Positions 1 through 54,755 of a DNA stretch of 54,755 nucleotides are shown here, piece after piece. Positions within the stretch are counted from its first letter, which is position 1. Each line of letters starts with the position of its first letter. Made by a program: the position numbers and the translations under genes. The notes beneath the pieces are model-generated. The model had not been told where the DNA came from, did not search any database, and saw nothing but the letters and a program-made list of their open reading frames with translations. The DNA lies in IMG/VR virus record IMGVR_UViG_3300004369_000851, positions 1-54,755 of that record; one strand, 5' to 3'. The DNA comes from a virus.

Positions 1-3000
1 GCGATTCAAATGCTCGAGCCCTTGCAGTGGCATCAATTATCCCAGATGCTTCTAATCGATCAAATTCGGCTTGTATGTCTTTGTCTGAACCACTTGTGGC
101 CAACGCTCTTAATCTTCCCTCTTCTTTTGTTGCGGCTCCAACCGCAGTACCTTTCATCCCGTTTGCAAAAAGTTCTCCAATGATAGGGATTAGCGAAGCC
201 GATTCAATATTCTTAACAGCTTCTTTTCTCATTTTTTTCTTATTTTTGTCAGATTGGAACCACCCATTAAGGGCGCCGACTGCACCACCAATTAGCGCAC
301 CTACACCCGTTCCAATTATTGGTATAAAACTTCCAATTAATGCGCCCGCCGCTGCACCACCTAGGGCTCCAGACATAACCCCACCACCAGTTGTTTGTGC
401 GCTCATAGATGTCCCTATTCCACCAACGGCTATACCAGCGAGTGGGGAAAATGCGCCTATTGCGGATCCAGCTTGAAGCGCGCCCTGCGCTTCGTCTGTC
501 CCCATTTTTGAAGATAAATAACTTGCGCCCATTGATCCAAGCATTGATCCTGCGCCAAGACCCCTTCTCATTGCCGCACCACCAGCTCGCATTCTGGATG
601 GTTTCATACCAGCTTTTGCTTGCGCCCTCATAGATGCTTGATAACTTTTTTGTAAACTAGTGCCACTAAAAGTTTTACCCAAAAGGCTTCCGCCGCCAGC
701 TCTGGCTTTGGCTGTCAAATTCTTGGTGCCCTGCAAGCCAGCCTTGCCGTACTGTCTCATACCCATACCGAATGGCATTTGAGGTATAAAAGCGCCCGCT
801 ACTGATGCTTTCATACCCCTCATACTTCCAATCACGCCTTTGCCTCCACTGGCTCTAAGACCTGATTGAATTTGTTGACTACGAGACATCTGTGAAGCAG
901 CCAATGCGTCATAGTTATATGGATTACCTCCACCTCTGGCAGCTCGTTGCATTCTGTCCAATTCTCTATATTGCTGTTTGTTTAATCCCCTTAGACTTGA
1001 ATACGGATCAACTGTGCTTGTTGCTCTGCCGTAAATATTTGGACCACCCGAGGAAGTGGTGTTTTTGTTGAATCCCCTACCGTAAATTGGTCGCAGGTCG
1101 GATCCCCTGTTTGCCATTTTCCAACTGTAAACATCGCGCCGATAATCCGCATTAGATTGTCCTGGCTTTCTGTTGGGTGGTCTTATGCCCACCCCTGTAG
1201 CTCGGTCTACATATCCCCCGCCCATCCCTCCCCGTAAAGCACTTCCAGCGGCGGAACTTGTTAATGCAGCGGCAGCACCAGTCAATGCTGAAGCAGCACC
1301 AGTTAAACCACTTGCGGCGCCAATTAGTGAACCACCACCAGCTGCTTGATTGGCCATAGATGTGGCTCCCGTTGCAGCCATTGGTCCAACTACTCCTCTG
1401 CCTCCGAACATACCGCTAAATGCTCCGCCTGCACCGCCCGATCCAAACCGGCTACCGTAACGCATACGGTTTCGTCGACCCTTCATGCCTAATGCAATTG
1501 TTCCCGCCACGGGCATAAATGCGCCCAGTGGTCCCATCTTTGACATTAATTTAAAGACGCCGCCAAGCGCTCTCATTATTGTGGCGATGGCATTAACTAC
1601 TTTATTGATAATGGGAATTGCTTCAGTAAAAGCTTGCTTGAAACCATCGGACATTTCAAAAAACGCCGTTACAACATTTTTCATAGCATCGCCAAAAGAA
1701 GAAAATAGTTCTTTCTTGCTAGATGCAAGATCGGCAAGATTTTTTATGTTTCGACCAAAACCTTTTAATATTTCACTAAATGGTTTACCAAACATATCTA
1801 TTACTATTCGACCACCCTCACGTAATGGACTTATTACATCAAGAAATCTTCGCGTGTAGCCCGACATTTTGTTATAAACAGAAGTGATTCTTTCAAAAAA
1901 TCCTTCAACTTCGGGTAACCATTTTCTGTTGAGGTGAACTGCAAAATCGGCAATTTTTTGGGTGGCCGCAACAATTGAATCAGTTAAGGTTGAACCACCA
2001 AACGCCAACATATCGGAACTTATCCGGCGCAGGGTTGTTCGTAAAATTTGAAAAACACTAAAGAAGGTTTTTTTCAGTGGTTCTAGTAACTCCTGACCAA
2101 TTTCAGCCATCTCACCATAAAGTTTTGTCATATACATTTTAAGTTGTGCGAAAAGCGTTTTTTGTACTGCGTCAGCGGCGCCAGCGACACCACCCTCTCT
2201 TGATAAATCTCCAGATCTTAGAACTTTGAAAAAATCAGCAGCGGTGCTCATTTTCCCCTTACCCTGATACGCCTTAAAAGCCTTCTCAAACTCTGGTCCA
2301 ACTTGTTTGGCTGCATCAAGGACTTTTTGCGTAGCTTTTCCTTCTTTTTGAATTAAGCCCAGAAAATTTCCCGCCGCCTGCATTCCTTTGGCTGTGTCAC
2401 CGCTGGCTACGGCAAAGTCCATCATCATCCTTAACCCTGCTTGCGTCTGCGGGGTAAATGCAGAATTTTTAGCCACGGCTGCGAAGGCTGCATTGAGACT
2501 CATTACGCCTGCTGTCGCAAGGGCCGAATCTTGATATAAATTTTGTAGTGCCCCTGTTGCGTCTGCCATTCCAGCTTTTACATTTGGGGATCCCTTAAAT
2601 CGGAAAGCAAACTGAGCAGCGGTAACTTCACGAAATGCGGCGGCAGCACCAAGGGCAGCAGCACCAACGGCGTTAAATGTTCCTGCAAGGGCTTGCATTG
2701 TGACACCATACGATTTGGCTAAAAACCGACCTGTGGCAAACAGAAGGTTGATGCTGGCTAAAGAGATTGCAACAATGGCAAATTCAAGACCCATAGCTAT
2801 CACCGTAAAAAGCATAATTCTTGCAACTCTGGTAAAAATCTTCATAACAGCGCTGCCGGTACCAATTGCTTTATTAAATCTAGCTGCGGAATTAGTTGCA
2901 CCAACAAGTGCGGACGACGACTGATTGGTCTGCTTACTAAATAGGGCTGCGCTTCTACTGTTGTTGTTTTGTTGTTTATTGAGTGCCGCTAGCGCCGCCG

Positions 3001-3070
3001 AGGTCGCGGCTATCGCGGCTGTATTCTTGGTGTCAACATCAATGACTATATTTACGCGCTCGTCAGCCAC
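1..3070 (-). CDS. Tape measure protein, C-terminus cut by window edge
   Basis: The minus strand is open without a stop from a GTG at 3070 to the window edge, at least 1023 residues. The GTG has GGAG six bases upstream. The product sets tail length and sits inside the tail tube. The N-terminal third is alternating hydrophobic and Ala-rich helical sequence (around 3000-1900). The central and C-terminal parts are Gly/Ala/Met-rich with hydrophobic glycine-zipper-like stretches (around 1450-250), typical of tape measures. It follows directly on the gpG/gpGT chaperone pair, the canonical position. Unusual: it carries two copies of the VxGxM motif that punctuates the giant proteins on the other strand (VVGPM at 1379-1393 and VIGSM at 821-835), which could be maturation sites. 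Family assignment rests on position, length and composition. Confidence 0.88.
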   Translation of the reverse strand, partial: MADERVNIVIDVDTKNTAAIAATSAALAALNKQQNNNSRSAALFSKQTNQSSSALVGATNSAARFNKAIGTGSAVMKIFTRVARIMLFTVIAMGLEFAIVAISLASINLLFATGRFLAKSYGVTMQALAGTFNAVGAAALGAAAAFREVTAAQFAFRFKGSPNVKAGMADATGALQNLYQDSALATAGVMSLNAAFAAVAKNSAFTPQTQAGLRMMMDFAVASGDTAKGMQAAGNFLGLIQKEGKATQKVLDAAKQVGPEFEKAFKAYQGKGKMSTAADFFKVLRSGDLSREGGVAGAADAVQKTLFAQLKMYMTKLYGEMAEIGQELLEPLKKTFFSVFQILRTTLRRISSDMLAFGGSTLTDSIVAATQKIADFAVHLNRKWLPEVEGFFERITSVYNKMSGYTRRFLDVISPLREGGRIVIDMFGKPFSEILKGFGRNIKNLADLASSKKELFSSFGDAMKNVVTAFFEMSDGFKQAFTEAIPIINKVVNAIATIMRALGGVFKLMSKMGPLGAFMPVAGTIALGMKGRRNRMRYGSRFGSGGAGGAFSGMFGGRGVVGPMAATGATSMANQAAGGGSLIGAASGLTGAASALTGAAAALTSSAAGSALRGGMGGGYVDRATGVGIRPPNRKPGQSNADYRRDVYSWKMANRGSDLRPIYGRGFNKNTTSSGGPNIYGRATSTVDPYSSLRGLNKQQYRELDRMQRAARGGGNPYNYDALAASQMSRSQQIQSGLRASGGKGVIGSMRGMKASVAGAFIPQMPFGMGMRQYGKAGLQGTKNLTAKARAGGGSLLGKTFSGTSLQKSYQASMRAQAKAGMKPSRMRAGGAAMRRGLGAGSMLGSMGASYLSSKMGTDEAQGALQAGSAIGAFSPLAGIAVGGIGTSMSAQTTGGGVMSGALGGAAAGALIGSFIPIIGTGVGALIGGAVGALNGWFQSDKNKKKMRKEAVKNIESASLIPIIGELFANGMKGTAVGAATKEEGRLRALATSGSDKDIQAEFDRLEASGIIDATARARAFES

Positions 3071-3097
3071 TAAATACTCCAGCTAGTTTAATTAGGG

Positions 3098-3786
3098 TTA
3101 ATAACCCCGTGCTTCACGCTCGGCTTCTTGCCGATCCGCTTCAACAACTTTACCACAAGCAATCAAAATGAGCCATTCTGCGGTGCTTACATTAAGAAGT
3201 TCTATTGGGCTCGCTCCAAACGCTTCGGCTAATCGCGCCGCGGTAATGACGCGATTGTCTTCCGCCAGATCATCTAGGAGCGTATCGAGGGGTTTTCAGT
3301 ACTCTCCACGTTGTCGCCGTATCCAGCTGCGTCAATAATGGCGAGAGCTGCGGATTCAAGGTGTGGATCAAGACCAAAGAAAACTTGGATCGCATCAGGA
3401 ATGGATTTTTTTGTATTAGTCATTTCAAGAATTGATGGTGAAGCGAACCCGAGGGACTTACCATTCTCGTAGGCTTCTTCGCCGTTCAACCAAATACCCA
3501 GCGTTGTGTGTCCAATAACGGTGCAAGCAAATTTTGTTGCATCAATTCCGTTCTTGGATTCCGAGCCACAATTTTTTTGCCAGGCTTTAATTTGTTGCTG
3601 GGTGATATTTGGGCTTATCAGAAGTTGCACGCCAGGCCGTTCGGGTACTGTAATAAAAATTTCCTTGCGCTTCACTTTTTTGGAGATTATCCCCTTAAGT
3701 TCGCTAAGAACATTTCCATCCAGTTCGTCTGGTGTTGAATTGTCTTGGTTGTCTTGGACTGTATATAGTTCGTCGTTGTTGCTCAT
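3098..3786 (-). CDS. Frameshifted tail assembly chaperone, gpGT-like
   Basis: A -1 slip at A AAC CCC joins the 165 zero-frame codons starting at 3786 to a frame that stays open for 64 more codons and stops with TAA at 3100-3098, giving about 229 residues. The extension has no convincing start of its own. It reads as a compact helical, acidic/basic domain containing TAEWLILIACGKVVEADR, similar in style to gpT-type C-terminal domains. It ends 27 bases before the tape measure GTG. Programmed frameshifting here is widely conserved in tailed phages. This exact product is inferred from the heptamer and the open frame. Confidence 0.72.
3274..3786 (-). CDS. Tail assembly chaperone, gpG-like (unshifted product)
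   Basis: A 170-residue acidic protein lies between the tail tube gene and the tape measure, where tail phages keep the tape-measure chaperone. The fold is not obvious from motifs; the call rests on position, size and the overlapping -1 frame extension. In lambda-like systems gpG binds the tape measure and the frameshifted gpGT recruits tube subunits. The zero frame stops at a TAG only six codons past a slippery AAACCCC heptamer (minus strand, 3295-3289), so most ribosomes should make this short form. The start is ATG at 3786. Confidence 0.75.
   Translation of the reverse strand: MSNNDELYTVQDNQDNSTPDELDGNVLSELKGIISKKVKRKEIFITVPERPGVQLLISPNITQQQIKAWQKNCGSESKNGIDATKFACTVIGHTTLGIWLNGEEAYENGKSLGFASPSILEMTNTKKSIPDAIQVFFGLDPHLESAALAIIDAAGYGDNVESTENPSIRS
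3289..3295 (-). other. Programmed -1 frameshift slippery heptamer
   Basis: On the minus strand the sequence reads A AAC CCC in the gpG frame, a perfect X XXY YYZ heptamer inside AAAACCCC. After slippage the ribosome reads AAA CCC CTC and enters the open gpT frame, while the zero frame terminates six codons later. I did not identify a strong downstream pseudoknot by eye. Confidence 0.75.
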
Positions 3787-3807
3787 GCGGTCAGACTAGC
3801 AAACTCC

Positions 3808-3840
3808 AACTCCGCATGGCGGAACCCTAAAATCAGGGTT
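3808..3840 (-). terminator. Tandem hairpins after tail tube gene (attenuator candidate)
   Basis: Immediately after the tube gene stop, the minus strand can form AACCCT/AGGGTT (6 bp, loop of six) and then a small CCGC-cat-GCGG hairpin. There is no U-tract. The position between a highly expressed tube gene and the chaperone fits partial attenuation or mRNA end protection, but this is only a structural suggestion. Confidence 0.3.
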
Positions 3841-4285
3841 ATTGCGTTGGTTCGCCAGAGACGGCAAATGTTAAGGCAAATGTTGCTGGGGCACCAGAGG
3901 ATGAATCACCGTCTGGCTCAGACAACCCAACAAGGAGGGCCTTGGAGTAGATGCGCTCTGAGGTCTTGTCAGCCAAATCACAGTTTGTGTCATAGATTTT
4001 GACTTCATAATAGGCTCGACCAACCTGCTTGCGGAGGGTTGCAAGTTTTGTTCGTTCGTCAGATGAGTAGTGCCTGGTTAGGGTTACATCTCCAACCTCA
4101 GATGGCGCACAAAGAACCTCAGGAAATTTTGAGCCACCAACATAGATTTTCTCAACGGCGGCTGTAATTTCTCCGCCGGAAACTTGAGCAAAAAACCCAC
4201 TAATGTCTTCGCCCGTTATATCCTCACCACTCAATGGTGTGATATTTGCAAATATTTGCCTTTGAGCCAATTTCTTCGATGCCAT
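3839..4285 (-). CDS. Tail tube protein
   Basis: This 148-residue protein lies directly downstream of the sheath gene (19 bases apart) and upstream of the chaperones, the standard place for the inner tail tube subunit of a contractile tail. The sequence is beta-rich (around residues 30-75 and 88-145), with the short, polar, Gly-containing turns usual for tube proteins, and includes GGEITAAVEKIYVGG and LTRHYSSDERTKLATLRKQV. The product would stack as hexameric rings inside the sheath and around the tape measure. The assignment rests on synteny, size and composition. Confidence 0.8.
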   Translation of the reverse strand: MASKKLAQRQIFANITPLSGEDITGEDISGFFAQVSGGEITAAVEKIYVGGSKFPEVLCAPSEVGDVTLTRHYSSDERTKLATLRKQVGRAYYEVKIYDTNCDLADKTSERIYSKALLVGLSEPDGDSSSGAPATFALTFAVSGEPTQ

Positions 4286-4304
4286 TATCTATTCTCCCTC
4301 AGTA

Positions 4305-5762
4305 TTAAACGACCGAAGCCGTCAAGTTTGATTTAACAATTTCTATTTCAATTGTTTCACCAATTGAAGAGATTCGGGCACCAATTTTTGCTTTAATTGT
4401 TCCTTCGGCGAGTTGGCTTATTGGATTGATTGAGTCATCAACTCTGACCGCATAGCCTGGGTCAATTTGTTTTCCCTGAGCGTTAACTGCCTCATAAACC
4501 CCGCCCGCCACAGCAATTCGATCCATAATCGCAACAAGCGATGAACGAATTTCGGCAAACAAGCTCTTACGGCCATCAATTGGTCGGAATACATGCACCT
4601 CAAGAGCACGCTTTGCTTCGTAGGTGATGTAGTTAAGCGTTTCTCTTGCGTTAATGAAACGGAAGTTCGTTACATCGCTTGATACTGAACGAGCACCATA
4701 GATGCGTGTCGTTCCGTTAACGACCTTGATTGGGTTTACTCCAGCGGTGGCAAGAGATGCTTCTTGAGATGCGGTAAGGTAACTCTGTGGCTCTGTAACA
4801 TATACGGCTTCACTTACGGCGCCGGCGTAAACATTCCAAGTGCCAGATGTGTTTTGAACCTGTGCACGCTTAGCAGCAACATATCCCTCGTTAGGAATAA
4901 GCGATGTCAAAGTGCCGTTAGGAATTCGAACCCATGGATAAAAGAATGCAGCATATTCTGCACCAGACACCACCGAGTATGTTGCAGCGGTGGTGACTGC
5001 ATCGTTTACCGTGTCCGTGGAATCAAATCCAAGAAGCGCAATTCTTCCATTTAATTTTGCGTGAGCAATCAAGGAGTCGTAATTGCCAGCTAGATAGAAA
5101 CCTGGAGCAGCAACTGCGCCCGGCCCGTATGCATCAATAAAGAATTCAAGCGCTTCGTCAAGATCGGTCTCATCAAGCGCGCCACCATCGGCGCCTCCTG
5201 TAAAAAGAGCAGCGGCGGCTGTGGCTGGCAATAAAGCCGAAGCACCAGCGTATGCGGTCACATACAATGATGCAATTGCCGAGTTGTTGATTTCATCAAC
5301 TGCGTTTGCAACCGTTGTGTGTGACTGGCTTGTAAAGACAACTACATCATTAAGTAAAACTTTAACTACGAACGAAGTCACTGGCGAACCGGTCGAAACA
5401 ACCTGTGCTTTCAATAATGTGTTAGCCCACGCTCCTTCACCAGAAGCGATGAGACCCATTGATGTAGCAGCTGCGCCATCTGCTAATGTTATTCCTCCGC
5501 TTGTGGCGTCATCTGGGATCACGCGAGATACGTAAGCTTTTGCGCCACCCTCTTCAAAAAATGATTCGAGTGTTTGATGTACCCATCCGCTTGATGTGTA
5601 TCCACCGTAAACCGTTTCGTACTCGGCAATGCTGTATACAGCAACTGCTTTTCCTTCTGGGCCACGTGTTGTCACACCCGCAACAAATAAGGTTGCGCTT
5701 GGATTGGTCTGAGCATTAGTTGGGCCCGTACGGACCGCTGTTGTAACAACTACACCTGGCAT
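4305..5762 (-). CDS. Contractile tail sheath protein
   Basis: This 485-residue protein has hallmarks of phage sheath proteins. The N-terminus MPGVVVTT leads to a beta-strand used in inter-subunit meshing. A GGAKAYVSRV segment lies at about residues 72-81, like the conserved G-(A/G)-x-x-x-V-x-R-(V/I) sheath motif. A variable inserted domain covers roughly residues 100-270. A conserved C-terminal domain ends in an EIEIVKSNL-type strand. The sheath contracts to drive the tube through the envelope, so the virion is a myovirus. The start ATG has GGAGG five bases upstream (GGAGGACGAGATG). A TATAAT box lies about 60 bases upstream. Confidence 0.93.
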   Translation of the reverse strand: MPGVVVTTAVRTGPTNAQTNPSATLFVAGVTTRGPEGKAVAVYSIAEYETVYGGYTSSGWVHQTLESFFEEGGAKAYVSRVIPDDATSGGITLADGAAATSMGLIASGEGAWANTLLKAQVVSTGSPVTSFVVKVLLNDVVVFTSQSHTTVANAVDEINNSAIASLYVTAYAGASALLPATAAAALFTGGADGGALDETDLDEALEFFIDAYGPGAVAAPGFYLAGNYDSLIAHAKLNGRIALLGFDSTDTVNDAVTTAATYSVVSGAEYAAFFYPWVRIPNGTLTSLIPNEGYVAAKRAQVQNTSGTWNVYAGAVSEAVYVTEPQSYLTASQEASLATAGVNPIKVVNGTTRIYGARSVSSDVTNFRFINARETLNYITYEAKRALEVHVFRPIDGRKSLFAEIRSSLVAIMDRIAVAGGVYEAVNAQGKQIDPGYAVRVDDSINPISQLAEGTIKAKIGARISSIGETIEIEIVKSNLTASVV

Positions 5763-5824
5763 CTCGTCCTCCGTGAACGTTGGAGATAATTTAATATTTG
5801 GCTAATTGATGTAAGCCACTTCTG

Positions 5825-5830
5825 ATTATA
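5825..5830 (-). promoter_or_regulatory. Candidate promoter -10 box for sheath/tube genes
   Basis: The minus strand carries a perfect TATAAT in the 96-base gap upstream of the sheath gene. No good -35 hexamer sits 16-18 bases upstream, so it would need an activator or a phage-modified polymerase. Position, and the need for high sheath and tube expression, support it. Confidence 0.35.
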
Positions 5831-5858
5831 GATAATTCTTACCCAGTTTTGGCGCAAC

Positions 5859-6266
5859 CTAGTATTGAACTTCCTTGGGTTCGTATCTTGCTGTCGTTTC
5901 TTTATTTGTCTCGCTTGCTGCTTCGGCTACAGTTGCCTCAACCACGGTTTCTTCAACCACGGTTTCCTCGACTACGACCTCTTCAACATTTTTCTTTTGA
6001 GATTTTTTGCTTACCTTGCTGGCTACGGATGCACTCGTTGCAACAGTGGCGTTGATGGTAACAACAAGACCCTGTGCAAGGCGGGCCTGAGTCGTTGGAT
6101 CGTTGACCGAAACAACAGCAAAACCGTTTGGCTGCACCATAAAGGGTGGTGTTGCACATCTAAGCAACCTATTGGAAACATTTTTGATCAAGATTTGACC
6201 ATCTTCAAGCTTGGGATCCGAGCCATCTTCAATTGATTTAAAAAAATACATAGGTTGATTATACAT
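5859..6266 (-). CDS. Hypothetical protein with acidic Val/Glu/Thr-rich tail
   Basis: This 135-residue protein sits between the tail-completion gene and the sheath. Residues 1-70 look globular and beta-rich. Residues 75-125 are low complexity, built of Ala/Val/Ser/Lys followed by repeats of the type VVEETVVEETVVEATVAE. I do not recognise the family. Its place in the connector-to-sheath run suggests a small structural or neck-associated protein. It overlaps the preceding gene by eight bases, implying translational coupling. The repeated GTTGAAGAAACCGTGGT-like units are internal direct repeats. Confidence 0.7.
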   Translation of the reverse strand: MYNQPMYFFKSIEDGSDPKLEDGQILIKNVSNRLLRCATPPFMVQPNGFAVVSVNDPTTQARLAQGLVVTINATVATSASVASKVSKKSQKKNVEEVVVEETVVEETVVEATVAEAASETNKETTARYEPKEVQY

Positions 6267-6867
6267 TCAAAGACGCCCCTATAGCAGAACGATTGAGTAT
6301 CAACTCGTAGTCCTCAAACTCGGCAATAATTTCTCTCGTAATAACCTCTTCCATAGTGATGTCATACCCAATGTACGCACCAGCCAACACCCTGTCACCC
6401 TTCAGTAGGGTCAAATCGGAGTATTCTTCTGAAAGTGTTGATTCTTCAACCCTTGCGTCCCTGACGGACGATCTAGAAAAGCAGGGGCGATCAAGTAGGG
6501 CTGAACGAACAACGGTTGTCAAGCGATCCCTCATTATTGTCGCCTGTTCTGAGCCATCGGCCCGAACCCAAACATATGTCCTCATGACATAAGTGGCGTT
6601 ATAGACAGGGTCGCCAGTCGCTTCGTGATAAAACCTAGAAAAAGACTTTGTTGAAATTGCCACAGTAATGATTGTCGGCCAGGAATCCAAAGCCAATGGC
6701 TCATAACTCACATAGGTGGCAGGGACGGGAAGGGATATGTCATCTAGACCCCAACCATTTCTATACCTGTTAATCCTCGTAGGGATGTCGTTTTCTAGGA
6801 ATGTGGTTACATATTCCTTAGCAAACTGCGGACCATACATTAATTCGTCTGGGTTTACGCTTGGCAT
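6259..6867 (-). CDS. Tail terminator / completion-like protein
   Basis: This 202-residue protein follows the gpS/gpG-like completion protein by three bases. It is rich in beta segments, with VRADGSEQATIMRDRLTTVV in the middle resembling the short helix of tail-terminator proteins. The gene order connector, virion morphogenesis protein, this protein, sheath, tube matches the neck region of contractile phages, where the terminator caps the tail tube. No diagnostic motif was recognised, so the role is inferred from synteny. Confidence 0.6.
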   Translation of the reverse strand: MPSVNPDELMYGPQFAKEYVTTFLENDIPTRINRYRNGWGLDDISLPVPATYVSYEPLALDSWPTIITVAISTKSFSRFYHEATGDPVYNATYVMRTYVWVRADGSEQATIMRDRLTTVVRSALLDRPCFSRSSVRDARVEESTLSEEYSDLTLLKGDRVLAGAYIGYDITMEEVITREIIAEFEDYELILNRSAIGASLNV

Positions 6868-6870
6868 AAT

Positions 6871-7323
6871 TTACTCTCCAACCACATAATGGGCCGCGTC
6901 TTGTGCTGTTGATTTAGCAAAACCAGCTGGTTCAAAAATAATTTTACGCTTAGGCATTTTGGATGTTCCGTATTGATGAAATTTTGCATATTTAACATTT
7001 GTTCCAAATTCAGCCCTCGTAGGACCAACAGAAGTTAAGCCGCGACTCAGATTCGCCACGCTTCGGAATAAAGAGCCATCGCCGACGAGCATTGGCCTAC
7101 CAGGAAATCTAGACATTTTCCATGCTGCGTAGGTCGGGTCAAGCGGAGCCCAACCACCAACTGGCAAACCCTGTGCGGTGAAATTTGCTACGTTGGCTTT
7201 TTCGAGTTCTTTTTTGGCTTTAATAAAAATTGGTTCAAATGTTTTTGAACGCAACAACATTCCAGTGAGGCGAAGTTGAACTTTTTTGACACCCCTGACT
7301 CTAATGTTGGCAACTGCGGTCAA
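6871..7323 (-). CDS. Phage virion morphogenesis / tail completion protein (P2 gpS, Mu gpG-like)
   Basis: This 150-residue basic protein has the family layout of the P2 gpS/Mu gpG tail completion group. An N-terminal helical region carries FEPIFIKAKKELEKANVANF. It is followed by the VGGWAPLDPTYAAWKMS segment, LVGDGSLFRSV, and finally FGTNVKYAKFHQYGTSKMP, where the Y(A)xxHQxG motif is characteristic. Such proteins act at the head-tail joining end of the tail. The start overlaps the end of the connector gene by four bases (ATGA type). Confidence 0.82.
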   Translation of the reverse strand: MTAVANIRVRGVKKVQLRLTGMLLRSKTFEPIFIKAKKELEKANVANFTAQGLPVGGWAPLDPTYAAWKMSRFPGRPMLVGDGSLFRSVANLSRGLTSVGPTRAEFGTNVKYAKFHQYGTSKMPKRKIIFEPAGFAKSTAQDAAHYVVGE

Positions 7324-8192
7324 CTTATTCTCCTACGTCGAAAAGTTTTTAAAATCAATAATTCTTTTTCAAGAAAACCCGTTTCAGCCACGGCAACATT
7401 TCTTGGATTTAAATCTTTGACACCAACTACATCATCATGCATATTTTGCATTTCTCTAGTAGCGGCGCGAAGAATCATTAATTTTAAAGTCGGAGTGCTT
7501 GATCCAATTAGCCCACCTTTATAAGTTACGACAACCCTGTCGTTTGGCATTGCGCCAAAAAGCTCAAGACCCCATCGGTGAACAATGTAGCCACTCCCAG
7601 TCGCACTAGCAGTTCCACCAGATGTGTAGGCCCCCAGCGCTGAGCCCGTATTAAAATTCTTCACGTCAAATGTTGTTGATGTTACTCCTAGTATTTCCAT
7701 TGTGCTTCTATTCCAGTGAGCCGGGGTAATCCCTGTGACTGAAACAGTTTGGGCAAGGGTAAAATTATGCTGCGTGGATGTTGTATACCTTACGAGGCTT
7801 CCAACTTCAACCGCATCAGATATTGTTGCTGTCCTATAGGCAAACTCAGCAAGGTTAACGCTGTTTGACGAACTAGATATGTTCACCTTAGAAACAGAGG
7901 CGATAGGCGAATTGCGTAGTGGTAAATGTACCCCGGGAACAACATAATCCATTATGTTGCTGTCATTGAAGGTTGAGCTCTCGTTGTCATAAAAAAAACT
8001 TGATGTTGGCAGCGCATACTGTGAAGATGGAACCACGTGCTCTTCGATATATTCCGCTTCCTCAACTGGCCTACCGAGATACGCTTCCATCTCGCTCTGT
8101 AGTCCAGCCAAAACAAGTTCGGCAGCATCTAGCTGTCTATTCGTAAGCGAAACATCCATGTATGTTTTTAGTTCGTTAGTCGTAACAAGCAC
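7320..8192 (-). CDS. Head-tail connector protein with inserted Ig-like module
   Basis: This 290-residue protein has an N-terminal helical segment (residues 1-50) like head-tail connectors and a C-terminal helical part (about 225-290). A Ser/Thr/Gly-rich beta module (about 110-200) separates them. The inserted module contains TVSVTGITPAHWNRSTMEI and a STTFDVKNF strand, a pattern common in phage structural add-on domains. The protein likely forms part of the ring between portal and tail. It is followed with a four-base overlap by the tail-completion gene. Confidence 0.7.
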   Translation of the reverse strand: MLVTTNELKTYMDVSLTNRQLDAAELVLAGLQSEMEAYLGRPVEEAEYIEEHVVPSSQYALPTSSFFYDNESSTFNDSNIMDYVVPGVHLPLRNSPIASVSKVNISSSSNSVNLAEFAYRTATISDAVEVGSLVRYTTSTQHNFTLAQTVSVTGITPAHWNRSTMEILGVTSTTFDVKNFNTGSALGAYTSGGTASATGSGYIVHRWGLELFGAMPNDRVVVTYKGGLIGSSTPTLKLMILRAATREMQNMHDDVVGVKDLNPRNVAVAETGFLEKELLILKTFRRRRIS

Positions 8193-8213
8193 GATTATCT
8201 CCAGATGACTAAA

Positions 8214-8444
8214 TTAGGCGGATACGCCACCAAGTAAACGTCGGCGCCGTTCCCGGATTAAAGATCTTCCTTGCCCAGCTGCTGTTCTTCTTCTTCTTCC
8301 ACCTTGTGTGCGATCCGCTGCTCGTCTAAGAGCGTACGCAGCCGTACGCCTCCACCATCGCGGTCTTTTAGTCGGACCAACATTTGGGCCAGGCGGGTTC
8401 GGCAAGACGGGTTCAATATCGGGGGTATTGTTGGGGATGACCAT
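8214..8444 (-). CDS. Small Arg-rich protein
   Basis: This 76-residue protein has an N-terminal Pro-rich segment (residues 1-25) and then a strongly basic stretch in which about one residue in three is Arg. An AAAGG sequence lies seven bases before the ATG. No family is recognised. The charge suggests nucleic-acid binding or a structural cement role. It lies between the ParB-like gene and the connector gene with short gaps, so it is probably co-transcribed. Confidence 0.5.
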   Translation of the reverse strand: MVIPNNTPDIEPVLPNPPGPNVGPTKRPRWWRRTAAYALRRAADRTQGGRRRRTAAGQGRSLIRERRRRLLGGVSA

Positions 8445-8495
8445 AAGCGACCTTTCTATCTATGCATATTTTAACATTAGAATCGGTCTGGGAGT

Positions 8496-9056
8496 TTATC
8501 TATCTGGATTTGGCGGTTTCTCAATAGGTACAGATTGAAGTTTTGCCCCTGCTGGCGCCTCAATTGGAATCCAAGCTTTTGAGTAGGTGTGCTGAGAAAG
8601 TTTTCGTCCCTTAAGTAGTGTCCCGTCAAGTAATAGCCCAAATTCTTGATCCGTCATACTCAATTTCTTTTGAATTTCGTAATCCTTGTATTGCTTTGAG
8701 TGAAATATGGTTCGAAGAACAGGTGAAACCTGTTTTGCAACAAGGGAGCCCTTGGCCCTATTTAATTGAAGATGCATAATCATTGCGTCAATTTGACCAA
8801 CATCAACGAGCCGACACGGGACGATTCCACCATCGCGCTCAAGGATTGCGGTGTTATTTTGAGCACAAATCCACCTATGGAATCCATCAATAATTTCCAT
8901 TGAAGCCGAAGAAACAATTATTGGATATATCCAGCCGTTCTCCTTAATTGACTCAGCAAGAACCTTCATCTCGGGTCCCTGAAGATGATTGCAGCGCCAA
9001 GGCGAAGGCTTGATGTTCTCAATTTTTAAATTTTTGTAATCCATCTTGATGCTCAC
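8496..9056 (-). CDS. ParB/sulfiredoxin-fold protein
   Basis: This 186-residue protein has a ParB-like N-terminal domain: residues 9-47 give the strand-helix-strand pattern, and the signature IIDGFHRW lies at residues 55-62 (D57, G58, H60, R61). That is the GxHR box that binds nucleotide (CTP in ParB) or carries nuclease function in phage relatives. Residues 85-130 look helical. The start shown is GTG; an ATG four codons downstream is possible. It follows the coiled-coil gene by five bases, in a DNA-processing cluster. Whether it cuts, binds or regulates DNA cannot be told from the sequence. Confidence 0.8.
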   Translation of the reverse strand: MSIKMDYKNLKIENIKPSPWRCNHLQGPEMKVLAESIKENGWIYPIIVSSASMEIIDGFHRWICAQNNTAILERDGGIVPCRLVDVGQIDAMIMHLQLNRAKGSLVAKQVSPVLRTIFHSKQYKDYEIQKKLSMTDQEFGLLLDGTLLKGRKLSQHTYSKAWIPIEAPAGAKLQSVPIEKPPNPDR

Positions 9057-9061
9057 TAAAT

Positions 9062-9406
9062 TTAAACCTGAACCCTTACGTTTGCATTTAGTGTCCGAAG
9101 GGCGTCAATGCTGGTTCTCAACGATGACAGTTTTTCTCGCTTTGCCCTCAAAAGCCCCTCGGCAATTTTTGCATCATAATCAATCTCGGATGTTTTGTAG
9201 TCGGCCCAAGATTCGCGTTCCTTAATTGAGCCCTTTGCAGACAAGTATTCTTTCGCCCAATTTGCTTTCAGCAGGGCGTCTTTTTTGGCATTGTCTTCTG
9301 CGATCTTTTCAAAAGCTTCAGTTTCCTGTTCCAGTAAACCAAGCAAACGAAGCAACTCTTGCTCAATTTCAACTTGGCTTATAGGGGAACTTCTTTCAAA
9401 CACCAT
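9062..9406 (-). CDS. Hypothetical coiled-coil protein
   Basis: This 114-residue, highly charged protein is predicted by eye to be almost entirely helical, with heptad-like Leu spacing at residues 10-35 and 80-110. It lies two bases after the RuvC-like gene and five before the ParB-like gene. No family is recognised. It may be an accessory subunit of the neighbouring nuclease genes, an idea resting only on position. Confidence 0.65.
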   Translation of the reverse strand: MVFERSSPISQVEIEQELLRLLGLLEQETEAFEKIAEDNAKKDALLKANWAKEYLSAKGSIKERESWADYKTSEIDYDAKIAEGLLRAKREKLSSLRTSIDALRTLNANVRVQV

Positions 9407-9408
9407 AA

Positions 9409-9924
9409 CTAATCCCCTTTCAAAAGGTTATTAAATTGCATTCCAGAAATTGCAGATATTTGCTTATCTGATAAATCCATCGTTCTGTCCCCTAGAGCAT
9501 ATTGCAACATTTTCTCCAAAACCCAAGCATCACAAAGATCGTCTAAACCTGGCTGTTGTGGAATGGTTGCCATATTTAAGACAGCCATAACAACTTCGTC
9601 CTTTGACGCGTTTCCTCGGCCAGTGGCAAATTTGGCCCGATTGGTTGGTGGAATGATTGCTATTTCCACGCCAGCCTCTGCAAGCGAAACCTTCACGACA
9701 CCGCCAAGTTCCCCAATTGAATGTGCTTGCGAAAACCGCGATGCGTATGAATAGCCCTCCAACGCCACATGCGATACATTGTTTTTTTTAACAGATTCAG
9801 TGATCAGATCTCTTATTTCAATAAGCCTGTCTGTGCCTCGTTTTTTTGACCGAATTGAAAAAGGTTCACCATTAACGCAAACGCCAGTTGATGTTAGGGA
9901 TAGGTCTATTCCAGCGGTATTCAT
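9409..9924 (-). CDS. RuvC-like Holliday junction resolvase
   Basis: This 171-residue protein has the RNase H-fold resolvase layout. The first acidic strand is GIDLSLTSTG (D7). The second is HVALEGYSYA (E56). A glycine-rich segment with GRGNASKDEV (around 102-111) follows, and the C-terminal acidic pair lies in DDLCDAW (D129, D132). These match the four carboxylates of RuvC. Phage resolvases of this type clear branched DNA before packaging. It sits in a cassette with a Rad52-like protein, an HNH nuclease and a PD-(D/E)XK nuclease. Confidence 0.82.
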   Translation of the reverse strand: MNTAGIDLSLTSTGVCVNGEPFSIRSKKRGTDRLIEIRDLITESVKKNNVSHVALEGYSYASRFSQAHSIGELGGVVKVSLAEAGVEIAIIPPTNRAKFATGRGNASKDEVVMAVLNMATIPQQPGLDDLCDAWVLEKMLQYALGDRTMDLSDKQISAISGMQFNNLLKGD

Positions 9925-9936
9925 ATAGGAAAACTA

Positions 9937-10248
9937 TCATATTTGACCCCCCTCCCAGCCGTGTTTGGCCAGACCTAATTCAAAAGACAAAGCTGGATAG
10001 TTGCCAATTCGTGTGTGGCACGGTCGGCAAACACACATTAAGTTTTTGATATCCAAAATTGAGCCACCCTGAGAGCGCCTTATTATTTCGTGGACATCAA
10101 CACTTTGATTTCGCTTATAAACAGCCACTTTGTCGTGTTTTGCAAACACTGGGCAAGCCTCACACCACGGTCTTTCCCCTAGTAGACGAACAACTATTTT
10201 TCTGCGCTCAACATATTCTTCTTCTTTTTTTTTAGACCGTCGACGCAT
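9937..10248 (-). CDS. HNH endonuclease
   Basis: Starting at the ATG at 10248 the product is 103 residues. A longer frame from 10305 lacks a ribosome site and overlaps the upstream gene more deeply. The zinc-binding and catalytic segments are RPWCEACPVF, then VDVHEIIRRSQGG (the ββα-metal first half with its His), NLMCVCRPCHTRIG (the two-Cys knuckle and final H). Two CxxC pairs bracket the HNH core. Such small phage HNH proteins often assist terminase or DNA processing. No intron or intein surrounds it, so it does not look like a homing insertion. It overlaps the upstream gene by 17 bases. Confidence 0.85.
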   Translation of the reverse strand: MRRRSKKKEEEYVERRKIVVRLLGERPWCEACPVFAKHDKVAVYKRNQSVDVHEIIRRSQGGSILDIKNLMCVCRPCHTRIGNYPALSFELGLAKHGWEGGQI

Positions 10249-10762
10249 AGTTACTGAAATCTTCCAAATCCGATTCCCGTATTTTATCAAACGACCAGAC
10301 ACCATTTAGTGAGTCGTAAAGCGCAATATCAAGCGGGGTGTTTTCAATCTTGTGGTACGAACTCATTTCTTGGTGTTTACGAATCGCCCTAATAAAAAAA
10401 GATCTTGGGTCAGCATCAACATCTGGGGTGGCCACAGACTGTGTTTCTGATAATTTTTTTTCCACATAAAACCTAAACCGTTCAATTTTTTGCTTTCGGG
10501 TGTCACCGTGGGCTATTGTGCGAGTTAGGGAATCGTGCGACATATCGCCAGCCTCTGAGTATCTCCTAATGCTCTCTTTGATCTCATAAGAGATTTCGTT
10601 TATCTGATCGTTAAGGGTGTCAATCAGGAAATTGAGTGCTTCTTGCCACCTTGAGTTATTGTCTGGTAATTCAAGAAATTTATTTTGAGCGTCGCTTGTT
10701 TTGTTTTTTACATTATCGGCAACAAGTCGAGCGAATGTTTCATCATCAATATATGTGGACAT
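10232..10762 (-). CDS. Hypothetical helical protein in nuclease cassette
   Basis: The preferred start is the ATG at 10762, forming TAATG with the stop of the PD-(D/E)XK gene and giving 176 residues; the frame extends ten codons further upstream inside that gene. The sequence is charged and mostly helical (about residues 5-125), with no recognised motif. Tight coupling to the recombination nuclease suggests a DNA-metabolism accessory, which is an inference from context. Confidence 0.65.
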   Translation of the reverse strand: MSTYIDDETFARLVADNVKNKTSDAQNKFLELPDNNSRWQEALNFLIDTLNDQINEISYEIKESIRRYSEAGDMSHDSLTRTIAHGDTRKQKIERFRFYVEKKLSETQSVATPDVDADPRSFFIRAIRKHQEMSSYHKIENTPLDIALYDSLNGVWSFDKIRESDLEDFSNYASTV

Positions 10763-11544
10763 TATCTTGTCTTTCTTGTATATATGGTGCAACCATTGTA
10801 TTTAAAAAAACACCAGTTACATAAGTTTGAAGGAATTGCTTCCCACTGAGATGCGTTGTTGCAAGTTTGAATTTTCGTGTTAACGGTTACGACGGTTTCA
10901 ATCGCTTCTGCACACAATTCTGGGGTGGGCTCAATTACGCGTCGTTCTGCGTCCTTGAGGTATAAAAGTTCCAGTTTTGGATCTTGCATAGTCTGCGTTT
11001 TTGATAGGCAAATAAAGTACAACAGCAATTGAAAAAATTTGTCGCCAAGGTATTTATCTTTTGGTGTTTTCCCTGTCTTGTAATCAGATATTGTGTCACT
11101 TCCGTCAATTCTCGCCAATCTGTCGATAAAGCCTTTGATCTTTACGCCTTCAATTTCGGAATTTAATTCATACTCAATTCCCTGCACATCTATGGCCAAT
11201 GGGTTTTCTACTTTAAAAAGATTCTCGATACACCACCAGGCATTCCAACGGAATGTTTGCATTGTCATTCCCTTTAAGTACGGAGTGACTTGATCAACCC
11301 AGTTGCCAGCCGCCCATATCTCAGCAGAAATTTGTTTTGCGTTGAATGTTGTTCGGCCAGTATCTGCGGAGTCGGCATAAAGTTTCTCCATTACTTCGTG
11401 TACAAAAACGCCAAGAAGTGTCTCTCTGGTAGGTGGTTCTTTTATTTTGTCAACCCTAGAAAGCTTGTATTTTAAGGGACATTGTTCAAATGTTGATATT
11501 GACGACGCCGAAAGATACTCCGGTAATTCCGTTAGATTTGCCAC
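10762..11544 (-). CDS. RecB/Cas4-like PD-(D/E)XK nuclease with cysteine cluster
   Basis: This 260-residue protein has the RecB-family nuclease pattern: H49 in FVHEVMEKL, D141 in GFIDRL, and the core SDYKTGK with D154 and K156. A cysteine at C22 (FEQCPLKY) and three near the end (C242, C245, C252 in LCNWCFFKYNGC) match the [4Fe-4S] arrangement of Cas4 and AddB nucleases. It is probably an exonuclease that resects DNA for the Rad52-like annealing protein encoded six bases upstream. The start is GTG with a GGGGTAGG stretch upstream. CRISPR involvement is unlikely because no array or other cas gene is present. Confidence 0.87.
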   Translation of the reverse strand: MANLTELPEYLSASSISTFEQCPLKYKLSRVDKIKEPPTRETLLGVFVHEVMEKLYADSADTGRTTFNAKQISAEIWAAGNWVDQVTPYLKGMTMQTFRWNAWWCIENLFKVENPLAIDVQGIEYELNSEIEGVKIKGFIDRLARIDGSDTISDYKTGKTPKDKYLGDKFFQLLLYFICLSKTQTMQDPKLELLYLKDAERRVIEPTPELCAEAIETVVTVNTKIQTCNNASQWEAIPSNLCNWCFFKYNGCTIYTRKTR

Positions 11545-11550
11545 GTTTGC

Positions 11551-12222
11551 CTACCCCTTAGTTTGTAAACGTATAGCCTCTGACGCCAAGAATTCAATTT
11601 CTTCTTCCGTGGCAGAATTTGCCGTTGGAGACGGTTTCCCGTCGGTGTAGTCGGCCCAAAGTTCTTTGAGTTGGTTTCGCTGATCGTCACTAAGTTGTTT
11701 GCTAATAGCAAGAAACGCTTGCCATTTATGATTTGTTGTTTCTGACGGCTCGGCAACTTTGTCTTTTGACGCAGGCTGAGAATCAATTACATTTTCAATT
11801 TCAATTGCGTCTTCGCTACGAGCAAGATAAAGCCCAACACCTAATGTTTGAGCCGCCTTCTTCAAGGCATCCGAAATAGCGCCCTTAAATTCATTTCCAA
11901 GGTCAACTATCGAACCCTGCTTGGTTCGTTTGATTTTTTGACCGCCGATGCCGTCGCGTACCACAACACCATTGGGGCTCGTGTATTGCAGTCGAACATG
12001 GGCCACAACGAAGTCAATGTCGGTTGCGTCTCGGTCACACCTAATCACGGTCATTGACCAATTGTTGACACCCAGAATCTTGTTGAGGCGATTGATTACT
12101 TCGCTTACTGGAATGTAAATAAGTTTTGCCCCACCTATATTAAGGGTTCGCTCCATCTCCACCGGAAATGGTTCGGAAAGATCTTGGTACAACTCTTTAT
12201 CACTAGTGTTATTGTTCATCAT
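11551..12222 (-). CDS. Rad52/22-like single-strand annealing protein
   Basis: This 223-residue protein has the Rad52 family core at about residues 35-140: YIPVSEVINRLNKILG, the NWSMTV strand, and the conserved EFKGAISDALKKAAQTLGVG helix-turn. The C-terminal 80 residues are acidic and probably flexible, as in phage annealing proteins. It pairs with the adjacent RecB-like exonuclease to make a phage recombination module comparable in logic to Redα/Redβ. It overlaps the preceding gene by 14 bases. Confidence 0.87.
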   Translation of the reverse strand: MMNNNTSDKELYQDLSEPFPVEMERTLNIGGAKLIYIPVSEVINRLNKILGVNNWSMTVIRCDRDATDIDFVVAHVRLQYTSPNGVVVRDGIGGQKIKRTKQGSIVDLGNEFKGAISDALKKAAQTLGVGLYLARSEDAIEIENVIDSQPASKDKVAEPSETTNHKWQAFLAISKQLSDDQRNQLKELWADYTDGKPSPTANSATEEEIEFLASEAIRLQTKG

Positions 12223-12760
12223 CGTCAGTTCCTCCTTGAGCTTGACGTATTACTAGACTTAATCCACCTTCGGAAACTTCACAATATGTGTCTGCGTTGA
12301 TTCCGATCTCCGCTAATTTTTTTACCCGCCAATAGCTTGGGGCGACATATTCAAGAATTTTGATTGCAATTTGTTGATTATCCATAGTCATTTCGCCAGT
12401 GTCTATATCTACAGCCATTTGATAAAGTTTTTCGGTTACCGACTTGGCCAGTGTTAGGTGATCCCACTTTTTGCGTGTTGCCCCTTGACGGCGTTCGACC
12501 TTAATTCCGCCAGCAAGCGTGTGTTCTGGGAAGTTACCCATAACATCAATCGTTTCTGCGGCGACTGATTCATACAGGGCTTTGATTGTCGCCTTTGCGT
12601 AATGAAAGGACAAAGCAAGTTCACAAGCATTATCAATGGATGTTCTATCCATTTCAATTAGATCTTTTGCTTTTTGAGCAAGAACTTCCAGCGCCCTCAT
12701 TGCAACTGCAATTTCGGTTGAAAGTTTTTGGCATTCTTCGGAAACAGGTGTGATAGGCAT
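12209..12760 (-). CDS. Hypothetical protein preceding the recombinase
   Basis: This 183-residue, mainly helical protein carries a basic central stretch (GGIKVERRQGATRKKWDH, about residues 95-112) and an acidic end (GGTDDDEQ). No domain is recognised. It lies between terminase and the Rad52-like gene and overlaps the latter by 14 bases, so it is probably made together with the recombination proteins. Confidence 0.7.
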   Translation of the reverse strand: MPITPVSEECQKLSTEIAVAMRALEVLAQKAKDLIEMDRTSIDNACELALSFHYAKATIKALYESVAAETIDVMGNFPEHTLAGGIKVERRQGATRKKWDHLTLAKSVTEKLYQMAVDIDTGEMTMDNQQIAIKILEYVAPSYWRVKKLAEIGINADTYCEVSEGGLSLVIRQAQGGTDDDEQ

Positions 12761-12787
12761 ACTTTCCTTTTCTTAGGCTAGATATTG

Positions 12788-14095
12788 TTAGAGCAATATA
12801 CTGGCTTTCCTGCGCTGCGGCAACCCCAAACCTGTAAGAAATGTGAATGCTCCGACGGCAGAGTCAACTTGGTCGTCGTGATCGCATGCTTCTGGAAAAC
12901 CACTAAATTCGTCCAACCAGTCAGTAAGCCACGCAGCTCGAACAACACGGATGTTTCCGTTGGCCACGGACGCAGCAAACGGTCTGGCCCTTGTTTCCTT
13001 GTCACCTGTTGACCTAACGCCGCCAAAGTCATATCCTGGTAGCACATAGCGTGCGTAGTTATCAACCAAGGCTTTACCAGAAGATCCAGGTTCTTGTTCC
13101 ATCCGGACCGCTACGGAATGGCCATCTTCGATTGCTGTTTGATAAATTAAATTTTCAACCTTCTCGTTTTTAACTCTGGCTTTTTTGACATCCAAAATAT
13201 AAGAAACACCTCTGTCAAGCAACATCAGCGTTCCGACAGTCCAGTCGGGATTGGGGTTGCTTGGATTTGGTTCGGTTGCAGCGAGATCCCAGAATCTGAC
13301 TGCGCGACTGGCGGACTCAACCTGTGGAATTTCACTTGAATCAACAACGACAAAAGATGTTCGGTCAAAACACGTACCGAGAGTGGTTGCCCACCAGTCA
13401 CCCATTTCAAGCCGGCGACGCTCTATGGGGTCCAAAGCCATAAGTGCTTGCCTATAGGATTCGGCATCAATTCCTGGGTTGTCGGTCAATTTGCTTGGAA
13501 CAAAAATTCTTCCAGTTTCTTTGCCCTCAACAATAAATCGCTGTCGCACCCAATTAGGGGCAGGGTTTGACGCAGCCCGCATCCGAAGGGGTACCTGAGA
13601 AAGTGGGCCATCGGTTGGTCGACGGAGACGAGAAAACAAATATCGGTAATCGTTTTCCCTAATTTCCGTCACCTCGTCCATTCCTATGAATTGGAATTCT
13701 GAACCTTTATATCTCAGGTAGTCGTTGACATTGTTTAGATAGCCGAAAGTGACTCTCGCCCCAGAGGGAAAGGTTGCGATGTATGTGTTGTTGTTCCAAT
13801 GAATATCGTCGTAATTGCTAACCCACTGACGGAACCTGTCCATAAGCGCTCCAGGTAGCGACAAGTCTGCATATGTGCGCCTAAATAGAATTGCGGAATA
13901 ACCAGGAACATCCACATATTGAAGTGCGGACATTAGTAACGCCGAAGATTTACCGCCCCCCGCAGCGCCACCAAAAAGCCCCTCTAGGGCATAACTTCGC
14001 AAAAAAACTTTTTGAGTCAAGGACGCAGCCTCAGGGCAATACAGGGACTTTTTGGGCTCTAGGTATTTTAAAATTTCTTCCCAATTGTCGCTCAC
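12788..14095 (-). CDS. Terminase large subunit
   Basis: This 435-residue packaging motor has an N-terminal ATPase with Walker A GGAAGGGKS (residues 42-50) and Walker B FIGMDEVTE (about residue 140). The C-terminal RNase H-like nuclease has RFWDLAATEP (first Asp) and DHDDQVDSAVGAF (last acidic cluster). It docks on the portal, hydrolyses ATP to pump DNA and cuts concatemers. The start is GTG with GGAAG six bases upstream. No small terminase subunit is recognisable nearby. It is transcribed divergently from the portal gene, at the head of a minus-strand run that includes recombination genes. Confidence 0.95.
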   Translation of the reverse strand: MSDNWEEILKYLEPKKSLYCPEAASLTQKVFLRSYALEGLFGGAAGGGKSSALLMSALQYVDVPGYSAILFRRTYADLSLPGALMDRFRQWVSNYDDIHWNNNTYIATFPSGARVTFGYLNNVNDYLRYKGSEFQFIGMDEVTEIRENDYRYLFSRLRRPTDGPLSQVPLRMRAASNPAPNWVRQRFIVEGKETGRIFVPSKLTDNPGIDAESYRQALMALDPIERRRLEMGDWWATTLGTCFDRTSFVVVDSSEIPQVESASRAVRFWDLAATEPNPSNPNPDWTVGTLMLLDRGVSYILDVKKARVKNEKVENLIYQTAIEDGHSVAVRMEQEPGSSGKALVDNYARYVLPGYDFGGVRSTGDKETRARPFAASVANGNIRVVRAAWLTDWLDEFSGFPEACDHDDQVDSAVGAFTFLTGLGLPQRRKASILL

Positions 14096-14170
14096 GCTTG
14101 TCTTCCCATTCCCGTTGCAGGTTCACCTATAGTAATTCGGATCAGAGCTGAATGGTGGTAATCTCGGTTA

Positions 14171-14320
14171 ATGAACAAAAGACGGACTGTAGCCAATTTG
14201 CTAGTCGCTTCATTTATAATTATGACAACGATTGGGGCCTTTATTTTTGCACCCCCGCTCGGATTTATTACTTTCGGCGTAACCAGTGGACTCGTCGGCT
14301 ACCTATTAGGAATGGAATAA
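14171..14320 (+). CDS. Tiny membrane protein between terminase and portal
   Basis: A 49-residue frame (MNKRRTVANLLVASFIIMTT start) has a basic N-terminus followed by two hydrophobic stretches separated by APPLGF. This fits a two-segment or hairpin membrane protein with a positive-inside start. It ends ten bases before the portal ATG. The ribosome site is weak (GGTGG twelve bases upstream). Its composition and position make it more convincing than the overlapping 70-codon frame here. Function unknown; holin-like size, but no evidence beyond hydrophobicity. Confidence 0.45.
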   Translation: MNKRRTVANLLVASFIIMTTIGAFIFAPPLGFITFGVTSGLVGYLLGME

Positions 14321-14330
14321 CCAATAAATC

Positions 14331-16628
14331 ATGGCTTGGAATTCAGAATCTAATAAGCAGATAGAAACTCCATCTGTTAAATCGATTATAACACCAGGCG
14401 CCCCCGTTGCGTTCAACCCCAACCAGACTGGTAAACCATACAAAGACTCTTGGGATATTGACCGCGCATACAGAGAGGGAATGCAGCGTGTCGTTTGGGT
14501 TAATCGCTGCATTGACGCTATCTCTGGCAATCAAGCACGCCTTCCAGCAATCCTAAGAAAAGATAATTCTCCAGACGGAGAAAAAGTTTCAAAAAAAAGT
14601 CACCCAATCCTAAGGCTTTTAAACAGCAAAGCCAATTTTGGGGAAAATTCTTTCGTTTTCAGATACCGTCTTTCGTCTCAATTACTCCTGTCGTCCCGAG
14701 GGGCATTTATTGAGGTAATTCGTGGACGCGATGGCAATCCTATTGCTTTACAACTTTTACCACCGGGGCACACCTCGCCGATTCCAGACAAACGAAAATT
14801 TGTAAGTGGATTTGAGGTGGATTTAAGAAACGGAACAAAAACTATTATCGCCCCAGAAAATATAATCTGGATTAGAAAACCACATCCACTTGACCCATAT
14901 CTTTCACTCACCCCAATGGAGTCTGCTGGTGTTGCAATTGAAATTGAAAATCTGGCAAAGATATATAACAGAAATTTTTTGATAAATGACGGTCGACCAG
15001 GTGGGCTTCTTGTTGTGCGCGGAGAAATTGACGATGACGACAAAGATGAACTCCGAAACAGATTCCGTGGCAACATTTCACGGGCTGGCTCAATAAGTGT
15101 TCTTTCATCTGATGAGGGTGTGGATTTTGTTGACACTGGCGCAAGCCCCCGTGACGCCAACTACATTCAAATGCGCCAAACCACAAAAGAAGAGATTCTT
15201 GCTGCGTTCGGGGTTCCTGAATCGGTAATAGGTAACGCTTCTGGTAGAACATTCTCAAATGCGGCAGAAGAGCACCGCGTCTTTTGGAACGAAACAATGA
15301 TGCCCCATCTTGAATTGATGGCAAGAGGTCTTGATGAATTAGACGAAGATTACTATGTTGATTTTGATGTTGACGAGGTTCCTGTTCTTGTTTTGTATAG
15401 ACAAGAACGTGAGCGGTATCTTATGCAAGAATTTCAGGCTGGCCTTATTACTGGCAACGAATACAGAAACGGTACTGGTCGTAAATTAGTTGAGTCCGAT
15501 CTTATGCAGGCTATGTTGGCCAACCCGAACCTAACACCAATTGGATATACGGACAAACCTTTTAATTCCAAAGAAGAAGCCGCTGCTGCAATGGCGCAGG
15601 CTGGACCACCACAGCAGGGCTTAACCCCACCAGGGCAACCACCAGGGCTGACTGGTCCCGTCGCTGGAGAATCTGGAATGGTTGGAGAAATCCCGCCACC
15701 AGAAGTCGCTGGACAGCCCAACACAATGACCGAAGCGTTAATGGCTGAACGAGAAGCCGAGCGCGGCGCCATAACCGATATGAACCCAGACCGACAAACT
15801 GGAGACATACCAAAACCACCAGGAATGATGAGTGGCGAACCGTCGGGCATCCAAACAAAATCTAATAATTTTGCAAACCAAGAAGAAGATAGTTGGGACA
15901 CAAAATCTGACAACAATGTTGGTCGGTGGACCGAAATACTTGACAACCAACTTGAGCGATTTTTTGAGCGTCAGCAAAGAGTGGTTTTAGAAAAAGCCAC
16001 AGGTGCAAAAGCAAAAAAACAGATCAGTTCTAATTCGTTAAAAATAGAGACAATTTTTGATGAGGCAGTATGGAATAAGCAAATGATTGAAGATATGCGA
16101 CCGATTCTTTCGGGAATAGCTGTTGATGCTGGGAGTCTTGCACAAGAAGAATTTAGCATGCCTACCGAATTTGACGAAGCCGAGTTTGGAGAGTTTTTGG
16201 ATGCTCAGTCAAAAAGGCTTGAAACAACCAACGCCAATACAAAAAAAGAGATTGAAGCGGCAATTCTTATAGCGTCTTCCTTGGAAGAAGAAGAAGACAA
16301 GTCTGGATTACTCAAAGCTGCTTTGGTGGCAATTTTTATAAACCTTTTACTTAAAAGAAAAAGAACCATCGCCGAACACGAATCTCAAACAGCTTTCAAT
16401 GCGGGAACATTTTTAGCCGCAAAACAACTTGGGGCGGTTTCTAAATCATGGGTAACTCAAAAAGACTTAAAAGTGAGATCTGAGCATGTTGCGCTTCATG
16501 GTAAATCGGTGGGCTTATATCAACCATTTTCGGTGGAGGGATACAGCATAAGGTTCCCTGGAGACCCACTATCCCCACCTCACCTAACGATCAACTGTCG
16601 GTGCAAACTGAAATTTAGTCTAATTTAA
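14331..16628 (+). CDS. Portal protein fused to MuF-type head morphogenesis domain
   Basis: This 765-residue protein begins with an HK97/SPP1-type portal (about residues 25-420, including MQRVVWVNRCIDAISGN and FGVPESVIGNASGRTFSNA, a typical portal stretch). A Pro/Gly-rich linker (about 425-515, many PPG and GQP units) follows. The MuF domain occupies the last 100 residues, with SEHVALHGKSVGL and PGDPLSPPHLTINCRCKLKF; the H..L.G and NCRC signatures are clear. The portal is the dodecameric DNA gate. MuF proteins are minor head proteins, often fused to effector domains in polyvalent proteins. Fusion of the two means a dozen MuF domains per virion. The gene stop lies inside a long palindrome. Confidence 0.9.
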   Translation: MAWNSESNKQIETPSVKSIITPGAPVAFNPNQTGKPYKDSWDIDRAYREGMQRVVWVNRCIDAISGNQARLPAILRKDNSPDGEKVSKKSHPILRLLNSKANFGENSFVFRYRLSSQLLLSSRGAFIEVIRGRDGNPIALQLLPPGHTSPIPDKRKFVSGFEVDLRNGTKTIIAPENIIWIRKPHPLDPYLSLTPMESAGVAIEIENLAKIYNRNFLINDGRPGGLLVVRGEIDDDDKDELRNRFRGNISRAGSISVLSSDEGVDFVDTGASPRDANYIQMRQTTKEEILAAFGVPESVIGNASGRTFSNAAEEHRVFWNETMMPHLELMARGLDELDEDYYVDFDVDEVPVLVLYRQERERYLMQEFQAGLITGNEYRNGTGRKLVESDLMQAMLANPNLTPIGYTDKPFNSKEEAAAAMAQAGPPQQGLTPPGQPPGLTGPVAGESGMVGEIPPPEVAGQPNTMTEALMAEREAERGAITDMNPDRQTGDIPKPPGMMSGEPSGIQTKSNNFANQEEDSWDTKSDNNVGRWTEILDNQLERFFERQQRVVLEKATGAKAKKQISSNSLKIETIFDEAVWNKQMIEDMRPILSGIAVDAGSLAQEEFSMPTEFDEAEFGEFLDAQSKRLETTNANTKKEIEAAILIASSLEEEEDKSGLLKAALVAIFINLLLKRKRTIAEHESQTAFNAGTFLAAKQLGAVSKSWVTQKDLKVRSEHVALHGKSVGLYQPFSVEGYSIRFPGDPLSPPHLTINCRCKLKFSLI

Positions 16629-16653
16629 GTAAATACGAGACATTTACTTAAAT
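16623..16653 (+). terminator. 12-bp perfect palindrome over portal stop
   Basis: ATTTAAGTAAAT (16623-16634) pairs perfectly with ATTTACTTAAAT (16642-16653) around the loop ACGAGAC. The portal TAA is inside the left arm. It is AT-rich and has no U-tract after it, so it may be a weak terminator, an RNA end-protecting stem or a protein-binding operator before the protease gene. Confidence 0.45.
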
Positions 16654-16662
16654 CCAAAGGTA

Positions 16663-16681
16663 GTTCCGCCACAGAGGGAAC
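16663..16681 (+). promoter_or_regulatory. GTTCCGCC hairpin element in protease-gene leader
   Basis: GTTCC (16663-16667) and GGAAC (16677-16681) form a 5-bp stem. The same GTTCCGCC word followed by GGAAAC occurs at 46031-46044, just upstream of the capsid gene promoter. Shared placement ahead of two head genes suggests a common regulatory element; function unknown. Confidence 0.3.
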
Positions 16682-16726
16682 ATTTCTCTTATTATGGTGT
16701 ATGCAACTTAGTGATGGGGTTATATC

Positions 16727-19309
16727 TTGAATAATACAAATCTCGAACCAGCCGTTGCTGAGTTCAAAGCCCTAAACGGCCAAGTCAGCATTGATCAAGC
16801 CACTGGGGTGGTTGAGTGTTTTGTTGCAGCTATAGGTAATAAAGACTCGGTCGGGGACGTCGTGCTTCCAGGAGCCTTTAACGCAAGCCTCAAGAGAAGG
16901 AAGCCGCGTGTTGTTTGGGGCCATAACTGGAATGAGCCAATTGGGAAAGTTCTTGAAATCTATGAAGTAGGTTCTAGCGACTCACGCCTTCCAGCCAAAA
17001 TGAGATCTGGTGGCGTTGGTGGATTGTATGCAAAGGTTCAATTCAATCTTGCATCAGAAAGAGGACGAGAAGCGTTTGCCAATGTAAGCTTCTTTGGCGA
17101 AGAACAAGAGTGGTCAATTGGCTACAAGACCCTTGATGCGGTCTTTGAACCAGGGCAGAACGCAAACCTACTTAAAGAAGTTGAACTTTACGAGGTAAGT
17201 CCTGTTTTGCACGGCGCCAATCAACTTACTGGGACAATAAGTATCAAAGCGGATGACGCAAACAAAGCTGATGGCGATGGGCCGTGTTGGCCTGGCTATA
17301 AACAAATCGGGATGAAAAAAGGAAAGAACGGAAACATGGTTCCAAACTGTGTCCCGATTAATGCCAAAGATGAAAAGTCTGTATTGAAAGATCCAGATGG
17401 TGGATTGACCGCAGCTGGTCGTGCACACTTCAGGAGAACCGAAGGTGCAAACCTAAAACCTGGAGTTAAGGGCGCAGCAGACACTCCAACAAAAATGCGA
17501 AGAAAAGGTTCTTTCTTGACACGGTTTTTCACCAACCCCAGTGGACCAATGAAAGACACCAAGGGACGTCCAACTCGACTCGCCCTTTCAGCCACGGCGT
17601 GGGGGGAGCCAGTTCCCCAAGATCGATCCGACGCGCTCAAACTTGCCGCAAAGGGCAGGAGATTGTTGGATCGTTACGCAAACGCAAAAAAATCTGACGA
17701 CTCGGAAATGCAAGAAAAAACGATTATTTACGCAACCGACGAAATAGGCGTATATCCAGAAATTAAAGATCTAACCAAGAATCACATAAACGATGTTTAC
17801 TCTGCAAGCATCTCGCTTGCCAGACCCCAAGATTCTGAAAAAATACAATTAACGCAGATACTTTCTCGCCACTTTGGTGGTGTACCACGAATCGTGTTTG
17901 CTGACGAAAATATTATCATTGCCGAACTAAGAAGAGACGGCGTAACTGAAACATTAAGGATTCCGTACCATAATCAAAACGGGGAATATATGTTTGGGAC
18001 AGCGCAAGCGGTAACCGCTCAAACCGTTTACACACCAGTTGATGCGACGCAACCTGGGCAGGTATTTGCTAACACATCAGAATCCTCTGAAAAAATTGGT
18101 TGTGGATGTGACTCTTGTGGGAAATCTATGCCCTCATGGGAAACATTCAAAGAGCACAATTCAGGGAAACACCTATTCATTCACAGCGTTGATGACATTG
18201 GCTTGTTTAGCGCCATTAACGAAATGTCAGAAGAAAAGCAACTTGATATTGAGCTTCTTGATGTTGGCTTAGCGATCAAAAACATACAGGACATTGATGA
18301 CAATTTATACGATGAACTTATTGAGTTCATTGATGACTTTGAGGAGAAAAACCTTAGAACGATTAGTCGTGGCACTCGCTCTATCGCTAAAAGAGTGGTG
18401 CCATTTAAGCAAAGCGCATACGATGGAAACAGCAATATGCGGGTACAAGACGGCACCGTTCACGAACGGCCAGCAAAACCGAGGATGATGCCAGCCGTTC
18501 CAGAAGAGCAACCAGTTCCCGAGAAGGTTCCTGAGCCCGTTCCCGAGAAGGTTCCACAACCAGTAAGACCACCGGCACCACATCGAGATCCCCAAAGACA
18601 ACCTCAAAGAGATCCACAGAGAGAACCAGCCACACCCGTAACGGTGCCTAAACGCCAACCCGCTCACGCCGTAACTGGAGCTATGGCTGGAGAAATGCCT
18701 TCTACATTTTGGCTCCTCAACGAAGCCACACAAGATGCTGAAATCTATAGAAAACGAATGAACGGCGCCACCCTTCAAGAAATGGCCGACAAACTGAAAT
18801 GGTCAAGGAAAAAAGTACGCGCGGCCGAACAAAGACATATGGCAAGAGTGAGGGCAAAGAAAAAAAAGGTTTTGACCGAAAGTGGGGTTGAATCAAAGAC
18901 AATTGACGACGACCTTCAGATTATGCTCCCACTTGCCTCTATTTTTAAAGCCAAGTCATTGATTGATGGGTTTGCTGATGTAAATGGTTTCACTCTCAGC
19001 GCAAACGATGATGGCATTTTGATTAAAAATATTTCGTCAATAGATAAAGAAATTATTCAGGAAATTGCCCACATAGCCGCAAAGGCAGCGGGCACTCGAA
19101 CCAACATTCCAGGTCGCAGACGAATGGTGCAACAGAACAACCCCCAGATGGGTTATCCTAAAACTGGTGGTTTAACGGCTATTTCTAATAAATATAATTG
19201 TATGGTTTCCGGCGAAAAACGCATGAAGCCATGCTCTGGTTGCGGCAACCCTAAGGGTTGTCTGTCAGAAACTATGCAATTTAAAAGGAACAAAAAAAAT
19301 GGCAAATGA
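16727..19309 (+). CDS. Prohead protease fused to a multidomain C-terminal extension
   Basis: This 860-residue protein has the HK97-type serine protease fold at residues 10-175: WGHNW with H66, EWSIGY with S130, and ELYEVSPVLHGAN, the usual protease end. The usual family length is near 200, so some 680 residues are extra. They comprise a Cys pair module (DGPCWPGYKQIG...VPNC), a DUF6321-like segment (LTAAGRAHFRRTEGANLKPG, about 225-320) and a possible C2H2-like knuckle (CGCDSCGK...H..KH). A Pro-rich linker, the VTGAM motif (649-653), a helix-turn-helix (ATLQEMADKLKWSRKKVRA) and a C-terminal Cys cluster (CSGCGNPKGC) follow. TTG start. If the VxGxM motif is a cleavage site, this protein could process itself. 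Confidence 0.88.
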   Translation: MNNTNLEPAVAEFKALNGQVSIDQATGVVECFVAAIGNKDSVGDVVLPGAFNASLKRRKPRVVWGHNWNEPIGKVLEIYEVGSSDSRLPAKMRSGGVGGLYAKVQFNLASERGREAFANVSFFGEEQEWSIGYKTLDAVFEPGQNANLLKEVELYEVSPVLHGANQLTGTISIKADDANKADGDGPCWPGYKQIGMKKGKNGNMVPNCVPINAKDEKSVLKDPDGGLTAAGRAHFRRTEGANLKPGVKGAADTPTKMRRKGSFLTRFFTNPSGPMKDTKGRPTRLALSATAWGEPVPQDRSDALKLAAKGRRLLDRYANAKKSDDSEMQEKTIIYATDEIGVYPEIKDLTKNHINDVYSASISLARPQDSEKIQLTQILSRHFGGVPRIVFADENIIIAELRRDGVTETLRIPYHNQNGEYMFGTAQAVTAQTVYTPVDATQPGQVFANTSESSEKIGCGCDSCGKSMPSWETFKEHNSGKHLFIHSVDDIGLFSAINEMSEEKQLDIELLDVGLAIKNIQDIDDNLYDELIEFIDDFEEKNLRTISRGTRSIAKRVVPFKQSAYDGNSNMRVQDGTVHERPAKPRMMPAVPEEQPVPEKVPEPVPEKVPQPVRPPAPHRDPQRQPQRDPQREPATPVTVPKRQPAHAVTGAMAGEMPSTFWLLNEATQDAEIYRKRMNGATLQEMADKLKWSRKKVRAAEQRHMARVRAKKKKVLTESGVESKTIDDDLQIMLPLASIFKAKSLIDGFADVNGFTLSANDDGILIKNISSIDKEIIQEIAHIAAKAAGTRTNIPGRRRMVQQNNPQMGYPKTGGLTAISNKYNCMVSGEKRMKPCSGCGNPKGCLSETMQFKRNKKNGK
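18483..18600 (+). repeat. Pro-rich linker, copy 1
   Basis: Within the protease fusion, MMPAVPEEQPVPEKVPEPVP and following residues are almost identical over about 30 residues to a stretch in the 2367-aa protein (38988-39085). The nucleotide copies differ mainly at third positions. This indicates an older duplication or domain exchange kept at protein level. Proline-Glu-Val-Pro repeats make an extended spacer. Confidence 0.85.
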
Positions 19310-20774
19310 TAAGCAAGCAATTGTAAAAATTGATTCCGATGGCTCATTAATTTCTTGTGCTAAAGGATCAAATACTGCTGATTGTGGTTATGTGCCAGAT
19401 GCTAAGATTTGCGCAAAGTGCGGAGCGTTGGCTGTTCAAGCCAAAGAATATGAGGAATTGGCTATGAACGATGAAGAAATAACAAACGAAGAATTAAATT
19501 CGGAAAAGCAAATGGTAATGCCAAGGCGCAAGCCGATGGTTGCCACGGCTCAAATGTCCGACGAAGAAGAAGAAGACGACGAAGAAAAAATGTACGAGAC
19601 GATGCCAAAAAAGAAAAAGAAGCCGGGTATGCACATGATGCCTGACGGCACCATGATGGCAGACGACGACATGCCAAAAGCTGTGCAAGATATGGAAGAA
19701 GAAGACGAAGAAGAAGACGAAGAAATGATGGACGCACCAGTTACTGCTCTGGCGGAAGATGACGAAGAAGAAGAAGAAGAAACAGAAGAAGAAGAAGAAG
19801 AAACAGTAGATTTAGAAGAAGAAAAAATGATGCGCAAAAAAATGCGTGCGCGTCGACTTGCGTCTTTGGGTTTTAAGGCCGAAGACTTTGAGGAAGATCC
19901 ATTCATCTGTGCATTTGACAGAAAAGTTTATCCTTCTGGCCACGAAGTATGTGCGAGCTGCCCAGGTGGTTGCGTTTCGGAATCAGGTATGCCATCACTC
20001 CTTGAGGTTGAGGGAATGGTTGAGGATGCAATTAGTGGAAAAGTTCTTGACTCTGGATACTCAGAAAGAATTGACACCTTCGTTCTTGACGTTGAAAGAA
20101 AAGACGGCAAAGGTGTAGAAGTCTTTGTTGATGGATCAAGCGGCGAAATTGTCGGCTGGCACAAATTAGAAATGGATGCCGTACAGTTCAAACAAGCCAA
20201 CGAAGGCAGAGTCGTGATCGGATTCACCGACGCAGCCGACATTGCAGTAAAGAGCGTTCAAGGTGAAGTTGTTGCAGTTGAGCCAGATATTTTTGAAGGC
20301 TTTGATGCTTACGCTGTTGAGATTGACGGTATTGACGGAAAATCATACGATGTTTTTGTTGATCTTCAGGGAACGGTGCTTGGGTACGATGAGTACACCC
20401 ACGAAGAAGCTTCAGAAATTGAAGCAGAAGCCGCAGAAATTGCACTTAAGCGCGCATATTCAGATGATGAGAAAGCAGACATGTCCAAAAAGGGCTACGC
20501 AATGAGCGACGGTTCATACCCGATTAAGGATGAGTCTGATCTGAGAAACGCAGTTATGGCTGTTGGTCGCGCAGAAGATCCCGTAGCGGCAAAAATGCAC
20601 TGCATGAAGCGAGCTAAAGAACTTGGTCGCGAGGAACTCATTCCGCAAAGCTGGGCAATGGAAAAATCTGCTGAGACAACTCTGGATGCCGAAGAGGGGA
20701 ATTTCCTTTCGTCTCTTATGGAATTTGAAATACTTTCAGCCGACCTTGACGGGGACAGCGGTAAAACAAATTAA
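19299..20774 (+). CDS. Acidic scaffold-like multidomain head protein
   Basis: This 491-residue protein starts with a short Cys region (CGYVPDAKICAKCGAL). Its middle, residues 85-190, is dominated by Glu/Asp runs. It then has a second Cys cluster (EVCASCPGGC), two PepSY-like repeats (about 235-285 and 305-360: VEVFVDGSSGEIVGWHKLE and YDVFVDLQGTVLGYDEYT), and a DUF6582-like segment (MSDGSYPIKDESDLRNAVMA, about 405-455). The DUF name is from memory. Extreme acidity and placement next to the protease fit a scaffold or core protein, but no true scaffold signature is seen. ATG overlaps the protease gene end by 11 bases, with AAAAGGAAC upstream. Confidence 0.75.
   Translation: MANDKQAIVKIDSDGSLISCAKGSNTADCGYVPDAKICAKCGALAVQAKEYEELAMNDEEITNEELNSEKQMVMPRRKPMVATAQMSDEEEEDDEEKMYETMPKKKKKPGMHMMPDGTMMADDDMPKAVQDMEEEDEEEDEEMMDAPVTALAEDDEEEEEETEEEEEETVDLEEEKMMRKKMRARRLASLGFKAEDFEEDPFICAFDRKVYPSGHEVCASCPGGCVSESGMPSLLEVEGMVEDAISGKVLDSGYSERIDTFVLDVERKDGKGVEVFVDGSSGEIVGWHKLEMDAVQFKQANEGRVVIGFTDAADIAVKSVQGEVVAVEPDIFEGFDAYAVEIDGIDGKSYDVFVDLQGTVLGYDEYTHEEASEIEAEAAEIALKRAYSDDEKADMSKKGYAMSDGSYPIKDESDLRNAVMAVGRAEDPVAAKMHCMKRAKELGREELIPQSWAMEKSAETTLDAEEGNFLSSLMEFEILSADLDGDSGKTN
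19550..19830 (+). repeat. GAA/GAC-rich acidic tract
   Basis: Long runs of GAAGAAGAAGAC codons encode the Glu/Asp tract of the 491-aa protein. The simple-sequence composition explains the Ser-rich and Leu-rich open frames on the opposite strand, which are not genes. Confidence 0.85.
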
Positions 20775-20781
20775 TTAAAGC

Positions 20782-20798
20782 ACGCACCCAAAGTGCGT
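20782..20798 (+). terminator. Hairpin between the 491-aa and 2435-aa genes
   Basis: ACGCAC and GTGCGT form a 6-bp GC-rich stem with loop CCAAA, followed by TACTTCATT. The U-tract is imperfect. It could attenuate transcription into the giant gene that starts 30 bases later. Confidence 0.4.
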
Positions 20799-20827
20799 TA
20801 CTTCATTCTGGTTGTCTTGTGAGATGA

Positions 20828-23800
20828 TTGAATATGGAGGTCGCCACAGAGAGCCATATGGAAAATACAGAACCATTTGAATGCTGCCCATCTATCGGGC
20901 GTAGGGTGTCACGAACTGTCCCAATCAATAACAGGGAACCCGCAACGGCCAAAATCAAGTCTGCCAACCCCGTTGATAGGATTTTTGAAAAACTTTCTTC
21001 AAAACCCTTAAAGCCATTATTGCCATTCGGGGAAATGTTATTCAAAGCCGACAAGGATGAAACCCAAAAACCAAATCGGGAAAAAGCAACAGTTCCAGAA
21101 GATAGTGTTAAGCCCTATAAGCAGTGGTTGGAAAATTGGGAACCTGGCGATCCACTCCCTTTGATTCCACCAGGCTTCAGGGCAAATTTGTGTTCCAATC
21201 TTGGTGGCAAACTTTTAACAAGTTCTGAACGCAAAGAACGCCCATTGTTTGCGCCAATGAATGAATCCGAAATTGCCGCTTACGGTGAAAAAAGTCTTGG
21301 CTCTAGTCTCAAGGACACCGTCTACACACTTCGAGCAATGGTTGCAAAATCAAGAGGGTTATGGGTTGACTCTAAAAACAAATTGCGATGTTCTTTTGGT
21401 CCAAATGCCAACCAATACACCGACGAGTTTGGTACCAATTGTTTGGTGCCAGTCAAAATAAATGCACCTGAAGCCGTATCGTCTGGAGCAAGACTGGGAC
21501 GTCGAACCGCCACAGCAGGAGTTGTTGGCGCAATGGATGCCGGAGCAAGAGATTATCCAGACGGCTATGGCTTGGGGGGCATTGCTGGTGATAGGGAGTT
21601 TAGAACACGAGGTCGCGACAACGTGGCGATGGGTGAAGAACAACGTCGTCAGTTTAGGGACGGACTTTTTACCCTTCCAAGCGGTAAGCAAATTACCCAC
21701 TACAGAAGAAATGGGTTTTGGGGAAGCACTATCGGGGATGAAGGTCGTAGAAACTTTTTAGATTCGGTTCAAGAACTTTTTCCAAGCGTAGATCTCAAGT
21801 CAGCAGGCGAGTTTTGGGATGGATTAATTACTGAAGAGTCACCTCTCACTACTTTGCAAAAAGTACAACTTGAAGAAGTGCTTGAAGGATTTTTTCAAAG
21901 CATGTTTCAGGAAGCCAAAGCCAATCCGGAAGAAGCCCGATGGATAACAGCTTTTAAAATTGATATGAGCATAAATTCGGGCGCAGAGGTAAAACTTGAT
22001 GGCGATGCGGTATCTGGTACAAACAAAAAGGGACAACGAATTGCCAACCCCAATGAACCAATAAGTGAATCTGGATTTACGTTTGATATGAGTTTCAATC
22101 CAGTTGAATTGTATTATTTATATCAAGGCGCAAATGTAGATCAAAAACATACAGCCGTTGGAAATATGATACAAAGCACAAGATCGTTTGGTCTATATAC
22201 AGCGGTACACGAATTTGGTCATATAGGTCACTTCTCGCGATCAATGGCAAATATGGGATTTACCGCAGCCACTTTGGGTAGAACAAAAAGTGGTTCATGG
22301 AAGGTTGATCTACGGAACATACAAAACCCAAACAATCTCCCGCAGGTTGCCCGACTACAGGCAATGGCCAACAGACTTGAACAACTTCAGACTAGTTCAC
22401 GGTGGACGGTTTTACCTAGCGGTCAAAGAGTCCGCATTTATGCAAAAGATGTCAAAGAGGCAGTGCAAGAATTTTATGGCGAGCTGTTTGACACCGTCAC
22501 GCAAGACTTGGGCGGAACGGATCAAGACTTTGCGATCCTGCAACGCTTTACTGGCTCAAAATATTCTCGAGAAAATAGATTGGAAACAAGAGCTGAGGCT
22601 TGGGCCGCAGTGAGATTGTTTGGACCAGAAGCAATAAGTAAATTTGCAGAACAAGAATCCGCATACCAAACCCAAAACCCTAGATTTTTCCCAAATCCAG
22701 AAAGTCCAAGTCAGATCCAAGATCAGGTATATCAGGCGATGGATAACGTGTTCGGCCCCAAAACACGAACACAGCGGCACGAAAGACGAGACGCTTCAGG
22801 GTTTAGCCCGGTAACGGGAACTGCTGGGGCAGTGACAACACCAAGGGGTGTTTCGCGTTTTATGCCCACGAGTTTGCGCTCATCACAACCAAACAACAGA
22901 CCCAATATACCGATGCGCACACCAGGGCAAAACACCCCCGGTGCAAGTGGGCCAATGAGGGGCAACATATCTGGCGTTGTGGGCGCAATGGCGAATCACG
23001 ACAACAATAAAACTATCATAAAATATAGACCAGACTCAAAAGCTGCCGAGGCAAAAACAGCAGAAAATATTGTTGACATGCTTGCGGCGTCAAAAGTCCT
23101 TGACGAACCCATTGATATTAAACGTTTAACCATTGAGCAAAGAAATGCGTTAAGTAAAATTGTAGAGACAGTAGGAACATCAATTGACACGCAGGAGGAC
23201 ATTAGTCCAGACAATTTAAGCCGAATATCTCTTAGACCTAGCGGATCCCAACTTATGGGTATGGTCACAAAAGCTGGTGAAATTTTTGCAAAAACCCAAA
23301 AAGCAGATCCAGATTTTAAATCTCGAAAGCGTTTAAAAAACAAAAAAGACAAAGTTGCTCGATACGAAAAAGCCATAGCGGATCTTGAAGATGTTTTGAA
23401 CAAATTTAAAAAAGGTAAAGACAATACCCGTCTTGCTCAAACTGCAACCAAGTGGTCGTTCGGCTCTTGGGGAAGTGAATACGTCAGCGATATTTCCAAT
23501 TCGACTTCAGAAAAATCATTTCTTGATGCCGTCAAGAGAACACTTGATGTCTACCGCACCAAAACACGGACACTAAAAGGTGATATAGCGTTTGCTCCGA
23601 TCTTGATCCCTGACTCCAGAGAGCGCAGGATTGACACTATGTCCAACAAACGGATTGTTAATGAAATAAAAAACTCTGGTCAAGAACACATCCTTGGAGT
23701 TCTTTCAGGGATGGATCAAGTTAATAAAAGATTTCCTTGGATGAGGGGTTCTTCGGTAATTAGTTTTGGGATACGAGGAAGGGCTCTGGGTCGGAGAGCC

Positions 23801-26800
23801 ACATATGTTCGAGAAGAGCCACGGATTGCAGAAGTGGGTAAATTTAATGGTGGTCAAGCACTTACTGAGGGTTCTGGTACTGGCAAAATACTCCCAACAA
23901 TAGAATTCACGCTTATCGCATCAGAACCAGAATCAGAATCGGATTACGTTTCGGAACCAAACGATCGCGATGTTGGAAAATTTGGATCGACAAGAGTAAG
24001 TTCGGCCAATCTTGCTTACCACGAATCAGGGCACATAGTTGAACAGGTGCTTATGGCAAGGGGATTGGGGTTGCAGGTCGGGCCAAATTCTCCAACAATA
24101 CTTAGGCAACTCAGAGATGTCGGGCCAGAACTTGGCGACACCGTTGCTGGTGCGTTGTTTGCTTTTAGTACAGGGAAAGCCCTTGATGCCAAAATTGATT
24201 CACTTGACTCAGTAGACGAATTGGCTTTGGTGGAGAGTGTGGGTCAAAGAGTATATTTGGATCTGTCACGGGATCGAACTCGCGGCCCTTCAAATTTCAG
24301 AACAAGATTTCTCTCTGGGTTCTGGACTGCAACTGAGACCAAAAACGGTGTCAAGACGGGAGAGTGGACTTATTCGCCATGGCGAAGAGGTTTGATTGAC
24401 CTGGGCGGGGATTCCAAAGATGTACGCGCAGATTTTGCGTCAGCAGAAAAAATATTGAGCGATGCCCTAGGTTGGGATATAGACGAACACCCAATATCAA
24501 ATTTACAAGAATTATTAGTTCAGGCGGAGCAAACATCCCTTTACGCTCAAACCAGTGAATCTGAGGCTTTTGCTGAACTATTTGCCCTAATGATGCAGAT
24601 TGAGCAATACGGACAACTTGATCCCGACGGTCAAAATTCAAAAAAACCACAGCAACTGGCAAAAATGATGGCGGACGCAGTGGATAATTCCGTGTCTCAC
24701 GATAAGCCTGTTGCTTTGTCTCTCAACCAAAAACAAGAATTGCAAAGATTGCAAAAAAAATTAAATTCGCTTGCGGTGCTTGCTGATGGAAGCCGATTTG
24801 ACGATACTGATCTTTCTACGGAAAAGCGTTCTAGTGACAATCCAGCGGTTGACACACGACAGATAAAAATAATTGATTTAGATAACGAATCAATATCTGG
24901 AACGGATGTTAAAATACCGTATGAGTGGGAAAACAGCAATGGCCTAATTGGTCGAATGGCATCGTTCCGAACTTCAGACGAAAAGAATTTCTTATTTGAC
25001 AAAGACGGGAAAGTAATCTCACCCAAGACGGGGAGGCAAGACGGTGGGGTTGTTGGCCGTATGGCTGATCGAGTTGTTTTTGTTGAAAGCACAGAGCTGG
25101 ACAGCCTTAGATTTGCCCCCAGATACGAAACACCAACATTCACAAGGAACGGCATCGTGGGAGTGATGCACGATGAAACAAATCTAAACACAACAACATT
25201 TGCCAAGTTGAGGGAACAGGGTGAAAGTTTTAACTCTGCATTTATTAGGTCTGGAGGAAAATTACAAAAAAAACTAGTTCCCCTATCGTCAAAACCAGAT
25301 ACTGGGTTACACCCAGTCAGCTGGAATGATAAGACTGGCAAATTTGACATAAGTGGCGAAATAACATCAATCACGATGGCGTCAGACTCGCCCCGTGGGG
25401 TTGTTGGCCGCATGGCTGACGAACATGGTTTTTCTGGAGAACTTACTCAAGTGCGAAACGCATTTAAGCGAAACATAAAACCTCCTGAAAGAATTTCAAT
25501 ACCAAGTGAATGGTTTATTCAGGATCCAAAAATAGATGCCGAAAAACGAGCAAGACAGGCATTCCCGGATATACACATGCGCTATGAAGAACAATATGGT
25601 ATGCGTCGGTATGTGCCAGCCACTGGCAAATTAAAAGATGATGCTAGCCCTGTCGATAAAATGCAGGATATGGACCGTGCTAGTTATTTTATGTGGCGCA
25701 AATACTGGATGCCAAGCGTTGCTTCCGCAAAATCCGAACTTGGAAATGTTTTATATTATTGGCGCAACAGTTACTCCCAAAGCAGGGCTCTTGCTCTAGC
25801 TGTTGGTGGCTCTTCAGAAGGTATTGCAGAAACATACAGAGAAGATGCAGATTTTTTTAAAAAGGCTGAAATCTTAAGAAAAGCCCTTGATGTCGCCCCA
25901 CCAATGGGTACAAAAACCTACAGAACGATGCGCCTGACAGATGATGTTGGCCAGTCGGCCAATGTTGGTGATGAATTAAATTTTACTGCGGCATCTGTTG
26001 CTTGGAGCGAAAAAACCGCTATGGCGTACGATCTTGACGAACTCAGTATGAGGGCCAATGTTCCAGACAAAATACTGATGGAATTTCCAGCCGACACCCG
26101 AGGTATTTTACACGACGAAATGGGATTAAAGCAAGAGGGGAAATATTACGCCAAGAATGGGGATCAGGCACCTGTTGAGGGAATTGTTTCGGGAAGATTT
26201 AAGGTATCCAAAATTGAGGAAAGAACTCTCACAAACCCCAGAACGGGCGAGGATGTCAAAAGAAAAGTCCATGTTCTGGAAGCGGTTACTGGACGTATGT
26301 CTAGCCCGCGTCAAATAAAGTCAAATATTGAAGATGCATTTGATAAAGCCGATCTAGACATAGATATTGCCGACGAGCGCATTTATGGCCTTGAAAAAGC
26401 CCTTGCTGACTTTAAGAAATCTGGATTCTGGAATGGTGCTGACTACGGAGTAGTGCTAGGGCTTGGAAATAATATTATTGACGGAGATAGTCGTTTTGAT
26501 TCAGATATTGATCCAGCCAACCTAACCCCGGATCAACTTACAATACGAAAAGTGTCCAGAAACGACATGGTTGAGCGAATTGAAAACAAAATAGAACTTG
26601 CAAAAATCGAAAGTCGTTTAAGAAAACTCATAGCAGAAAAAAAACAAATTCGTGCATCGCAAAACACGCTTGATGTTGAGGATATTCCAGAGGAAATACT
26701 AGAACAACTCCAGCGTGAGCAAGAGGGATTAGAGAAGTTGTATCAGTCCGACCAGAAGGCATTTTGGTCAATAGTCAACCCAGACGATAGTGAGTCTATT

Positions 26801-28135
26801 GCTGCGGTCCATGCAGGCGTCGCTGAGCTGGATGGCGGGGTTCTTAATCCAAACAAGACAATGGGCGGGGGTGGGTCGCCAGGATCTAGCGGTGACACGC
26901 AAGCATTGAACGCTATGCAAATAAGAAAAATCAAAGATGAACTCAAAGATGCTGAGGGTGAAAAGTTTTCTCGTTTATCAAAAATTATAGAAAGACTTAA
27001 TGAAAGTCCAAAAAGCGGATTTTTGTCTGCTTATCGACTTGGGCAAAACGCATCAGCCGGAGACACGAGAGGCTATTTTGCAAGATACTCGGAGGATATG
27101 GTTCCCAAGGAACTTCACAACGATGATATGCGGAAAAGATGGGCGTCCCTAGCGAGGGGTACGCAGTATCTGTTTATCGGAAAGAAAGATCAAGACGTCA
27201 CTAATCTTCTCGGCGCCAGTGATGAAACTCAAATAGTGGGCATTAATCCACCCCTGTTTGGATTGTCAGAAAGAGCAAATAGTTCATCTCGCCAAATAGA
27301 CAAAGTGAATCTGGCAATATTTGCTCGAGCCACAAGACTTCAAAGCCAGAGTGCCGACGTAACACCATCTTCCGTTCTTGATTTTGACGGCGTTGGTGGC
27401 TTGGTTGGCGCAATGGGCACCAAAAAAAATAAAAAGGGTAAACGAGAATTGCTTTACGAAAGACTAACGAACGCTTGGAGGACCAAAGATCCCTCGGACT
27501 GGACCGACCAAGATGTCTACTATGCGAGACTGGCTGGCGTAACAATAAGTGAAATTGCGGAAAGGTTGAATATTCCCCGGTCCGAGGTGAGGCGCAGAAG
27601 AAGAAAATTTGTGAACAAACAAATGAAACTTCGCAATACGAATCAAACATCACTGAGCGTAAACCAGGTTCTTAACGATGATATTTTGGCTCGCTGGGGA
27701 TATGGCAGGGGGATCTTAAACAAACCAGTGGATGACGGATCGGTTCCTCCCGTAGTGGGACAAATGACAACAGGTCCACGCGATTGGCCATCGTATGGTA
27801 ATTTTTATAGCGTTTTAGGTGTTGACAGAAATTCGAGTTCTAGGGATTTAAAAAAGGCATATATAGAAAAAGCAAAAATACTGCACCCCGATACAGACAA
27901 AACAGAGGGGGCAACAGAAAGATTCAAAGAATTACAAGCAGCCTATGAAACCCTTTCTGACGACGTAAATAAAAGAATGTATAACGAATGGCTTGACAGA
28001 CAGGGGGTCGTAGACGAGACACCAGAACGCAGACCAGATCCATCAGACCCAGAAACGACTGAAGGAAATGTTCAGTCAATACTGAATGATATGAGGCGCG
28101 CGCAAGAACGAATGAGACGGAATTCCAGACGATGA
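20828..28135 (+). CDS. Giant 2435-aa polyvalent protein: two peptidases, ART-like, HTH and J-domain
   Basis: The modules, in order, are: a leader with a Cys...QYT...Cys module (C188, C205); a first zinc peptidase (HEFGH 461-465, later TRAEAWAA); a second one (HESGH 1065-1069, later SESEAFAELFA); an ADP-ribosyltransferase-like domain (TYRTMRL with R1699/R1701, FTAASVAWSEKTA, and E1784 in VEGIVSGRFKV); a helix-turn-helix (about 2225-2260); and a C-terminal J-domain with HPD at 2353-2355. Eight VxGxM-type motifs (231, 716, 1372, 1407, 1442, 1524, 2191, 2309) lie between modules. Start TTG shown; an ATG is two codons in. Such assemblies match the polyvalent proteins of phages and conjugative elements, thought to enter the host with DNA. 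Effector roles are inferred from domain families. Confidence 0.85.
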   Translation: MNMEVATESHMENTEPFECCPSIGRRVSRTVPINNREPATAKIKSANPVDRIFEKLSSKPLKPLLPFGEMLFKADKDETQKPNREKATVPEDSVKPYKQWLENWEPGDPLPLIPPGFRANLCSNLGGKLLTSSERKERPLFAPMNESEIAAYGEKSLGSSLKDTVYTLRAMVAKSRGLWVDSKNKLRCSFGPNANQYTDEFGTNCLVPVKINAPEAVSSGARLGRRTATAGVVGAMDAGARDYPDGYGLGGIAGDREFRTRGRDNVAMGEEQRRQFRDGLFTLPSGKQITHYRRNGFWGSTIGDEGRRNFLDSVQELFPSVDLKSAGEFWDGLITEESPLTTLQKVQLEEVLEGFFQSMFQEAKANPEEARWITAFKIDMSINSGAEVKLDGDAVSGTNKKGQRIANPNEPISESGFTFDMSFNPVELYYLYQGANVDQKHTAVGNMIQSTRSFGLYTAVHEFGHIGHFSRSMANMGFTAATLGRTKSGSWKVDLRNIQNPNNLPQVARLQAMANRLEQLQTSSRWTVLPSGQRVRIYAKDVKEAVQEFYGELFDTVTQDLGGTDQDFAILQRFTGSKYSRENRLETRAEAWAAVRLFGPEAISKFAEQESAYQTQNPRFFPNPESPSQIQDQVYQAMDNVFGPKTRTQRHERRDASGFSPVTGTAGAVTTPRGVSRFMPTSLRSSQPNNRPNIPMRTPGQNTPGASGPMRGNISGVVGAMANHDNNKTIIKYRPDSKAAEAKTAENIVDMLAASKVLDEPIDIKRLTIEQRNALSKIVETVGTSIDTQEDISPDNLSRISLRPSGSQLMGMVTKAGEIFAKTQKADPDFKSRKRLKNKKDKVARYEKAIADLEDVLNKFKKGKDNTRLAQTATKWSFGSWGSEYVSDISNSTSEKSFLDAVKRTLDVYRTKTRTLKGDIAFAPILIPDSRERRIDTMSNKRIVNEIKNSGQEHILGVLSGMDQVNKRFPWMRGSSVISFGIRGRALGRRATYVREEPRIAEVGKFNGGQALTEGSGTGKILPTIEFTLIASEPESESDYVSEPNDRDVGKFGSTRVSSANLAYHESGHIVEQVLMARGLGLQVGPNSPTILRQLRDVGPELGDTVAGALFAFSTGKALDAKIDSLDSVDELALVESVGQRVYLDLSRDRTRGPSNFRTRFLSGFWTATETKNGVKTGEWTYSPWRRGLIDLGGDSKDVRADFASAEKILSDALGWDIDEHPISNLQELLVQAEQTSLYAQTSESEAFAELFALMMQIEQYGQLDPDGQNSKKPQQLAKMMADAVDNSVSHDKPVALSLNQKQELQRLQKKLNSLAVLADGSRFDDTDLSTEKRSSDNPAVDTRQIKIIDLDNESISGTDVKIPYEWENSNGLIGRMASFRTSDEKNFLFDKDGKVISPKTGRQDGGVVGRMADRVVFVESTELDSLRFAPRYETPTFTRNGIVGVMHDETNLNTTTFAKLREQGESFNSAFIRSGGKLQKKLVPLSSKPDTGLHPVSWNDKTGKFDISGEITSITMASDSPRGVVGRMADEHGFSGELTQVRNAFKRNIKPPERISIPSEWFIQDPKIDAEKRARQAFPDIHMRYEEQYGMRRYVPATGKLKDDASPVDKMQDMDRASYFMWRKYWMPSVASAKSELGNVLYYWRNSYSQSRALALAVGGSSEGIAETYREDADFFKKAEILRKALDVAPPMGTKTYRTMRLTDDVGQSANVGDELNFTAASVAWSEKTAMAYDLDELSMRANVPDKILMEFPADTRGILHDEMGLKQEGKYYAKNGDQAPVEGIVSGRFKVSKIEERTLTNPRTGEDVKRKVHVLEAVTGRMSSPRQIKSNIEDAFDKADLDIDIADERIYGLEKALADFKKSGFWNGADYGVVLGLGNNIIDGDSRFDSDIDPANLTPDQLTIRKVSRNDMVERIENKIELAKIESRLRKLIAEKKQIRASQNTLDVEDIPEEILEQLQREQEGLEKLYQSDQKAFWSIVNPDDSESIAAVHAGVAELDGGVLNPNKTMGGGGSPGSSGDTQALNAMQIRKIKDELKDAEGEKFSRLSKIIERLNESPKSGFLSAYRLGQNASAGDTRGYFARYSEDMVPKELHNDDMRKRWASLARGTQYLFIGKKDQDVTNLLGASDETQIVGINPPLFGLSERANSSSRQIDKVNLAIFARATRLQSQSADVTPSSVLDFDGVGGLVGAMGTKKNKKGKRELLYERLTNAWRTKDPSDWTDQDVYYARLAGVTISEIAERLNIPRSEVRRRRRKFVNKQMKLRNTNQTSLSVNQVLNDDILARWGYGRGILNKPVDDGSVPPVVGQMTTGPRDWPSYGNFYSVLGVDRNSSSRDLKKAYIEKAKILHPDTDKTEGATERFKELQAAYETLSDDVNKRMYNEWLDRQGVVDETPERRPDPSDPETTEGNVQSILNDMRRAQERMRRNSRR

Positions 28136-28191
28136 TGGTGATTGATCCGATTAGGTTGCGGATAAATCAACTCAGAAAAGAAGGACTAATT

Positions 28192-28437
28192 ATGGAACGC
28201 ATATTTTTTGACGATAATGAATTACAGGTTTTTGGCCCAAAGGGTGACCTGTGGCTTGAGATAGAGGACCCTGAACAATTTAGTTCAAAAGACCTCAAAA
28301 TGTTATGCAAATACGAGCCAACAAAAGAAGAAAAACCATTAAGAATTACAATAGAAAACGCCTCCGTATGGAAAGAAAAACTTATGAAAATTCGCAATTC
28401 GCATAAGGCAAAACAATGGAGCGAGTGGAGTCTTTAA
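28192..28437 (+). CDS. Small acidic hypothetical protein
   Basis: The ATG at 28192 has AAGGA six bases upstream and gives 81 residues. The same frame extends to an ATG at 28132 that overlaps the stop of the giant gene as ATGA (101 residues). The strong ribosome site favours the shorter form. It is acidic at residues 5-35 and basic at the end, with no recognised domain. It is coupled within the giant-protein run. Confidence 0.65.
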   Translation: MERIFFDDNELQVFGPKGDLWLEIEDPEQFSSKDLKMLCKYEPTKEEKPLRITIENASVWKEKLMKIRNSHKAKQWSEWSL

Positions 28438-28523
28438 TGCCACAAGATGAACTAGTGCTAATATTGTTCAGGGTTGAGCGTGCCTCCCTGTGCCAATTTA
28501 AGAGGCTGATAAATGGTCAATAA
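28437..28523 (+). CDS. Possible 28-aa coupled peptide
   Basis: TAATG couples this frame to the previous stop. It encodes a 28-residue peptide (start MPQDELVLILFRVERASL) and ends 11 bases inside the next gene. It bridges the only gap here, so it may serve translational coupling rather than encode a functional product. No homology can be judged at this length. Confidence 0.3.
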   Translation: MPQDELVLILFRVERASLCQFKRLINGQ

Positions 28524-29175
28524 AATAAATCAAACATGGAGCATCAAAATAGTTGACTCATCAAACGATGTGTTGCAAGAAAAAGCGGGCGGGCCAGCTG
28601 GGGCAGTGATCCCACAGGAACGTATAACCGGAGATGTTCTACGTGGAAGAGGGCCTAGGAGGGGCAATCTTGAGCGCTTGCTTAGATACTGGCGACCAAT
28701 TATGAAAAAACCTGGTGGTTTTAGTAGGTGTCGCGTCATCCTCGCAAATCACCCAGAGCTTTATCCGCTTGAAAGAATTTGCGCATGGCTTCATCACGAG
28801 ACCACTGGTTTGTGGCCGAATGAAGGATGCCATCATCCAAACATGAAAAACTGTAAAAAGAAAATGCGCGGCGCCGTTAGTGGTTCGATCTGGAATGACA
28901 GTGAATTCAATGCTAGGTTGGCAAAACTTCGTTCTCGTGGCGGAAGAAAAATGCTTCAATCAAGTGGCATCAAGTCTTACGACGAACCGTTTGAACCAGT
29001 AATTACACAGGACGATTTGTCTCACGGAATTAAAGTTTTGCGAGACTTTATTGAAATGGAACCAGAATTTATTAAATATTTGAATAATGACGAAAATTGG
29101 GAACACGAGCACGGCCACATAATTGAAAACGGCCAGAAAGTAAACTATGAAGACAGTCAATTTTTTGGAAGCTGA
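28513..29175 (+). CDS. Hypothetical head-associated protein with Trp/His-rich motif
   Basis: This 220-residue protein contains a compact conserved-looking core at about residues 43-120: RGPRRGNLERLLRYWRPIMK, then GGFSRCRVILANHPELYPLE, and ICAWLHHETTGLWPNEGCHH. The spacing of Cys and His (C, C, HH, C, HH, C) suggests a metal-binding fold. I recall similar segments in phage proteins near capsid genes but cannot name a family. It overlaps the following gene by 29 bases. Confidence 0.7.
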   Translation: MVNKINQTWSIKIVDSSNDVLQEKAGGPAGAVIPQERITGDVLRGRGPRRGNLERLLRYWRPIMKKPGGFSRCRVILANHPELYPLERICAWLHHETTGLWPNEGCHHPNMKNCKKKMRGAVSGSIWNDSEFNARLAKLRSRGGRKMLQSSGIKSYDEPFEPVITQDDLSHGIKVLRDFIEMEPEFIKYLNNDENWEHEHGHIIENGQKVNYEDSQFFGS

Positions 29176-31225
29176 TTGCTGCTCAGCCGCAGTAATTAGA
29201 CGCCGAACGCTTCTCTCTGGGGCCACGGGCGAACCCGATGGCATATTTGAAAAGTCACTTAAATCCGTGTCCGCAAAACAACGCTCAATCGAATTTAAAT
29301 GTGAGTTAGCAAAAAGAATCATCAACAATCCCGAAAAATTTGAATTTGATATTGACGAACAAGAAGAAGTTCAATTCAAGGTAGGCACCATTACGTCGCC
29401 TGCCCCAGGTATGCAATATATTCAAGGCCTTGGTTCTTCTGTTGTTCCGGGAAACCTAACAAGATATAGACGACCAGTCAGATCAGCAACGTGGTCTGCT
29501 TTAACCCCAGGTGGCTCAAACCGTGGAATTCTTGGGCGACTCGGCGCCAGCGCATACGGAGCCGTAAAACCCGAGCGTGGATTTAGGTGTCAAGAAGGAT
29601 TCCAATTTGGCGGACAATTCACCAATGAACAATACTCAACATGCGGAAAACAAATTTTTTCACTTCCAGCAATGTTGCTAGGGAGGGCATTTCGGGGATC
29701 TTTTTCTAAGCCAGGGGGATCAGCCCGATATCAATCTCTTGCTTATGGTTCTTACAGTCAGCAGATGTACGAACCATCGACATCGATTTCAAAAAGATCA
29801 CCGGATATTCCGAAGGTTGGTTTGTCAAAATTAAGCGTAAGAAGTGATGCCGAAAAAGCCGTTTACGATTCGTTTGACGGCGTGGATCAAGCGACTGCAC
29901 GCCTTGTAAGAAAAGATGGTTTCGTACTTGAACCAGTTGTTTCACCAGCGGTTTTGAGAACCGTTCCAGACAATAGAAATATGGAAAATGCAACATATAT
30001 TATGAGCGTGTTTTCGCCTAAAGAAATTGGTAACGACGAATTGGGTCTTTTGTCAAATAGCGGAGTGGACAAAATTGCGTATGTTTTCCCCAATGGAGGG
30101 TTTGTTGAACTGAAAAAAAATAGAAAATTGACTGTTGGTGAGAGACGAAAATTAGGCAAAACAGTATCCACTGCTCAAAAAATTTCAATAGCAAAAGATC
30201 CAACCGTGAGATTAAAGTTTGTTTCGTCCGAAATGGGAGACGGCATCGGATATGTTGAAAATTTGAAAGTAAAAAATCCAAATGACTTAATTTCTGTTGG
30301 TCAAAAAAATAGATCTAAAAAACTTGTCAGAAGATGGTATTACGAGGTTTTCGCAAAAAACAACAAACCAGCAAAAATTAAAAAAGAAACTTCAAATACG
30401 TCTAAAGAAAAATCAGTAGCCATAACCACCCTTGCTGGCGCAATAAGGCATCTAAATAAAGGTGGGGACATATCAAACGTTGCTCCATCTATGAGATTTT
30501 TAGCCCTAAAAAGAAGTGCGCTTTATAAGCAAAGAAAATTTGGTAGCGGAGCCAATCTATTTGAAAGAGGCGATGGACTCACTCTGTTTGAGATTAAGCC
30601 AAAAAACGATTTTGAACACATCTATGCAGGCATCACCGCCGAACTACAACAATCGCTTGGTGTGGCTGCCCCAGAAGTTTACTCACTTGGGGCAGGACGG
30701 CAATCATCATATTTGATCACTCAGGCGCAAGATTCCTTTGGTAAAGGATCAATCAATCGCAATTCATTTGAATCTCTTCCTATGGAGGACATGCTCGCAA
30801 TCACGGTTTCGGATTGGCTTATGGACACCAAATTACGCGACCCGTCAAATGTTCAGCCAGTAAAGATATCTGGAGCGGTGCGGGCCGTACCAGGATCAAA
30901 TCCTGGCGCATCCTCATCAAAGAACAGAACATCAGTAAGTATGCCAGATTTTTTCAAACGAGATCTAAGGGATCAGTGGAAAAACTATTTTGAAAAACTT
31001 CAAAATAATCAAAAGCGAAAAGTACTTGAACTTTTGACAGCCCTGCTTGAACGCGCATCAAGCGTCTCACCGAAGGAAATTGCCGCCCGTTTGAATATTG
31101 ACAACACACTCTCATCAGCGGAAAAAAAACAAATAGATATTTACGACAACCTTTATACAGCAAGGCTTGGTGCGTTGCGTAATTCACGCAAACTATTCAG
31201 TAAAATAATTGGCGCAACTGAATGA
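29147..31225 (+). CDS. 692-aa polyvalent protein with Cys-QFT module and kinase-like C-terminus
   Basis: Residues 148-166 form the Cys module (FRCQEGFQFGGQFTNEQYST then C), shared with the 2435- and 2053-aa proteins. Just before it NRGILGRLGAS resembles a degenerate VxGxM site. Residues 455-580 resemble the HipA/phosphatidylinositol-kinase-like fold: LFEIKPKND, a central helix, and SDWLMDTKLRDPSN (D556 to N568), which aligns with the D-x-L-x-x-N-x-D-R-x-x-x-N catalytic loop. The second Asp is replaced by Leu, so it may be a pseudokinase. The C-terminal 90 residues are helical and basic. The start overlaps the previous gene by 29 bases and the ribosome site is weak. Confidence 0.72.
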   Translation: MKTVNFLEADCCSAAVIRRRTLLSGATGEPDGIFEKSLKSVSAKQRSIEFKCELAKRIINNPEKFEFDIDEQEEVQFKVGTITSPAPGMQYIQGLGSSVVPGNLTRYRRPVRSATWSALTPGGSNRGILGRLGASAYGAVKPERGFRCQEGFQFGGQFTNEQYSTCGKQIFSLPAMLLGRAFRGSFSKPGGSARYQSLAYGSYSQQMYEPSTSISKRSPDIPKVGLSKLSVRSDAEKAVYDSFDGVDQATARLVRKDGFVLEPVVSPAVLRTVPDNRNMENATYIMSVFSPKEIGNDELGLLSNSGVDKIAYVFPNGGFVELKKNRKLTVGERRKLGKTVSTAQKISIAKDPTVRLKFVSSEMGDGIGYVENLKVKNPNDLISVGQKNRSKKLVRRWYYEVFAKNNKPAKIKKETSNTSKEKSVAITTLAGAIRHLNKGGDISNVAPSMRFLALKRSALYKQRKFGSGANLFERGDGLTLFEIKPKNDFEHIYAGITAELQQSLGVAAPEVYSLGAGRQSSYLITQAQDSFGKGSINRNSFESLPMEDMLAITVSDWLMDTKLRDPSNVQPVKISGAVRAVPGSNPGASSSKNRTSVSMPDFFKRDLRDQWKNYFEKLQNNQKRKVLELLTALLERASSVSPKEIAARLNIDNTLSSAEKKQIDIYDNLYTARLGALRNSRKLFSKIIGATE

Positions 31226-34200
31226 GCAGTCTTCTTGTTGTTCGCGAACGCGACACTTTAAAGCCTTTTGCGGCTGTTGTTTCATCCCCTTCTGGTTCCA
31301 CTGCACTTGGGGCGAATCAACACGGCAAAGCCTGGGCCGATTGGGTCAATGCTCAATCGGTTTCTGTTTCCGAAATATCAAAAATGCTTGACTTTACATT
31401 GACGGCAGAAATTAAACCGTTCAACAAGGTAGAAATAGAAAAACTTACATCAAGTTTCTCGAGGGAAGATATTGGTCAATTTAGGTCTTTATTGCTGAAT
31501 AAAAAGTCGTTAGTTATAGTTAACCAACCACAAATACAGTTTATTGAAACCCATAAACCAATAACTTTTAATTTAATAAAATCGTCAAATTTAGTTCCTG
31601 ACGAAAACGCTTTCAGCGATGACGATCCAGATGAATCCGAAGATGTAAATCAATGGCCAATCACGGATATCGCAATAGCCGCTATTGATGTTCAGTATAA
31701 AAATGTTGCCATTGACTACAAAGCAGCAGCTTTTCATCTTGACAGAAAAGTAGGAAAGTTACTTCTTGAGGTCAAAGGAGCCAGAGCAATTTGGGATCCA
31801 GATGTGGCTGACGGTCGGGGTTCTTGGCGGTGCCCACCCGAAACGACCGCAGCTGGACAGTTCACAAACAGAATTGGGGCTGGGTGTAGTTGGGGGTTAA
31901 TACGACGAATAGGTCGGGGAATTTTGGCAGCGGGACAAGGTATCCCTAAGTTAGAAAAACTCGGAGCAGGACTTGGCGCCGCTGGTGAAGCAAATCAAAA
32001 AAGAAAACTAGAAAAACAAAAAAATAGATTGGTACGACGAATTGATCGAACACCCGCAGCACCAAGACCACCGTTAAAAGGACCAACAACAACCGCACCA
32101 GCAACAGTCTCGGCGGTAGCACCGAAAACACCACGGGTTCCAGTGAAACGAAGAGTGGCTTCCAGAATGATGAGGCCGCTAAGAGAAATGACTGAGGCTG
32201 CGGAAACAGCAGAGAGGATGGGTTCATTCTACTCAAGGAGTCGCCGTCGTAGAAAACTAGAAGAGGCAGGAGTTTTGCCTGGACCAACCGTGGGCAGCGA
32301 TGTTCTGAGATCCTTTGGGGTTGATGATCAGTTTAGTGGCGGTAATGACGTCGTTGATGCCAGATTGGCTGGTTTGACTGGAACCTCACGCAGAAAATTT
32401 AGAAGGGTAAAAAAACTTCTAGTTGATAAGCAAAAAATGCGCAAAGAAGTTGAAAGACATTTGAGTTATCCACTGGACATAATCGCTATGGATTTGGCTA
32501 TTCCCCTCAAGAGACATGATGGGAATATTGATGGCCCAGTTGTCATAATGAACAAAGAAAACTATAGGCCAATTATGGCATTCGTTGATGGCGGAATTGA
32601 TTTGTTTGACGAAGACGGAAAACATACAATCACCATACGCAACAAACCTGGTGTGAGTATGTTTGAAACACGCGATAAGCCGGACGATGGAAACTGGGAC
32701 GATGCCATCACTCCTTATGGTCTCTTTGGGATTATGTTTCAAGCAGGTCTTAATGGTGAGTTTTCAAGGGCATGGTTTGCAAATTCACCAATTGCCCCTA
32801 GCAATATGCCGGATAGTCCAACTCCAGATTTAAATGCTCCCCCAGGTGTCAACCCAAGGCGAGTGAACAGTGCGGCGTGGCCGTTTGGAAAACCCCGTCG
32901 GCTAAATACTGACGGATCGGTTGATGACAGACTAGGTTCGCTACAGAATACTGAAGATCGTGCTGGTGACATGGCGCAAATGATTGTCAACGCAAGATCA
33001 ACATTGGATGTATCCGAAAAACGCGTTACAACAAATTCTGATATCAAAAAACTAATTGACAATAAGGTCAAAGAGGCAGAAATACAAAGGTTATCTGGCA
33101 TAGAGCAGGTAGCTATTCTTAATGGTAAATCTCCGACTCATTCCAATACTTATTCACAAATAGTTGCGGTTGGCGATCCAGCAAACGGAATTGAAGCCGA
33201 AGAAACATGGGCGAGAGCAATACCAGGCAGTGGAGCAACCGATTTGATTTTACTTAGGGTTACTACTGATAAAAAAGCAAAAAGTCAATTTTCTTGGGGA
33301 AGTGCATCTGGTGGTTTATCTCAACCGCTTTTTTCAACAATTGAATATTTTGATAGAAACGGAAAAGTTATTGGGTCTCGAAATAAAATGGGCGTGTGGG
33401 AACTTGATCCAATCAGAAAGTTGCGAGGTACGGCTCCGATAGATTCTCCTTTGGCCGACAGAGATGGATCTGCGGGGGGACTATTCACGCGACGAAGCGA
33501 ACGACGAAGCGAACGACAAAGCGAACGAAAGATAAGAAGAAATATCGCAGGCGGTGGAAAAAGAGTGCGCGCAGAATCAAGACGTGAGCAATTCGCAAAA
33601 TATCTTGCGCGACGGGCAAGCAGGATTGAGGGTCAGCCAATTGATCCAGACGATATGCCAGAATTCCTATGGACTGATCCAGCAGGAACTACGCAACGAC
33701 CACCTCGAGTTATTCCTAGCTCCACAAGAACACCTACTCCAAACCCTCAAGCGCCACCAGGTTCAAGTCCAACACCTGGTGTTGGTGTGCCCGACAATAG
33801 ACCAGATTTGTCTTTATTTCGGCGCGCTAGAGCACGTCGAATTCAACTTTCAAACACTGGAAAAACTGGAAAGTTTTACGCTCAAAGCGGACAAACAGCC
33901 GGCCCGTTTGCTCCAGCTTACCTCACTATGACGAGACCAGAACAGGTTGCCCTGAATGCAGCGGCTCTTGAAGCCTTGGAAGATCTTGATTCAAGATGGA
34001 GAAGAAGGCTTGGGGTTGCCCCAACAGATTTAGCACCACTGGATGAAGACGTGATGTTGGCGTTTATTAAAAAAGTAGAGCAAGGCGATGCAACAACACC
34101 TGCGGACCCAAGACGCGCAGGAATATATAAAACACACCTTCACAACTTTCTTACCCTTTCGGAGATGGAGCGAAATCAAAGTTCTCTGGGTGCTTTTGAC

Positions 34201-37200
34201 AACCTAAATGACGTAAAGCCATCAAAGAGAGTTCAAATTCTTGTAAATGCTGGGCTTCTTCCTGCGGGAACAACTCCTGGTAAATCTCCTTCAAGGAAAA
34301 AACCAAAGAAGCAACCACCACAGCCACCAGGCGGTGGAACTCCAGCCCCAGTTACACCGACCCCAACACCATCGCCGACCCCTGCGCCAGCTGCTCCTGC
34401 GCCAACGCCAACCCCTACGCCAACTCCTACGCCAACCCCGACTCCGACTCCAGTTACCCCGACTCCGACTCCAGTTACCCCGACTCCAACTCCAGTTACC
34501 CCGACTCCAACGCCGCCGCCAGTTACTCCGACAAATATTGTTCCAGTTGCGCCAACACCAGCAAATACACCAACCCCAATTCCGTCAACGCTTCCACAGG
34601 CGCCAAATATTGTAACCCCGACCCCAACTCGACCACCTGTTCCGGCGGGGACGAATCAACGTGGGGTTGGACCAGTTGGGTTTTCCTTACAGCAACCCGC
34701 AGCAGTGGCGCAGCTGATCATTGACTCTAGGGGGCAACCTATTGCTTCGCCGTTGCCAATGTCCGCAAGGGTGCAAATTGCAGCAAACATTCAGGGTAGT
34801 GGGCCTGCTCTGGATTTGAGCGCCATAGTTGATCCAGCAAACATTCCCGCATATGACTCAAATAGTTTAGATCAATTTGATTCCGTGAGCGGTGTTTTGG
34901 TTAACAAAGCGACAGGTTATGCGGTTGAGGATTATTCACAAGTCAATATTCAGACAGATAACTCCGTGGCCGAAACCGCCGCACAAAGTTCCAATCCATA
35001 CCCCCCTTATGTCAAACAAGTAACCACCTATCCAGGGGTAAATTATGACTGGACAAAACCTTCGCAAGTTAAGCAGCGCACATATTTAATTCCTGGTGTT
35101 CATCCCAACTCAGTGGCAAATTTTACCGCTGGAGCAGAAATTCTTCGTGGCGACCTTGTAACTCAGGGCAAGGCTGGCGACCGCGCAGATGCAGACCATC
35201 TACGGTGGGGAAGAGAATGGGTTTATGTTAGGCATCTTGATGCAAACGGCCAGCCAGAAAAAAGAGCTGTCTTAATGGCACGACAAAGATTTGACTGGCG
35301 GGGCACTCCCTATGAAGAAAATTTTACTCAGCTGGATGAAATGGGATTAGTGGAAGATCCCGCCAACGAGGGCTCTAGTGTTCCAGTTTACGGTTACTAC
35401 GATTATAAAGACGCACACATGCTCGATAATGACCCCACGATGATGGCGGAAGAAGACGAACTTGACGCGTCTGGCAACAAGACTGGTCGCAAGGTTCCAT
35501 CACCGGGAAATCCAAAACCAGTTACTAACACTAATCATAGGTATGCAACCCGGTTTTCGGCAAGAGCAGACGGTCAGTTAAAGATAGCTTCGAATCAAAT
35601 CAGAACAAAATCAGGAAATTTGAATGGTAGAGGTAGGACTAAGACAAATAGCTGGTACAGCAGTGAGGAAACGGCTTCACCCAAAGTATTTTTGACCGCA
35701 GTGAATACGGCTCTTCGATCAGACTCACCTGATGACTGGGAAAAAGTTTGGAAACTAGGTGCGGACAGAATTGCCTACTTCCAAGAACGACGAGATGCAG
35801 GTTTGGTCTCATGGCGCAAGTCAAACGATTTCTCCGGATCAAGGGCATCAGAGCAGAACTCGATGAAATCAATTCAGGAAATAGTATTTTCTGGTGAGCA
35901 AATGGAAATGACTCATCAGATTTTAGAGCAACACATAACACCTGAAATTTTTGACAAGATTCGAGAAGCCGAAAGAGAAAAACGTGCATATAATGCTAAA
36001 AACAGAAACAGAAGACGTGCGCTTCAGGAATTGCTTAGAAGCGGTGCCTACAAGAGAAGAAATAAACCAATAGCGAGTGGATTGACCCATGAAATAAGTC
36101 CAGATCGCGACGCTAGCGGAAAATTGATAAGAAAAAGAACTGCTCAAGAAATACTTGAAGCCGTTACAAGACATCAAGCAATTGGGCAACTTGATACAAC
36201 GGATTTAGATACAGGCGTACCAATGCCAGTAGTGCTGGACGATATAGATATTGACTATCTTGAATCCATAACTCTGGCCTACGAAACAGGTTCTTTCACA
36301 AGAAGGGGCTCGCTAACCGAGGAGACCTCATCTCACGCCCCCTATGCAGCTGCGTGGGAGGGAGCGGGGTTTAGTGAACCACCGGTAGTGATTGCCAAAG
36401 AGGAAATTGCAGATTTAGTTGCGGCGACAGAATTGGATGGCACACCATCCGTAATGCCAATTACTCGAGGTATTGAAAGCGATACCGAACAAGACAGATT
36501 AACACGAGTGAAGCAGTTTGCCGAGGGTGAAAGATTTATCGTTGGTGAAGGGGGAATGGCGTATGGAAATGGAGAGAATTTTTCGCTCAATCCAAAGTCA
36601 CTCGGCGGTTGGCACAGCGATTCGGGCGGATCAATCACGGGCTTCCTACCCAAAACGGCTTCGGTAGTTTTGGTGGATGACGCAAAGGAGGTTCAAGGGA
36701 TGGTTCATGAGGCCGTTTGGTCCCTTGATAAAGCAGTAAGAACTCCGCAGGATGAAGGGACAAGAGTTACATACCCTAACGGGAATACGAAACAAATTTT
36801 TGAAAGCACACACGGCTCCGTAACATCAACAGCAGCGGGCAGCATAGACCCCAATGACCAAATTGCTTTTGATCAAGAATTGGCTCTTATTAAGCTTCAG
36901 AATAGAGTAAAAGCGGGAGGCACCCTGCGTAGTCAAAAGCCAGCTACTCAAGCGAGAATTGAGGCCCTGCGAGACAAAATGATTGATATATGGGTTGCGC
37001 TAGAAAGATCTTACGACAGAAGCGTGCTAATGAGTGACCCAAAAAATATAAAGATTCGAAATGCTCAACGGACAATTATGCACGCCGACTACACCACGAT
37101 GGCTATTTTGCTTGGGTTTGACGCCATGGTTGCCGGCGGGAGAAGTGGTGTTGATTCCGACAAAGGTAATAACACCAAAGAAATCTTAGAAGCAACAATT

Positions 37201-37383
37201 AAAATCCACGGCAGAGACACACGAGGAAATAGTGGAAGTGTTGGAAGCACTAATCATATTATGATTCTGAATAGATCCGCAATTATTGTCTCTAACGATC
37301 CTTGGCATGTTGATGACTATGTTGAAACAATAAATCAAGTGCTAGATGTTAACGGTCAACCAATATACGCTGTGAAAAGTTGA
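31222..37383 (+). CDS. Giant 2053-aa polyvalent protein with C-terminal ART-like domain
   Basis: The N-terminal 180 residues carry an internal-protein-like helical domain. The Cys-QFT module follows (C204 to C222, WRCPPETTAAGQFTNRIGAG). Basic linkers, an RSER repeat (about 757-775) and a Pro-Thr tract (about 1040-1148) separate the domains. The last 310 residues look like an ADP-ribosyltransferase fold: MPITRGIESD (R1749), FIVGEGGMAYGNGENFS, GFLPKTASVVLVDD, then LLGFDAMVAGGRSGVDS and ILNRSAIIVSN. The GxDAxx...LNRSAxxV ending is common in phage ART-like domains. No clear VxGxM motif is present, unlike its neighbours. ATG overlaps the previous TGA (ATGA). Overall a polyvalent-type virion protein. 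Confidence 0.8.
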   Translation: MSSLLVVRERDTLKPFAAVVSSPSGSTALGANQHGKAWADWVNAQSVSVSEISKMLDFTLTAEIKPFNKVEIEKLTSSFSREDIGQFRSLLLNKKSLVIVNQPQIQFIETHKPITFNLIKSSNLVPDENAFSDDDPDESEDVNQWPITDIAIAAIDVQYKNVAIDYKAAAFHLDRKVGKLLLEVKGARAIWDPDVADGRGSWRCPPETTAAGQFTNRIGAGCSWGLIRRIGRGILAAGQGIPKLEKLGAGLGAAGEANQKRKLEKQKNRLVRRIDRTPAAPRPPLKGPTTTAPATVSAVAPKTPRVPVKRRVASRMMRPLREMTEAAETAERMGSFYSRSRRRRKLEEAGVLPGPTVGSDVLRSFGVDDQFSGGNDVVDARLAGLTGTSRRKFRRVKKLLVDKQKMRKEVERHLSYPLDIIAMDLAIPLKRHDGNIDGPVVIMNKENYRPIMAFVDGGIDLFDEDGKHTITIRNKPGVSMFETRDKPDDGNWDDAITPYGLFGIMFQAGLNGEFSRAWFANSPIAPSNMPDSPTPDLNAPPGVNPRRVNSAAWPFGKPRRLNTDGSVDDRLGSLQNTEDRAGDMAQMIVNARSTLDVSEKRVTTNSDIKKLIDNKVKEAEIQRLSGIEQVAILNGKSPTHSNTYSQIVAVGDPANGIEAEETWARAIPGSGATDLILLRVTTDKKAKSQFSWGSASGGLSQPLFSTIEYFDRNGKVIGSRNKMGVWELDPIRKLRGTAPIDSPLADRDGSAGGLFTRRSERRSERQSERKIRRNIAGGGKRVRAESRREQFAKYLARRASRIEGQPIDPDDMPEFLWTDPAGTTQRPPRVIPSSTRTPTPNPQAPPGSSPTPGVGVPDNRPDLSLFRRARARRIQLSNTGKTGKFYAQSGQTAGPFAPAYLTMTRPEQVALNAAALEALEDLDSRWRRRLGVAPTDLAPLDEDVMLAFIKKVEQGDATTPADPRRAGIYKTHLHNFLTLSEMERNQSSLGAFDNLNDVKPSKRVQILVNAGLLPAGTTPGKSPSRKKPKKQPPQPPGGGTPAPVTPTPTPSPTPAPAAPAPTPTPTPTPTPTPTPTPVTPTPTPVTPTPTPVTPTPTPPPVTPTNIVPVAPTPANTPTPIPSTLPQAPNIVTPTPTRPPVPAGTNQRGVGPVGFSLQQPAAVAQLIIDSRGQPIASPLPMSARVQIAANIQGSGPALDLSAIVDPANIPAYDSNSLDQFDSVSGVLVNKATGYAVEDYSQVNIQTDNSVAETAAQSSNPYPPYVKQVTTYPGVNYDWTKPSQVKQRTYLIPGVHPNSVANFTAGAEILRGDLVTQGKAGDRADADHLRWGREWVYVRHLDANGQPEKRAVLMARQRFDWRGTPYEENFTQLDEMGLVEDPANEGSSVPVYGYYDYKDAHMLDNDPTMMAEEDELDASGNKTGRKVPSPGNPKPVTNTNHRYATRFSARADGQLKIASNQIRTKSGNLNGRGRTKTNSWYSSEETASPKVFLTAVNTALRSDSPDDWEKVWKLGADRIAYFQERRDAGLVSWRKSNDFSGSRASEQNSMKSIQEIVFSGEQMEMTHQILEQHITPEIFDKIREAEREKRAYNAKNRNRRRALQELLRSGAYKRRNKPIASGLTHEISPDRDASGKLIRKRTAQEILEAVTRHQAIGQLDTTDLDTGVPMPVVLDDIDIDYLESITLAYETGSFTRRGSLTEETSSHAPYAAAWEGAGFSEPPVVIAKEEIADLVAATELDGTPSVMPITRGIESDTEQDRLTRVKQFAEGERFIVGEGGMAYGNGENFSLNPKSLGGWHSDSGGSITGFLPKTASVVLVDDAKEVQGMVHEAVWSLDKAVRTPQDEGTRVTYPNGNTKQIFESTHGSVTSTAAGSIDPNDQIAFDQELALIKLQNRVKAGGTLRSQKPATQARIEALRDKMIDIWVALERSYDRSVLMSDPKNIKIRNAQRTIMHADYTTMAILLGFDAMVAGGRSGVDSDKGNNTKEILEATIKIHGRDTRGNSGSVGSTNHIMILNRSAIIVSNDPWHVDDYVETINQVLDVNGQPIYAVKS
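33489..33535 (+). repeat. 12-bp tandem repeat encoding RSER units
   Basis: CGAAGCGAACGA-type units repeat about three times, giving RRSERRSERQSER in the 2053-aa protein. It is a short basic/acidic linker and probably slippage-prone. Confidence 0.75.
34345..34530 (+). repeat. Pro-Thr low-complexity tract with 21-bp tandem repeats
   Basis: Codons alternate CCN/ACN over about 60 residues. From 34441 a 21-bp unit (ACTCCGACTCCAGTTACCCC plus G) repeats about three times, encoding PTPTPVT. It forms an extended spacer between the middle and C-terminal parts of the 2053-aa protein. The Gln/Arg/Leu-rich frame in another register here is a shadow. Confidence 0.88.
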
Positions 37384-37391
37384 TAAAAACT

Positions 37392-37790
37392 ATGAAAAAG
37401 AATCACATATACGAATCAAATCTTTCAAACGAAGACGGATATTTAGTTCAATCAGAAATCATTTCGCAAGCAAAGGCGATTGCAAACTTTCTCCTTTTTC
37501 CGCCATTTACATTTCTTAGCAATAAGAAAAAATCCAAACAAATCTACGATGACCTAATTGAGCAACGAGAAAGTCTTCTTCGTAGTATCGGAAACAAACA
37601 AATATCAATCAAAAAGATCTATCAGGATATTGTCAATGATCATAAAAAACTTTTTGACGATGCTTCGGCATGGATGAAAAAGTCCAACAATGACCATACT
37701 GTGGCAGCAGAACTCTTTAGAAAAAACAATCAAACACAAGAAAGACTGGTTGCGTCGGCTGCCGAAACCCCAGGTGGGTGGATTCCATGA
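37392..37790 (+). CDS. Hypothetical small helical protein
   Basis: The ATG at 37392 gives 132 residues; a TTG at 37380 overlapping the previous stop would add four. The sequence is Lys/Asn-rich and helical, with one hydrophobic patch (ANFLLFPPFTFL, about residues 33-44) that might contact a membrane. The end (AAETPGGWIP) overlaps the next gene as ATGA. No family is recognised. Confidence 0.65.
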   Translation: MKKNHIYESNLSNEDGYLVQSEIISQAKAIANFLLFPPFTFLSNKKKSKQIYDDLIEQRESLLRSIGNKQISIKKIYQDIVNDHKKLFDDASAWMKKSNNDHTVAAELFRKNNQTQERLVASAAETPGGWIP

Positions 37791-37945
37791 GCCGACCAAT
37801 CAAGAGAAAACTTAAGAAAAAACGAAGAATTACTGGCGAGAATCAAAAAAACAGAAAAATCTGGGAAAACCTAAGACAACGAGGGGTTCGGTCAATTGAC
37901 ACCCTTGGCGATGGAGGTCTGGTCAGTGGTGGGTCTAATGACTGA
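37787..37945 (+). CDS. Tiny basic protein (52 aa)
   Basis: The start overlaps the previous stop as ATGA. The N-terminal half is almost all Lys/Arg (MSRPIKRKLKKKRR), and the C-terminal part ends GDGGLVSGGSND. Size and charge suggest nucleic-acid binding or a packaged basic peptide. Coupled translation supports it being real. Confidence 0.6.
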   Translation: MSRPIKRKLKKKRRITGENQKNRKIWENLRQRGVRSIDTLGDGGLVSGGSND

Positions 37946-37975
37946 ATTAAGGATGTACTATTGTCTTACTACCCC

Positions 37976-38000
37976 AGTAACCACTGTGTGTTACTTTTTT
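37976..38000 (+). terminator. Rho-independent terminator candidate before the 2367-aa gene
   Basis: AGTAAC and GTTACT form a 6-bp stem around CACTGTGT, directly followed by six T residues. It lies 13 bases before the preferred ATG of the next gene, so read-through or attenuation would control that gene. Confidence 0.4.
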
Positions 38001-38013
38001 GTGGACGGAATTA

Positions 38014-41000
38014 ATGGAAAGTAAATCACTCATTACAGACACCTATCCAATGATTGGATTGGATGAAAAAAACATCACTGGTAAATCACGCCGACTTCGT
38101 CCGACTGATCCAAATGTATTTAGTAACCCCGATTCAGCCAGGGTGAGGGCTAGGCAAATTAATTGCATTGGAATCCGAAAATACAATTCCACATCTGGCG
38201 GTTATGTTTGGATGCCGTGCACTAACGAATCCGACTACAGAAGACAAATGGGGACAAGCCATTCGGGTCGACTTCAAAGACGCCGAGAGATTCAAGATGA
38301 AATTCGAAGGTTCGTTCGGGGTAAAGGCCACGATGATGTAGATCAAAAATCTGGTGCATACACAAAACCAGAAATGCGCGAGAAAATTAAAAATCGCATT
38401 ATGGCTGGCAGTAAGGGCGGGAAGCCAGGGCAATGGTCTGCACGAAAAGCTCAATTGTTGGCTCAGGAATATCGTAAATCAGGTGGCGGATACAAGGGTG
38501 GCAGAACAAGAACACAAAGAAGTCTTTCACGGTGGTCAAAAGAAAAATGGACTACATCTAGTGGTAAGCCAGCCAATCAAAGCGGTGGGATGCGACGATA
38601 CCTACCTCAAGCGGCTTGGGCAAAACTGACGCCAGGGCAAGTAAGGGCAGCTAATAGAAAAAAAATTCAAGGTTCAAAGCTTGGTTCACAATATGTGAGA
38701 AACACCGAAGCCGCTATGGATGCGGCGCGGAGTTCTCAAAAACAAATTCTTGAATTAATGATTTCAGAAAAAGCCCTTGGACGAGGCGTTGGCTCATATG
38801 CTGCTTCCCGAGCAATAGATAGACCACGAATCGGAAGAAAAAAGCGTGGCCGTGGAATTATTGCTACTGGCGGTATGCCAGGAAAAGCGAAACCTACGGG
38901 AAGCCGAATTTCTAGGGACGATGATGGTTGGGCCGACGAAGGCACAACGAATCCTGTTTGGGTTGGTCTACCAAGCGACAATCCACAAATGATGCCAGCC
39001 GTTCCGGAAGAACAACCCGTTCCAGAAAAAGTTCCAGAGCCCGTTCCAGAAAGAATTCCACAACCAGTAAGACCACCAATACCACAACCATCACGACCAA
39101 GAACGCCATCAGTACCAGTACCCACAAGAGTGCGCGAAAGCGCTGCTGAAAGAATGCGGCAGATTGATAGTCCTAATGTGGTAGATCCAGTAGTCGGCGC
39201 ATTCAGGTTTAGATATAAAGAAAATTACCGACTTATAAAGCAGTCAACGGATAACGGTGCCAAAGTGCTTCAGGGTGCCGGAAAAGGGAGTCATCTTAGA
39301 CTTAGAAGAAGAGTTCCCGATGGGACTGATGGCGTGATGAAAAATATATATACGACCGTTAATGGAACGGTTGCATATGACGCTCTTCGATTTCAGTTGA
39401 TAGAACAAGGTTTTATTACGGCAGAGCAAGTACCATACAAAGCCGAGAAAAAAATAAATACCCTTAGCGCTATTGATAAAAATATAATTAAAAAAGTATT
39501 AGACGACATGATAGAAGCAAAAAATATTAAATTGTCGTCGGACGGATATATAACTGAATTCCCTGGAGTTAGAGCAATTGCGTTAAGGGTGAGAGAGCAA
39601 CTTCAAAGATCAATCTCCACAGAAGACATTGCAAATTTTTTGCGCAATGAAAAACAAAACCCTGTTTTGGCTCAAGCCATAAATAGAACGGATAGGAAAA
39701 TCCAAGAAATAGGACAGAAAGAAGCGGTCTGGAGTGAGTGGCGCGAGTTAATTTTTGAAAGACTTAGAAGTGTTGGTATGGCTGAAACGCGCCAACCAAT
39801 ACCCAACCCAGAAACCCTTGACTGGCTTAACGGACAAGACCAAACAGATATACATACGTTCTGGAATGCGTGGATCAAACCTGAAATTTTAGCCAATGAA
39901 AAATTGTACTCAGAAGAAATACTTGATTTTGTTAAATCGCATAAAGGCAACAAAGCACCAAAAAAGATTTTATCAAAGGATTATTTGGGTGTTAACCCTA
40001 TTGACTCCCTGTCAAGCAATGATCGGGAAATCTTTTATGGATGGAATCGTTCTCTGGATCTTGACAGAGATCCATTTTCGGGAATCAGTTCAGAGGTATT
40101 GGATAGTATTTATCTGGATCTAAATCAATTACAAGCACAATCACCACAGAGGGGTGTCTATTCGGATACAAATATTAACGCCGAGGTTCTTCAATTACAC
40201 AGGGAGCTATACAATGCCGAGTTGAGTCCTCAGTTTTTTGAAGCAATAACCACCCCAGATCGCAAAGTAAGCGCACAGTTTTATGAATTTGCGGTTTGGC
40301 GACAAAAAGAAATTGACGCTGGAAGATACGTAGACGACATAGACGATATGGGCGACGTAGTAGGTCCAGTGATTGGCTCAATGGGGTCGGGCCGTGGTGA
40401 TGGCAGTAGGCGACGTATCAGAAGAAGCGATTCAGGTGGTGCAGTCGGCGCAATGGCCGCAACACCAGATGACAGGCGCAGAGATTTTGCAATCAAAAAA
40501 CGCAGATGGCAATCAGGAATCATTAGCCAAGCAGTGCTTGATAATCAAAGCCGATTAGAGCGGGTCAAGAATGACCCAACCAACACTGAAACAGCGTTGT
40601 TTCCAGAATTTATGAATAGATTCCAATACGCGGAACTTCAATCAATAACAGGACTTGGGGCTGGACAGGCTTGGGCCCACAGAGTCATTGACGAGTTATT
40701 TGGGGAAATGGTCAAGGAGTGGGGACCGAACGAAACTCTTGCGTACGGAGAACTCAAGCCATTCAATTTGTGGGATTCCCCAATGTCGGCCCTCGACATT
40801 GAAAATTTGGAAGAAAACAAAAGAACAATTGCCAAAGAATTTATAGAAGAAGCGATCAAACTTGACCCCAATAGTCCTTTTGCCCAATACGACATCAATC
40901 AAATGGAAGACAAAGATGTTGATATGTTGTGGAAAGTTTTCATAGTTCCAGAACTATTAAAGACGGATGGTATGGCGTCAAAAGAACCATTGCCATTTGT

Positions 41001-44000
41001 TTTGGATCTTAACACCGCCGAAAGTTTAAGAAACTATGCCGAGTACAGAACAATGAAAAGACTTGGTTTGGAAAATGGTGTTTCCGATAAGGAGTTTCAG
41101 GATGCCATTGATGAACTATTTATTGAGGCTCCGGCCTATGAATTTAGAAAGTTCATAGAAGAACTCAATGAGTCATACGACAAGTTTAAATCAACTGGAT
41201 TATTGCCAGGTGATTTTTTGCATACCGAATTAATAGATCCAAGCACAGACAGGTTTTATACAAAAGAAAAATGGCGGGAACTATTCACCGAGGCCTCCAA
41301 CAAATATGTGGAAGTGAATAATGATTACTTTCCGAATGTTGAACGTAATAAAGCTGGGGATGCCTATATGGGTTGGTTCAACATAGGGCTTCACTTGGGC
41401 TACATCACCCCGGAAGACATAGAGAATGGCAAAGAACAAGCAGATGATTTAGAAGAGATAGATCCGCTTCCAGATCTTGATCCAAAAGATCTCCATTTCG
41501 ATCCCAGCGACTCAACAAAAATTAGAAATATGCCTGGGTTTGGCTGGATTTACAGGACATTTGGCACCAACGCAAAAAACTGGGCATATTCGCTTGCTGA
41601 AATATATCATCCATACGACATACAGCAAGAGCGATATACGCCAGGGCTCAAAGAAGAAATTGCTCAATTTGATAAATATGACTGGGATAATTTGTATGAG
41701 TTAATTAAGAGAGAAGAAGCTGGCGAAACGGAACAAGATGAAGATCTGCCTTTTTCTGGGAAAACAAGTAGATATGAGAAATTGAGAGAACAGAAAGGTA
41801 AAGCAGCAAAGGCTCAACAAAAATTACTTGATGGCAAAAATGCAACTTCTAAAGCGCTAGTAGATTCCATTTGGGATTTATTTACCACCGACGGATTAAC
41901 AGACGAAGAGATCGCCGCGAAAATGCAATATGAACCACTAGTTGTTTCAAGTGTACTCAAAAGAGAATCAAAAGCACGAGGTCTGGCGAGAGGCGCATTT
42001 GATAGTCAACAAAAAATAAATACGCAAGGAATGAAAAATAGAGAAGATGCTTTTCAGGCGGATTTAGTTGCTGCGGAATTGGCTCGACTTAAAAAACTAG
42101 GCACAAATGCAGACGGTTATTTGGATGACCTACGTAACTCGCTTGAGAATTACAAAAACATAAACAAACAAGCCAACTCATCTTATAGTCGAGAACGCGC
42201 ACGGTTTGCTTCTTTGGCAACACTTGGTCGCAAGCTTGTTGAGGGTGCACCCGATGGACGCAAAGAATGGGATCCCAAGAAAGAATCGGCAGCCTCTTTT
42301 AAGAATAGATGGTTGAAATATATTTCTCAAAACCAACCAGCGCTTGCCTTGATTTCTGCTCAAATTACCGCACAGGGCTGGGATGAAGGCGGTAGAAGAA
42401 GTGCATCAAAACGAATTTTAGATCGATCTAGAAGAATGATAGATCAAATAACAGAAGAAATTGAAAAAATAGAGAATTTGAAAAAAATGTCAGATGTTGA
42501 AAGGATACGCGCACGACATCAAATTGTTTCGCTTTCAGCGGCTAGAGAAGCTGCCAAAAAAGCCGTGCAGGGTCTATATCCCAAGTTGACCGAGGATGAA
42601 ATTCAAACACTGCTTAATGATGGCGGAGTAACCGGAAAAATGGCGGCTGGTCTGCGTGGCGCAATGGCCGGCAGAAAGGCAAAAAAATTAACAGAATACT
42701 CAGAACGCAATCGCTGGGATAAACGTGGCGCACTAAGAAGAGCGGCTGATCGTTTTTCTGGAGCCAAAGCACGGCCAAGCGTAATGAGGGTCGTGGACTT
42801 GCTTGACAACCCAGACAATGTTCTTTCGGTGGGAAATCAAAGACCTGCAAGAAGCCGCAGAAATATAGGAACTGCCGCAATTGATTCAACCCCACGAATG
42901 GACAAAATGAGGGTTACTAAACTGCTTGGCAGAATTAACAATCAAGATTTTGGTCAAAAACGATCCAGCGCAGAGCGTGCACAGATAAAAGAATTAAGGC
43001 GCAATGCTAGAAAATTAAAAGTAAATATTGATAGATATTTTACCGCTGAAGACGACGACGAAGATGTTAAATGGTCGTCCAATGATTGGTCGTATGCTAA
43101 AAAATCACCGATTCGTGGTGCCGATATGGTTATTTATCGCAAGAACCCAAACATCAAAAACCCCGAACAAGCAATTGAGGTTTTGGTTATATCTCGCAGG
43201 AGCGGGCCGTTTACTGGAGCAAGAGCCCTACCTGGAGGTTTGAATGATGAGGGCGAAACGCTGATTGAGACAGCCACTCGAGAAATGAATGAGGAAGTTG
43301 GAATTTCCGCCGATGGAAGAAAAGTAGTCAACCTTGGGATTGTTCAATCCAGAGACTGGGATCCGCGTTTTGTTGAAGGAGTAACCGTTCAAGGTATTTC
43401 AATTGAGGTTCCATACGAGCAAGTTGCTGTTGCTGGAAGCGACGCAATGAAAGCCGATTGGGTGACCCTAGGGGAATTAATCAACGGCGACAGTCATATT
43501 GCTTTCGGGCACGCATCGTTTATGAGAGAGGCTTTTCAATCACAAGCACCAGTAACTTCTGAAAAATTGGCTATTCACGAAAAAGCAGCACGGATCAGAA
43601 ACAGGCGTCTGATTGAAAAAATTAACGCAAAGAGGTCACAGGCTGGACAAAAATTATTCCCAGTCGTATCTGATGAGGATGTCAGAAATTCATTTGACGT
43701 TATTCGCCCTACGGATCCACGGTATATGGTTGCAAATGACCCCGAGTCTGGCGTCCGTGGCGCAATGGCTGGAAGATCATCGGAACGATACGACATCAGG
43801 GTAAACGATGATAAAACTTTCAGCATAATTGATACGCAAAACAACAATTTAATAATAGCTGGACCATTCCCAACCCGAAATCAAGCCCTCTACGCAGCTA
43901 TCAAAAAAGACAGAGATCCAAGTTTTGATCCGCAAAGATGGGTAAGAAAACCTAAATCTACAAAATCAAAAAGAAAAAAGAAAGCAAAAAAAACACGAAC

Positions 44001-45117
44001 AAAAATAAACGCAACACAAGCTCCTGTTGAAATCAACGAGCAACTAAGTTTTGATGACATTTGGCGTCTTGAAAAAGTAGACAAACAAACTCAGGGTGGA
44101 GTGACTGGGAAAATGAGTGCCCCGGAAATGCTTGCAAAAATTAATATGCAGGCGCCAGACGGCAGCAATGTGGACCCAGATGCAGACACCTTGAGCTCCC
44201 ATTCGTGGGATAATAAAGCCAAGGGTCCTATGTCTGGGGCCGATATCCCTGTAACACCTGCTCGACACTCCGAACTTTGGGTGCCCTATACAAGCGCCGT
44301 ACAAAGTATAGTTCCAGATTCCGCAGCAACCGCCGCACCAATATTTTTCATAATCGGAGGGCATCCTGGTTCTCTTAAATCATCGGTTAGGGAAATTGGA
44401 GAAGCGGGTATACCTGACAGAACAAAAGCAATAACAATTGACCCCGATGAAATAAAACTTGTTATGCCAGAATGGACCCCTATGGGCAACATGGCGGGGT
44501 CGTTGACCCATGCGGAGAGTGTTCAATTGTCCGCATACACACTCTCTGAAACGGTTGCCGAACAGGTCGCAAAACTGAAGTTTTCAAAACAAGGGAAAGA
44601 TATTGTTCACGACTCAATTGGGCGTTTAGAGAGACCTGAATTACTCAGTCCAGCTCGCGCCGCGAAAGACGGTGGCTACAACGTTGTGGTTTATTATTTC
44701 ATAACCGACAAAACAGAAGCAGAGAAACGAATATCTTACAGAGCGAAAATGACTGGTCGGCGTGTTCAGGCTGGAGCCTGGGACAGCGCCCATTCTTCGC
44801 TAAGAAATACATTTAGGGGTCTCACGCAAACAGTCAACCAAAGCCCAAATAGGGGCGATGTATCAGGGTTGGCCGACGTTATATATGTTTACGACACGAG
44901 CAACGCTGATGACATTAAGAGGATTGCCGTATGGAGCTCTAGGACCCTAGATGAGCTTGAGTTTATGTTCGGCAAGGCTTATAGACAGGAACTTGAAACG
45001 CAATACACTGCTGCAGCCAATCAAGGACGCCGTACAGCGGGTAGCGCTGGTCAAACATGGCGATTAAACAATGCCAATTTCAGACTGACTCCTGCCTCTT
45101 ACAACATTGTCCCTTAG
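38014..45117 (+). CDS. Giant 2367-aa polyvalent protein: DUF5872-like, Nudix and zeta-like kinase
   Basis: ATG at 38014 is preferred; a TTG at 37999 lies in a terminator-like T-run. Early residues hold a Cys pair and a DUF5872-like segment (GQWSARKAQLLAQEYRKSGG and MRRYLPQAAWAKLTPGQV). A Pro-rich linker, almost the same as in the protease fusion, follows. Further along are a helix-turn-helix (GLTDEEIAAKMQYEPLVVSS), a Nudix domain with a perfect box starting at G1742 (GLNDEGE, then REMNEEVGI), and a zeta-toxin-like P-loop domain at the end (GGHPGSLKSS with K2122, then a HAES helix, VHDSIG and MTGRRV). Leu replaces the usual Gly before the P-loop Lys. VxGxM-type motifs lie at 786, 810, 1539, about 1547, 1914 and 2030, several at module edges. 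Confidence 0.85.
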   Translation: MESKSLITDTYPMIGLDEKNITGKSRRLRPTDPNVFSNPDSARVRARQINCIGIRKYNSTSGGYVWMPCTNESDYRRQMGTSHSGRLQRRREIQDEIRRFVRGKGHDDVDQKSGAYTKPEMREKIKNRIMAGSKGGKPGQWSARKAQLLAQEYRKSGGGYKGGRTRTQRSLSRWSKEKWTTSSGKPANQSGGMRRYLPQAAWAKLTPGQVRAANRKKIQGSKLGSQYVRNTEAAMDAARSSQKQILELMISEKALGRGVGSYAASRAIDRPRIGRKKRGRGIIATGGMPGKAKPTGSRISRDDDGWADEGTTNPVWVGLPSDNPQMMPAVPEEQPVPEKVPEPVPERIPQPVRPPIPQPSRPRTPSVPVPTRVRESAAERMRQIDSPNVVDPVVGAFRFRYKENYRLIKQSTDNGAKVLQGAGKGSHLRLRRRVPDGTDGVMKNIYTTVNGTVAYDALRFQLIEQGFITAEQVPYKAEKKINTLSAIDKNIIKKVLDDMIEAKNIKLSSDGYITEFPGVRAIALRVREQLQRSISTEDIANFLRNEKQNPVLAQAINRTDRKIQEIGQKEAVWSEWRELIFERLRSVGMAETRQPIPNPETLDWLNGQDQTDIHTFWNAWIKPEILANEKLYSEEILDFVKSHKGNKAPKKILSKDYLGVNPIDSLSSNDREIFYGWNRSLDLDRDPFSGISSEVLDSIYLDLNQLQAQSPQRGVYSDTNINAEVLQLHRELYNAELSPQFFEAITTPDRKVSAQFYEFAVWRQKEIDAGRYVDDIDDMGDVVGPVIGSMGSGRGDGSRRRIRRSDSGGAVGAMAATPDDRRRDFAIKKRRWQSGIISQAVLDNQSRLERVKNDPTNTETALFPEFMNRFQYAELQSITGLGAGQAWAHRVIDELFGEMVKEWGPNETLAYGELKPFNLWDSPMSALDIENLEENKRTIAKEFIEEAIKLDPNSPFAQYDINQMEDKDVDMLWKVFIVPELLKTDGMASKEPLPFVLDLNTAESLRNYAEYRTMKRLGLENGVSDKEFQDAIDELFIEAPAYEFRKFIEELNESYDKFKSTGLLPGDFLHTELIDPSTDRFYTKEKWRELFTEASNKYVEVNNDYFPNVERNKAGDAYMGWFNIGLHLGYITPEDIENGKEQADDLEEIDPLPDLDPKDLHFDPSDSTKIRNMPGFGWIYRTFGTNAKNWAYSLAEIYHPYDIQQERYTPGLKEEIAQFDKYDWDNLYELIKREEAGETEQDEDLPFSGKTSRYEKLREQKGKAAKAQQKLLDGKNATSKALVDSIWDLFTTDGLTDEEIAAKMQYEPLVVSSVLKRESKARGLARGAFDSQQKINTQGMKNREDAFQADLVAAELARLKKLGTNADGYLDDLRNSLENYKNINKQANSSYSRERARFASLATLGRKLVEGAPDGRKEWDPKKESAASFKNRWLKYISQNQPALALISAQITAQGWDEGGRRSASKRILDRSRRMIDQITEEIEKIENLKKMSDVERIRARHQIVSLSAAREAAKKAVQGLYPKLTEDEIQTLLNDGGVTGKMAAGLRGAMAGRKAKKLTEYSERNRWDKRGALRRAADRFSGAKARPSVMRVVDLLDNPDNVLSVGNQRPARSRRNIGTAAIDSTPRMDKMRVTKLLGRINNQDFGQKRSSAERAQIKELRRNARKLKVNIDRYFTAEDDDEDVKWSSNDWSYAKKSPIRGADMVIYRKNPNIKNPEQAIEVLVISRRSGPFTGARALPGGLNDEGETLIETATREMNEEVGISADGRKVVNLGIVQSRDWDPRFVEGVTVQGISIEVPYEQVAVAGSDAMKADWVTLGELINGDSHIAFGHASFMREAFQSQAPVTSEKLAIHEKAARIRNRRLIEKINAKRSQAGQKLFPVVSDEDVRNSFDVIRPTDPRYMVANDPESGVRGAMAGRSSERYDIRVNDDKTFSIIDTQNNNLIIAGPFPTRNQALYAAIKKDRDPSFDPQRWVRKPKSTKSKRKKKAKKTRTKINATQAPVEINEQLSFDDIWRLEKVDKQTQGGVTGKMSAPEMLAKINMQAPDGSNVDPDADTLSSHSWDNKAKGPMSGADIPVTPARHSELWVPYTSAVQSIVPDSAATAAPIFFIIGGHPGSLKSSVREIGEAGIPDRTKAITIDPDEIKLVMPEWTPMGNMAGSLTHAESVQLSAYTLSETVAEQVAKLKFSKQGKDIVHDSIGRLERPELLSPARAAKDGGYNVVVYYFITDKTEAEKRISYRAKMTGRRVQAGAWDSAHSSLRNTFRGLTQTVNQSPNRGDVSGLADVIYVYDTSNADDIKRIAVWSSRTLDELEFMFGKAYRQELETQYTAAANQGRRTAGSAGQTWRLNNANFRLTPASYNIVP
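38988..39085 (+). repeat. Pro-rich linker, copy 2
   Basis: This is the partner of the 18483-18600 segment: MMPAVPEEQPVPEKVPEPVP is identical, then ERIPQPVRPP replaces EKVPQPVRPP. Similarity stops abruptly on both sides, pointing to transfer of a linker cassette between genes. Confidence 0.85.
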
Positions 45118-45131
45118 GGCAATTTGATGAA

Positions 45132-45166
45132 AATAAAACCCTAAAACCCTTTGTTTTATTGAGTTT
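45132..45166 (+). terminator. Possible terminator after the 2367-aa gene
   Basis: AATAAAAC (45132-45139) pairs with GTTTTATT (45153-45160) around a 13-base loop, followed by GAGTTTTT. The stem is AT-rich and the loop long, so strength is doubtful. The rest of the 172-base gap to 45289 is AT-rich and shows no other clear element. Confidence 0.3.
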
Positions 45167-45289
45167 TTGCTTGTTGTTTCGTATGTTTTGATCTGTTAAA
45201 CTTGTCTAGTAATCATATAGGGCTCATCTCCTGAAGTTGTTGCCCACATCAGTTCCTTAACCACACAATCGAACACAACAGGAGTCCTA

Positions 45290-45385
45290 ATGCAATCTTG
45301 CGAAACTGGTTACGCTTTACCCCAAAGAAACTGCGATGTTTTTTTGCTGTCCCATCCGCCTTCTAGAGCGAGCAAAAATTGTTAG
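45290..45385 (+). CDS. Possible 31-aa leader peptide before the lysin
   Basis: ATG at 45290 has GGAG five bases upstream, the best ribosome site in this region. The frame encodes 31 residues (start MQSCETGYALPQRNC) and its TAG overlaps the TTG start of the lysin gene. It probably drives coupled or reinitiated translation of the lysin. Confidence 0.4.
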   Translation: MQSCETGYALPQRNCDVFLLSHPPSRASKNC

Positions 45386-45978
45386 TTGCCGTAAGGGTAG
45401 TACTGGGGTCAATCACCCCGCTAATGCTCTTTATTGCTGGCGTGTTTACCTTAGATAATCCCGAATTGGCGTCCCCCAAGCCCCCCGCATTGGTATCTTT
45501 TGAGCCAACCACAACTACGGTCAATAAGCAGTTATCTGTAAGGTCTTTTGAGGTAAAAAAGTCTCCCACAATCGTGTTTGCGCACGGCGACATTTTATGG
45601 CTCCCTGCCCTTGCGGCTGAGGCTGGATGGCCAAAGCATACATGGAGAAAACTCGGACAAATCATTCTTCGAGAGTCTGGTGGCTGTCCGAACCGCCGTG
45701 GTGGAGACAAGGTTGACAAAGACTGCAACATCACAGGCGTGTCCGAATGGAATCACCGATCCGACACAGGATTACTCCAGATTAATGGCATCAACTATGA
45801 CCTATCAAGAAACAAGTGGGCTGCGGTCTGCCGAGAGATGAACATCTGTACTCAGGCACCACTACTTGACGCGCTCACCAACTTGAAGGCAGGTCTGGTC
45901 CTGTACAACCTGGCAGGCTTCGAACCGTGGAATCCGTGTAATTGGGATAAAACAAAATGCCCTAAGAAAAAGCCGTGA
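45379..45978 (+). CDS. Lysozyme/transglycosylase-like lysin with N-terminal membrane segment
   Basis: This 199-residue protein has a hydrophobic N-terminus (VLGSITPLMLFIAGVFTL, residues 8-25), a signal or anchor. A lysozyme-like domain follows (about 75-199), with the catalytic-type Glu in IILRESGG and SDTGLLQING, the typical GLxQI segment of SLT and goose-type lysozymes. Cys residues in the C-terminal half may form disulfides. It would cut peptidoglycan, either for host lysis or as an entry enzyme in the virion. TTG start; an ATG 15 codons in is an alternative but would shorten the membrane segment. Confidence 0.72.
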   Translation: MLVAVRVVLGSITPLMLFIAGVFTLDNPELASPKPPALVSFEPTTTTVNKQLSVRSFEVKKSPTIVFAHGDILWLPALAAEAGWPKHTWRKLGQIILRESGGCPNRRGGDKVDKDCNITGVSEWNHRSDTGLLQINGINYDLSRNKWAAVCREMNICTQAPLLDALTNLKAGLVLYNLAGFEPWNPCNWDKTKCPKKKP

Positions 45979-46030
45979 CATTGTTTTGTTAAGATATATA
46001 TAATTATATTATCTACTTAACCTGAGAGCT

Positions 46031-46044
46031 GTTCCGCCGGAAAC
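46031..46044 (+). promoter_or_regulatory. GTTCCGCC element upstream of capsid promoter
   Basis: GTTCCGCCGGAAAC is an imperfect palindrome ten bases before the -35 region. It shares the GTTCCGCC word with the leader of the protease gene. Confidence 0.3.
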
Positions 46045-46053
46045 CAAAAAGTT

Positions 46054-46082
46054 TTGTTACTCTGATATGTAGACATTATTTA
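46054..46082 (+). promoter_or_regulatory. Promoter for the major capsid gene
   Basis: TTGTTA (46054-46059), a 17-base spacer and TATTTA (46077-46082) fit a sigma70-type promoter about 70 bases ahead of the capsid ATG. The gene also has a GGAGG ribosome site and its own terminator, as expected for the most abundant virion protein. Confidence 0.5.
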
Positions 46083-46150
46083 CTAGGTGCTCACCTGAGT
46101 CTTCTTGTCAGTAAAAATATCAACTAAACAAGATCCTGGAGGATCATAAA

Positions 46151-47485
46151 ATGTCAGAAGATCAATCAAGAGTTCGCGAGCTTCAAACAGCATTGCGAAC
46201 AAAAATGGCGGACAACAAGTCAATCGCCGATTCATTTAAAATCGAAGATGGCACAGTTGTTGTGTCAACAGAACAAAAATCAGCATTCGACAAGAACATG
46301 TCGGACATCCGCGAAATCAAGGGCCTCATTGAGGGTCTTGAATCAATGGAGAGTGTCTCGGCTTGGGCTTCAGAGCCACAGAGCGATTCAGTTGCAGCAC
46401 AAGAGGCAGCAACCCCAGTCGCTCAAAGCTACGGAGTAAAGAGCATCGGTCAAGCGTTCCTTGACTCACCAGAGTTCAAAGCTTTGGGTGGCGGTCGTAA
46501 TGGTGTGAACATGAATTCACCATTCAACTACAACGTCAAAGATGTGTTTGCAGCAATGCCAACATTCACTGGCACGCCGCTCTCGAGCGTTGATCAATTT
46601 GGAACATTCCAAAAAGATCCAATGATTAGCCCACCAACACGCACAAAGCGTATTCGTGATCTTTTCCCAGCACGCTCGACGACAGCTGCCGTGATTGAGT
46701 ACTTCCGTCAAGTCGGTTACACATCGCCATCGGGTCAGACTCCGCCAACAAACGCTGCTGGTATGGTCGCTCAGCGCTCAAGCGATGGGACGGCATTTGC
46801 GGCAAAGCCACAGTCGGGATTGAAGTTCATTGGCCAACAGGCTCCTGTTCGCACAATGGCTCACTGGGAAGCTGCACACAGAAACGTTCTTGCTGACGAG
46901 CCACAACTACGCTCGATCATCGACAACGAACTTATGTACGGTCTTCGTCTCCTTGAGGATGCGCAGTTGTTGAACGGTGATGGAACTGGTGAGAACCTTC
47001 TTGGTGTTCTCCAGACTCCAGACATCCAGACTTACAGCTGGTCAGCTGGTGCATATACACCGGTACCAGACACCAAGGCCGATGCGATTCGTCGCGCCGC
47101 AACCTTGAGCTTCTTGGCTTACTACGAGCCAACAGGCGTTGTGTTGCACCCAACAGACTGGGAGCAGATGGAACTGTCAAAGGATCTCAACGGTCAGTAC
47201 TTGGTCGCTATTTCGGTAGCCCTCGGCGGAACACCACGCTTGTGGCGCATTCCTGTTGTGGAAACTCCAGCAATGGCGGCAGGCACAGCACTTGTTGGCG
47301 CCTTCGGTACAGCTGCACAGATCTACGACCGTGACGGCGCAAGCATCCGAGTCAGCGAACAGCATGCAGACTTCTTCGTCCGCAACGCAATCGTTGTTCT
47401 TGCTGAACAGCGCATGGCTATGGCGGTCAAGCGTCCAGAAGCATTCGTTAAAGTAACATTTAACGCAGCCCCAGCCGCACCATAA
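46151..47485 (+). CDS. Major capsid protein, HK97 fold
   Basis: This 444-residue protein has an N-terminal coiled-coil, charged region (residues 1-75), equivalent to a delta/scaffold domain. A linker and a body with HK97-type segments follow: LFPARSTTAAVIEYFRQVGY, AHWEAAHRNVLADEPQLRSI (spine helix region), LEDAQLLNGDGTGENLLGVL, and LRLLEDAQLLNGDGTG near the A-domain. The C-terminal RNAIVVLAEQRMAMAVKRPEAF resembles the family end. GGAGG lies eight bases before the ATG. Codon use looks more biased toward C/G third positions than in the giant genes, in keeping with high expression. No VxGxM motif is present, so any removal of the N-domain would use a different site. Confidence 0.93.
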   Translation: MSEDQSRVRELQTALRTKMADNKSIADSFKIEDGTVVVSTEQKSAFDKNMSDIREIKGLIEGLESMESVSAWASEPQSDSVAAQEAATPVAQSYGVKSIGQAFLDSPEFKALGGGRNGVNMNSPFNYNVKDVFAAMPTFTGTPLSSVDQFGTFQKDPMISPPTRTKRIRDLFPARSTTAAVIEYFRQVGYTSPSGQTPPTNAAGMVAQRSSDGTAFAAKPQSGLKFIGQQAPVRTMAHWEAAHRNVLADEPQLRSIIDNELMYGLRLLEDAQLLNGDGTGENLLGVLQTPDIQTYSWSAGAYTPVPDTKADAIRRAATLSFLAYYEPTGVVLHPTDWEQMELSKDLNGQYLVAISVALGGTPRLWRIPVVETPAMAAGTALVGAFGTAAQIYDRDGASIRVSEQHADFFVRNAIVVLAEQRMAMAVKRPEAFVKVTFNAAPAAP

Positions 47486-47514
47486 GCATAAGTAATTCAA
47501 TTCAGCGTTAAGTC

Positions 47515-47562
47515 AACGCCCTCGTCTGAACCCGCAAGGGGGAGGGCGGGGGCTTTGTCTTT
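47515..47562 (+). terminator. Strong terminator after the capsid gene
   Basis: An outer stem CGCCCTC/GAGGGCG encloses an inner CCC-GCAA-GGG tetraloop hairpin, and is followed by a T-rich stretch (CTTTGTCTTT). It is the most convincing terminator in the window. Confidence 0.8.
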
Positions 47563-47583
47563 ATCCCCATCACGATTTATATA
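47555..47583 (+). promoter_or_regulatory. Promoter for the 797-aa gene
   Basis: TTGTCT (47555-47560), a 17-base spacer and TATATA (47578-47583) lie 27 bases before the ATG. The -35 overlaps the T-rich tail of the capsid terminator, so the downstream unit restarts right after termination. Confidence 0.45.
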
Positions 47584-47609
47584 TAACACTGTTGATGTAA
47601 TCTATAAAT

Positions 47610-50003
47610 ATGGCACTTAAACCAATTAGAAAAATTATGTTTGACCCTAATGCCAAAAATGGGGACGGCGATTTTACGGTTCAGGACAACACCGCATTTG
47701 AAAGACCAGACCCACGAAGATCTGGGGTGGTTGGCGCCGTTAAATTCCAGACGCCTCAACTGCCACCAAGACCAGCATCGCAACGCCGCGAGGGGGGTGG
47801 GGGGCCTGCGTTTATCTCTCCAAATAGCATTAAGAAAAACGGAAGACTTAAAACTTCAGAAATTTTTGAAGAGCCCGCAATCAAGGCATTAGACGAAAAA
47901 CAACAACTAGCTTTTTTGGGTGTCTCCTCGTCGGTGTTAAAAAAATTAAAAGAAAAAGACTCATCCATAGATGGTTATCTTGCAGACAAAATAGCCATAA
48001 CAACATTCGGAAAGCACCCAATAGATATATGGGGAGATCTTTGGCTGGATGAACAAATTCTCAACCCACAAAAAAATAACAAGCCGCCAAGAATATTAAC
48101 TCAAAGAGAAGAAGAAGTTTTAGATCTTAGGGCCACTGGACTCAATGACACCCAAATATCCAAACGACTTGGTATAAGTGGAGAGAGAGTTCGTCAAATA
48201 AAACTGAGTGCCCTAAAAAAGAGAGATCAATTTTCCTTAATAGAAGACGATGAAATAGATAGAAAAATAAAACCACAAACGGCTAGATCTGTCGCCACTT
48301 CTATCTTTTTGGATACTGGCACAAGCCCAACTGGTTTATTGGGTCGCATGACAAGTGATGATCCAATAGATGACCCGATGTTTGAAAGCCCAGCAGAGCG
48401 AGAAGATCGAGAACAGGCGTTCGGTGACTTCGTTACTGAAACCCTGCTTGCACCCTGGGAACAGAGCTTCAGTGAAAGAGAAGGCCGGAACCCAACCGAA
48501 AATGAGTTTTTGGATCACATAGACTCACTTAAGCTTGACGAAGTTGCCAGCGACTTTGAATTAGAAACAGGTATTTCGGCGTGGGGTTTAGAATTTGACG
48601 AGGAAGGTAACGCGTTCACGGCCGAGTGGGCTCATGCTGGATTTGCGTCGGAAGATGAATACGACCAATGGTTTGACGGCCCAATGAGCGACATCATTGG
48701 AGAAACTCGACCTGGCAAAACACAGGGATCGCTTTTTGATGACAATAAATGGGAAGATTACAGAGAGAGCGCTCAATACACCACATATGGTGGCGATCAG
48801 GATTTGATAACTAGAAACTCGGAACAACATCAAAAGTTTGCTGAATGGACCGCAGGCAAGGATTGGAAACAGTTTCACAATTCGCATTTTGATTGGTGGG
48901 CTTTTCCTATTGACGAGATGTCCAACACATATGGTCAACAATTCGCAATCCCGCCAGAAACAATAACAAAACTTAGAGCAGACCGAGATTTCCAAAAAAA
49001 ACTAAGCGATAATTTAACAAATGCCGCAAGAGCCTATGGCTGGGATATTGCGGAGAAGAAGTGGATAGGCGACGACATAAGAGATGAGAGTCAGGTACCA
49101 GGACCCCTTAGTCAAATTCGTCTTTACAAAATGGCCAGATCGGCTCTTGTTCTTGGCCACTGCTCTCACTTTAGGTCGCTTCAGAGAATGTACGATAATT
49201 TAACATCGTTCGGTTGGTACAAAGGTCAGGACGAAGGTTTTTGGAGCAAGGATCACCCTTGCACGGAAGCGGGATCTAATGTAATCGGATCTATGGGTGG
49301 GAACAAGCCAGAGAATGTCACTGGGGCAATGGCTGCAGGGGATGTGATTGCCGCTAGAAAAAAAAGGTCAGCGTCAATCAAAAAAAAAATAATGAAGTCA
49401 TTATCAACACTTTTAAAAAACAATAAAGTATTGCCTTTTGATGCGGGAGATAAGGATAACTACAAAAGACTACGCGAAATGGGGGCATCTGTAAAATCAG
49501 CCAAACTGGCAACAAGTAAAACCCCAATTAGTTTGTCGGAATTTGCAGATCCAATAGTCGCAACAAGCAACTGCTTTGACGCGTCCGCCACGTTTGGTGG
49601 TCTACTTATTCAAAAGGGTATAGCAGAACAGGGTGAGGTTTGGTTGAGAGAGGTGGATGCACCTGGCTATGCCGATGACGCAGGAACGCACTATGTCGTC
49701 CATATTGGACCCAAAAACAGTAAAGATGCGATCATAGTTGACTTAACTTTAAGACAATTCTCCCCAGCTGCGGATTTTCCTTGGATCGGAACGGTGCAAG
49801 AATACAAAGAATTAGGATACAAGACACCAGCAAACGATCTAGACGAAATGAATTGGAACACAAACAATCCAGGAGACGAGCAGGTGGGGTGGCCCCCAAT
49901 TGGTACCCGTTTTGAAGAAATTAACCCAGATGGAAGCACGAATATGGTTGGGCTTAATTTTGGTGTACCGTATGAGGACGGGGATCTTAATGAAAAAAAA
50001 TAA
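47610..50003 (+). CDS. 797-aa polyvalent protein with HTH and papain-like C-H-D domain
   Basis: N-terminal GVVGAV is a variant of the shared motif. Residues 160-205 hold a LuxR/sigma-region-4-like helix-turn-helix (LTQREEEVLDLRATGLNDTQ, then ISGERVRQIKLSAL). Full motifs GLLGRM, NVIGSM and NVTGAM lie at 242, 557 and 569. Between them is an unrecognised aromatic-rich domain with HNSHFDWWAFPIDEMS. The C-terminal domain (about 610-790) has SNCFDAS (C655), GTHYVVHIG (H694) and IIVDLT (D711), a Cys-His-Asp triad like papain-fold peptidases or deamidases of toxin systems. It is separated from the other giant genes by lysin and capsid, but motif use ties it to them. Confidence 0.78.
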   Translation: MALKPIRKIMFDPNAKNGDGDFTVQDNTAFERPDPRRSGVVGAVKFQTPQLPPRPASQRREGGGGPAFISPNSIKKNGRLKTSEIFEEPAIKALDEKQQLAFLGVSSSVLKKLKEKDSSIDGYLADKIAITTFGKHPIDIWGDLWLDEQILNPQKNNKPPRILTQREEEVLDLRATGLNDTQISKRLGISGERVRQIKLSALKKRDQFSLIEDDEIDRKIKPQTARSVATSIFLDTGTSPTGLLGRMTSDDPIDDPMFESPAEREDREQAFGDFVTETLLAPWEQSFSEREGRNPTENEFLDHIDSLKLDEVASDFELETGISAWGLEFDEEGNAFTAEWAHAGFASEDEYDQWFDGPMSDIIGETRPGKTQGSLFDDNKWEDYRESAQYTTYGGDQDLITRNSEQHQKFAEWTAGKDWKQFHNSHFDWWAFPIDEMSNTYGQQFAIPPETITKLRADRDFQKKLSDNLTNAARAYGWDIAEKKWIGDDIRDESQVPGPLSQIRLYKMARSALVLGHCSHFRSLQRMYDNLTSFGWYKGQDEGFWSKDHPCTEAGSNVIGSMGGNKPENVTGAMAAGDVIAARKKRSASIKKKIMKSLSTLLKNNKVLPFDAGDKDNYKRLREMGASVKSAKLATSKTPISLSEFADPIVATSNCFDASATFGGLLIQKGIAEQGEVWLREVDAPGYADDAGTHYVVHIGPKNSKDAIIVDLTLRQFSPAADFPWIGTVQEYKELGYKTPANDLDEMNWNTNNPGDEQVGWPPIGTRFEEINPDGSTNMVGLNFGVPYEDGDLNEKK

Positions 50004-50094
50004 CCTTAAAAGCGAATATGGTTCTGCTGGTTCTAGGGGTGTTTATTTTGCCCGGATTAAGCGCATATTAGATTTCAAAAAGAAAAACAAATAA
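49990..50094 (+). CDS. Tiny basic protein (34 aa)
   Basis: The frame starts at an ATG overlapping the end of the 797-aa gene by 14 bases and encodes 34 residues, very Lys-rich, ending RILDFKKKNK. GGGGA lies about five bases upstream. It fills the gap before the nuclease gene and resembles the other tiny basic proteins of this block. Confidence 0.45.
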   Translation: MKKNNLKSEYGSAGSRGVYFARIKRILDFKKKNK

Positions 50095-50106
50095 ATTAAG
50101 GACTAT

Positions 50107-50511
50107 ATGGATAACAGATTTTTTTACTCAGCAGAAGTCAAGAGGATCGTTGATGGGGACACCTTTGACTGCGTTATTGATCTGGGCTTTGATGTTTTAA
50201 TTAAATCCCGTGTTCGACTTTACGGGCTGAATACCCCGGAGTGTAGAACCAAAGATGCAGTCGAAAAAAAGATGGGCCTGAAAGCAAAGGCTTATGCAAC
50301 AGACTGGCTAACCGGACATAAATTTGTTTACATTAAAACAGTTTTGGACAAAACAGAAAAATATGGTCGCACGCTTGCCAATGTTTACTCATCTCCAAAC
50401 ATCGAAGATCCGACCACGGCTTGTCTAAATACGGATATGATTCAGTCAGGAAACGCCAGAGAATACTTTGGGATTGGAGATAAAACATGGACGGAATTCA
50501 AAACGAAATGA
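50107..50511 (+). CDS. Thermonuclease-like (SNase) protein
   Basis: This 134-residue protein matches the micrococcal nuclease fold: AEVKRIVDGDTFDCVIDLG (the DGDT box, Ca-binding Asp), VRLYGLNTPE (catalytic Arg and the TPE motif), and DKTEKYGRTLANVY (second catalytic Arg and GR.LA motif). It would cleave DNA or RNA, possibly host nucleic acid for nucleotide supply. No signal peptide is seen. AAGGA lies a few bases upstream of the ATG. Confidence 0.87.
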   Translation: MDNRFFYSAEVKRIVDGDTFDCVIDLGFDVLIKSRVRLYGLNTPECRTKDAVEKKMGLKAKAYATDWLTGHKFVYIKTVLDKTEKYGRTLANVYSSPNIEDPTTACLNTDMIQSGNAREYFGIGDKTWTEFKTK

Positions 50512-50696
50512 TGGACGAAGCGCAATTTCAAGAAATAATGGGAGTACTCAACGGCATAGTTGAAAAGATTAAACAACTAGAAAACGCCGTTCAAAGAAAC
50601 TCGCCATCGGTAACACAGAGACTCGTGGGCATTGCCGACTCAAAATCAGGAACGCTGTCCTCGCTCCCGTCAATCAGTCGATTAACTTCTAAATAA
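50487..50696 (+). CDS. Small coiled-coil protein
   Basis: This 69-residue protein begins 25 bases inside the nuclease gene with GGAG eight bases before the ATG. Residues 12-40 form a likely coiled coil (MGVLNGIVEKIKQLENAVQR); the rest is Ser/Thr-rich. It ends overlapping the convergent PP-loop gene by eight bases. Function unknown. Confidence 0.6.
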   Translation: MDGIQNEMMDEAQFQEIMGVLNGIVEKIKQLENAVQRNSPSVTQRLVGIADSKSGTLSSLPSISRLTSK

Positions 50697-51846
50697 AATC
50701 GTCTTTTGCATCAAGCATATTTTGGCTGGTTTGCTCCGATGCCACCTGGATCGCATATGCTTTAGTTCCTGGCCCTATTGGGCTAACTGCCGTTATGTGG
50801 AATTCGTGCATTAAAATATTTCTAACCAACCAATGGATTGGGTACGCACGCGCATCCTTAATGTGTTTGCGCCTAAATTCCGAGGAAAAAGCCAGCGCCC
50901 TTCTGCGTAAGCCCGGTGTAGTGATGTTGTCATCAATACACATTTTTACCCCATCCCAACCAAACGACGCATATCTTTTTATTTGCACTTCAATATCAAA
51001 TTCTTTCCACCAAAAACGCTGAGCGTCAATGTGGGGGAAACACTCAACCAGACGGTCATAGAACTCTGGCTCCGTGGCAATCACATCACCAATACGCCTA
51101 ATTGCGACCGAATGCAAAGGTATCCCGACCCTTGAATTACTACCAGTTATTGCCGCCCAATCGTAATATTCGCAGTAACTGGCTTTGTGTTCGTCAATGA
51201 TGAACTTAAGCACATCATCGGTAGTCCAGTCGTATATTATTTTTGCAAACTTCAAAGGAATGCTTCTCTTCATTTTATACGGCGTTACGATATAACTTTC
51301 GTGTAGCTTTTGTACACACGACCGATATCTCATCATTGACTCATTTGCGCGAACACCCATGATGAATGCCGTGTTGCCTTTTTTACCCTGCATCGTGTAG
51401 TAATCCACGGATTGGGGGATTGCCGTTGATGGGTCAAGGCCAAAATGCTTGGCAGTTATTGCGTACGCTGGCATGTCCCTCACGAGACGGTTGTCTTTTC
51501 TTCTTTGTTCGGACCACAGCAAACAATATTCTCTTTGCCCCAAAACCCATATCTCTTGCCCCTGTGGCAAGCAATACCACTCCATATCAACCCAGTCGTA
51601 ATTCCTGACTTCCTCCAGAAACCGAACCACGGAGGGACTGACCATTTCTTCGTCTCGAAAAATCACCTTAACAGGGCCAAGGTTTCGTTCTTCGTGAATC
51701 TCTTTTGCTAAATACAAAACCGCAGTCGAGTCTTTTCCGCCAGAGAATTGAACACAGACCGTATCAAATGTGTCGTAAATGTGACGGATTCTTGCTCGAG
51801 CTGCTTCAACGCAATTTATGTCAAGAAAAAGACGTTGCCTGGTCAT
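50689..51846 (-). CDS. PP-loop (PAPS reductase-like, IbrA-type) protein
   Basis: This 385-residue protein has the PP-loop SGGKDSTAVLYLAKE (about residues 34-48) of PAPS reductase and related ATP-pyrophosphatases, and then FRDEEMVSPSVVRFLEEV. No CxxC or ECGLH redox motif of true PAPS reductases is seen. Length and partner fit IbrA-like proteins, which occur with ParB-like IbrB partners in enteric bacteria and phages. The ParB-like gene lies nine bases upstream on the same strand. Possible roles are nucleotide or nucleic-acid modification or regulation; unproven. Confidence 0.82.
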   Translation of the reverse strand: MTRQRLFLDINCVEAARARIRHIYDTFDTVCVQFSGGKDSTAVLYLAKEIHEERNLGPVKVIFRDEEMVSPSVVRFLEEVRNYDWVDMEWYCLPQGQEIWVLGQREYCLLWSEQRRKDNRLVRDMPAYAITAKHFGLDPSTAIPQSVDYYTMQGKKGNTAFIMGVRANESMMRYRSCVQKLHESYIVTPYKMKRSIPLKFAKIIYDWTTDDVLKFIIDEHKASYCEYYDWAAITGSNSRVGIPLHSVAIRRIGDVIATEPEFYDRLVECFPHIDAQRFWWKEFDIEVQIKRYASFGWDGVKMCIDDNITTPGLRRRALAFSSEFRRKHIKDARAYPIHWLVRNILMHEFHITAVSPIGPGTKAYAIQVASEQTSQNMLDAKDDFI

Positions 51847-51855
51847 TGTTGTCTA

Positions 51856-52590
51856 CTAGAAGTCAGCGTGTGCTTCAATGAATTCAATGACCTTGGATGC
51901 AGTTGTTTCCCCACCATAAACGGCGGACGATCTTAGGAATCTAATAAAGTCGTACCATTTTCTTTGCTGTTCTGCTGATTCAAAAACAAGAGTATATTGA
52001 ACTACTGATTTTTGCCCAACGCTGACTTGCGCTGCACCAATGGTTGATGCTTTATCTGGATCAATCTCAATATTGGTTTGCTCGTTTGCTTGTTCCGATG
52101 AAATCTCAATTGGTAATGGCTCAACAATGCTCGGTGGTAAATACCCTCTATCTTCTTGAAAGTCAACAATAGATAATTCTTCAAGCGCAGCAATCTCAAA
52201 TTCATCCCAGCCCAGATTAGCAATCAGATCTAGGTGGTCATCGGAAATCATAGCGATCATCGCCATTAAATCAGCAGAGTCCGTGGACCCCAAATCGCTG
52301 GTTCGGTTGTCTGCAAGCGAAAACGCCACGGCCGTGGTGTCGTCTTCGTTCATTTGGACAGCCGCAATCATGTCCCACCCAAGTTCTTTTGCAGCTTTTA
52401 CTTGATGGTTTCCAGCAAGAACGGTAAATGTCCCATTTTTGTTAGGTCGAACGACTATGGGTTTGACTTGTCCAAATTCAGAATACGAGGCGACTATTGC
52501 GTCAACATTGCCCCTTCGTGGATTGCCGTCAAGTGGAACAAGTTTGTCTATTGGAAGAAGAAGCGACTCAAGTGATTTATTAATCTTCAT
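51856..52590 (-). CDS. ParB-like (IbrB-type) protein
   Basis: This 244-residue protein has a ParB/sulfiredoxin N-domain: LLPIDKLVPLDGNPRRGN (residues 11-28), a helix, VVRPNKNGTFTVLAGNHQVK (the G-N-H-[QR] box), and DNRTSDLGSTD. The C-terminal 100 residues are acidic and helical, a likely partner-binding region. The box has GNHQ instead of GxHR. Together with the PP-loop gene it resembles the IbrA/IbrB pair. The start overlaps the next gene upstream by 11 bases. Confidence 0.82.
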   Translation of the reverse strand: MKINKSLESLLLPIDKLVPLDGNPRRGNVDAIVASYSEFGQVKPIVVRPNKNGTFTVLAGNHQVKAAKELGWDMIAAVQMNEDDTTAVAFSLADNRTSDLGSTDSADLMAMIAMISDDHLDLIANLGWDEFEIAALEELSIVDFQEDRGYLPPSIVEPLPIEISSEQANEQTNIEIDPDKASTIGAAQVSVGQKSVVQYTLVFESAEQQRKWYDFIRFLRSSAVYGGETTASKVIEFIEAHADF

Positions 52591-52783
52591 CCGTTACGAT
52601 CTCAATCATTTTCTTTTTTCTGACAGTCCCACGAAATCCGTGCATGTCGTGCGTCCTCATTGGGTGACCGACTGGCAGGCGACTGCGCTTTTTACCTGCT
52701 TTTGTACCAGAAACAATTTCTTTTTTTTGGTCTACGCTATTCCAGCGTTCGCGTTGTTGGGGTCCTGATTTTTTTTGAGCCAT
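52580..52783 (-). CDS. Small basic hypothetical protein
   Basis: This 67-residue, Lys/Arg-rich protein contains GHPMRTHDMHGFRGTVRKKK. It overlaps the ParB-like gene by 11 bases, so it is probably in its operon. No family is recognised; the His/Arg-rich middle could contact nucleic acid. Confidence 0.55.
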   Translation of the reverse strand: MAQKKSGPQQRERWNSVDQKKEIVSGTKAGKKRSRLPVGHPMRTHDMHGFRGTVRKKKMIEIVTDED

Positions 52784-52814
52784 ACAGCAAGACTACCCAA
52801 ATATAGAGGCTGGT

Positions 52815-53075
52815 TCAGAAAGGGGATGGATCTCTATAATCTTTCCACCACTTTGAAAAGAATCGACCCTCAATAAAAATATCAACTGCGATCAGTGGAA
52901 TAACCATTGCGTAATAGCCAATCGCCACAACGACATACAGGCGGATGAGGGATCTCAGCAACACCATAACCCAACCTATGGGGCGTTGCTGCTGAACAAA
53001 TTTATACCCTATGTGGGCAACCAACTCAAGTACCCCAAGCAAAAGGCCGTTAATAATGATGTATGAAGTACTCAT
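52815..53075 (-). CDS. Small membrane protein
   Basis: This 86-residue protein has two hydrophobic segments (about residues 5-25 and 42-68) separated by a basic loop (VQQQRPIGW), with a charged tail. It may be a superinfection-exclusion, holin-like or other envelope protein; the sequence cannot distinguish these. Confidence 0.6.
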   Translation of the reverse strand: MSTSYIIINGLLLGVLELVAHIGYKFVQQQRPIGWVMVLLRSLIRLYVVVAIGYYAMVIPLIAVDIFIEGRFFSKWWKDYRDPSPF

Positions 53076-53080
53076 TTGAA

Positions 53081-53287
53081 TTAAACCAACTGACTCGTAC
53101 TTATCGTAAAGACGTCTGTACCTAATCGAATATTAGCCAAACCTTCTGACGTGTATTCCAAAAAGGTTGCATCAACGAATCCTGTTGTATAGCGCCTACT
53201 TTGGCCTTTTACAAAAACACCAAAGGACACTGGGACCATCACTGCTTCATCTTTTTGCCAAACTTTTTTAGCGGTTTTAGCGGTCAT
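53081..53287 (-). CDS. Small beta-rich hypothetical protein
   Basis: This 68-residue protein has Val/Phe/Tyr-alternating strands (VPVSFGVFVKGQSRRYTTGF). It overlaps the preceding gene by 11 bases. No family is recognised. Confidence 0.55.
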   Translation of the reverse strand: MTAKTAKKVWQKDEAVMVPVSFGVFVKGQSRRYTTGFVDATFLEYTSEGLANIRLGTDVFTISTSQLV

Positions 53288-53546
53288 GGTCGTGTGTTGT
53301 GAGGCTGTTTAAGTGTGAATCGCATATTGGGATATCCAACCTATTGGATTCTTTGACGGGCATCAGTGTCGCAGCTCCCTTACCGAATAGTTCGGGCTCG
53401 GTCTGGGCGGCGGCGTCAATGACCTCGCCAATCTGCAAGTTGTGAGATTTCTGTTCTCTGGTCACACGTCCTCTTTCTAGAGTTTCTTTGTCAAGAAGTT
53501 TGCTCATGTCTACTGTTGCCATTAATGAATCTACACCTACGCTCAT
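53277..53546 (-). CDS. Small hypothetical protein
   Basis: This 89-residue, charged protein contains LDKETLERGRVTREQKSH and a His/Asp-rich end (TTHDHDR). An AGGAGAACACT stretch before the ATG is a good ribosome site. The role is unknown. Confidence 0.55.
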   Translation of the reverse strand: MSVGVDSLMATVDMSKLLDKETLERGRVTREQKSHNLQIGEVIDAAAQTEPELFGKGAATLMPVKESNRLDIPICDSHLNSLTTHDHDR

Positions 53547-53577
53547 AGTGTTCTCCTGTTTTTTGTTGTGTTGATTG

Positions 53578-53757
53578 TTACTTCACTATCTTAATTAGCT
53601 CGATACTCTCGGGCAAGATATCTGTGGATTCGATGTGCTCGTAGATTGCTTCACGAATATCGCATGTTAAGGCATAAATAATTATGTCTCGCAAATCGGT
53701 TGGGTCGTAATCAATACGCTTTGTACCGAGGTTGGTGTTGATGTAGATCTGCTTCAT
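53578..53757 (-). CDS. Small acidic hypothetical protein (59 aa)
   Basis: The frame reads MKQIYINTNLGTKRIDYDPT onward and stops with TAA at 53580-53578. AAGGAG lies five bases before the ATG, a strong ribosome site. It fills the space between the tRNA and the 89-aa gene. No family is recognised. Confidence 0.65.
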   Translation of the reverse strand: MKQIYINTNLGTKRIDYDPTDLRDIIIYALTCDIREAIYEHIESTDILPESIELIKIVK

Positions 53758-53789
53758 CTGCTCTCCTTGTGTTGCCTACCACTCTATCG

Positions 53790-53862
53790 TGGGCCCGGTG
53801 GGGTTCGAACCCACGGCCAAGGCATTATGAGTGCCCTGCTCTAACCGCTGAGCTACAGGCCC
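53790..53862 (-). tRNA. tRNA with CAT anticodon (Met or Ile2)
   Basis: The minus strand folds as a 73-base cloverleaf: acceptor GGGCCTG/CGGGCCC, D-arm GCTC/GAGC, anticodon stem GGGCA/TGCCT with loop CTCATAA, and T-arm GTGGG-TTCGAAC-CCCAC, discriminator A. CCA is not encoded. Anticodon CAT means elongator Met, or Ile2 if lysidine-modified. The acceptor pair G1-C72 does not have the mismatch of a bacterial initiator. Confidence 0.93.
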
Positions 53863-53868
53863 TATCAA

Positions 53869-54222
53869 CTAACGACCACGCCTTCTTCTCATCTGATGCT
53901 CGAGCATTCTTTCACTTTTTTCGTATTCTTTTTTCTTGCGTCTTTTGGCTGCATCTTTCAACTCTTTTTGTCGTGTATGTCTCCAGCCACGCTCTTCGCT
54001 ATGAAACATTACGTCTTGATGGTCAGCACAAAATTCAACATTATGCTCTTTAATACTTGAAACATAATTTTTGCATTTTCTCAAATTTTTTTTCTTGCTG
54101 ATTGAGTAGAACTTGCACTTTTCCGGACCCGTATTTGGTGGACGAAATGAACCAACAATGGAGCCACCATTTTTTGCACCGTGTTTTTCACGATTTATTT
54201 TGTCCCAATTCATTTTTGACAT
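53869..54222 (-). CDS. Basic Cys-containing hypothetical protein
   Basis: This 117-residue protein has spaced cysteines (CKFYS, CKNY, FCADH) that could form a zinc site at about residues 36-67, and a strongly basic tail ending MRRRRGR. DNA or RNA binding is plausible. No family is recognised. Confidence 0.6.
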   Translation of the reverse strand: MSKMNWDKINREKHGAKNGGSIVGSFRPPNTGPEKCKFYSISKKKNLRKCKNYVSSIKEHNVEFCADHQDVMFHSEERGWRHTRQKELKDAAKRRKKKEYEKSERMLEHQMRRRRGR

Positions 54223-54227
54223 TTATT

Positions 54228-54554
54228 TTACTCCTGAGGGTATGTTTCATCCCACCATTCGACCAGAGTTAGTTTTTTGTTTTTGTATCGCTCTCGAGCA
54301 AATTTCTCAATATCTTGGAGCGACATCGCTGAGTACAACAATGCGAAATCAAGCCCGGTAAAACCATGGGTGGGCACGAATGCATAAGTTTCCGCTTCCT
54401 TACCGTTATAGGCTTCGAGAATGTAGACACCCTTTTGAAGTCGTACGGGTTTTTCCCAATCCCCCAATTGGACAGCGGACGTGAATCCAGATGGCAGCTT
54501 CCCCCCGTTGGTGACTTTTAGATTGGTGATTTTTGTCTTTTTTTGTTTGGCCAT
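54228..54554 (-). CDS. Hypothetical protein (108 aa)
   Basis: This 108-residue protein starts at an ATG with GAAGGAGGAG upstream, a very strong ribosome site. A basic N-terminus leads into beta-rich sequence (VRLQKGVYILEAYNG) and a helical end (SLQDIEKFARERYKN). No family is recognised. Confidence 0.65.
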   Translation of the reverse strand: MAKQKKTKITNLKVTNGGKLPSGFTSAVQLGDWEKPVRLQKGVYILEAYNGKEAETYAFVPTHGFTGLDFALLYSAMSLQDIEKFARERYKNKKLTLVEWWDETYPQE

Positions 54555-54579
54555 TAAATGACTCCTCCTTCACGCTTAT

Positions 54580-54651
54580 TCAGGCTCTATATTTTCTTGA
54601 TTGCTCATTTAACAATGATACGGCATTGGCATTTAGTTGTTCCAATTTCAT
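54580..54651 (-). CDS. Possible 23-aa peptide
   Basis: AAGGAG lies eight bases before an ATG that encodes 23 residues (MKLEQLNANAVSLLNEQSRK...). The start overlaps the previous stop as ATGA. It is small and possibly a coupling peptide. Confidence 0.4.
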   Translation of the reverse strand: MKLEQLNANAVSLLNEQSRKYRA

Positions 54652-54755
54652 GCTACTTTCTCCTTTTTAAATGTGTCGCTCAAAAACCAAAAAAATATGC
54701 GTACAAGACAAATGATTGTAACGCAGAAATTCAAAGCAACTACAGTCGCAATCAT
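54648..54755 (-). CDS. Tiny membrane peptide at window edge (possibly partial)
   Basis: A frame that reaches the window edge encodes at least 35 residues: hydrophobic for the first 25 (MIATVVALNFCVTIICLVRI), then basic (FKKEKVA). The ATG is the last codon in view, so the true start may be outside. It is coupled to the 23-aa frame by ATGA. Confidence 0.35.
   Translation of the reverse strand: MIATVVALNFCVTIICLVRIFFWFLSDTFKKEKVA

Follow-up and report, generated by a model that had tools for sequence, protein, structure and literature searches.

A G-x-M motif common to the tape measure protein and giant proteins of an uncultured phage, and its probable role as a processing signal

The tape measure protein (TMP) encoded in a 54,755-nucleotide virus fragment from an uncultured phage (IMG/VR record IMGVR_UViG_3300004369_000851; the whole stretch is hereafter called the window) carries two copies, VVGPM and VIGSM, of a motif that recurs across giant proteins encoded on the opposite strand. 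Judged from sequence, it seems rather probable that the two peptides are part of a phage-specific processing signal read by one trans-acting factor, most likely an endoprotease. Neither chance nor Gly/Met composition explains the motif in the TMP. The tail features of the window that bear on this proposal are as follows.

2–3070, minus strand: TMP, first 1023 residues visible; truncated by the window edge
3274–3786: tail chaperone gene
3839–4285: tail tube gene
4305–5762: tail sheath gene
1472–1483, minus strand: KGRR anchor, TMP residues 530–533, closing the conserved helical N-terminal part
1379–1396, minus strand: site 1, GVVGPM, TMP residues 559–564 (VVGPM, residues 560–564, at 1379–1393)
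1223–1240, minus strand: weaker intermediate copy, ALRGGM, TMP residues 611–616 (LRGGM at 1223–1237)
821–838, minus strand: site 2, GVIGSM, TMP residues 745–750 (VIGSM, residues 746–750, at 821–835)
263–370, minus strand: Gly-zipper segment, TMP residues 901–936 (Pfam PF13488, E 3e-7)

The ORF at 2–3070 matches the PHROG family 'tail length tape measure protein' (E 9e-6), an identity that is backed by the upstream chaperone, tube, and sheath genes, and the gene order around it is of the contractile-tail type. The first-pass annotation had placed VVGPM and VIGSM in this protein and called them the giants' motif, present twice. Both are indeed in frame in the minus-strand TMP, both match the φ-[STVIRP]-G-x-M of the plus-strand giants, and with the preceding Gly counted in both fit the giants' strict motif; its count of copies needs the addition of ALRGGM, the weaker third copy between them, which recurs as TLRGGM, SLRGGM, or ALRGGM in the related loci L195, L197, L262, L275, and L280. 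The strict motif is observed twice in the window TMP where 0.11 copies are expected (p 0.0045, whole-protein shuffles), and because the region is rich in Gly, Ala, and Met, orthologs with local shuffles provide the stronger test. An AlphaFold model of the window TMP is poor (mean pLDDT 45) and was used for coil assignment only; in this low-confidence model the sites lie in predicted coils (residues 542–590 and 739–770), where pLDDT is lowest; both coils follow the helical N-terminal part and precede the Gly-zipper.

Searches of IMG/VR and a phage collection with the TMP as a single query returned no close TMP relatives. Capsid- and portal-based searches yielded 160 loci on related contigs; 50 of the whole related records were searched, yielding TMPs in 25, and alignment-based searches added more, for a total of 44 non-redundant TMPs. 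The orthologous TMPs are 1193–1985 residues long, K530 and G531 of the KGR anchor are invariant in their alignment, and the clade set for the linker test contains 22 proteins. The linkers of these 22 TMPs hold 48 motif copies versus 6.8 expected (standard deviation 2.6, maximum 15; 1000 local shuffles, block length 20), and the 85 residues that follow the KGR anchor hold 31 versus 2.1 expected from local shuffles. These counts, together with the dialect controls described below, speak against the idea, raised beforehand, that Gly/Met-rich composition could produce the motif. Conservation of both sites had been set in advance as the check; it is complete for site 1, where all 22 TMPs have a copy no more than 85 residues past the anchor, and partial for site 2, with a copy nearby in about 14 of the 22.

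The relatives spell the motif in several ways. GVPGAM/GLSGAM, GIPGGM, KLAGAM, and NIAGAM occur in the region aligned with site 1, with SIAGAM, SLSGAM, PLSGAM, and ALAGAM near it, and ALTGGM, TVSGAM, GITGAM, GISGKM, GVTGAM, and GISGAM occur in the region aligned with site 2. Non-conservation had been considered when a strict VxGxM scan of the orthologs found no copies, a conclusion that was wrong since relatives have S, A, T, or P for V/I. Met-less versions of site 2 (GLTGAT, GMTGAA, GIVGAA, GISGAV, GITGAL) are found in L192, L193, L197, L198, and L202; in the two closest orthologs, L192 and L193, the aligned site is kept without Met, as GLTGAT and GMTGAA. There is no clear enrichment in the TMPs of other clades (17 copies versus 10.3 expected) and none in ORFs under 500 aa (6 versus 11). 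Copies are also in excess in the N-terminal part of the 22 TMPs (14 versus 3.9), mostly near residues 45–60, where many relatives have a motif copy and the window has ALVGAT, and in the part past the linker (24 versus 7.4, some within the conserved Gly-zipper), although the excess in these conserved N- and C-terminal parts comes partly from homologous positions counted repeatedly. The N-terminal copies (residues about 45–113), found in L195, L196, L197, L200, L201, and L207, read RLTGAM, NLTGAM, ALTGAM, RLAGRM, QLSGSM, and SNSGAM, often in the dialect of their own genome. The C-terminal part of the relatives' TMPs yielded no identification from sequence.

On the plus strand of the window, the motif is carried by the following proteins.

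16727–19309, plus strand: S78 prohead protease and DUF6321 protein (Pfam Peptidase_S78 E 7e-12, DUF6321 E 1e-28); VTGAM at 18671–18685
20828–28135, plus strand: giant G1, 2435 aa, DnaJ at the C-terminus; nine strict copies, at 21521, 22976, 24944, 25049, 25154, 25400, 26285, 27401, and 27752
37999–45117, plus strand: giant G4, 2372 aa, NUDIX and Zeta toxin domains; motif copies at 40369, 40441, 42628, 42652, 43753, and 44101
47610–50003, plus strand: G5, 797 aa; motif copies at 48336, 49281, and 49317

The nine strict copies in G1 compare with 0.07 expected; G4 and G5 have three each and the S78 protein one, within AVTGAM, while the remaining window ORFs tested (outside these four proteins and the TMP) have none. 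G2 and G3 are without the strict motif, though they are located among the other giants. The domain mix is of the polyvalent type, with DnaJ in G1, NUDIX and Zeta toxin in G4, and NUDIX, DnaJ, Zeta, S78, and HTH in other giants, and the position of the giants among the head genes, the sole basis for this proposal, suggests that they may be packaged and injected into the host. The DUF6321 domain contains a conserved NPSGPM (17537–17551) that is motif-like but intradomain, and it was excluded from the site counts in the dialect and boundary tests. The S78 protein (18485–18574) and G4 (38989–39078) have in common a near-identical 30-residue proline-rich stretch (MMPAVPEEQPVPEKVPEPVPE..PQPVRPP), and G3 has a (TP)8 run at 34405–34452 within a long Pro/Thr-rich linker. 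The portal (14331–16628) carries a fused MuF domain; Streptomyces phage Gilgamesh has the same fusion, and there a 4624-aa giant adjoins the portal-MuF gene but is without the motif.

The motif of the giants differs from genome to genome. In an unseeded pattern scan of the large ORFs of relatives, ISG.M was among the strongest patterns (53 copies versus 0.9 expected), with other patterns near the top deriving from one conserved domain; the motif form was widened after inspection of the data, though this unseeded scan first gave ISG.M. The window uses V[VIT]GxM, genomes G014 and G018 use ISGRM, G011 I[ST]GKM, G040 PVGxM, G042 PSGSM, G043 DSGAM, and G046 LSGSM. Motif similarity is 1.54 within genomes versus 0.73 between them, and 500 permutations never gave a difference greater than 0.10.

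Within the motif Gly is enriched 18-fold and Met 20-fold, the residue between them is free, and Ser, Ala, or Gly tends to come next, so that at the level of sequence the motif fits a P3-x-P1-type layout with a putative small P1' residue. Just 1 of 74 sites lies inside a Pfam domain versus 7.3 expected, and 52% of sites fall within 15 aa of the end of a homology block versus 29% expected; sites and background were equally covered by homology blocks (88% for both), whereas block ends did distinguish them. The avoidance of Pfam domains, the placement at block ends, and the strict G and M together point to a cleavage signal between modules. We infer from this that cutting may take place, and where. 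The signal would have the form φ-[S/T/V/I]-G-x-M with a small residue after it, and one factor would recognize it in the linkers of the giants as well as in the disordered TMP linker. An endoprotease would cut after the Met, with Gly at P3, P2 free, Met at P1, and S/A/G at P1'. In the giants such cutting would separate modules, and in the TMP it would detach the helical N-terminal part from the Gly-zipper and the C-terminal part that follow, perhaps with removal of the variable segment between the sites. A putative protease that would cut after GxM, by analogy with SPN3US gp245 cutting after AxE, is the best explanation given the head-protease-like architecture, the position in linkers and at module boundaries, and the strictness of G and M. 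It is rather unlikely that the motif is instead a docking signal, with a phage chaperone, adaptor, or scaffold that binds φ-x-G-x-M in disordered linkers and so holds or delivers large virion proteins. Docking would account for the dialects, the linker position, the sharing between tail and cargo, and a capsid protein that has no site, but neither the placement at module boundaries nor the S/A/G preference right after Met is predicted by it.

The TMP sites fit the giants of their own genome (p 0.0024, fixed rule, 12 genomes; p 0.0043 with a composition prior), while a decoy of identical layout that lacks Met does not (p 0.98) and genome composition alone has a very small effect (p 0.048), all of these values being indicative since the genomes are related and not independent. 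The window is the clearest case, with V/I before Gly in both TMP and giants and its own giants as the best fit. A genuine motif in the giants could still be matched in the TMP by coincidence, through a linker rich in Gly, Ala, and Met, and the Met-less site 2 of L192 and L193, the absence of the strict spelling from close TMPs, and a whole-protein p of only 0.0045 for a pattern chosen post hoc would agree with this. We consider it quite improbable, however, as every one of the 22 TMPs has a copy in the first 85 aa after the anchor although only about two copies are expected, and the own-dialect match survives both the decoy and the composition controls. Positional conservation, genome dialects, and the controlled match between TMP and giant dialects make a common trans-acting factor across strands and functions well supported. 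The first-pass annotation had argued for "a common recognising factor, such as a protease"; the factor stands on these three lines of evidence, and a protease would be its best reading.

Two further readings were rejected. Internal translation starts at the Met, by which modules would also be made separately, would explain why Met is strictly required, and naive Shine-Dalgarno scores exceed those at other internal Mets; synonymous recoding reversed this result, with scores weaker than expected (−3.16 versus −3.53, 285 sites), and the dialect residues are left unexplained, which makes this reading highly improbable. The chance is equally slight that the copies spread as DNA repeats aiding recombination between modules, a reading that fits the clustering of homology-block ends near sites and is largely refuted by the varied codons with which copies of one peptide are written, an indication that selection acts on the protein, and by the TMP copies, which are encoded on the opposite strand with unrelated sequence around them.

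If the processing signal is indeed read by a protease, the S78 prohead protease is no more than a candidate recognizer. An S78 domain is encoded in 13 of 13 genomes tested and in the window, and in these 13 genomes, a number that gives low power, S78 distance did not follow dialect (Spearman 0.04, Mantel p 0.37). The usual substrate of S78 enzymes is the capsid protein, and its lack of the motif counts against a reading in terms of S78 or a head protease.

46151–47485, plus strand: major capsid protein (Pfam Phage_capsid E 6e-42)

Across 40 aligned capsid sequences, the N-terminal part contains no GxM and only a conserved [AV]NM. This [AV]NM is followed by a Pro-containing stretch (xSPF/xAPW) near the expected HK97-type cut region, and the isolates GMA6 and Cantare also have Met at this position. 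HExxH segments are present in G1 (HEFGH and HESGH, 22208–22222 and 24020–24034) and in a small ORF at 28513–29175 (HEHGH); they may mark metallopeptidase modules, which would be possible processing enzymes.

More tentatively, and with somewhat less than even confidence, we suggest that one private code, φ-x-G-x-M, serves a widespread lineage of uncultured phages in processing both packaged giant effectors and the TMP, and that this code drifts between phages, with the protease and its scattered sites on both strands changing together so that each code fits its own substrates. If true, the motif would allow the points at which giant multidomain phage proteins are divided into working parts to be read from sequence, one factor would tie tail processing to cargo processing, and the genomes would hold a natural record of a recognizer and dozens of scattered sites shifting specificity together. 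The maturation of polyvalent phage proteins would also become directly testable by mass spectrometry.

Proteolytic head maturation, TMP processing, and polyvalent proteins are already known (PMC5512222), while the open literature as far as covered, with most subscription journals outside it, holds no description of a GxM code common to giants and TMP or of genome dialects. For polyvalent proteins, domain release by embedded peptidases has been proposed (Iyer et al. 2017, PMC5512222), and DarA of phage P1 is cleaved and packaged. The giants resemble these proteins in being very long and multidomain, in their place beside portal/MuF genes, and in their HExxH segments and assemblin-like (S78) peptidase; in the 12 of 33 matching places covered in that paper, no linker cleavage motif, dialect, or link to the TMP is described. 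As tails assemble, the TMPs of T5 (pb2) and lambda are cleaved (PMC10038345); processing is said to be common among TMPs, and loss of an internal segment is known as well (PMC1796659). A similar cut is predicted here from the motif, and site 1 has features expected of such a cleavage point: it is conserved and lies in predicted coil, where the chain joining the domains would be flexible. The T5 cut, after R1127, parts the hydrophobic portion of pb2 from the enzymatic portion, whereas the sites described here are N-terminal to the Gly-zipper, and the available portions of those accounts report no site common with cargo proteins (PMC10038345, PMC1796659). The SPN3US prohead protease gp245 cuts after A-X-E, with a preference for Val (P4) and Ser (P1') (PMC10052503, as are the comparisons that follow). 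Its reported substrates are head proteins from which cuts remove propeptides, and no genome dialects are described for it, whereas here the motif is G-x-M, the sites separate modules, and a TMP is among the proteins that carry them. The two systems are nevertheless alike in having two fixed residues at P3 and P1, a free P2, Ser favored at P1', and several sites per substrate, with packaged ejection proteins among the substrates of gp245.
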